From positions 1 to 40,465 of the forward strand of contig CAJXOB010000009.1 of NCBI GenBank assembly GCA_913057955.1: a stretch of 40,465 nt of DNA, in the 5' to 3' direction. The notes under the pieces are model-generated. The model did no database searches and had not been told where the DNA came from. It was given only the letters and a program-made list of their open reading frames with translations. Source of the DNA: an uncultured Gammaproteobacteria bacterium. Its GTDB lineage: Bacteria > Pseudomonadota > Gammaproteobacteria > PS1 > Pseudothioglobaceae. The translations under genes and the position numbers were made by a program. This document shows, piece by piece, positions 1 through 40,465 of the stretch. Every line of letters begins with the position of its first letter. Positions within the stretch are counted from its first letter, which is position 1.

Positions 1-195
1 AAAGAGCTTAATAGGGAATACGATGCTAAATTTGACTTACCCTTTATTATGGCAGTTAAAGAAAAAAATAAATCTGACGTCATGTTGCAGTTCAAACAGC
101 GAAAAGACAATTCAAGGGACCAAGAAAGATCAAATGCTCTAGATGAGATTAATAAAATAGCGTGGCTAAGAATTAAGGAGATTTATGGAATCTGA
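1..195 (+). CDS. uraD: 2-oxo-4-hydroxy-4-carboxy-5-ureidoimidazoline (OHCU) decarboxylase, C-terminal fragment (5' end outside window)
   Basis: Frame 1 is open from base 1 to TGA 193-195: KELNREYDAKFDLPFIMAVKEKNKSDVMLQFKQRKDNSRDQERSNALDEINKIAWLRIKEIYGI. The LNxxYxxKFxxPFIxAV and ALxEINKIAxLRL patterns are typical of OHCU decarboxylases; urate-pathway context. Not in the supplied ORF track. Confidence 0.85.
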   Translation, partial: KELNREYDAKFDLPFIMAVKEKNKSDVMLQFKQRKDNSRDQERSNALDEINKIAWLRIKEIYGI

Positions 196-1183
196 AAACC
201 AGATTGATGTTGCTAGTGCAAGTTTTGGTACTAAAGTTGTTTATTGTAGTGATGAATTTTTTGCAGACTCAGGTCGAATGCTTCAATCAAGTGAGCCTGT
301 TTGGATTGAAGACAAATACGATATAAATGGCAAGTGGATGGATGGCTGGGAGAGCCGAAGACGGCGAGATGGGAAAAATGACTTTTGTTTTATTAGGTTA
401 GGGGCTGAATCCATTATTAATAACTTTAATATTGATACAACACACTTTACTGGAAATTTTGCACCCGGAATTTCAGTTCAGGGGTGCTCAGTACCAGGAG
501 GCACTACGGATGATTTAGTTGTTGATGGCACTGCAGTTTCAGAATGGTTTGACCTTATTACTAAAGAAACCCTAGAGGGTAATTCAAAAAATTTATTTAC
601 TAGTGCTTCATCAAAGCCACTTACGCATCTAAAAATTACATTACTACCAGATGGCGGGATTGCTCGCTTCAGAGCTTACGGCGAAGTATGGGTTGATGAG
701 AAGCAATATAAAATTAATGGTACGAACGTAATATCCAAGGAAAGCGGCGCTAAAGCGATCTTTGCTAATGATGAACACTTTGGAAGCTTAAGTAATGTTT
801 TAGAAAAGCATGAGCCTTTAAGTATGGCTGATGGCTGGGAAACAAGGCGAAGAAGAAAGCCTGGCAATGATTGGGGAATTATCGCCCTATCAAAGCCTGC
901 GACCGCTGACGAGGTTGTAGTTGATACGAAATTTTTTAAAGGCAATTTTCCAGATACTTTTTCAATATCAACCTTCAATTCACTAGGCGAAGATGACAAA
1001 ACTTTGAAGGAAAATAGTAAAAATTGGAAAAAACTTATTGAGGGAAAAAAATTAAGGATAAACCAAATGCATGTTTTTAAAGGTTCGGACATACTGCATA
1101 ATGATGTGTTTACTCATATACGCATTGATATATACCCAGATGGTGGTATTGCTAGATTAAAACTTATTGGAAAATTTATCTAA
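185..1183 (+). CDS. alc: allantoicase
   Basis: 332 aa with two internally similar halves (DGWESRRRR.. and DGWETRRRR.., HFTGNFAPG / FFKGNFPD), the typical duplicated allantoicase architecture; overlaps uraD by 11 nt. Confidence 0.9.
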   Translation: MESENQIDVASASFGTKVVYCSDEFFADSGRMLQSSEPVWIEDKYDINGKWMDGWESRRRRDGKNDFCFIRLGAESIINNFNIDTTHFTGNFAPGISVQGCSVPGGTTDDLVVDGTAVSEWFDLITKETLEGNSKNLFTSASSKPLTHLKITLLPDGGIARFRAYGEVWVDEKQYKINGTNVISKESGAKAIFANDEHFGSLSNVLEKHEPLSMADGWETRRRRKPGNDWGIIALSKPATADEVVVDTKFFKGNFPDTFSISTFNSLGEDDKTLKENSKNWKKLIEGKKLRINQMHVFKGSDILHNDVFTHIRIDIYPDGGIARLKLIGKFI

Positions 1184-1185
1184 AT

Positions 1186-1707
1186 ATGAATACTTTAAAA
1201 CTTACTCCTAAAGCCCTCACTGCAGAAAGTTTCCAACTGTTTGGTGAGGTAGTTAGCATTAAAAATAAAGAGTCTATTGTAATTAATGATGGTTTTGCCT
1301 CTAAGTTTGCTGATGTTGTTAAACTAGATACTAAAGAAGAGGGAGGCGAAACAAGCGTTCATATTTTTGTTGCTAAGAAGAGACAGTTTCCTCTTCAAAT
1401 TACTATGCTCGAAAATCACCCTTTTTTTAGTCAGACATTTATTCCAAAAAATAATACGCCTTTTATAGTTGTTGTTGCTCCTCCATCTGAAGATCCTGTA
1501 ATTGAAAATATTAAGGCTTTTATTACAGATGGTGATCAAGGTATTAGTTATTCTCGTGGAGTTTGGCATTTTCCATTAATTAGTATGAATGATAATTCTG
1601 AGTTCATTGTTTTGGATAGAAAAAATAATATAGACATCGATACAATTGAACAATGTATTGTCAAGTCTATTGATAACATTGATATATCTTTAGAGTTAAG
1701 CTTATGA
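1186..1707 (+). CDS. allA: ureidoglycolate lyase
   Basis: 173 aa; LTAESFQLFGEV N-terminus, QFPLQITMLENHPFFSQTFIP and YSRGVWHFPL motifs typical of AllA; operon context. Confidence 0.88.
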   Translation: MNTLKLTPKALTAESFQLFGEVVSIKNKESIVINDGFASKFADVVKLDTKEEGGETSVHIFVAKKRQFPLQITMLENHPFFSQTFIPKNNTPFIVVVAPPSEDPVIENIKAFITDGDQGISYSRGVWHFPLISMNDNSEFIVLDRKNNIDIDTIEQCIVKSIDNIDISLELSL

Positions 1708-2879
1708 TGCAAATATATCTATTGGGCTGGTTAGGTTTGGCTTTGAAATTACTCCATATAATTGCGGGTATAGCTTGGATTGGGGCTTCCTTTTATTTTA
1801 ATTGGCTTGAAAATAAACTTGATCGATTAAATAATAGAGATGAGATAGCGGGAAACTTATGGGCGGTTCATGGTGGTGGATTTTATCACTTAGAAAAATA
1901 TAAGAAATATCCACAAACCCTCCCAGAGCCTTTGCATTGGTTTAAGTGGGAGGCATATGTTACTTGGCTTTCTGGAATTTCACTGCTTTCAGTTGTGTAT
2001 TATTTTAATGCGGGCTCCCGCTTACTAGGTTCCGATAGCTCTTTATCAGCCTCATATGCTGTTGGCTTAAGCCTCTTAGGATTATTGCTTTTTTGGCTTA
2101 TCTATGATCTTTTGTGCAAGTCAAAGTTGGTTACTAAATCAGCAATTTTTTTAACTATTATTTTTATAGTAATTGCATTTTTTGCTTATTTTTATAGCAA
2201 TATTTTTAATCCTAAAGCAGTTTATATGCAAATTGGTTCAATGATTGGAACCGTAATGGTTGCCAATGTTTTCTTTGTTATTATTCCAGTTCAAAAAAAA
2301 TTAGTTGATGCTTGTGAAAACTCTACTGAAGTTAGTTTAGAGCTTGGAAAAATCGGCTATCTTCGCTCTCGTCATAACAATTACTTTACCCTGCCAGTTT
2401 TATTTATGATGATAAGTGGGCATTACCCTTCAATTTATAGTGGAGATTATGGTTGGTTGATATTAATGGCTGTTATTGGAATTTTGGTAATGATTCGTCA
2501 TTACTTTAATCTAAGAGGAGTTGGTAAAGCCAAGAATAGTCTAATTGCGATTATAGTTCTTTCAACGTTTGCGCTTATTTATGCTTTGGCGCCAACTCCT
2601 AGCAAAGTTCAAGATCAAAACCAAGAGATTGTTACTGTTGAGCAGGCGCAAATCATAATCGAAAAACATTGTGTGAGTTGTCACGCTGCAAATCCAACTA
2701 ATATGGCTTTTACAATTGCCCCTAATGGCATCATGCTAGATACAACCAAAAAGATTATTGCTCATAAGGCACAAATATATCAACAAGCAGTTTTGTCTAA
2801 AGCAATGCCTTTAGTTAATAGTACAAATATGACAGATGATGAAAGGGAGAAGCTTCGAATTTGGATTGAGGCAGACTAA
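1704..2879 (+). CDS. puuD: membrane-bound urate oxidase (urate hydroxylase PuuD) with C-terminal cytochrome c domain
   Basis: 391 aa; multiple TM segments, HIIAGIAWIGASFYFNWLEN and AVHGGGFYHLEKY N-terminal motifs; C-terminal haem-binding CVSCH; 4-nt overlap with allA. Confidence 0.88.
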   Translation: MMQIYLLGWLGLALKLLHIIAGIAWIGASFYFNWLENKLDRLNNRDEIAGNLWAVHGGGFYHLEKYKKYPQTLPEPLHWFKWEAYVTWLSGISLLSVVYYFNAGSRLLGSDSSLSASYAVGLSLLGLLLFWLIYDLLCKSKLVTKSAIFLTIIFIVIAFFAYFYSNIFNPKAVYMQIGSMIGTVMVANVFFVIIPVQKKLVDACENSTEVSLELGKIGYLRSRHNNYFTLPVLFMMISGHYPSIYSGDYGWLILMAVIGILVMIRHYFNLRGVGKAKNSLIAIIVLSTFALIYALAPTPSKVQDQNQEIVTVEQAQIIIEKHCVSCHAANPTNMAFTIAPNGIMLDTTKKIIAHKAQIYQQAVLSKAMPLVNSTNMTDDEREKLRIWIEAD

Positions 2880-4192
2880 TGAGTAAGAACAATTTTTATC
2901 GTGGCTCCATATACCACTGCATTGAAAGTAATGGAAAATTAGAGCCAATCTACATTAAAGATGGCCTTATGGTTGTAGATACTAAATCAGGATGCATTAT
3001 TGAAGTGGGCGAATACATAAGTCTTGCCTCTAAGTGGCCTCAATCAGAATCATTAACTCACTTTAAAGATGGCCTAATAATGCCTGGCTTTATTGATACA
3101 CATGTCCATTATCCCCAATACAAAGTTATAGCGTCTTTTGGGACAAGTTTATTAGAATGGCTAAAAAAATATACCTTTGTCGAAGAACAAAAATTTATAG
3201 ACTCAGACTATGCAAGCCAAGTTGCCGAACTATTCCTTGATGAATTAGTTAAAAATGGCACGACAACTGCAATGACTTTTTGCACTTCTCACAAACAGTC
3301 TGTTGATGTATTTTTTGCAGCGGCTGAAAAAAGAAATCTTCGAATGGTGGCCGGCAAAGTTATGATGGATAGAAATGCCCCTAAAGCCCTTTGTGACTCC
3401 CCTGAAGACAGTTATAACGACTCCAAAGAGCTGATAGAAAAGTGGCATAATAAAGGCCGTCTAAGCTATGCGGTTACTCCTAGATTTGCTCCTACATCAA
3501 CTACTGAACAGCTTACTGAAGCTGCAAAACTACTAAATGAATATCCTAATAATAGTGATTCTAAAGGAGTGCTCCTTCAAACACATCTTAATGAAAATGA
3601 CAAAGAAATTGAATGGGTTAAGGAGTTATTTCCAGAATCAAATAACTATTTTGATGTCTACCATGACCATGGCCTTACAGGGAGTAACTCAGTTTTTGGT
3701 CACTGTATTTACAATACCGATGAAGAGTATTTACGGATGTCTGAAACAGGCTCAAAAGTCTCTCTATGTCCAACCTCTAATCTTTTTTTAGGTAGTGGCT
3801 TGTTTCGCCTAGATAAGCTAGAGAGTTTTGGAATAGATACAGCGCTTGCTTCAGATGTGGGCGGGGGAGATAGCTTTTCAATGTTTAAAGTTATGAACGA
3901 GGCTTATAAAATATGCCGGCTTAATGACTATAGTTTAGATCCGATAAAAGCCTTTTATCTAACAACTTTGGCAGCTGCAAAGGTGCTAAATTTAGACGAT
4001 AGAATCGGTAATTTTGAAGTTAAAAAAGAAGCTGATTTTATTGTTATTGATTTAAATGCTACAGAATTAATCAGTCAAAAAATGAAAACTGCTTTAAGCA
4101 TTAGCGACATATTATTTAATTTAATGACTTTGGGAGATGATAGACTAATTGATGAGGTCTACATCCTAGGTCAGAGAACTTATAAAAAATAA
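2879..4192 (+). CDS. guaD: guanine deaminase
   Basis: 437 aa amidohydrolase; MPGFIDTHVHYPQ, QTHLNEN, HCIYNTDEEYLRM, LASDVGGGDSFSMF motifs typical of guanine deaminase. Confidence 0.92.
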   Translation: MSKNNFYRGSIYHCIESNGKLEPIYIKDGLMVVDTKSGCIIEVGEYISLASKWPQSESLTHFKDGLIMPGFIDTHVHYPQYKVIASFGTSLLEWLKKYTFVEEQKFIDSDYASQVAELFLDELVKNGTTTAMTFCTSHKQSVDVFFAAAEKRNLRMVAGKVMMDRNAPKALCDSPEDSYNDSKELIEKWHNKGRLSYAVTPRFAPTSTTEQLTEAAKLLNEYPNNSDSKGVLLQTHLNENDKEIEWVKELFPESNNYFDVYHDHGLTGSNSVFGHCIYNTDEEYLRMSETGSKVSLCPTSNLFLGSGLFRLDKLESFGIDTALASDVGGGDSFSMFKVMNEAYKICRLNDYSLDPIKAFYLTTLAAAKVLNLDDRIGNFEVKKEADFIVIDLNATELISQKMKTALSISDILFNLMTLGDDRLIDEVYILGQRTYKK

Positions 4193-4201
4193 GGAAGAAT
4201 T

Positions 4202-4546
4202 ATGGGAAAGCTTACAACACATATACTAGATACAACTTTAGGCACTCCAGCTGAAATGGTGAATATAAATTTATATAGAAGAGTGGGCTCTAATTCAGAG
4301 CACATTATGTCCACTCAAACTAATAAAGATGGCAGGTGTGATGAGCCTTTATTATCAGAAGATAATTTTCAAGAGGGTTGCTATGAGATTGAATTTTCAA
4401 TTGATAGCTATTATGAAGCTAAAAAAATTAACTGCCCCTTTCTAAAAGACGTTGTCATTCGGTTTTACATTTCAAATAAAGATGAGAATTATCACGTTCC
4501 CTTACTAATATCTCCATTTAGTTATTCAACCTACCGAGGCAGTTAG
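4202..4546 (+). CDS. uraH: 5-hydroxyisourate hydrolase (transthyretin-like)
   Basis: 114 aa; LTTHILDTTLGTPA N-terminus and C-terminal YHVPLLISPFSYSTYRGS signature. Confidence 0.95.
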   Translation: MGKLTTHILDTTLGTPAEMVNINLYRRVGSNSEHIMSTQTNKDGRCDEPLLSEDNFQEGCYEIEFSIDSYYEAKKINCPFLKDVVIRFYISNKDENYHVPLLISPFSYSTYRGS

Positions 4547-6030
4547 TGAGATTTTTACTTAATCAAAACTTTAGTTCTGTTGATCTTGGTGAAATTAATC
4601 CCAATATGACTGTGCTTGAGTGGCTTAGAGGCAATCAATTGGTTGGAAGCAAGGAAGGCTGCGCTTCTGGAGATTGCGGCGCTTGTACTGCTGTTGTTGG
4701 AGAGCTGGTTGTTAATAATAAAACTACTGAAATTAAATATAAAAGTATAAATACATGTATTGCCTTAGCCTATAGTTTAATTGGAAAGCACTTAGTAACT
4801 GTCGAAGGGTTGGCTGAGGGTGATAGGCTGCATCCAGTTCAAAATGCAATGGTTTTAGAAAATGGCTCACAATGTGGTTTTTGTACGCCTGGATTTGTCA
4901 TGTCGTTATTTGCCCTATATCATAACGAGAATAATACAAATTTAGCTAAGATTAACGAGGCCTTGTCAGGCAATTTGTGCAGATGTACTGGATATAAGCC
5001 AATAATTTCAGCTGCTTTCTTAGCAATAAATAAAAAAAATAAAGAGCCTCTAGACTTTTATAAGAAAAATCAAAAACAACTTAAAGAAGCGCTCGTTAAG
5101 TTAAGTGACCCCAAAAACATAAGTGTTAGTTTTGCCAAGGGCGAAAAAATCATTAATTATGACGCGCCTAGTAATTTAGAAGAGCTATCCAAAGTATTAA
5201 GTAATAACTCTTCTGCAAAAATTGTTGCTGCTGGCACCGATTTAAATCTTGAAATTACTCAGTCAATGAAAGAGTTTCCGCACTTGGTTAGTGTTAATCG
5301 AGTGCCCGAATTAAAGAGTATCAGTGACAATGGGGCTGATCTAGAAATTGGAGCCGCAGTTAGTTATGAAGATGCCGCCTCTATTTTGATTGGTTACTGG
5401 CCAGACCTGGATTCATTTTTACAGCGCTTTGCGTCACTTCCAATAAAAAATTGGGCTACTATTGGCGGAAATATTGCCAATGCTTCCCCTATAGGAGACA
5501 TGCCTCCAGTTTTAATTGCATTAGATGCAAAACTAAAATTGAGAAAAGGCTCAAAAGTTCGTATTATTAATCTTGAAGAATTTTTTATAAGTTACAAAAA
5601 AACCTCTCTAGATGAGTCAGAATTTATTGAGAGCATAATAGTTCCAAAGCCAAATGACAACGAAAGGCTAATTACTCATAAGATTTCAAAGAGGTATGAA
5701 GATGATATTTCTGCGGTCTGTATGGCTCTCAAAGTTACAACTAAGGGCTCTCATCCAGAATCAGTAAAAATTGCATTAGGCGGCATGTCAGGGATACCTC
5801 AAAGAGCAATTGAACTTGAAAAGGTTATGCTTGAGAATTGGAACAATGATGAAATAGTGCTTGCCTCATATAACGCATTAAAAAGTGAATTTTCACCATT
5901 CTCTGATGTCAGAGCCTCTTCTGAATATCGTTTGAGAGTTACTGCAAATTTAGTTAAAAAATCATTACTGATATTAAAGGGATTGCCTTTAGAGAATCTT
6001 GCTCATTACTCTGTTGCGAGCAAATTATAG
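4546..6030 (+). CDS. xdhA: xanthine dehydrogenase small subunit (2Fe-2S and FAD domains)
   Basis: 494 aa; GTG start overlapping the uraH stop; CxxGDCGACT, CGFCTPGFVMS and LCRCTGYKPI cysteine motifs; FAD-domain PIKNWATIGGNIANASPIGDMPP. Confidence 0.94.
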   Translation: MRFLLNQNFSSVDLGEINPNMTVLEWLRGNQLVGSKEGCASGDCGACTAVVGELVVNNKTTEIKYKSINTCIALAYSLIGKHLVTVEGLAEGDRLHPVQNAMVLENGSQCGFCTPGFVMSLFALYHNENNTNLAKINEALSGNLCRCTGYKPIISAAFLAINKKNKEPLDFYKKNQKQLKEALVKLSDPKNISVSFAKGEKIINYDAPSNLEELSKVLSNNSSAKIVAAGTDLNLEITQSMKEFPHLVSVNRVPELKSISDNGADLEIGAAVSYEDAASILIGYWPDLDSFLQRFASLPIKNWATIGGNIANASPIGDMPPVLIALDAKLKLRKGSKVRIINLEEFFISYKKTSLDESEFIESIIVPKPNDNERLITHKISKRYEDDISAVCMALKVTTKGSHPESVKIALGGMSGIPQRAIELEKVMLENWNNDEIVLASYNALKSEFSPFSDVRASSEYRLRVTANLVKKSLLILKGLPLENLAHYSVASKL

Positions 6031-6042
6031 GAGTATCCGAAA

Positions 6043-8355
6043 ATTAATAAGACTAATAAAAATTTAGATAAACCTAATAGCCCAATTGGTCTTTCTATTG
6101 CCCATGATAGCGCGCATATGCATGTTCAGGGAAGCGCTAAATATATTGATGATATGCCTGAGCCCAATGGCACTCTTCATGTCGCATTTGCATTAAGTCA
6201 TGTTGCCTATGGAAAAATTAATAGTATTGATATTAAGAGTGCTAAAAAATCTGAAGGTGTCCACAGCATTCTCCTTGCAAAAGATATTAAACATTTGCAC
6301 ATTGGAGCAATCGTTCATGACGAGCCAATTCTAGCAGTAAATGAGGTTTTATTTTTTGGCCAAGCGATTGCTGCTGTTCTTGCCGATAGCCATGAAAATG
6401 CAAGAAGGGCCGCGGCATTAGTTAGCTCTGATATTAAAGAGCTTGAGGCTATCGTGACTATTGATCAAGCGATGTCTAAAAAAAGTTTTCTTGATGAGCC
6501 ATTGGTTGTAAGTACTGGTGACCCCTCTAAAGCTATCAATTCAGCACAAAATAAACTAACAGGAAATCTTTCGATTGGCGGTCAAGAGCATTACTATCTT
6601 GAAGGCCAGGTGGCTATGGCGATTCCAACAGAAGACAACGAAATGGTGATTCATTCATCGACTCAAAATCCAACCGAAGTTCAGCACTTAGTGGCACATG
6701 TTTTGGATGTTCCTCAAAATGCGATTGAAGTTATTACAAGAAGAATGGGCGGCGGCTTTGGAGGAAAAGAAACTGACTCCTCACAGCTGGCATGTATTTG
6801 TGCAATATTTGCTCAACAATGTGCTCGACCAGTAAAGTCAAGACTGTCCCGAAGAGACGACATGTTATTAACTGGAAAGCGACATGACTTTGTTGCAAAT
6901 TATGAGGTTGGTTATAGTAATGAGGGCTTAATTCAAGGTGTTAAGATTGACCTTGCTGCAAGATGCGGGTACTCACTTGATTTATCAAAAGCCATTGTTT
7001 CTCGAGCATTATTTCATGCAGACAACACTTATTACATTCCAAATGCAACTTTTACAGGCTTTTTGTGTAAAACAAATACCGCATCAAATACAGCGTTTAG
7101 AGGATTTGGCGGCCCTCAAGGTATGCTCGCTATTGAAAACATTATTGAAGAAATAGCTACTAGTATTGGTGTAGATGCTATAGAAATTAGAAAACTCAAT
7201 TACTATCAAAAAAATACAAAAAATATTACTCCGTATGACCAAGTCATTGAAGACAATATTATTAATGAACTCTCCAGTGAGCTTATTGAAGATAGCAATT
7301 ATTTAACTCGAAGAAAAAATATTTCTCAGTTTAATAAAGAGAACAAGTATTTAAAGAAAGGATTGGCTTTTTCGCCTGTGAAATTTGGAATCTCATTTAC
7401 AACTCAGTTATTAAATCAAGCGGGCGCGTTGGTTAGTATCTATAGAGATGGCAGTATCCACTTAAACCATGGCGGCACAGAAATGGGTCAGGGATTATTT
7501 ATTAAAGTTGCCCAAGTGGTTGCTAATGAATTTGGTGTTGATATAGGTCGCGTTAAGGTCTCCGCAACATCCACAGCAAAAGTACCAAATACCTCTCCTA
7601 CAGCTGCCTCTTCAGGTTCTGATTTAAATGGAATGGCAGCAAGAGAAGCATGCCTCAGGATCAAGAAAAATTTAACTGAATTTGCAGTAAGTCATTTTTC
7701 TTCAAGCAAAGAAGATGTTCGGTTTCAAGACTCAATGGTTATTGTGGCAAATAAAAAGATACCATTCAACGAGTTTGTTTCACTTGCTTATCTGAACCGA
7801 GTTGAGCTATTTAGTAATGGCTTTTATAAGACACCAAAAATATTTTTTGATGCCATTAAACAAAAAGGTAACCCTTTTTACTACTACTCTTATGGAGCCT
7901 GCGTAAGTGAAGTTATAGTTGATTGCCTGACGGGCGAGTACAAGCTTTTGGCAGTCGATATTCTGCACGATGTTGGAGCTTCTCTTAACCCTGCAATTGA
8001 TATGGGTCAAATAGTTGGTGGATATATACAAGGAATGGGTTGGCTTTGCTCTGAAGAGTTAAAGTGGAGTGATTCAGGAGCACTTTTAACTACAGGTGCC
8101 TCTACCTATAAGATTCCTGCGATCGGCGATACACCTGAGCATTTTGAAGTCAAAATTAAGCCAAATATTTCTAATCATGAGAACACAATTCATAAATCTA
8201 AAGCAGTTGGAGAGCCACCTCTGATGCTTGCAATATCTACATGGCTTGCGATAAAAAATGCTATTTACAATGCAGATAATAATATAAAAACTGGTCTTAA
8301 TGCTCCTGCGAGTTTTGAGCAAGTATTCTTTAATCTCAATAAGAACCTTAAGTAA
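6043..8355 (+). CDS. xdhB: xanthine dehydrogenase large (molybdopterin) subunit; probable ATT start
   Basis: GGFGGKETDSSQ, AFRGFGGPQGM, GTEMGQGL and KAVGEPP motifs. The track start (ATG 6118) falls inside the conserved N-terminal HDSAHMHVQGSAKYIDDMPEP segment. The same frame is open from 6031, and AGGAG at 6029-6033 lies 9 nt before ATT 6043 (ATT AAT AAG ACT AAT..). Confidence 0.9.
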   Translation: MNKTNKNLDKPNSPIGLSIAHDSAHMHVQGSAKYIDDMPEPNGTLHVAFALSHVAYGKINSIDIKSAKKSEGVHSILLAKDIKHLHIGAIVHDEPILAVNEVLFFGQAIAAVLADSHENARRAAALVSSDIKELEAIVTIDQAMSKKSFLDEPLVVSTGDPSKAINSAQNKLTGNLSIGGQEHYYLEGQVAMAIPTEDNEMVIHSSTQNPTEVQHLVAHVLDVPQNAIEVITRRMGGGFGGKETDSSQLACICAIFAQQCARPVKSRLSRRDDMLLTGKRHDFVANYEVGYSNEGLIQGVKIDLAARCGYSLDLSKAIVSRALFHADNTYYIPNATFTGFLCKTNTASNTAFRGFGGPQGMLAIENIIEEIATSIGVDAIEIRKLNYYQKNTKNITPYDQVIEDNIINELSSELIEDSNYLTRRKNISQFNKENKYLKKGLAFSPVKFGISFTTQLLNQAGALVSIYRDGSIHLNHGGTEMGQGLFIKVAQVVANEFGVDIGRVKVSATSTAKVPNTSPTAASSGSDLNGMAAREACLRIKKNLTEFAVSHFSSSKEDVRFQDSMVIVANKKIPFNEFVSLAYLNRVELFSNGFYKTPKIFFDAIKQKGNPFYYYSYGACVSEVIVDCLTGEYKLLAVDILHDVGASLNPAIDMGQIVGGYIQGMGWLCSEELKWSDSGALLTTGASTYKIPAIGDTPEHFEVKIKPNISNHENTIHKSKAVGEPPLMLAISTWLAIKNAIYNADNNIKTGLNAPASFEQVFFNLNKNLK

Positions 8356-9444
8356 TTGATTATGAATAGTTGGTTGAAGCCAGTTAAAACGGCAATTACT
8401 TTAAATAATGGCTTTGTGTTGTTAACAATTATTTCAACTAAGGGCTCAACACCTTGCTCAAATGGAGATAAGATTGTCTTCTCAGGGGGTGAGTCAGTCT
8501 TTGGAAGTATTGGCGGCGGTAATTTAGAATTTAAAGCCTTGTCTTTTGCTGAAGAATTGTTAAGCCTTAACTCTAATAGTATTTATTTAAAAAAATATCC
8601 TCTTGGTGCCTCACTAGGGCAGTGTTGTGGGGGTTATGTGAAGGTCATGTTTGAAAGTTTTATTCAGTCTGACTCAACAAATTCATGGATCGAAACAGTA
8701 TCAAACTTGCTCCATGATAAGGAAGATTTTGTAGTCGCTACAATTGTAGATAATAATGCTGAAATTGAATATAGCAGTAAAAAATTTGTATATTTAAATG
8801 GAAATTCTAGGCCATCCCTAGATGATGAAGAGCTGTCTAGTTTGATTAATAAAAGCGCTAAGGATCTGTTGTTGTTTTCTGATAGTCCTACTATAGTGCA
8901 ATTTAAAAATAAGTCAGGCTCTGTAACTGAAATCTGCTTTGAAAAAGTCTTGACTAGCGAAGTGCAGCCAGTAGTAGTATTTGGAGCTGGGCATATTTCA
9001 AGAGCCCTGATGCCAATATTGGTTAATCTACCTATTAAGATTTATTGGGTCGATGATAGAGCTGAGCAATTTGATAAATATCAAGGAGATACATCTCAAA
9101 TAGATGTTATTTGTGATGATTTTGTTCAGTCTATTCCAGACTTACCAGATAGTAGTTATTGCCTAGTAATTACGTACAGTCATCAGATTGATTTTGAAAT
9201 TTGTGAAAAAATGATTACTCAAAATAACTTCAGCTATTTGGGTATGATTGGTTCAGAAATTAAGGGAAAAAAATTTAGAGATCGTTTTCATCAAAAGAAC
9301 TATTCTGAGGAAGTGATTAATAAGTTTATCTGTCCAATAGGGGATAAACAAAAATTCTTAAAATCACCTACTGCAATTGCCGTAACTATTGCAATGGATT
9401 TAATTAACTTTATAGAGCATAAAAGACAACCTGAATCTGTATGA
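8356..9444 (+). CDS. xdhC: xanthine dehydrogenase accessory protein XdhC (alternative ATG start 8362)
   Basis: 362 aa; GSTPCSNGDKIVF, SIGGGNLEFKAL, GQCCGGYVKVMFE, VVVFGAGHISRALMPIL and SYLGMIGSEIKGKKFRDRF motifs. Confidence 0.92.
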   Translation: MIMNSWLKPVKTAITLNNGFVLLTIISTKGSTPCSNGDKIVFSGGESVFGSIGGGNLEFKALSFAEELLSLNSNSIYLKKYPLGASLGQCCGGYVKVMFESFIQSDSTNSWIETVSNLLHDKEDFVVATIVDNNAEIEYSSKKFVYLNGNSRPSLDDEELSSLINKSAKDLLLFSDSPTIVQFKNKSGSVTEICFEKVLTSEVQPVVVFGAGHISRALMPILVNLPIKIYWVDDRAEQFDKYQGDTSQIDVICDDFVQSIPDLPDSSYCLVITYSHQIDFEICEKMITQNNFSYLGMIGSEIKGKKFRDRFHQKNYSEEVINKFICPIGDKQKFLKSPTAIAVTIAMDLINFIEHKRQPESV

Positions 9445-10979
9445 AATATCAACTAGAAGTATCCAATATTACTAAATCTTATGGAGATTTAAAGGCCAAT
9501 GATAATGTCTCGCTTAGCATAAAGGATTCAAGCATCCATGCTTTGCTTGGTGAGAATGGGGCTGGCAAGTCAACTTTAGTGAAAATTATATATGGCTCAT
9601 TAACGCCAGATAGTGGTGAAATGAAGTGGGCTAATAATAAATATAGCCCTAAAAGCCCTTTTCAAGCTAGAGAAAATGGAATAGCGATGGTGTTCCAGCA
9701 CTTTTCATTATTTGAATCATTAACGGTTGAAGAAAATATAATTCTTGGGCTTGATGGAATCGGTTTAAATGAAAACTTTTCTGAGCAAATAATTAAGTAT
9801 TCAAAGCAGTATGGTTTAGATATTAACCCGCAACAAGTTGTTGGGGACCTATCTGTTGGAGCGCGTCAACGCGTTGAAATTATCCGCTGCTTGATGCAAA
9901 ATCCAAAGTTACTTATTATGGATGAGCCTACTTCAGTATTGACTCCTCAAGAAGTAGCTGATCTATTTGTAACACTTAAAAAACTTGCAGCAGATGGCTG
10001 CGCTATCTTATATATTTCTCATAAGCTTGAAGAGGTTCGTGAAATATGCAGCGAAGCAACAATTTTAAGAGGTGGTAAATTAGTACAAAGCTGCATACCT
10101 CAGGAGCACAGCCAAAAAGAGCTAGCAGAAATGATGATTGGAAAAAAACTAACAGAACTTGCTAGAACCAATATAATTGTTGGTGAAAATATTTTTTCAA
10201 TCGATAATTTAAGTCGAAAAAGTGATGATATATATGGTGTTAATCTTCAAAATATAGCCTTACAGATGAACAAAGGATCTATTGTTGGTATAGCAGGCGT
10301 TGCTGGAAATGGACAAGACGAGTTGATGGAGATTCTTATTGGTGAAATTCCTTCACCAAAAGCAACATTGAATTTTAATGGTCAAGATATTAGTGCTCTA
10401 AACTCGCATGAAAGAAGGCAGCTTTCTATGTTCTTTGTTCCAGAAGAAAGGCTTGGACATGGAGCAGTTCCAGATATGTCTTTAGATGAAAACATGTTGC
10501 TAAGTAGACCGGATTCAACAGAGATGACGAGTCATGGCGTTATTGATTGGACAAAGGTTGCAACTCACTCAAAAAAAGTAATTGATACCTTTGATGTGCA
10601 GACGCCTTCGAGCAGAATGTTAGCTAAATCACTTTCTGGAGGAAACCTGCAGAAGTTCATGGTTGGCAGGGAGCTTGTTCAAGACCCAGAGTTGTTAATT
10701 GTTGCTCAGCCAACTTGGGGGGTTGATGCTGGCTCTGCTAATAATATTCATCAGGCATTGATAGAGCTTGCCGATAAAGGCTCTGCTATATTAATAATCT
10801 CTCAGGATTTAGACGAAATATTAAGTCTATGTGAGCAAATTCATGTCCTATCTGAAGGAAAGCTTTCGGATGCAGTGGATATGAAAAGTAATGGCTTAGA
10901 GAAGATTTCTCAGCTAATGGTTGGCGGCAAAGAAGAAAAAAATTCTAAGTTAATTGCTGGAGCAAAGACTGATGCTTAG
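9441..10979 (+). CDS. BMP-type (nucleoside/purine) ABC transporter, duplicated ATP-binding protein
   Basis: 512 aa; two ABC domains, Walker A GENGAGKST, VGARQRVEI signature, second-domain LSGGNLQKFMVGRE; 4-nt overlap with xdhC. Confidence 0.9.
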   Translation: MKYQLEVSNITKSYGDLKANDNVSLSIKDSSIHALLGENGAGKSTLVKIIYGSLTPDSGEMKWANNKYSPKSPFQARENGIAMVFQHFSLFESLTVEENIILGLDGIGLNENFSEQIIKYSKQYGLDINPQQVVGDLSVGARQRVEIIRCLMQNPKLLIMDEPTSVLTPQEVADLFVTLKKLAADGCAILYISHKLEEVREICSEATILRGGKLVQSCIPQEHSQKELAEMMIGKKLTELARTNIIVGENIFSIDNLSRKSDDIYGVNLQNIALQMNKGSIVGIAGVAGNGQDELMEILIGEIPSPKATLNFNGQDISALNSHERRQLSMFFVPEERLGHGAVPDMSLDENMLLSRPDSTEMTSHGVIDWTKVATHSKKVIDTFDVQTPSSRMLAKSLSGGNLQKFMVGRELVQDPELLIVAQPTWGVDAGSANNIHQALIELADKGSAILIISQDLDEILSLCEQIHVLSEGKLSDAVDMKSNGLEKISQLMVGGKEEKNSKLIAGAKTDA

Positions 10980-12042
10980 ACTTATCCCAAGAGTTGAAAA
11001 TTCTACAGCGATGGTTCTGTTATCACCTGTACTTGCTTTAACCCTGACTGCTCTATCTGCTTATTTAATATTTATTTTTGTTTTGGTTGATATTCCAGTC
11101 TCAAGTGTTTTCTTCACCCTATTTGTAGAGCCTTTAATTGATTCTTACTATTTGTCAGAATTGTTAGTTAAGGCTGCGCCTTTGATGATTATCGGTCTGG
11201 GTCTATCAATTGGATTTAGAGCGGGTATTTGGAATATTGGCGCAGAAGGTCAATACGTTATCGGAGGAATTGCAGGCAGCGCCGTAGGATTATATTTTTA
11301 TGATGTTGAGGCGGTATGGTTGCTTCCATTGATGACTATAGCGGGTATTTTAGGTGGTATGTTTTATGCCGGTATTGCAGCCTTTCTTCGAGTTAAATAT
11401 CAGGTCAATGAAATCTTGGTAACTTTAATGCTGACTTATGTTGCTGTTTTATTTTTAAGTGCAATGCTTCAAGGGCCATTGCGTAACCCATCGGGCTTTA
11501 ACTTTCCAGAAAGTAGGATTTTTCATGATAGCGCTATGCTGCCGATTATTTGGGAAGGTACGCGTTTACATATTGGTTTAATTGTTGCTATTATTCTTTC
11601 ACTTGTTGCTTGGTTTGGGATCAAAAAACATATGTTTGGTATGCAAATTAAAATTTCAGGTAGTGCCCCTCGTGCGGCTAAATTTGCTGGATTTGATGAC
11701 AATAAAACAGTTTGGTATTCACTGCTTATATCGGGCGGACTTGCAGGCCTTGCAGGACTCTTTGAGGCAGCAGGCCCTGCTGGACAACTAACTCCAGGAT
11801 TGCCCGCATTTTATGGCTTTACTGCAATCATTGTCGCATTCTTGGCTAGACTCCATCCAGTTGGAGTTTTATTTTCAGCGCTACTAATTGCGCTTAGCTA
11901 TGTTGGCGGTGAAAATGTGCAAATTGAATACAATTTGCCAAGCTCGATAACTCAAATTTTTCAAGGCATGCTTTTGTTTTATTTCCTGGCTTGCGATATA
12001 TTAATTAAATATAAAGTTGTATTTTTTAAAACTAAAAACTAA
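10972..12042 (+). CDS. BMP-type ABC transporter permease (track start 10954 is TTG; ATG 10972 preferred)
   Basis: Hydrophobic; SIGFRAGIWNIGAEGQY motif of BMP/ribose-type permeases; ATG 10972 overlaps the ATPase stop by 8 nt. Confidence 0.9.
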   Translation: MLRLIPRVENSTAMVLLSPVLALTLTALSAYLIFIFVLVDIPVSSVFFTLFVEPLIDSYYLSELLVKAAPLMIIGLGLSIGFRAGIWNIGAEGQYVIGGIAGSAVGLYFYDVEAVWLLPLMTIAGILGGMFYAGIAAFLRVKYQVNEILVTLMLTYVAVLFLSAMLQGPLRNPSGFNFPESRIFHDSAMLPIIWEGTRLHIGLIVAIILSLVAWFGIKKHMFGMQIKISGSAPRAAKFAGFDDNKTVWYSLLISGGLAGLAGLFEAAGPAGQLTPGLPAFYGFTAIIVAFLARLHPVGVLFSALLIALSYVGGENVQIEYNLPSSITQIFQGMLLFYFLACDILIKYKVVFFKTKN

Positions 12043-12047
12043 AAATT

Positions 12048-12977
12048 ATGAATGAAGGCCTATTTATTAACATTATTATTGGGATAAGCATTGCTTCCGT
12101 GCCTCTTATTTTTGCAGCTATTGGTGAATTATTAGTAGAGCGTTCAGGTGTTCTAAACTTAGGGGTTGAAGGCATGATGATTGTTGGAGCGCTTCTAGGC
12201 TTTGTGGTTATGTCCCATACTCAAAACCCGTTTTTAGCAGTTTTTGCTGCAATGCTTGGCGGAATGGCCATCGCGTCCATTTTTGCTTTTTTGACTCAAT
12301 TCTTGCTTACAAATCAGGTTGCAACTGGACTTGCTTTAACTCTTTTTGGTTTAGGTTTTGCAGCTTTTGCAGGGAGAGGCTATACAGAGGAAACAATTCA
12401 ACTTATCACTGCAGTTCCAATTCCATATTTATCTGATATTCCTTATTTAGGTCCTTTGCTTTTTTCGTTTAACCCTCTTGTATATTTGTCATTTTTTATG
12501 GTTTATTTGGTTTGGTGGTTTTTATTTAAGACTAAGCAGGGTTTAATCTTACGTGCTATCGGAGATAATCATGATGCAGCCCATGCAATTGGTCATAATG
12601 TTGTTCGTTACAGAGTAATGGCTATTTTATTTGGCGGCGCTATGGCTGGAATTGGGGGTTCATTTTTATCACTCGTTCAAGTCCCTATATGGGGAGAGGG
12701 CATGACTGCTGGTAGAGGGTGGATTGCTTTAGGACTTGTTGTTTTTGCCTCATGGCAGCCTTTTAGGATTATATTTGGAGCTATTTTATTTGGAGGAATC
12801 ACTATTCTTCAGATTCATGCTCAAGGATTAAATATAAATGTAAGTGCGCAATACCTATCCATGCTTCCATACTTGGCAACTATTGTTATTCTTGTCAGTC
12901 TTAGGATAAGATTAAAAAATAAAACAAATCGCACAGTTCCTAATTGTTTGGGTAGAATATTTCATTCAACAACTTAG
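12048..12977 (+). CDS. BMP-type ABC transporter permease 2
   Basis: 309 aa; IGELLVERSGVLNLGVEGMMIVGA and GRGWIALGLVVFASWQP motifs of the second permease of this family. Confidence 0.9.
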   Translation: MNEGLFINIIIGISIASVPLIFAAIGELLVERSGVLNLGVEGMMIVGALLGFVVMSHTQNPFLAVFAAMLGGMAIASIFAFLTQFLLTNQVATGLALTLFGLGFAAFAGRGYTEETIQLITAVPIPYLSDIPYLGPLLFSFNPLVYLSFFMVYLVWWFLFKTKQGLILRAIGDNHDAAHAIGHNVVRYRVMAILFGGAMAGIGGSFLSLVQVPIWGEGMTAGRGWIALGLVVFASWQPFRIIFGAILFGGITILQIHAQGLNINVSAQYLSMLPYLATIVILVSLRIRLKNKTNRTVPNCLGRIFHSTT

Positions 12978-13048
12978 TTTGCTGAATAAGGTTTTGTACG
13001 AAGTAAAAAAGTAAGAAAAATTGTTAAATAACTTAAAGGAGAATAAGT

Positions 13049-14134
13049 ATGTCAAATCGAAGTTTGTCGAGTGTTCTAAAGCTCTCGATATTAAGCGTAG
13101 TTTTAGCATTTACGAGTAATGTTTATGCTGAACCTGTTAAAGCCGCTTTTGTATATATTGGGCCAACAGGAGACCATGGGTGGACTTTTGCACATGATCA
13201 AGGCGCAAAATATGTAAAAGAAATGATGGGTGATGACGTAATCATAACTACTGTAGAGAGTGTTGAAGAAAACTCTGATTCAGAGCGTGTTATTACGAGT
13301 CTTGCCAGAAAAAATGATATTATTTTTACAACATCATTTGGTTACATGAATCCGACAGTAAAGGTCGCGGCGCGTTACCCAGATGTTAAATTTGAACACG
13401 CAACAGGCTATATGCGTCCTACTGATAATATTTCTACTTATTCTGCAAGATTTTATGAGGGAAGACACGTTATTGGTAAGATTGCGGGAAGAATGACAGA
13501 GACTAATGTTATTGGTTATATTGCATCATTCCCAATCCCTGAGGTAATTAGAGGTATTAACTCTGCTTATCTAGCTGCTAAGTCGGTAAATCCTGATGTG
13601 GAAATCAAAATCGTTTGGGTTTATTCTTGGTACGATCCAGGTAAAGAAGCTGATGCTGCTAACGCTCTTATAGCTCAAGGTGCTGACATTCTAATGCAAC
13701 ATACTGATTCAACTGCTCCTATGACAGTTGCTGAAGAGAAAGGCGTTTATGCCTTTGGACAAGCTTCAGACATGCGTGAGTGGGGTAAAAATGCTCAATT
13801 GACTGGAATTATTGATGATTGGGGTCCTTACTACTTAGAACGTGTTCAGGCTGTTAAGGACGGCACTTGGACTTCAACTGATGTCTTCCATGGAGTTGAT
13901 TCAGGAATGGTTAAGTTTGCTAAATTGAACAACTCAATGCCTTTTGAAGTTAGAAATGAGGCTTCAAGTGCTATTATTGATTTGTCAATGGGTAAGATTC
14001 ATCCATTTACTGGTCCAATAAACAAGCAAGATGGTAGCCCATGGTTAGCAGAAGGTGAAACTCCACCTAACTATCCTGATCTACTTACAATGGATTTTTA
14101 TGTAGAAGGTATTGACGCTAAGTACCCTAACTAA
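13049..14134 (+). CDS. BMP family ABC transporter substrate-binding protein (purine base/nucleoside)
   Basis: 361 aa; N-terminal signal peptide, VKAAFVYIGPTGDHGWTFAHDQG N-terminus of BMP/PnrA-like proteins; AAGGAG upstream; adjacent to the permeases. Confidence 0.9.
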   Translation: MSNRSLSSVLKLSILSVVLAFTSNVYAEPVKAAFVYIGPTGDHGWTFAHDQGAKYVKEMMGDDVIITTVESVEENSDSERVITSLARKNDIIFTTSFGYMNPTVKVAARYPDVKFEHATGYMRPTDNISTYSARFYEGRHVIGKIAGRMTETNVIGYIASFPIPEVIRGINSAYLAAKSVNPDVEIKIVWVYSWYDPGKEADAANALIAQGADILMQHTDSTAPMTVAEEKGVYAFGQASDMREWGKNAQLTGIIDDWGPYYLERVQAVKDGTWTSTDVFHGVDSGMVKFAKLNNSMPFEVRNEASSAIIDLSMGKIHPFTGPINKQDGSPWLAEGETPPNYPDLLTMDFYVEGIDAKYPN

Positions 14135-14159
14135 TAAAAGTTTATTAAGTAATATTACT

Positions 14160-15226
<1,067 letters not shown>

Positions 15227-15328
15227 TACTAATTGTCCTTATCTTGTTTTTTCATTTCATCAACTTTAAATTACAACAAATTTTTTAATTTATTCAATTG
15301 ATATTGCTATGTTTTTTTAGTTAAGTTT

Positions 15329-15355
15329 CAAATAGTGGAACTATGTGCTAATATA
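15329..15355. promoter_or_regulatory. candidate IclR operator half-site / degenerate palindrome upstream of the sugar operon
   Basis: CAAATAGTGGAACT (15329-15342) is the exact reverse complement of 29416-29429 in the iclR/glpD intergenic region; lies about 140 nt before the SBP gene. Confidence 0.6.
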
Positions 15356-15483
15356 TGGAAATATTTATTCACATGAATTTAAATTTATGTATACTTAATC
15401 TTGATTTGTCATATATAGGTGTATCTATGTCACAAGAGATATGCAATCAAAGAGGTTTTTTTATAATTTAGGAGAAAATAATA

Positions 15484-16722
15484 ATGAAAAAAATATTTAA
15501 AACGCAAATAGCTCTAGCTCTAGCCGGTATCTTGGCTGGAACATCTGCTATTGCTGGAACAATTGTCATCAATGGTGACACTTCTGATCCAGCGCCAAAG
15601 GCGGCATTTCAGGCAGTTATTGATGGATTTGAAGCTGAAAACCCAGATGTAAACGTTGTTTACAATCTTTTTGATCATGAAGGCTATAAAGCTGCAATTC
15701 GCAACTTTCTAAGTGCTGATGCTCCAGATATTTCATTCTGGTATGCGGGTAACAGAATGGCACCATTTGTTGATGCAGGATTGTTTGCACCAATTGATGA
15801 TGTTTGGGCTGACCAAGGACTTTACTCACTAATGAAGACGTCTGCTCCAGGTATGACTATGGATGGTAAGAAGTGGGGAATTCCTTATACTTATTACAAC
15901 TGGGGTGTTTACTATCGTCAAGATATCTTTGAAGACCTAGGTATTGCTGTTCCTAAAACTTGGGATCAATTCATTGCTGCTGGTAAAACTTTAAATGCAA
16001 ACGGTGTAACTCCAATTACAATTGGTACAAAATATCTATGGACTGCTGGTGGTGTATTTGATTACTTAAACCTTCGTACAAATGGATATGATTTCCATAT
16101 GGCTCTAACTAGAGGCGAGGTTGCTTGGACTGATGACCGTGTACGTGCAACTATGGCGAATTGGAAGCAACTGATTGATGCTGACTTTTTCCTTGAAAAT
16201 CATGCTGCTTTAAGCTGGCAAGAAGCATTAGCTCCTATGGGTAATGGTGAGGCTGCTATGTATGTTATGGGTAACTTTGCTGTTGCTCCACTACGCGAGT
16301 TAGGTTTGGATGACAGTAAGCTAGGTTTCTTCCAGTTTCCTGAAATAACTCCGGGAGTTCCTATGGCTGAAGAAGCGCCTACTGACACTATTCATTTATC
16401 TGCAGGTGCAAAAAACCCAGTTGACGCTAAGCGTTTCTTAGCTTATGCTGCGCGCGCTGACGTTCAGACTGCTTGGAATGAAGCGTTAGGTCAATTGCCT
16501 ACTAATGCGGGCTCAAGTGTTGTTGATGACAAGTTCTTGAATGCTGCATTTAATATGCTTAATAACGACGCCCCTGGTGGTGTTGCTCAGTTCTATGATC
16601 GTGATACTAAAGCTGAAATGGCCTCTATTGGCATGGAAAACTTTCAAGAGTTCATGGTTAAGCCTGAGCGCTTAGAGAAGATTCTAGAGCGTCTAGAAAA
16701 AGCTCGTGCAAAACTTTATTAA
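15484..16722 (+). CDS. sugar ABC transporter substrate-binding protein (extracellular solute-binding protein family 1)
   Basis: 412 aa; signal peptide; PDVNVVYNLFDHEGYKAAIRNFLSADAPDISFWYAGNRM and WGIPYTYYNWGVYYRQDIFEDLGI typical of CUT1 SBPs; RBS AGGAG. Confidence 0.92.
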   Translation: MKKIFKTQIALALAGILAGTSAIAGTIVINGDTSDPAPKAAFQAVIDGFEAENPDVNVVYNLFDHEGYKAAIRNFLSADAPDISFWYAGNRMAPFVDAGLFAPIDDVWADQGLYSLMKTSAPGMTMDGKKWGIPYTYYNWGVYYRQDIFEDLGIAVPKTWDQFIAAGKTLNANGVTPITIGTKYLWTAGGVFDYLNLRTNGYDFHMALTRGEVAWTDDRVRATMANWKQLIDADFFLENHAALSWQEALAPMGNGEAAMYVMGNFAVAPLRELGLDDSKLGFFQFPEITPGVPMAEEAPTDTIHLSAGAKNPVDAKRFLAYAARADVQTAWNEALGQLPTNAGSSVVDDKFLNAAFNMLNNDAPGGVAQFYDRDTKAEMASIGMENFQEFMVKPERLEKILERLEKARAKLY

Positions 16723-16740
16723 CCAATAAGGTTTTACTCT

Positions 16741-16780
16741 GTCCCGTGTTCAAGTATTCTTGACACGGGACTTTATTTTT
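16741..16780 (+). terminator. intra-operon hairpin/terminator between SBP and permease genes
   Basis: GTCCCGTGTTCAAG - TATT - CTTGACACGGGAC stem (one bulged T) followed by TTTATTTTT. Confidence 0.8.
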
Positions 16781-16803
16781 AATCAATAAAACTCGGAATA
16801 TGT

Positions 16804-17691
16804 ATGTATTCTTTCTGGAAAAATAATCAATTAAAGCTGTCACCCTGGATTTTTTTAGCCCCTGGCATCTTTATGTTTTCACTTTATGTTATTTTTCCAA
16901 TTTTTCAATCGATAAGTTTAAGCTTATATCAGTGGGATGGGCTCGGCGTAAAAACATATATTGGCGCTGATAACTATATCGAGCTATTAGATGATGAATA
17001 TTTTTACACTTCACTAAAAAACAATGTCATTTGGCTTGTTCTTTATATATTAGCAGTTCCTGCTGGCCTTTTTGCCGCGCTATTTCTGAATCAAACAGTA
17101 AGAGGCATAAGAATATACAAGTCACTATTTTTCTTTCCATTTGTAATTTCTCAAGTCGTCGTAGGATTAGTTTTTAGTTGGTTTTACGACCCTTCAAACG
17201 GACTCTTAAATGTGATCCTTGAAAACTTTGGATTTAGTCCTATTGCTATTTTGGCAGAGGAAGATTATGCGACATACGGAATCATTGCAGCGGGCTTATG
17301 GCCTCAAACTGCTTATTGTATGATTTTATATTTAACAGGACTAAATTCAGTTGATCCTGAGCAAATTGAAGCCGGCCGAATTGACAATGCAAGAGGCTGG
17401 AGAATGTTGTGGTATGTAATATTGCCTCAACTCAAACCTGCTACTTTTATTGCGGTTGTTGTTACCGTCATTGGTGCTCTAAGATCCTTTGATTTAATTT
17501 CTATTATGACAGCTGGTGGTCCGTGGGGATCCAGCCGTGTTCTTGCTTATTATATGTACGAAAAGGCATTTTCAGAGTATGGCTTTCGTATGGGCTACTC
17601 TGCGGCTATAGCAGTAGTCCTCCTTGGTATTATGATGATTTATATTGGACTTATTCTGTATAGATTGTATCGAGATGAAAAAGGCTATTAA
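16804..17691 (+). CDS. sugar ABC transporter permease (MalF/UgpA-like, CUT1)
   Basis: 295 aa; LAPGIFMFSLYVIFPIFQSISLSLYQWDG and EAGRIDNARGWRMLWYVILPQLKP EAA-type loop. Confidence 0.9.
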   Translation: MYSFWKNNQLKLSPWIFLAPGIFMFSLYVIFPIFQSISLSLYQWDGLGVKTYIGADNYIELLDDEYFYTSLKNNVIWLVLYILAVPAGLFAALFLNQTVRGIRIYKSLFFFPFVISQVVVGLVFSWFYDPSNGLLNVILENFGFSPIAILAEEDYATYGIIAAGLWPQTAYCMILYLTGLNSVDPEQIEAGRIDNARGWRMLWYVILPQLKPATFIAVVVTVIGALRSFDLISIMTAGGPWGSSRVLAYYMYEKAFSEYGFRMGYSAAIAVVLLGIMMIYIGLILYRLYRDEKGY

Positions 17692-17693
17692 AT

Positions 17694-18542
17694 ATGTTTC
17701 CGACTCCAATTGAAAAAACTAAATTATCCACTCAGCGCCTGTATAAGATAGCGCTGCCTATTGCTATGATTATTTGGCTTCTACCTCTCTTGGCAGTAGC
17801 TTTGACATCAGTTCGCTCAGGAGTTGATATCAACTCTGGCAACTACTGGGGAATGCCAACCTCTATTAACTTTTTTGAAAACTATACGGCTGTCTTTACA
17901 GACTCACCACTAGGTTATTACATTTTAAATAGTTTTAAAATAACCATTCCAACAGTGATTGGTGCGATTGTTCTTTCAAGCCTTACCGGCTTTGCATTAG
18001 GTGTTTATAGATTTAAACTTAATTTATTTGTATTTTTTATTTTTGTTGCTGGCAACTTTATTCCTTATCAAATACTTATGGTTCCAGTTAGAGATCTTTC
18101 TCTTGCGTTAGGCCTTTACAACTCTGTATGGGGGCTTGTTGCTTTTCATATAGCATTTCAAACCGGTTTTTGCACCTTCTTTATGCGCAACTTTATTCGC
18201 GCTCTTCCGTTTGAGTTAATCGAGGCTGCTAGAGTTGAAGGGGTTTCTGAATTTAAAATTTTCTGGTACGTCGTTGTTCCATTAATGAAGCCAGCAATGG
18301 CAGCATTATCTGTGCTAATTTTTACTTTCATATGGAATGATTATTTTTGGGCTCTTGTGTTGACTCAAGGGGCAGATGCAATGCCAATTACAGCAGGCTT
18401 AAACTCACTTAATGGTCAATGGATCGCTAACCAACACTTGGTTTCTGCTGGCTCTATAATTGCAGCCCTTCCACCAGTTTTAATGTTTTTCTTAATGCAA
18501 AAACATTTCATAGCTGGACTAACACTAGGGGCGGTTAAGTAA
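17694..18542 (+). CDS. sugar ABC transporter permease (MalG/UgpE-like, CUT1)
   Basis: 282 aa; EAARVEGVSEFKIFWYVVVPLMKPAMAAL EAA loop. Confidence 0.9.
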   Translation: MFPTPIEKTKLSTQRLYKIALPIAMIIWLLPLLAVALTSVRSGVDINSGNYWGMPTSINFFENYTAVFTDSPLGYYILNSFKITIPTVIGAIVLSSLTGFALGVYRFKLNLFVFFIFVAGNFIPYQILMVPVRDLSLALGLYNSVWGLVAFHIAFQTGFCTFFMRNFIRALPFELIEAARVEGVSEFKIFWYVVVPLMKPAMAALSVLIFTFIWNDYFWALVLTQGADAMPITAGLNSLNGQWIANQHLVSAGSIIAALPPVLMFFLMQKHFIAGLTLGAVK

Positions 18543-20623
18543 TGCAGCAATGGCGCATTGATACTCTTGACCAAACTTTGGTTTTTTCTTCATTGAATGA
18601 GAGACTTCCTTGCGTTATATATTGGGGTAATCGTTTACCTGAAAATGAAAACCTTGCTGATTTAGCTGATGCAGTAGCTAAAGATTGGGGGGACAACTTG
18701 CTGGATAAAGTTCCTGAGTTATCAGTCTCACCTGAGCAGTCTGCTAATTTTCCAGGACAACTCGGCTCTAAAATGAGAAGCCTTGATGGAAGAATTCTTT
18801 CAAGTAACTTTGTTTTCTCAGATAATAAAGTAGAAGAGAATTTGCTAATCTTAATTTATAGTGATGAGTCTTTAGAGCAAACATATACGCTAACAATAAG
18901 CGCATTTGAAGATAGTAATACGTTCACTCTTAGTGCCAAAATTGACAGTAAAGAACCAATATTTATGGACTGGCTTTCAGCCCCCGTAATTCAAGCACCT
19001 CAAAATAGTAACGAAATGATTGATTATGGAGGGCAGTGGAGTGGTGAATTTCGAAGCCAAAAAACTCCATGGGTTACAGGTGTTCATCTGCGTGAGTCAA
19101 GATCCGGAACAACAAGTCATGCAAACTTCCCAGGCTTGTTAATCCCAACTTTAGGAAGTTCAGAGAATTCAGGCTCTTGCTATGGCTTTCATTACGGATG
19201 GTCAGGCGGTCATCGCATGATTGCTGAGCAGCTTCCAGATGGTCGAAGGCAAGTTCAATTTGGAAATACTGAAAATAGTGAGCCGACTTCTGGAAATAGC
19301 TTTGAGACTGCAAAGCTATTTATTTGCCACTCTAGTAATGGAGTTGGAGGGGTAGGGCGGTCCTTTCGAAGTCATGTAGCTAATTCAATTATTGACTTAT
19401 CAAAAGATAGCATTAGACCAGTTCATTATAATTGTTGGGAGGCTATCTATTTTGATCATAATATTGACCAATTAAAAGAAATAGCCAGCCTAGCTTTTGA
19501 GATTGGAGCCGAAAGGTTTGTTCTTGACGACGGATGGTTCAAAGATCGCAATAATGCTAAATCGAGCCTTGGTGACTGGGTTGTTGATAAGAAAAAATAC
19601 CCAGATGGATTGCATCCATTAATTAAGCATATCAATTCCCTTGGAATGTCATTTGGATTGTGGTTTGAGCCAGAGATGGTTAGTCCTGATAGCGACCTTT
19701 ATCGCCGCCACCCTGAATGGATAATGGGTCACAAAGATCAAACCCTTGGGCGAGATCAATTAGTCCTTAATATCTCAATAAAAGATGTTGAAGATTATCT
19801 CTTTGAGAAAATTTCAGCCTTATTAGCGGAGTACCCAATTGAGTATATCAAGTGGGATCACAATCGAGTTTTGCCATTCCCCGATGCCTCGCAAACAAAT
19901 AGCTTATACGCACTTCTTAAGCGTATTAGATTAGCGTATCCAAATGTTGAGATCGAGTCATGCTCATCAGGTGGTGGCCGAATTGATTATGGCATCTTAG
20001 AGAGTACACAAAGAGTTTGGCTGTCTGATAGTAATGATGCAATTGAAAGGTTGCGTATTCAGCATGAGGCCATATTATGGTTACCTACCTCTATAACGGG
20101 AAGCCATGTTGGTCCAAAAGTTTGCCACACATCTGGGCGTGAACTTCCACTAGCTTTTAGAGCGTGGGTTGCAGCGCAAAGACATATGGGTTTTGAGATG
20201 GACCCTCGCGAACTTTCGACTTCAGATAAAACACTGTTGAAAGCTATTACTGGTTGGTGGAAAGAAAATCGCCAGTGGATGAAAGATGCAAATATTTTGA
20301 GGTTACCTTGTGTCGATAAAAGCATAACCGCTGAAATTCAAATTAATTCAAGCGCGGATCATTTTGTTGTTTTTGCAGGCCAAAACGCATCGTCAGATTT
20401 CAGCTCACCGCTACCGCTTGTGCTGGCTGGGCTTAAGCCAATGTCAATGTATAATATTTCCTTATATAATAAAAATCAGATCAGCTCTCTTGGTAAAACA
20501 AAAGGTGGTCTTTTACAAAAAACATTAAAACTTAGCGGGCATTTTTTAATGAGTCATGGATTACAATTACCTAAAGCTTTTCCTGCTAATATGATGGTAA
20601 TAGAAGGGGATAAAGCTGCATGA
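18542..20623 (+). CDS. alpha-galactosidase (GH36), no signal peptide apparent
   Basis: 693 aa; FVLDDGWFKDRNNAKSSLGDWVVDKKKYPDGLHPLIKHINSLGMSFGLWFEPEMVSPDSDLYRRHPEW and nucleophile region YIKWDHNR; typical GH36. Confidence 0.93.
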   Translation: MQQWRIDTLDQTLVFSSLNERLPCVIYWGNRLPENENLADLADAVAKDWGDNLLDKVPELSVSPEQSANFPGQLGSKMRSLDGRILSSNFVFSDNKVEENLLILIYSDESLEQTYTLTISAFEDSNTFTLSAKIDSKEPIFMDWLSAPVIQAPQNSNEMIDYGGQWSGEFRSQKTPWVTGVHLRESRSGTTSHANFPGLLIPTLGSSENSGSCYGFHYGWSGGHRMIAEQLPDGRRQVQFGNTENSEPTSGNSFETAKLFICHSSNGVGGVGRSFRSHVANSIIDLSKDSIRPVHYNCWEAIYFDHNIDQLKEIASLAFEIGAERFVLDDGWFKDRNNAKSSLGDWVVDKKKYPDGLHPLIKHINSLGMSFGLWFEPEMVSPDSDLYRRHPEWIMGHKDQTLGRDQLVLNISIKDVEDYLFEKISALLAEYPIEYIKWDHNRVLPFPDASQTNSLYALLKRIRLAYPNVEIESCSSGGGRIDYGILESTQRVWLSDSNDAIERLRIQHEAILWLPTSITGSHVGPKVCHTSGRELPLAFRAWVAAQRHMGFEMDPRELSTSDKTLLKAITGWWKENRQWMKDANILRLPCVDKSITAEIQINSSADHFVVFAGQNASSDFSSPLPLVLAGLKPMSMYNISLYNKNQISSLGKTKGGLLQKTLKLSGHFLMSHGLQLPKAFPANMMVIEGDKAA

Positions 20624-22335
20624 GTAAAGCTAACAATCGTCGATCGTCTAATTGGTATGGAAAAATGGATAAAGATGGATTTATTCATAGAAGCTGGATG
20701 AAGAGTCAAGGCTTTCCTGACCATGTATTTGATGGCCGTCCTATAATTGGAATTTGCAACACTTGGTCCGAATTAACACCGTGCAACGCAGGCCTAAGAA
20801 CTCTTGCTGAAGGTGTCAAGAGAGGCGTTTGGGAGGCTGGAGGCCTACCACTCGAATTTCCTGTAATGTCATTGGGTGAAACCCAAATGAAACCAACTGC
20901 AATGCTTTTTCGAAATCTTTTATCTATGGATGTTGAGGAAAGTATTCGTGCTTATGGAATTGACGGCGTTGTTTTGCTAGGTGGCTGCGACAAAACTACC
21001 CCAGGACAGTTAATGGGAGCAGCAAGCGTCGATTTACCGACAATTGTTGTCTCTTCTGGCCCAATGCTTAATGGCAAATATAAAGGTCAAGATATTGGCT
21101 CTGGAACCGATGTTTGGCGCTTCTCTGAAGATGTTAGGGCTGGAGACATGTCTTTACAGGATTTTATGTCTGCTGAAACAGGAATGAGCCGCTCATCTGG
21201 AGTTTGCATGACCATGGGAACTGCATCCACAATGGCAAGCTTGGTTGAAGGGATGGGGTTAAGCTTACCCACGAATGCCGCCATTCCTGCCGTTGACGCT
21301 AGGAGAATGGCTCTTGCACATATGACAGGAAAGCGCATTGTAGAAATGGTTGAAGAGGGCTTAAACTTATCCAAAGTTTTAACAAAAGAAAGCTTTCAAA
21401 ATGCTATTACATTAAACAGTGCGGTTGGCGGGTCAACTAATTCAGTAATTCACTTATTGGCTTTAGCAGGCAGAGCTGAAATTGAGCTTACTTTAGAGGA
21501 TTTTGAAAAAGCTGCAGACATACCGCTTCTTGTTAATTGCATGCCTTCAGGTAAATACCTAATGGAAGATTTCTGCTATGCAGGAGGAGTTCCAGCTGTA
21601 TTAGAGCAAATTAAGGACCATATAAAGTCTGCTAATACCGTTCTAAACAAAGACATAACTAGCTACTTCAAAGGTGCTGAAACATTCAATGAGGACGTCA
21701 TTCGGCCAATAAATAACCCACTAAAGCCTGCCGCAGGATTAAAAGTATTGAGAGGAAATTTGGCTCCAAATGGCGCAATCATTAAGCCAGCTGCCGCTAC
21801 AGAAAGCCTATTAAAACATGAAGGCTTGGCCTATGTATTTGAAGATATTGAAGATCTAAAGGCTAATATTGATAGGCCTGACCTTCCAGTCACAAAAAAC
21901 TCTATTTTAGTTTTAAAGGGGTGTGGGCCGAAGGGCTATCCAGGAATGCCTGAGGTTGGCAATATGCCAATACCAAAGGTTTTAATTGAACAAGGAGTTC
22001 GGGACATGATCCGTATTTCAGATGCTCGAATGTCAGGCACTGCCTTCGGAACTATAGTTCTCCATGTCTCTCCTGAGGCGAATGTAGGTGGTCCTATTTC
22101 AATAGTTGAGACTGGTGATCGCATTCGACTTGACGCTTTTAATGGGGTGCTTGAGCTTCTAGTTTCAGAAGCTGAAATTGAGAGCCGCACCAAAGCTAGG
22201 AAAGAGCCAAAAGTAAATTACACTCGCGGATATGCAAAACTTTATATTGATCACGTTATGCAGGCTGATAAAGGTGCAGACCTTGACTTCCTTGTGGGCA
22301 AAGACACACGACTTCCAACTCGAGAATCACATTAA
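20620..22335 (+). CDS. IlvD/Edd family sugar-acid dehydratase (probable galactonate/arabonate-type dehydratase)
   Basis: 571 aa; GICNTWSELTPCN, LLGGCDKTTPGQLMGAAS, AVGGSTNSVIHLLALAGRA, GCGPKGYPGMPEVGN; most similar by eye to sugar-acid dehydratases of the IlvD/Edd family rather than biosynthetic IlvD. Confidence 0.88.
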   Translation: MSKANNRRSSNWYGKMDKDGFIHRSWMKSQGFPDHVFDGRPIIGICNTWSELTPCNAGLRTLAEGVKRGVWEAGGLPLEFPVMSLGETQMKPTAMLFRNLLSMDVEESIRAYGIDGVVLLGGCDKTTPGQLMGAASVDLPTIVVSSGPMLNGKYKGQDIGSGTDVWRFSEDVRAGDMSLQDFMSAETGMSRSSGVCMTMGTASTMASLVEGMGLSLPTNAAIPAVDARRMALAHMTGKRIVEMVEEGLNLSKVLTKESFQNAITLNSAVGGSTNSVIHLLALAGRAEIELTLEDFEKAADIPLLVNCMPSGKYLMEDFCYAGGVPAVLEQIKDHIKSANTVLNKDITSYFKGAETFNEDVIRPINNPLKPAAGLKVLRGNLAPNGAIIKPAAATESLLKHEGLAYVFEDIEDLKANIDRPDLPVTKNSILVLKGCGPKGYPGMPEVGNMPIPKVLIEQGVRDMIRISDARMSGTAFGTIVLHVSPEANVGGPISIVETGDRIRLDAFNGVLELLVSEAEIESRTKARKEPKVNYTRGYAKLYIDHVMQADKGADLDFLVGKDTRLPTRESH

Positions 22336-23105
22336 TGAATAATTATGCAATCTTTAAAGACTTAGAAGATACCTCAGTTTTTATTACGGGTGGCGGCTCT
22401 GGTATTGGCGCATCATTGACAGAGGGTTTTTTAGCACAAGGTGCAAAAGTTGCATTTGTGCAGAGATCAGATTGCGATGAATTTCTAGATGAAGTTTCTT
22501 CGAAATATAAACATAACCCCTTATTTATCAAATGTGATATTACTGATATTGATGCTCTAAAGTCTGCAATATTAGATGCAAGTAATGCTAATGGTGGAAT
22601 TAATGTGCTGATAAATAATGCCGCTAATGACACGCGCCACACCCTTGCAGCTATGACAACAGAAGAATGGGATCAGTCAATTAATATTAATCTAAGGCCT
22701 CATTTCTTTACAGCCCAGGCTGTGGCACCTTTTATGAAAACCCAAGGCGGCGGCAGTATTATTAATTTTTCATCAAACTCTTATATGATGGGTAATGCTG
22801 GTTTGCCCGCTTATGTTACTTCTAAAGCTGGAATTACAGGCTTAACAAGAAGTTTAGCGAGAGAGCTTGGTGTTGATGGCATTAGAGTAAACACGCTGAT
22901 TCCTGGCTGGGTTCTGACTGAAAGGCAGTTAAGGCTATGGGCAAATGATAAAGACTTAGCAAGTCATATGGAAAAACAATGCATTAAGGAACACTTAGTG
23001 CCTAACGATTTAATTGACTCCACATTATTTTTAGCTTCGGACGCGTCTCGAATGATGACCGGCCAAGCTTTAGTGATTGATGGCGGAGTTGTAGTTACAG
23101 GATAA
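22335..23105 (+). CDS. SDR family sugar dehydrogenase (probable D-galactose 1-dehydrogenase)
   Basis: 256 aa; ITGGGSGIG, NNAANDTRHT, YVTSKAGITGLTRSLARELG; resembles aldose 1-dehydrogenases; substrate inferred from context. Confidence 0.8.
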   Translation: MNNYAIFKDLEDTSVFITGGGSGIGASLTEGFLAQGAKVAFVQRSDCDEFLDEVSSKYKHNPLFIKCDITDIDALKSAILDASNANGGINVLINNAANDTRHTLAAMTTEEWDQSININLRPHFFTAQAVAPFMKTQGGGSIINFSSNSYMMGNAGLPAYVTSKAGITGLTRSLARELGVDGIRVNTLIPGWVLTERQLRLWANDKDLASHMEKQCIKEHLVPNDLIDSTLFLASDASRMMTGQALVIDGGVVVTG

Positions 23106-23114
23106 AAGAGAACA

Positions 23115-24026
23115 ATGAAAGAATTAAAGGCTAAATGGATTGCTGCAGATTGGGGAACAACTCATATGCGCGCTTGGGCTATTAATGAGCAGGGTAAAGT
23201 TCTTGCTTATAGTGAATCAAACGAAGGCATGAAAGATCTTCAGCAGAATGAATTCGAGCCAGTATTGTTACGCCTTATTGAAAGTTGGCTAGATAGTGAA
23301 AAAGTAACGCCTGTCATGGCTTGTGGAATGGTTGGTGCGCGTCAAGGGTGGGTTGAAACGCCATATTTAAAGGCTCCATGTGTACCTATTGATAAAAATC
23401 AACTAACTGTTGCGACTACAAAAGACACCAGAATCCAGGTCACCTTAGTGCCTGGGGTTATGCAGCACAATCCTGCCGATATCATGCGGGGTGAGGAAAC
23501 TCAAATTGCTGGATTTATTAAAGAAAATCCTGGCTTTGATGGCATTGTTTGCCTTCCTGGAACTCATACAAAATGGGTTAATGTAAAGGCAGGTCAAATA
23601 GAAAAATTTAAAACGTTTATGACTGGCGAGCTTTTTGGCGTAATCTCTAATGAAACTTTAATTAAGCATTCCATATCAACTAAAGGTTGGGATCAAGATA
23701 GTTTTAAAAAAGGAGTACTTCAAGGTTTTAAAAGTCCAGGCACTATTGCATCCGATCTTTTTTCATTAAGAGCTGAATCAATAGTGAATGAGTTGGATTT
23801 TGATGCGGCTAAATCAACACTTTCAGGCTTACTTCTAGGTCTTGAGCTTAATGGTGTGCAAGACTATTGGAAAGATAGAGACGTAACAATTATTGGTTCG
23901 GAATTGTTGTCAAATAATTACCAACAAGGTTTAAACATATTAGGTGGAGAATGTAAGCCATTTGATCTCGAAACTGCAACGCTATCAGGACTGACTTCTG
24001 CTTACATGGAATTACACTCTGATTAA
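23115..24026 (+). CDS. dgoK: 2-dehydro-3-deoxygalactonokinase
   Basis: 303 aa; IAADWGTTHMRAWAINEQGKVL, MACGMVGARQGWVETPYL, VCLPGTHTKWVNVKAGQI, TFMTGELFGVI typical of DgoK. Confidence 0.93.
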   Translation: MKELKAKWIAADWGTTHMRAWAINEQGKVLAYSESNEGMKDLQQNEFEPVLLRLIESWLDSEKVTPVMACGMVGARQGWVETPYLKAPCVPIDKNQLTVATTKDTRIQVTLVPGVMQHNPADIMRGEETQIAGFIKENPGFDGIVCLPGTHTKWVNVKAGQIEKFKTFMTGELFGVISNETLIKHSISTKGWDQDSFKKGVLQGFKSPGTIASDLFSLRAESIVNELDFDAAKSTLSGLLLGLELNGVQDYWKDRDVTIIGSELLSNNYQQGLNILGGECKPFDLETATLSGLTSAYMELHSD

Positions 24027-24030
24027 GTAT

Positions 24031-24636
24031 ATGAATAGAAATATAATTGCTATATTACGAGGCATTAAACCCGAAGAAGTTCTCGATACAGTTCATGTTA
24101 TTGTTAAATCAGGGATTACTCAAGTTGAAGTGCCACTAAACTCACCTAGCGCTTTTGAAAGTATCGAGATGCTTCGTGATGAGTTCGAAGGGTCAATTCA
24201 ATTTGGCGCTGGAACAGTAACAGATATAAAGCAGGTTGAAGTCCTGGCTAAAATTGGTGTGGATTTTGTTGTCTCACCTAATTTTGACTCTGCTGTTGTA
24301 AGGGCAACTAAGGAGGCAGGTATATTAAGCTTTCCTGGGGTGATTACCCCAACAGAATGCTTTTCTGCATTAAATTGCGGGGCGGATGGTTTAAAGTTTT
24401 TTCCAGCCTCACTTATTGGAACAGATAATCTAATCGCATTAAGAGCTGTTTTGCCAACAGATGTCCCTCTTTACATGGTCGGTGGCGTTGGCCCAAAAAA
24501 CTTTTCAGCCTGGATTAAGGCTGGTGCTACTGGTTTTGGAATAGGGTCAGGGCTTTATAAAGCTGGTGATTCTCCTGAAGTAGTTGCCAAAAAAGCTGAG
24601 TCGATTGTTTTGTCATACGATGAAGCACAAATATGA
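24031..24636 (+). CDS. dgoA: 2-dehydro-3-deoxy-6-phosphogalactonate aldolase
   Basis: 201 aa; NIIAILRGIKPEEVL, ITQVEVPLNSPSAFESI, FGAGTVTDIKQVE, KFFPASLIG; typical KDPGal aldolase. Confidence 0.92.
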   Translation: MNRNIIAILRGIKPEEVLDTVHVIVKSGITQVEVPLNSPSAFESIEMLRDEFEGSIQFGAGTVTDIKQVEVLAKIGVDFVVSPNFDSAVVRATKEAGILSFPGVITPTECFSALNCGADGLKFFPASLIGTDNLIALRAVLPTDVPLYMVGGVGPKNFSAWIKAGATGFGIGSGLYKAGDSPEVVAKKAESIVLSYDEAQI

Positions 24637-25496
24637 TCAATGACTATCTACCAGTAGATTCCTCTGATTTAGGAGAGGGGCCTTTATGGCATCCAAAGCT
24701 AAAGTCTCTATTCTGGTTTGATATAAATTCCTTTAAGATGCATAATTGGAGTAACTCTAAACTTAAAACTTGGGTATTTTCTGAGCCAGTCTCAGCTGCA
24801 GGATGGATTGATGAAGAGCACTTAATGGTTGCAACTGCATCCTCATTAACTAAGCTTGCCTTATCAACTGATACAAGAGAGTTAATTGTTAATTTAGAAG
24901 GCAGTATGATTCACACCCGATCAAATGATGGGCGCGCTGATCCCTGGGGCGGTTTTTGGATTAGTACAATGGGACTAAATGCCGAGGCAGATGCTGGCTC
25001 TATTTACCGCTTCTATAAAGGTGAGCTAAGACAATTACATCAAAATATTACAATCCCTAATAGTATTTGCTTTTCCCCAGATCAAAATTTTGGATATTTT
25101 GCAGATACTCGTAAAATGAAAATCTGGAAACAGAAATTAGATCAATCCAATGGCTGGCCCACTCATGACCCAATTATTTTTGTTGATTTGGAGTCTCAAG
25201 GCCTTCATCCTGATGGTTCAGTTTGTGATAGTGAGGGCTATTTATGGAATGCACAGTATGGCGCCTCTAGGATCGCAAGATATAGCCCTAATGGTCAACT
25301 GGATCAAGTGATTAACTTTCCAGTTTCTCAGGTTACTTGTCCTGCTTTTGGTGGAGACTCATTAAATACTATTTATACTACAACGGCCTATCAGAACTTA
25401 AATAGTAATAATTTGAAAGTTGAACCTTTGGCTGGCAAAATATTTTATTTTCAATCAGAGATAACTGGCTTAGCTGAGCATCAAATTATAGCGTGA
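24633..25496 (+). CDS. SMP-30/gluconolactonase/LRE family sugar lactonase (probable galactonolactonase)
   Basis: 287 aa; LGEGPLWHPKLKSLFWFDI, RSNDGRADPWGGFWISTMG, PNSICFSPDQNFGYFADT, HPDGSVCDSEGYLWNAQYG motifs. Confidence 0.88.
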   Translation: MINDYLPVDSSDLGEGPLWHPKLKSLFWFDINSFKMHNWSNSKLKTWVFSEPVSAAGWIDEEHLMVATASSLTKLALSTDTRELIVNLEGSMIHTRSNDGRADPWGGFWISTMGLNAEADAGSIYRFYKGELRQLHQNITIPNSICFSPDQNFGYFADTRKMKIWKQKLDQSNGWPTHDPIIFVDLESQGLHPDGSVCDSEGYLWNAQYGASRIARYSPNGQLDQVINFPVSQVTCPAFGGDSLNTIYTTTAYQNLNSNNLKVEPLAGKIFYFQSEITGLAEHQIIA

Positions 25497-25503
25497 GGAG
25501 ATT

Positions 25504-27405
25504 ATGATTCCAAAACTAGGAAGTTGCTATTATCCAGAACACTGGCCTGAGGCTCAATGGCACAAGGATGCAAAAGATATGGTCAATTCAGGCTTGTCAT
25601 GGGTTCGAATAGGCGAGTTTGCGTGGAGCCGTTTAGAGCCGGAAGAGGGCATTCAAAATTTTGACTGGCTTGACCGAGCTATAACAGTTCTAGGTGACGC
25701 TGGTTTGGATGTGGTTATGAGCACTCCAACCGCGGCTCCCCCAAGATGGGTTGTTGATAAATGGCCTGATATGCTTCTTGTCGACTCTGAGGGTCAACCT
25801 CGTAAATTTGGCTCAAGACGGCATTACTGCTTTTCACACAAAGGTTATTTTCAAGAGTCATCAAGAATTACAAAGATTGTTGCAGAGCGATATGGAAAAA
25901 ATCCTTATATTAAGGCATGGCAATTAGACAATGAATATGGTTGTCATGATACTACTTTGTCATTTAGTGCTTCATCAGAAAGTGCATTTAAGCTTTGGCT
26001 GTTTGACAAATATAAGACGATTGAGAATCTTAATGAGGTCTGGAAAAATGTATTTTGGTCTATGGAATATAATAATTTTGAGCAAATTGAATTACCAAAT
26101 TTAACCGTTACTGATGCAAATCCAATTCACGAGTTAGACTTTAAAAGGTTTAGTTCCGATCAAGTTGTGAAATTCAACCGCTCTCAAGCTTTTATAATGC
26201 GCGAACATACAAAAATGCCACTTATTCATAACTATATGGGAAAAATTACAGATTTTGATCATTATGAGGTGGGTGATGATTTGGATATTGCAAGCTGGGA
26301 TAGCTATCCTTTGGGATTTTTAGAGGATCGCTCGACTCAAAATGAAGACTTTAAGCTTAAATTTATGCGCTTTGGAGATCCTGATTTTCAGGCATTTCAC
26401 CATGACCTATACAGGACCGTTGGGCGAGGCCGTTGGTGGGTAATGGAGCAGCAGCCTGGACCCGTGAATTGGGCGCCCTACAACCCTGAGCCAGCTACTG
26501 GGGCTGTGAGACTTTGGTCTTGGGAAGCAATCGCACACGGAGCAGAGGTGGTAAGTTATTTTCGCTGGAGGCAAGCCCCTTTTGCTCAGGAACAAATGCA
26601 CGCAGGACTTCAAAGGCCAGATGGTGAGTCAGCTCCTGGCTTAATTCAAGCTTCACAGGTCAACTCTGAATTAAAAGAGTTTACGGATATTCAGCAGGTT
26701 CAATCAAAGGTTGCTTTAGTCTTTGATTATGAAAGCTGTTGGGCATGGGAAGTCCAACCCCAGGGCAAAGAATTTAGTTATTTTGGACTGGTATATGATT
26801 ACTATAGGGCTCTACGAAGCCTTGGTCTTTCGGTTGATATGCTGGCACCTAATCAAAAAGATTTAAGTGGGTATAAGATTGTTCTTATGCCTGGGTTAAT
26901 GCATGTGACTGACAACCTTAAAATAGCAATTGAGTCTTTTGAAGGTGTCGTAATTTCTGGCCCCAGAACTGGCTCAAAGACATTAGATATGACTATTCCA
27001 AATGGACTTCCTCCAATAGTTCCAGGTGTTATAGGTACTGTTGCTAGCGTTGAATCTCTTAGGCCAAATGCAAGCATTTCAATCAAAGCTGGCGGTAACT
27101 TTAATTGCTGGATGGAAACCTTGGTGGATTGCGACAATGTTATTGAGAGCTGCGAAGATGGCCGCCCAGCGGTAATTGGCCAAAAAAATAGACCCTATTT
27201 AGTGGGATGGGCAGATCAGAAGGCCTTAAAAAGAATGTTTAAAGAGGCTTGCTTGTCTCAAAGCATTCCTATAACGCAGATGCCGGATTGTGTCAGGGTT
27301 CGTGAAACGCTTAAACATCGTTTTTGGTTTAACTATAGCGAGACAGAATCAAAGGTTGGAGCTATTAAACTTCCACCTTCTGGAGTTTTCTGGGAGCCCC
27401 TTTAA
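25504..27405 (+). CDS. beta-galactosidase (GH42), no signal peptide apparent
   Basis: 633 aa; GSCYYPEHWPEAQWHKDAKDMVNSGLSWVRIGEFAWSRLEPEEG, STPTAAPPRWV, AWQLDNEYGCHDT, WVMEQQPGPVNWAPYNP; typical GH42. Confidence 0.94.
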   Translation: MIPKLGSCYYPEHWPEAQWHKDAKDMVNSGLSWVRIGEFAWSRLEPEEGIQNFDWLDRAITVLGDAGLDVVMSTPTAAPPRWVVDKWPDMLLVDSEGQPRKFGSRRHYCFSHKGYFQESSRITKIVAERYGKNPYIKAWQLDNEYGCHDTTLSFSASSESAFKLWLFDKYKTIENLNEVWKNVFWSMEYNNFEQIELPNLTVTDANPIHELDFKRFSSDQVVKFNRSQAFIMREHTKMPLIHNYMGKITDFDHYEVGDDLDIASWDSYPLGFLEDRSTQNEDFKLKFMRFGDPDFQAFHHDLYRTVGRGRWWVMEQQPGPVNWAPYNPEPATGAVRLWSWEAIAHGAEVVSYFRWRQAPFAQEQMHAGLQRPDGESAPGLIQASQVNSELKEFTDIQQVQSKVALVFDYESCWAWEVQPQGKEFSYFGLVYDYYRALRSLGLSVDMLAPNQKDLSGYKIVLMPGLMHVTDNLKIAIESFEGVVISGPRTGSKTLDMTIPNGLPPIVPGVIGTVASVESLRPNASISIKAGGNFNCWMETLVDCDNVIESCEDGRPAVIGQKNRPYLVGWADQKALKRMFKEACLSQSIPITQMPDCVRVRETLKHRFWFNYSETESKVGAIKLPPSGVFWEPL

Positions 27406-27415
27406 GGGTTATTTG

Positions 27416-28474
27416 TTATTTGACTCGAAGTTCAGTTTTAGGATCAAAAAACAAAGCTGAAGTGGTGTTTGCCTCTATTCCAACCTTTGACCCTGTTATT
27501 GGTAATTTGTTCTCTCTTGACTCTAGAACAACTCTTTCGCCATCTGGAGTTTTCAAGTAAACATATGAAATGTCTCCAAGCGCTTCAGTAAACTCAACTT
27601 CAAGATCTCCGGACTTAGCAAGTTTTAAATGTTGCGGCCTTAATCCAACAATCAGTTCGGTCATAGATGAGGTGATCGATTTACTTACTTTGAGTTTTGA
27701 GGAGTTAAGATTTGGCATTGATAATTTTGAATCAACAATACTACCTTTTAAAAAATTGATAGTTGGTGAGCCAATAAAGCCGGCAACAAAAATATTTTGA
27801 GGGTCTTCATATAACTCTAAAGGTCTACCTACTTGTTGAATTAAGCCTTCTTTAAGAACGACTATTTTATCTGCAAGTGTCATAGCCTCTACTTGGTCAT
27901 GAGTAACATAAATGATAGTAGTCCCTAGCTCACGATGAAGGCGAGAAATTTCAACACGCATTTCAACCCTAAGCTCAGCATCAAGATTGGATAAAGGTTC
28001 GTCAAATAAAAATACTTCTGGTCCTCTTACAATAGATCTCCCAATAGCGACTCTTTGCCTTTGTCCGCCTGACAAAGTTTTAGGCTTCCTATCCAAGTAA
28101 TCCTCAAGGTGAAGAATACTCGCTGCATCATTAACTTTTTTATCAATTTCATCAGAAGGAACTTTTGTCATTTTAAGACCAAAGCCCATATTTTCTCGAA
28201 CTGTCATGTGGGGGTATAGTGCATAAGATTGAAAAACCATTGCAATCCCTCTATCCGCTGGATGCATGGTAGTGACGTCTTTTTCACCAATATAAATTTG
28301 ACCACTTGTGACCTCTTCAAGACCAGAGATCATTCTAAGTAATGTTGATTTTCCGCAACCTGATGGCCCAACAAATACACAAAATTCACCATCCTCGATT
28401 TCTAAATCAATTCCATGAATAACCTCTACTTTGTCGTATTTTTTTGTTGCTTTGGAAATTTTTAAAGATGCCAT
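27416..28474 (-). CDS. sugar ABC transporter ATP-binding protein (UgpC/MsmK/MalK type)
   Basis: 352 aa; Walker A GPSGCGKST, LSGGQRQRVAIGRSIVRGPEVFLFDEPLSNLDAELR, C-terminal TOBE-like region. Confidence 0.93.
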   Translation of the reverse strand: MASLKISKATKKYDKVEVIHGIDLEIEDGEFCVFVGPSGCGKSTLLRMISGLEEVTSGQIYIGEKDVTTMHPADRGIAMVFQSYALYPHMTVRENMGFGLKMTKVPSDEIDKKVNDAASILHLEDYLDRKPKTLSGGQRQRVAIGRSIVRGPEVFLFDEPLSNLDAELRVEMRVEISRLHRELGTTIIYVTHDQVEAMTLADKIVVLKEGLIQQVGRPLELYEDPQNIFVAGFIGSPTINFLKGSIVDSKLSMPNLNSSKLKVSKSITSSMTELIVGLRPQHLKLAKSGDLEVEFTEALGDISYVYLKTPDGERVVLESRENKLPITGSKVGIEANTTSALFFDPKTELRVK

Positions 28475-28496
28475 ATCAGCGGTGTCCTTATATTAA

Positions 28497-29285
28497 TTAG
28501 TTGTGTTGTTCGGGAAAATTCCACGCTCCGGCTTCTTTTCCGATTAATTTTGAAGTCTCGAGTAATTGAGGCTTGTACTCTTCAAGGCTCTCAAGGCTAT
28601 GTATGTCAATTGAGCTGGTAATAGATAGCCCGCCAATTACTCTCCCCTTTACAGAAAGAATAGGGGATGAGATACAAATAATTTTTGCTTCATGTTCTTG
28701 CTTGTCAAAAGATATTCCTTGTTTTTTTATTATAGCTAATTCTTTGCGAAGCTCTTTTTCTGAAGTGATTGTAAAGTCGGTATATTTAAAGAATGCTTGT
28801 TTAGAAATAACTCTACTTAGCTCATCCTCGTCTAAAAATGCCATCATTGCTTTACCCACACCTGTGCAGTATGCAGGCCCAACTTTACCAGCTTGAGAGT
28901 ACATCTCAATCGGTGAGCTAGGATTTCTTTTATCAACATAAAGGACTTGACCGTTATCAAGCTGTGCCAAGTGAACAGTTTCACTAACTTTGTCAGATAG
29001 CTCGTCAATAAATGGAAGTGCTATTGGCGCCAGTGAGCTTTGAAGCCAGGCTGCATGAGCCATTCGAACTAACTTTAACCCAAGTTTATAGGTTTGCTCT
29101 TCTGCGTTATAACTCAGCATATCTTGATTAAGGAGAGTTTGAAGGAGTCTATATAGGGTTGCCTTAGGATACTTGCTAGTCTTTAGAAGGCTTGAAAAAC
29201 GTACTGGTGAACCGATTTCTGCAACCTCATTAAGAACATCTAATGCCTTGCCAACTGTTCCATCCCCTCGTTTTTCTGTAGCCAT
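28497..29285 (-). CDS. IclR family transcriptional regulator
   Basis: 262 aa; N-terminal wHTH (KALDVLNEVAEIGSPVRFSSLLKTSKYPKATLYRLLQTL) and IclR effector domain (VGPAYCTGVGKAMMAFL). Confidence 0.92.
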   Translation of the reverse strand: MATEKRGDGTVGKALDVLNEVAEIGSPVRFSSLLKTSKYPKATLYRLLQTLLNQDMLSYNAEEQTYKLGLKLVRMAHAAWLQSSLAPIALPFIDELSDKVSETVHLAQLDNGQVLYVDKRNPSSPIEMYSQAGKVGPAYCTGVGKAMMAFLDEDELSRVISKQAFFKYTDFTITSEKELRKELAIIKKQGISFDKQEHEAKIICISSPILSVKGRVIGGLSITSSIDIHSLESLEEYKPQLLETSKLIGKEAGAWNFPEQHN

Positions 29286-29402
29286 GTTTTTCTATATATT
29301 TTATTAAATTATTATTACTTGAATGATATGTTATATATGATTAACAGGTCATTTAGCGTTTTAATTTTAGCAGATAATGTATACTATTTTGAATAAGTTT
29401 AC

Positions 29403-29427
29403 AATAGTAGAACTAAGTTCCACTATT
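29403..29427. promoter_or_regulatory. 25-bp near-perfect palindrome, candidate IclR operator
   Basis: AATAGTAGAACT-A-AGTTCCACTATT: 12-nt arms, 11/12 complementary, between divergent iclR (start 29285) and glpD (start 29460); TATACT (29380-29385) just upstream. Confidence 0.75.
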
Positions 29428-29459
29428 TGGAAAAAGTTACTAAATAAAATAGAATTTCA

Positions 29460-30956
29460 ATGAATAAAATTTACGATATTTTTATTGTCGGTGGTGGTAT
29501 TAATGGGTGTGGCATTGCTAGAGACGCTGCAAGTAGAGGTTATAGCGTAAATCTTGCTGAAAAAAATGATCTATCAAGTGGCACATCATCGGCTTCATCA
29601 AAGTTAATTCATGGTGGATTACGATACCTTGAAAATTATGAGTTCCTACTTGTAAGAAAAGCGCTAAAGGAGCGCGATACATTGCTTAGTATTGCTCCAC
29701 ATATTGTTAAAGAGTCTAGAATAATTTTACCTCATCATAAAGGGCTTCGACCAGCATGGATGCTGAAATTAGGGTTGATGCTTTATGACAGTCTTTACTT
29801 CTCAAAGTTTATTAAGCGCTCAAGACCAATTGATATTTTATCTCATGAATCTAAAGGAGTCTTGTTAGACTCTTATTCAAAAGGTTTTGAGTATTCAGAT
29901 TGCACAGCTGATGACTCCAGGCTTACCATTCTTAATGCAGTAGATGCTAAAAAATTTGGCGCTCATATCTCCACTAGAACTTTTGTTAATAAAATAGAAC
30001 AAATTGATAATATTTGGGAAATTCAAACGACAAATTCTTTAACAGGAGAAAGTCAGACTGTTAAAGCTAAAGTTGTTATAAATGCAACTGGCCCATGGGT
30101 AGATACTTTTCTAAAAGACAGTTATCAAAAATCAAGTGCTAATAATATTAGACTGGTTAAAGGTAGCCATGTCGTTCTAAAAAAGATATTTAATCATAGC
30201 TACTCATATATCTTTCAAAATGCTGATGGCCGAATATTCTTTGCAATCCCATGGGAGGGAGAGTTTACATTTATAGGCACAACTGACGTTGATTTCAATG
30301 AAGACATTGATGACATTTCAGCTTCAGAGGCTGAGATTAGCTACATCATTGAATCGGCAAATGAGTATTTTAATAATAAAATATCTAGAGGTGATGTTGT
30401 TAGTAGCTGGAGTGGCGTTCGCCCATTATTTGAAAATGGCAACCAAAAGGCTCAGAAAGTATCACGTGATTATGTCATTCGAGAGGATAGTCAAATTGAC
30501 GATAGCGCACTAGTTAATGTTTTCGGAGGCAAGCTTACAACTTTTAGACAGCTCTCAGAGGACGTTGTCGACCTAATTGGATCAATCATTGGTCAAAAAA
30601 AACCATCATCCACAAGTAAAAATCATTTACCAGGCGGCAACTTTAAAGCAATTGATAAAGAAGCTCTAATTCATGACCTGAGTAAAAAGTATGATTATCT
30701 GGATTTAGACTATCTTGAGCGTCTTTATAATTTGTATGGTACAAGGGCAGAGTTAGTTTTAAGCAAGGTTTTTACGATTGACGATCTAGGGCTTAATTTT
30801 GGTAAAAGTTTGTACCAAGTAGAGGTTGATTATTTAATGCAAGAGGAGTTTGCCCTCTTCCCAGAAGACATAACTGAGAGACGCACAAAGCTTTATTTAT
30901 TTTTAAATGAAAATAATTTAAAAGAGTTGGGTAAATATATGGAAAAAAATAGGTAA
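29460..30956 (+). CDS. glpD: glycerol-3-phosphate dehydrogenase (FAD)
   Basis: 498 aa; DIFIVGGGINGCGIARDAASRG, SGTSSASSKLIHGGLRYLENYEF, GTTDVDF, FGGKLTTFRQLSEDV typical of GlpD. Confidence 0.95.
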   Translation: MNKIYDIFIVGGGINGCGIARDAASRGYSVNLAEKNDLSSGTSSASSKLIHGGLRYLENYEFLLVRKALKERDTLLSIAPHIVKESRIILPHHKGLRPAWMLKLGLMLYDSLYFSKFIKRSRPIDILSHESKGVLLDSYSKGFEYSDCTADDSRLTILNAVDAKKFGAHISTRTFVNKIEQIDNIWEIQTTNSLTGESQTVKAKVVINATGPWVDTFLKDSYQKSSANNIRLVKGSHVVLKKIFNHSYSYIFQNADGRIFFAIPWEGEFTFIGTTDVDFNEDIDDISASEAEISYIIESANEYFNNKISRGDVVSSWSGVRPLFENGNQKAQKVSRDYVIREDSQIDDSALVNVFGGKLTTFRQLSEDVVDLIGSIIGQKKPSSTSKNHLPGGNFKAIDKEALIHDLSKKYDYLDLDYLERLYNLYGTRAELVLSKVFTIDDLGLNFGKSLYQVEVDYLMQEEFALFPEDITERRTKLYLFLNENNLKELGKYMEKNR

Positions 30957-31008
30957 TATTTACAAATAGTTAATTGATTATTAAGAATATAAATAGAGTG
31001 AAAACAAT

Positions 31009-32508
31009 ATGACAAATTCTAAAAAATATATATTATCTATTGATCAAGGTACAACGTCATCTAGAGGTATTTTATTTGACTCAGAGTATCAAATTGCAGC
31101 CATAGGCCAAAAAGAATTTACTCAATTTTTTCCAAATTCAGGGTGGGTTGAGCATGACCCGGAAGAGATTTGGCTTTCAACTCTTGAGAGTTGCAATATT
31201 GCCATCAAAGAGGCCAAAATAGAGCCCAATCAAATCATCTCTATAGGAATTACTAATCAGCGTGAAACAACGGTTGTTTGGGATAAAGAAACAGGTAAGC
31301 CAATATACAATGCCATAGTTTGGCAAGACAGGAGAACCTCAGATCAATGTAAAGATTTGCGAGAGCAAGGCCATGAGGCTAGAGTTACTAAAAAGACTGG
31401 CCTATTGCTTGATCCATATTTTTGCGCTACTAAAATTGCTTGGATTCTTGATAATGTTGAGGGTGCAAGAGATAAAGCAAATGAAGGTAAGTTAGCTTTT
31501 GGAACGATTGATAGTTTTCTATTGTGGCGATTAAGCGATAAAAAAGTTCACGCAACTGATGCTACTAACGCCTCTAGAACTCTTTTATACAATATTCATG
31601 AAGGGTGCTGGGATGAGGATTTACTAAAGCTTTTTAATATTCCTAAATCAATGCTATCAATGGTTTGTGATAGTGCGGCAAACTTTGGCAAGGCTCACAA
31701 GTCTTTTTTCGGATCTGAAATACCTATTTCTAGTTTAATTGGTGATCAGCCTTCCGCTCTTGTTGGTCAGGCATGCTTTGAACCAGGAATGGTTAAATCG
31801 ACCTATGGAACCGGATGTTTTGTTTTAATAAATACTGGAGACAATCCAGTTCAATCAAAAAATAAATTACTAACAACTATCGCCTTTCAAATTAACAATA
31901 AGCCTTGCTATGCGCTTGAGGGATCAATATTTGTTGCAGGTGCGGCTATTCAATGGCTTCGTGATGACCTAAAATTCATAGAGTCAGCTGAAGAATCAGA
32001 GCAGCTTGCGATTCAAGCCGACCCGAACCAAGAGGTTTATTTGGTTCCTGCATTTGTAGGATTGGGGGCTCCGTATTGGGATCCTGATTGTAGAGGAGCG
32101 CTATATGGCCTTACAAGAAGCACGGGGCCTGCTGAGATTACAAAAGCAGCGCTAGAGTCGGTGTGTTATCAGACGTCAGATCTTCTGACAGCAATTACGA
32201 AAGATTTGAGTGAAAATGAATTAACTACTATTAGGGTAGATGGCGGTATGGCTGCATCAAATTGGACCATGCAGATGCTTTCAGATCTTCTTAATTTGCC
32301 AGTTGATAGACCAAAAAACCTAGAGACAACTGCTCTGGGCGCGGCATATTTAGCGGGAATGCAGGTAGGTTTTTATCCTCAAATTGATGAGTTTTCTAAG
32401 TCATGGAAATCTGAAAGCCAATTTAATTCACAAATGCCTGAAGATGAGAGGCAAAAAAAACTTTCTGGATGGAAGGATGCAGTAAATCGAACTCTGTCCA
32501 CTAAGTAA
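31009..32508 (+). CDS. glpK: glycerol kinase
   Basis: 499 aa; [76 protein letters not shown]. Confidence 0.96.
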
Positions 32509-32554
32509 TTAAAATATAATCAACATACTATTTATTTTGAATTCTTAGATTAGT

Positions 32555-33919
32555 ATGACTGAAACAAATCAAACAACTATTTGGATGAAAAATCCATTAG
32601 CTATCTTTGCAGAAAATAGTGATGGTGGAGTTGTCATTAAAGGTCAAAAAATTATTGAATTGGTTCCTCTAGGGGGCTCCCCTATATCGAACATAGATGA
32701 AACCTATGATGCAAGTGATAGTGTTATTCTTCCTGGATTAATTAATACGCATCACCACTTTTATCAAACCCTTACTCGCGCTTACCCTGAGGCCCTAAAC
32801 AAAGAGCTTTTTCCTTGGCTCAAAAGTCTTTATAAGGTTTGGGCTCATATTCAGCCCGATATGCTCGCTGTCTCTACAGAGCTCGCTCTGTCTGAACTTC
32901 TTCTTTCTGGCTGCACTACCGCGAGTGATCATCATTACTTGTTTCCAAGCCAACTTGAAAATGCTATCGATATACAGGCTGAAGAGGCTCAAAAGCTCGG
33001 TATGCGTGTTGTTTTAACGAGAGGCTCTATGAGTCTTGGAGAAAAAGATGGTGGCCTTCCACCGCAATCTGTTGTTCAGACCAAAGAGCAGATACTAAGT
33101 GATAGTGAGCGACTCATTAAAACATACCACGACAGTCAAGAAGGCGCAATGACTCAAATTGCACTAGCGCCTTGTTCACCTTTCTCGGTGACTACTGACC
33201 TGATGATAGAGACTGCAGCGCTTGCTGAGCAGTATGACGTTCGTTTGCATACTCATTTGGCAGAGACGATAGATGAGGAAAAATTTTGTTTAGAGAAGTT
33301 CGGCTTAAGGACTGTGGACTATCTCGAGAGTGTTGGTTGGCTGTCAGATCGAACTTGGCTTGCACATGGAATACACTTTAATAAAGAAGAAATAAAAAAA
33401 CTAGGCCGATCTGGAGTCGGCATTTGTCATTGTCCGAGCTCCAACATGATGTTGGCGTCTGGTATTTGTCACAGCCTTGAACTTGAAGAGGCGGGCTCTA
33501 TTATTGGACTCGGCGTCGACGGCTCTGCATCTAACGATGGCTCTAATATGATTGCTGAACTTAGACAAGCAATGTACTTGCAGCGTTTGCGCTATGGCGC
33601 TTCCAAGATTACCCATCAAAAGGCCTATAGCTGGGCTACTAAAGGCTCAGCTGCGCTTTTAGGTAGGTCTGATATTGGTGAAATTGCAGTCGGAAAACAG
33701 GCAGACTTAGCTTTGTTTAAATTAGATGAACTTAGATTTTCAGGTAGTCATGACTCTTTAGCAGCGTTACTTCTGTGCGGCGCTCAAAAAGCAGATAGAG
33801 TTATGATTGCTGGTCAGTGGAAAGTTATGGATGGAAAAATTATTGGGCAAGATGAGTCTGAATTAATCAGTCGCCATAGCAATGCAGCAAAAAAATTACG
33901 CCAATTAGCTAACGCATAA
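32555..33919 (+). CDS. 8-oxoguanine deaminase / hydroxydechloroatrazine ethylaminohydrolase-like amidohydrolase
   Basis: 454 aa; LPGLINTHHHFYQTLTRAYPEALNKELFPWLKSLYKVWA, HTHLAET, GICHCPSSNMMLASGIC, GLGVDGSASNDGSNM. Confidence 0.85.
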   Translation: MTETNQTTIWMKNPLAIFAENSDGGVVIKGQKIIELVPLGGSPISNIDETYDASDSVILPGLINTHHHFYQTLTRAYPEALNKELFPWLKSLYKVWAHIQPDMLAVSTELALSELLLSGCTTASDHHYLFPSQLENAIDIQAEEAQKLGMRVVLTRGSMSLGEKDGGLPPQSVVQTKEQILSDSERLIKTYHDSQEGAMTQIALAPCSPFSVTTDLMIETAALAEQYDVRLHTHLAETIDEEKFCLEKFGLRTVDYLESVGWLSDRTWLAHGIHFNKEEIKKLGRSGVGICHCPSSNMMLASGICHSLELEEAGSIIGLGVDGSASNDGSNMIAELRQAMYLQRLRYGASKITHQKAYSWATKGSAALLGRSDIGEIAVGKQADLALFKLDELRFSGSHDSLAALLLCGAQKADRVMIAGQWKVMDGKIIGQDESELISRHSNAAKKLRQLANA

Positions 33920-33938
33920 TTTTTTCTTAATACTATCA

Positions 33939-33967
33939 TTGACTTGCACTATTAGTTAATTTATAAT
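33939..33967 (+). promoter_or_regulatory. sigma70-like promoter of umuDC
   Basis: TTGACT (33939-33944), 17-nt spacer, perfect TATAAT (33962-33967), 36 nt before the umuD start. Confidence 0.75.
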
Positions 33968-33979
33968 TCAAACTTGAAT
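33966..33979. promoter_or_regulatory. inverted repeat ATTCAA-AC-TTGAAT overlapping the umuDC -10 box, candidate operator
   Basis: Perfect 6-2-6 palindrome overlapping the -10 element and predicted transcription start. Confidence 0.55.
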
Positions 33980-34003
33980 ATTGTTACATAAATCAAGTTA
34001 GTT

Positions 34004-34585
34004 ATGAATACACCCAGTCATGGAGGCGCTCGAAAGGGCGCTGGTCGTAAAAAAAATTCAGGTAGCTTTAAAGAAGAAACCAAAGTTATTAGGGTTCCTA
34101 TAAGCCTTGTGGATTCTCTTATTCCTACGATTGAAGTTTATAAGTCTCAAGTTAAATCTAAGGTAGAAGTCTTTTTAACTAAAGACAATCCAACAGAGCT
34201 TTCGATTCCAATTTTTACTTCTCGAGTGCAGGCGGGATTCCCTTCCCCAGCAGACGATCATTTGGAGGACGCGCTTGATTTGAATACACATCTTATTCAT
34301 CACAAGGAGGCTACTTTTTTTGTGAAAGCACAGGGAGATTCAATGTTAGGTGCTGGAATCCAGCAGGGCGACATACTAATCGTTGACAAGTCTTTGAGCG
34401 CTAAAAGCGGAAAGATAGTCATCGCAGTTGTTGATGGCGAGTTCACTGTTAAGCGCCTACACAAATACAAAGGAAACATAACTCTTAAAGCTGAAAATCC
34501 TGATTTTGAAGATATTAAAATTGGAGGCACTGATGAACTTATTATATGGGGCGTTGTAACCTCAGTGATACATCAGTATGAATAA
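34004..34585 (+). CDS. umuD: UmuD-like S24 peptidase with N-terminal extension
   Basis: 193 aa; [12 protein letters not shown] (A77-G78 cleavage site), GDSM (S113) and VKRL (K150), Ser-Lys spacing 37 as in E. coli UmuD; N-terminal [26 protein letters not shown] segment. Confidence 0.92.
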
Positions 34586-35858
34586 ACCAGTTAAGTTCGC
34601 GTTGGTTGACTGTAATAATTTTTATGCCTCTTGTGAGAGAGTTTTTGAGCCAAAGCTAGAAGGTAGACCAATTGTTGTTCTTTCTAATAATGATGGATGC
34701 ATTATCGCGCGCTCTAACGAAGCCAAGGCATTGGGCATTAAGATGGGCTCTCCTTACTTTAAAGTAAGGAATTTAATTGCTAGGAATAGCGTTGCAGTAA
34801 AGTCTTCAAACTACCCTTTGTATGGAGACATGTCGTCAAGAGTAATGAAGGTTATTGGTCAGTATTCACCTATCCAAGAGGTGTATTCTATTGACGAGAG
34901 TTTTATAGATTTGGCGGGGCTTCCTTTTAATTTGATGGCTCATATGCAATCTCTAAGAGTTCGAGTTAAAAGCTGGACGGGGGTTCCGGTTTGTATTGGT
35001 ATGGGCCGCACTAAAGTTCTGGCAAAGCTTGCGAACCGTATTGCTAAAAAATATTCAAAATTTAATGGCGTTTTCGATATAGACGAGCTGCCCTATGAAA
35101 GGTATTGTAAGTTGTTACAATCCGTTGAAGTAGGAGACTTATGGGGAATAGGCAGGCAGAGCGCTAAAAAGCTTAATCGCATTGGGATTCAAACTAGCTG
35201 TGATTTTTATCAGGCAGACGTTGGCGTTATTGAAACCCTTTTGGGCGTTAATGGCAAAAAAATTTATCAAGAGCTTCGTGGCAACCCGTGTATTCCTATT
35301 GAGTTGATCCCTCCAACAAGGCAGCAGATTGTCTCCTCTCGCTCTTTTGGGGTTGATTTAAGCGACTTTGATGAATTAAACCAAGCTTTAACTGCCCTTA
35401 CTAGAAAGGCTGTCAATAAGCTTAATAATCACAAGCTTGCAATGACAACTATGACTGTCTTTATTTATACCAACCCCCATAAAAAAGATAAGCCCCATGC
35501 ATACCTATCAAAAACTGTAGGAATGCCAATTGCTATTGAGGATGAGTCTCAAATTATTCCATTGGCATCTCAAATATTAAGACTTATCTATAAACCTGGT
35601 TATTCCTTTAATAAAGGAGGTGTGGTATTGAGCAACTTAACCAAAAACTATCGACAGCAAGATCTTTTTTCAATAAATCAAAATAGTCAATCACAAGTAT
35701 TGGCTCGTAAAAAATCTGATGCTATAAAGGGTGTTAATGAAAGATTTAACGAATCAATTAAGTATGCCAGTGAGGTGGGCAATGACAGGTGGCTGCCAAG
35801 AGCCGATTTTAGATCAAACAGATACACAACAAGCTGGAGTGAATTGTTAAAAATTTAA
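34578..35858 (+). CDS. umuC: DNA polymerase V catalytic subunit UmuC
   Basis: 426 aa; [52 protein letters not shown]-family polymerase; overlaps umuD by 8 nt. Confidence 0.95.
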
Positions 35859-35947
35859 GGCCCACAAGCAATCTTTTAAATTTTTATTAATGCAGTAATG
35901 ATATATATTAGAATATAAATTGCTTTTAATAATAAGGAGAAAATAAA

Positions 35948-36232
35948 ATGGTACGTATGTTAATGACAATTAATATTTCTAAGGGATGGGAGACTTGGTC
36001 AGAAATGGCAAAAAGCCTCGAACCTCAGATGAATGAACAAGGCGCAAAAATAATTTGGGCAGGAGCAAACCCAGATGAAACGGCGGCCTATCTGTTGGTT
36101 GAAATGAAAGATCCATCATATGTAAAATCATTTGGTGAACGCCCTGACATTGTAGCAATAAGGGAAGAAGGGGGCGCAGACGTTGCATCAACAACCCCTT
36201 TGGCACAAATAGATAAATACTACTTAGGGTAA
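35948..36232 (+). CDS. small conserved-looking protein of unknown function
   Basis: 94 aa; strong RBS (AAGGAG) before ATG, own terminator directly downstream; no family recognised with confidence. Confidence 0.7.
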   Translation: MVRMLMTINISKGWETWSEMAKSLEPQMNEQGAKIIWAGANPDETAAYLLVEMKDPSYVKSFGERPDIVAIREEGGADVASTTPLAQIDKYYLG

Positions 36233-36257
36233 TATTTTCCCTATAAGCGCAATAGAG

Positions 36258-36281
36258 ATGACCTCTAAAGAGGTCATTTTT
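36258..36281 (+). terminator. intrinsic terminator
   Basis: ATGACCTCT-AA-AGAGGTCAT followed by TTTTT. Confidence 0.88.
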
Positions 36282-36373
36282 AATTTATAAAACTGTATAA
36301 CTCCTACCATTGTTTATAATAAATGTTTTTTATTAAGCTATATTCAATAATATTGTATTAGAATAAGGTTGAA

Positions 36374-37039
36374 ATGAAGCAACTCGCAATCATTGATGAT
36401 GATCCAGAAATCCTTAAATTATTAGACCAGTATCTAATAAAAAACGGGTTTGAAGTAAAGGCCTTTTCTGATGGAGAGTCTTTCTTGGCTAGCGATGAAT
36501 CAAAATTTAGTCTTGTTGTCCTAGATCTTGGCCTTCCTGGAATTGATGGGCTTGAGGTGTGCAGAAGATTGAGGCAAAAATCTAACGTTCCTATTATTAT
36601 GCTTACTGCTGCTAGTGATGATTTAGATCGCATACTAGGGCTGGAACTTGGCTCTGATGACTATATGGGCAAGCCATTTAACCCAAGAGAGCTGCTGGCA
36701 AGGATTAAAGCTCTCCTAAGGCGATCAGAGTTAAAAGAAGAGGATGTGGATAATCACATAGTAATGAACTATGCTGCAAGAAGTGCGTTTGTTGATGGTA
36801 ATGAGCTTGAGTTGACTGGAACAGAGTTCGATTTATTATGCGTCTTTCATAAGCAAATAGGGGTGGTTTTAAGCAGAGATGAAATTGGTGAACTCCTTCA
36901 TGGTAGAAAGATAGACCCGTTGGATCGATCAATTGACACAATTGTTAGCAGACTACGTCATAAATTGAGTAATCATTTTACTGGTGAAATAATTCAAAGC
37001 GTTAGGGGTAAGGGATACGTCCTACTTTTAAAAAGTTGA
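36374..37039 (+). CDS. OmpR family two-component response regulator
   Basis: 221 aa; IIDDDPEI, VVLDLGLPGIDG, MLTAASDDLDRILGLELGSDDYMGKPFNPRELLARIKALLRR; C-terminal wHTH (SIDTIVSRLRHKL). Confidence 0.95.
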   Translation: MKQLAIIDDDPEILKLLDQYLIKNGFEVKAFSDGESFLASDESKFSLVVLDLGLPGIDGLEVCRRLRQKSNVPIIMLTAASDDLDRILGLELGSDDYMGKPFNPRELLARIKALLRRSELKEEDVDNHIVMNYAARSAFVDGNELELTGTEFDLLCVFHKQIGVVLSRDEIGELLHGRKIDPLDRSIDTIVSRLRHKLSNHFTGEIIQSVRGKGYVLLLKS

Positions 37040-38487
37040 AAATTAAAACCTTCATGTTTGAATCATTAATGCCAAAAACAGTTGTCGCCAGAATGACTTC
37101 TGTTCTCTTTGTTGGAATTCTAGTTGCTCAACTACTGGGAACTTGGCTGTGGGTAGGGCAAATTCAGTCATCTGAAAGAGAAAGGATGGTTGAGCTTTCT
37201 GAGGCTATGGGTTCTCGAATAGCTCAAACCATTGCATTTTTTGAAAAGTTACCAAAACAGTACCGGCACATAGTTCTTGATCAGTTAAGAGATATGGGTG
37301 GAACCCGTTTCTTTGTCTCAGTAAACAAACAGTTTATTAACTTAGATACAATTGAAGAGTCAGAGTTTTCTTCATTGGCTCGAGATAGCCTGCAAAAAAG
37401 CATGGCTGCCCAAATTGGAAAAATCAATTCAATGGAAATTGCCTTTGTTGATTTTGATAATTTAAAAATATTAACAGGCGACAACATGATGGTATCTCTT
37501 TCACCAACCTGGAAAAGATTCGCACTTTTGGAGCCCGGCGATAAAAGTCCATTTGTTGTGATTCAATTTCCAATTGATGCAGATGAGTGGATGTATTTAG
37601 CTGCAGTCGTTCCTAAGGGGGAGTTACTACTCGGAATTGATTGGATTAGCGCTGAGAGAGTCTTTAATCTTTCGGCGGTCTCACTTACAGTGCTCTTGTT
37701 TACTTTTTTGTTCGTTCGCTGGCTCGTCCTGCCACTAAAAATATTGGCCCATCAAGCAGATCTTTTAGGAAAAGGACGCAATCCACGCCAATTAGAGGAA
37801 AAAGGATCAAAAGAAATGGTAGCAACAATAGGGGCGTTTAACTCGATGGCTAAGCGTATCCAGAAATTGATTGCTGATAGGGAGCGATCATTTGCAGCAA
37901 TTTCTCATGATTTAAAAACTCCTTTAACAAGGGCTCGCTTAAGGGTAGAGAGCATTGAAGATGGCAACATTAAAGAGGACTTGATTGGTGACCTGGATTA
38001 TCTTGAGACCATGGTCAAAGGAAGTCTACAAATTATGACAGATGGCGCTGAACATGAGAACACCAGTCACGTCGACATTACAACGATGTTAGCTTTAATC
38101 TTAAAAAAAGAAGAAATCCTTGGAATGCCTATTAAGATGAATATAAAGCAAAGCATTGTAATTAAAGGGCGAGCTTTAGCTGTTGAGCGGATGTTTTCTA
38201 ACTTAATAAATAATGCGCTTACTTATGGCGAAGGTGTCGAAGTAACTGGACAAATAAAGAAAACAGGCGTCTTTATTCAAATTAAAGATAGAGGACCTGG
38301 TTTGAGTGATAACGATAAAGAGAATGTGTTTAAACCGTATTACCGTCTGGAGCATAAATTAAATGATGCTCACTCTGGCCTTGGGATGGGTATCGCCCGT
38401 AATATTGCAAATATTCATGGCGGTGAGCTTGAACTTAAAGATCGCAGCGGCGGCGGACTAATTGTGGAAGTTTACTTTCCAGTCTAA
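37036..38487 (+). CDS. EnvZ-like sensor histidine kinase (TTG start; alternative ATG 37054)
   Basis: 483 aa; TM segments, HAMP, H-box FAAISHDLKTPLTRARLRVE, N-box NLINNALTYGEGVEV, GLGMGIARNIANIHGGEL; overlaps the RR by 4 nt. Confidence 0.94.
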   Translation: MKIKTFMFESLMPKTVVARMTSVLFVGILVAQLLGTWLWVGQIQSSERERMVELSEAMGSRIAQTIAFFEKLPKQYRHIVLDQLRDMGGTRFFVSVNKQFINLDTIEESEFSSLARDSLQKSMAAQIGKINSMEIAFVDFDNLKILTGDNMMVSLSPTWKRFALLEPGDKSPFVVIQFPIDADEWMYLAAVVPKGELLLGIDWISAERVFNLSAVSLTVLLFTFLFVRWLVLPLKILAHQADLLGKGRNPRQLEEKGSKEMVATIGAFNSMAKRIQKLIADRERSFAAISHDLKTPLTRARLRVESIEDGNIKEDLIGDLDYLETMVKGSLQIMTDGAEHENTSHVDITTMLALILKKEEILGMPIKMNIKQSIVIKGRALAVERMFSNLINNALTYGEGVEVTGQIKKTGVFIQIKDRGPGLSDNDKENVFKPYYRLEHKLNDAHSGLGMGIARNIANIHGGELELKDRSGGGLIVEVYFPV

Positions 38488-39677
38488 TGAACGAAATAAA
38501 TAACCCTAACTTTAAAGATAAAGAGTTCTTGATTGGCCATATCAAATCAATTATGGGTTTTTATCATCCTCATTGCATTGATAATGAAACTGGTGGTTTT
38601 TTCCAGCACTTTAAAGATGATGGAAGTATTTATGACCTTGACACTAGGCACTTGGTAAGCAGCACTCGCTTCATTTTTAATTATTCAATGGCCGCAATGC
38701 AATTTAACAATGTTGAATATATTGATGCTGCTAAGCACGGAATTGATTATTTAAGGGAGCACCATCTCAATAAAGATACGGGTGGCTATGCCTGGATGAT
38801 GAACGGCAAAGAAGTGATAGACTCAACAAATTATTGCTACGGCTTGGCATTTGTATTGCTTGCCTACTCAACTGCCTATAAGGCTGGAATTAAAGAGGCC
38901 AAGAATTATATTGAAGAGACTTTTGATTTAATGGAAAAGTATTTTTGGTCTAAAGAGCATGAGCTTTACTCTGATGAAATTAACTCGGATTGGTCGATAG
39001 TTACTAACTATCGTGGACAAAATGCCAATATGCACACCTGTGAGGCTCTTATTCAGGCATTTGAATCTACAAATGAACAGAAGTATCTAGATCGCGCACT
39101 CCTTATAGCAAAAAACATCTGCATTAGGCAGGCAGGCTTGGCTGATGGATTAATATGGGAGCATTATGATATTAATTGGCAAATTGACTGGTCATACAAC
39201 AAAGACACTCCGGATGATTTATTTCGTCCATGGGGGTTTCAAGTTGGCCATCTAACTGAGTGGGCAAAGTTACTAATTATCCTTGAAAGACATGCGGATG
39301 AAGATTGGCTCGTATCAAGAGCTCAAGAATTGTTTGATGATGCTATTGAAATGGGCTGGGATGAAAAGTCGGAAGGACTTGTTTACGGTTTTGCACCTAA
39401 TGGCGATGTTTGTGATAATGATAAGTATTTTTGGGTACAGGCGGAATCTCTTGCTGCGGCAGCAGTATTAGCTAATCGAACAGGCGATGACTACTATTGG
39501 GAATGGTATGAGCGTATATGGGAATTTAGTTGGAAGCATATGGTTGATCATGAATATGGGGCTTGGTTTAGAATTTTAGACTCAAAAAATAAGAAATACG
39601 ACAACCTTAAAAGTCCTGCAGGTAAGGTTGATTATCATACTATGGGTGCCTGCTATGAGGTCTTAAATCTGGATTAG
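38487..39677 (+). CDS. AGE (N-acylglucosamine 2-epimerase) family sugar isomerase/epimerase
   Basis: 396 aa; RHLVSSTRFIFNYSMA, NANMHTCEALIQAFE, RPWGFQVGHLTEWAKLLIIL, KYFWVQAESLAAAAVL, typical AGE superfamily. Confidence 0.88.
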   Translation: MNEINNPNFKDKEFLIGHIKSIMGFYHPHCIDNETGGFFQHFKDDGSIYDLDTRHLVSSTRFIFNYSMAAMQFNNVEYIDAAKHGIDYLREHHLNKDTGGYAWMMNGKEVIDSTNYCYGLAFVLLAYSTAYKAGIKEAKNYIEETFDLMEKYFWSKEHELYSDEINSDWSIVTNYRGQNANMHTCEALIQAFESTNEQKYLDRALLIAKNICIRQAGLADGLIWEHYDINWQIDWSYNKDTPDDLFRPWGFQVGHLTEWAKLLIILERHADEDWLVSRAQELFDDAIEMGWDEKSEGLVYGFAPNGDVCDNDKYFWVQAESLAAAAVLANRTGDDYYWEWYERIWEFSWKHMVDHEYGAWFRILDSKNKKYDNLKSPAGKVDYHTMGACYEVLNLD

Positions 39678-40465
39678 TTTAAAACCAACTGCAATGGCAG
39701 CTTAATGCTTAGACGTGTTCCTTGAGAGTCTGATGTTATATCAAGTTCGCCATCATGCAATTCAATAATAGTTTTAGTAATTGATAACCCTAACCCGCTC
39801 CCTTCTTTGTTAGATTCCGAGCCATGAAAAAATCTAATAAAAACATTTTCAATTAACTCAGGTTTAATGCCTTCACCATAATCTTTGATTTGTAAATGGG
39901 CGCAACCATCTCCCAACTTTAGACCAACATCAATAAAACCACCATCTGGACAGCCATATAGTAAAGCATTATCTATTAGGTTATCAATTGCTTCACCAAG
40001 GTATGTTTCACTCCCTAAAAGATTAATATTAGTCTCCTTACACTCAAGTGAAAGAGACACTTTTTGATTATCTGCTCGTAAGGCAAATTTTGTTAATACT
40101 TCTTGAGTTAGCTTTACCATATCTAATACGATAAATTCAGATTTGATGTTACTTTGAGAAACATGTTCCATTGATAGGATTTGCTGCGTTAGTCTTGAAG
40201 TTTTTTCTGCCGCCTTTGCTACATCCTTAACTCTAATTTGCATACTCTCAAATGACTTAGATCTAGAAGCCGCTTCAGCTTGGCTTTGAATCGCAGCTAT
40301 TGGATTTCGTAATTGATGAGCAGCATTAGCGATAAAATTATCTTTCTCAATAAAAGCCGAACTTAATTGTTTAAATAAGTTATTCATAGAGATAACAAGA
40401 CTTGAAACCTCTTGTGGTACTTCTCTTTTTATTTTTCTAAGATCATTTGGAGATCTTTTTCTTAT
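39674..40465 (-). CDS. sensor histidine kinase, C-terminal part (5' end outside window)
   Basis: H-box NFIANAAHQLRNPIAAIQSQAEAA, N-box NLIDNALLYG, GSGLGLSITKTIIELHDGEL. The frame stays open from the track start (40387) to base 40465 (IRKRSPNDLRKIKREVPQEVSSLVIS), so 40387 is not the true start. Confidence 0.92.
   Translation of the reverse strand: MRKRSPNDLRKIKREVPQEVSSLVISMNNLFKQLSSAFIEKDNFIANAAHQLRNPIAAIQSQAEAASRSKSFESMQIRVKDVAKAAEKTSRLTQQILSMEHVSQSNIKSEFIVLDMVKLTQEVLTKFALRADNQKVSLSLECKETNINLLGSETYLGEAIDNLIDNALLYGCPDGGFIDVGLKLGDGCAHLQIKDYGEGIKPELIENVFIRFFHGSESNKEGSGLGLSITKTIIELHDGELDITSDSQGTRLSIKLPLQLVLN

Follow-up and report, generated by a model that had tools for sequence, protein, structure and literature searches.

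A putative galactosylglycerol operon and its operator link to glycerol kinase in Ca. Pseudothioglobus

Thylakoid membranes have galactolipids as their main lipids. The locus described here raises the question of whether galactolipid head-groups, once deacylated, are consumed by Ca. Pseudothioglobus (SUP05/PS1 clade), the small-genome ocean bacterium that is the host of the window (the whole stretch of 40,465 nucleotides that was analysed). Based on gene content and regulation, we consider it probable, at roughly 60%, that the operon is a galactosylglycerol (MGDG/DGDG head-group) module within a wider glycerolipid head-group regulon.

Genes and enzymes of the locus

All of the open reading frames were found where the first-pass annotation had placed them, and HMM searches bore out its gene set of a CUT1 transporter, GH36, GH42, non-phosphorylating galactose enzymes, an ATPase, IclR, glpD and glpK. 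The ten genes from the sugar-binding protein to GH42 all lie on the forward strand with intergenic gaps of -4 to +81 bp, forming one tight operon, and are followed by the ATPase, iclR, glpD and glpK. The operon begins with the CUT1 sugar-binding protein (15484..16722; SBP_bac_1), which has a signal-peptide-like N-terminus, and two permeases of the MalF/UgpA type (16804..17691) and the MalG/UgpE type (17694..18542), both matching BPD_transp_1. With the UgpC/MsmK-type ATPase (27416..28474, reverse strand; HMM), the binding protein, two permeases and UgpC/MalK-type ATPase of a CUT1 importer are all present within one locus. The ATPase is encoded on the opposite strand, yet it travels with the galactoside operon among relatives and is presumed to be the partner of the transporter. 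The nearest solved relative of the binding protein (best PDB match, E 4e-52) is AcbH, a galactose-binding protein of Actinoplanes; the AcbGFH system takes up the monosaccharide galactose, and the comparison with the window protein is by sequence only.

The GH36 alpha-galactosidase (18542..20623; Melibiase HMM, E 8.5e-103) keeps the KWD nucleophile motif and the SDSNDA motif with its acid/base SD, and the GH42 beta-galactosidase (25504..27405; GH42 HMM, 4.7e-141) keeps the catalytic glutamate motifs NEYG and MEQQPG. No apparent signal peptide was seen in either sequence. The GH36 family also takes in raffinose enzymes.

Between the two glycosidases lie an IlvD/Edd-family sugar-acid (galactonate-type) dehydratase (20620..22335; HMM), an SDR aldose (galactose) 1-dehydrogenase-like protein (22335..23105; SDR HMM), the 2-keto-3-deoxygalactonokinase DgoK (23115..24026; DGOK HMM, 9.9e-95), the 2-keto-3-deoxy-6-phosphogalactonate aldolase DgoA (24031..24636; a KDPG/KDPGal aldolase, PRK09140 over cut-off) and an SMP-30 sugar lactonase (24633..25496; HMM). 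All families of the De Ley-Doudoroff route, namely galactose dehydrogenase, lactonase, galactonate dehydratase, DgoK and DgoA, are therefore represented, the SDR, lactonase and dehydratase being putative members by family. Glucose and fructose/sucrose enzymes were not found among the HMM families of the window's operon, and annotated versions of the operon have no glucose or fructose enzyme. The absence of glucokinase, from which a substrate of only galactose and glycerol had been argued, holds for the window but not for the genome, which encodes one elsewhere (G000:C12:8044-8964, E 2e-99). That argument has been dropped, and the genomic glucokinase keeps glucose-bearing galactosides among the candidates.

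A common operator and the glycerol genes

The transporter operon is preceded by an IclR-type operator, ATAGTGGAACTATGTGCTAATAT (15332..15354, forward strand), which ends 13 nt ahead of a promoter-like TTCACA-16-TATACT (15368-15395). A second site, ATAGTAGAACTAAGTTCCACTAT (29404..29426), lies between iclR (28497..29285, reverse strand; HMM) and glpD (29460..30956, forward strand; HMM over cut-off). These are the only two sites of the palindrome in the window's genome at up to 2 mismatches, and the reversed pattern has none at the same threshold. Both are conserved across the genus. The glp-side site scores 24 bits with a matrix trained only on transporter sites, and with the combined matrix 0/300 shuffles of the glp-side region reach its score. 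IclR is predicted to bind this operator, with its effector and the direction of control also at the level of prediction. Two further operator-like sites with 3 mismatches in the window's genome (contigs C30 and C45) have no relevant genes nearby and look like chance, and 2-mismatch sites in two other genomes (G006 and G023) stand in unrelated gene surroundings.

The IclR occurs in 15 of the 29 genus genomes, over which adjacency was counted. GlpK (31009..32508, forward strand; HMM over cut-off) is divergent from IclR in 15/15, which together with the common operator would place glycerol kinase in the regulon of the galactosidases. The gene glpD sits between them in just 3/15; its adjacency is not kept and has been discarded as evidence. 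Outside the genus, glpDK adjacency is seen for just one of the 60 relatives that are informative, a Rhodobacterales MAG (L072), so conservation of this neighbourhood, the loss of which the first-pass annotation had named as refuting its proposal, fails there. The separation in the other 59 counts against our reading. In the MAG, IclR, ATPase, glpD and glpK form a separate tight operon. The MIP channel of the window's genome has NPA motifs that are AqpZ-like, not GlpF-like, which weakly suggests that most glycerol may be generated intracellularly.

Sister species provide further members. The operator stands with 0 mismatches ahead of ugpBAEC in two of them (G011 and G012), and a sulfoquinovose operon abuts glpK in five (PS1, G008, G011, G012 and G024), at the glpK/8-oxoguanine deaminase junction that is empty in the window (32509..32554). 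Among clusters that lack a DeoR regulator of their own, 5 of 7 have a weaker operator, with 3 mismatches, ahead of this operon; among those that possess one, 0 of 4 do. The sister clusters contain the GH188, isomerase, kinase and aldolase of a sulfo-EMP pathway, although the isomerase match, at 302 bits, is under the model cut-off of 700; the GH188 keeps the R-L-K (Arg-Leu-Lys) sulfonate motif of SqgA. Neither the sulfoquinovose operon nor a ugpB of the sister type was found in the window's own genome, an observation that also counts against our reading. What galactosides, sulfoquinovosides and glycerophospho-compounds have in common is glycerol. The proposed glycerol link thus stands on more than adjacency to the operon: the operator common to the galactoside operon and the glp(D)K/IclR promoter region, the constant position of glpK in the genus, and two glycerol-linked sister operons behind a like operator.

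Relatives and the choice of substrate

The core of transporter, GH36, GH42 and dgo genes is found again in some 70 relatives, roseobacters for the most part and usually without glpDK, so the layout is not unique, contrary to what had been supposed. GH36 and GH42 stand together behind one transporter in 67 of 72 relatives, and the pairing is also seen with galK-galT replacing the dgo genes. Their joint retention fits a substrate with both alpha- and beta-galactose. On the megaplasmid of Ruegeria sp. TM1040 (512374-526412), the same genes are found in the same order with a divergent IclR-ATPase pair, but there is no adjoining glpDK and the IclR faces the binding protein gene, whereas that of the window faces the glp side. 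In roseobacter intergenic regions the perfect TGGAAC-N3-GTTCCA was not found, only related half-sites, GTTTCA-N5-TGRAAC.

These relatives lend some weight to another explanation, in which the operon scavenges alpha- and beta-galactosides in general (melibiose, raffinose, lactose-like or galactan oligosaccharides), the position of glpK beside iclR is incidental, and the function of the operator is autoregulation of iclR-ATPase. It agrees with the occurrence of the core, minus glpDK, in roseobacters, Nitrincolaceae and Rhizobium, with the genomic glucokinase and with the raffinose enzymes of GH36. At the promoter-like sites of the transporter and of iclR-ATPase the operator is placed immediately before the -35, and on the glp side it falls downstream of the likely -10, a geometry that suits the iclR-ATPase promoter, the control of which could be its main role. 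On the other hand, the invariable divergence of glpK within the genus, the separate IclR-ATPase-glpD-glpK operon of the Rhodobacterales MAG, the retained GH36/GH42 pair and the annotated operons free of glucose and fructose enzymes all speak against this explanation, as does the recurrence of the operator ahead of ugpBAEC and the sulfoquinovose operon, neither of which shares galactose with the galactoside operon. We regard it as rather unlikely.

It is improbable that the operon mainly serves to use the algal osmolyte floridoside or isofloridoside (alpha-galactosylglycerol), with GH42 kept for other beta-galactosides. Such a substrate would use GH36, the dgo genes and glpK, and some carriers appear to be red-algal by name or source (Octadecabacter dasysiphoniae, Rhodophyticola porphyridii and, from Grateloupia, Falsirhodobacter algicola); however, nearly all relatives retain a GH42 that would not be needed, Pseudothioglobus is open-ocean plankton, and co-regulation with a sulfoquinovose module is indicative of thylakoid lipids. 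Very improbable is an IclR that senses glycerol or glycerol-3-phosphate and controls the galactoside operon as one of several carbon sources, glycerol being no part of the galactoside: its regulon does include ugpBAEC and glpK, but the roseobacter homologue adjoins the galactoside operon rather than glp genes, with the related half-sites between them.

A probable glycerolipid head-group regulon

From gene content, order, conservation and operator sharing, we infer the following substrate and flux for the galactosylglycerol module. Small glycerol galactosides, most likely deacylated thylakoid galactolipid head-groups such as beta-galactosylglycerol (MGDG) or alpha-Gal-1,6-beta-Gal-glycerol (DGDG), would be imported by the binding protein, two permeases and separate ATPase acting as one importer. 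In the cytoplasm, GH36 would take off the alpha-galactose and then GH42 the beta-galactose. Breakdown of the two galactoses by the SDR dehydrogenase, SMP-30 lactonase, IlvD-type dehydratase, DgoK and DgoA would yield pyruvate and glyceraldehyde-3-phosphate, and GlpK and GlpD would turn the glycerol into dihydroxyacetone phosphate. A single IclR would govern both transcription units via the same palindrome, which suggests that a lipid remnant is consumed as a whole, its sugar along with its glycerol. The regulon of sister species would extend to the sulfoquinovose (sulfolipid head-group) operon and/or ugpBAEC, and we therefore prefer to regard it as serving glycerolipid head-groups at large. 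The regulon has no lipase, which counts against this reading.

The E. coli lac operon differs from that of the window in that it is not known to include an alpha-galactosidase, the dgo pathway or glycerol kinase, and its LacZ, LacY and LacI are of other families. As cited in PMC8333865, Egel (1979) proposed it as a galactosylglycerol system using the beta-galactosylglycerols of galactolipids via beta-galactosidase, a use similar to that envisaged here. Also comparable are the sulfoquinovosyl-glycerol clusters, one a sulfo-EMP cluster with the GH188 SqgA (PMC10755693) and one the sulfo-SFT cluster of E. rectale, which includes glycerol kinase (PMC11968277). They share with the system proposed here a delipidated thylakoid head-group, a dedicated glycosidase, and glycerol that is consumed or provided with a kinase; the window has galactose enzymes and no sulfoquinovose genes, such a cluster lying beside glpK in sister species. 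Our literature search found no paper naming a bacterial uptake route for deacylated galactolipid head-groups in the sea, nothing usable on galactose or glycerol use by Thioglobus singularis or on bacterial floridoside catabolism, and no biochemical data for any member of the window's operon.

More tentatively, at somewhat less than even odds, open-ocean Pseudothioglobus may use a single IclR regulon for every polar head-group found in the membrane glycerolipids of algae (the galactosylglycerols of MGDG and DGDG, the sulfoquinovosylglycerol of SQDG, and glycerophospho-compounds), with exchangeable modules around one glycerol kinase. Strains that can be cultured, Ruegeria sp. TM1040 among them, have the roseobacter version, which is hence open to assay. 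The locus is also relevant to the idea, proposed long ago, that the purpose of galactosidase operons is the use of galactosylglycerols and not of lactose. If our reading is true, a streamlined plankton group would have a testable system in which the fates of galactolipid, sulfolipid and phospholipid head-groups are tied together.

Operon structure and distribution

The window spans the whole of contig C9 (40,465 bp), from a genome of 1.57 Mb that is 97.5% complete, and every gene named in the first-pass annotation was found where it had been placed. From the gene of the sugar-binding protein (SBP) to GH42, ten consecutive genes are separated by gaps of only −4 to +81 bp and thus likely form one transcription unit. 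Read by eye, the SBP has a visible signal peptide while GH36 and GH42, whose catalytic motifs are intact, show none, which makes it probable that a small compound is imported and then hydrolysed in the cytoplasm. The nearest named relatives of GH36 belong to Candidatus Pseudothioglobus aerophilus and other SUP05/PS1-clade genomes (71–85% identity). The operon is flanked by a purine/nucleoside salvage cluster (185–15226; guaD, xdhABC, a BMP-type ABC transporter, and adenosine deaminase) and an 8-oxoguanine deaminase (32555–33919). An AGE-family isomerase (38487–39677) lies behind ompR/envZ; it is mannose-isomerase-like, below the model cut-off, and its superfamily also includes YihS-type sulfoquinovose isomerases.

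The core layout had been thought novel, but GH36 and GH42 share a locus behind the same transporter in 67 of 72 relatives outside the genus, and Ruegeria sp. TM1040 has the identical gene order. These relatives are mostly roseobacters, in which the IclR-ATPase pair diverges from the SBP gene. The galactose module is exchangeable, being represented by DgoD in Falsirhodobacter algicola and galK-galT in another gammaproteobacterium, and absent from the Rhizobium sp. BG4 operon. The transporter and the alpha-galactosidase, usually with the beta-galactosidase, are constant, suggesting either that the substrate contains both linkages or that alpha- and beta-galactosides are both taken up. Among solved structures, the SBP is closest to AcbH, reported as a galactose binder (PMC3364876).

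The operator and the glycerol genes

Compared side by side, the intergenic regions share a palindrome, ATARTRGAAC-N3-GTKCYAMTAT, which lies ahead of the SBP gene and again in the interval from iclR to glpD/glpK. Allowing two mismatches, it occurs in the window's genome at exactly these two places, and the reversed pattern has no match there. A longer operator pattern fits both places with 0–2 mismatches in the IclR-carrying genus genomes, with nothing comparable in near-complete genus genomes without the IclR; the operator matrix scores far above shuffled sequence. From the position of the palindrome and its co-occurrence with IclR, we infer that this protein is the binder. At the transporter promoter-like site, the operator immediately precedes the −35, and the iclR-ATPase promoter-like site has the same geometry. 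Towards glp, by contrast, the likely −10 comes first and the operator follows it, a road-block position that makes direct control of glpK plausible; this is the main weak point.

The IclR ortholog is present in 15 of 29 genus genomes, and glpK is divergent from it in all 15. The adjacency of glpD is not conserved, since it stands between IclR and glpK only in the window's genome (G000), G024, and G028. In near-complete genomes without this IclR, glpK has other surroundings (G015, G029, and G031); in G010 it follows a DeoR gene. The expected glpDK co-occurrence also fails beyond the genus: of 60 informative loci, just 1 has glpDK next to the operon. This one, from a Rhodobacterales MAG (L072), has IclR-ATPase-glpD-glpK with gaps of 16–17 bp and one 4 bp overlap, unlike the window.

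Beside glpK at L148:160-7572 lies a second Ugp-like ABC importer with a DeoR, a HAD phosphatase, a GlpD-like oxidase, and a Na/Pi cotransporter; a similar set adjoins a sulfoquinovose cluster at L190:55-7600. Both possibly import glycerol-3-phosphate for phosphate. The sole MIP channel of the window's genome (L137:4381-5055), AqpZ/AqpS-like in look, adjoins a small arsenate-reductase-like phosphatase gene.

The putative regulon in sister species

In two sister genomes, G011 and G012, a perfect operator precedes ugpBAEC, whose UgpB, UgpA, and UgpE exceed NCBIfam cut-offs; a Blc-like lipocalin gene follows (L152:2552-7359, L151:8085-12925). A sulfoquinovose cluster abuts glpK in G007 (a single contig of 1,714,148 bp, which we take to be Ca. 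Thioglobus singularis PS1), G008, G011, G012, G016, G020, G024, and G032. It encodes a GH188-type NAD-dependent glycosidase (match to SqgA, whose PDB codes were identified through PMC10755693, at E 9e-114; R-x3-L-x-K sulfonate motif intact), a sulfoquinovose-isomerase-like protein, an aldolase related to tagatose-bisphosphate and YihT aldolases, a PfkB kinase, a phosphoglycerate-dehydrogenase-like protein, and a CUT1 transporter. Sulfoquinovose operons with GH188 and a fucose-isomerase-like isomerase occur in Pseudothioglobus at L154:1459-11887, L197:4990-15400, L194, and L195; no earlier report from this clade was found in the literature searched. In the window, the junction of glpK (32508) and the 8-oxoguanine deaminase (32555) is exactly where this module is missing.

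A 3-mismatch operator is present in 5 of 7 clusters lacking their own DeoR (G007, G011, G012, G016, and G020; half-preserved in G008 and G024) versus none of 4 with a DeoR-like gene (hypergeometric 0.045, relatedness ignored). The latter are G005, identified by HMM, G032, similar by eye, and G014 and G018, assigned by size and place. In G014 and G010, glpD or glpDK lies inside or beside the cluster.

Substrate

The first-pass interpretation, galactosylglycerol catabolism, is partly supported. The glycerol link gains from the operator and regulon, evidence beyond a single-sequence reading, while the glpD and core-novelty arguments fall away. So does the claimed lack of glucokinase, which the genome has; the operon indeed contains no glucose enzymes, but this is a weak argument. 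In G024, glucokinase is apparently broken by stop codons (G024:C1:314258-314937; a MAG, sequencing error possible) and the galactoside operon is kept.

No published description of the operon or regulon was found in the freely accessible literature searched. That operons with galactosidases might be there for the use of galactosylglycerols is an idea dating to Egel 1979, as cited in PMC8333865. A glycerol kinase among head-group genes has a precedent in Eubacterium rectale, whose sulfoquinovosyl-glycerol cluster includes one (PMC11968277). For the DGDG head-group, GH36 and GH42 would be precisely the enzymes needed. Galactosides, sulfoquinovosides, and glycerophospho-compounds have glycerol as their common element, since it is part of every head-group left when MGDG/DGDG, SQDG, and phospholipids are delipidated, and glpK is the tool common to their use. 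From this regulon we infer the substrate: galactosylglycerols would be the most economical one for the window's operon.
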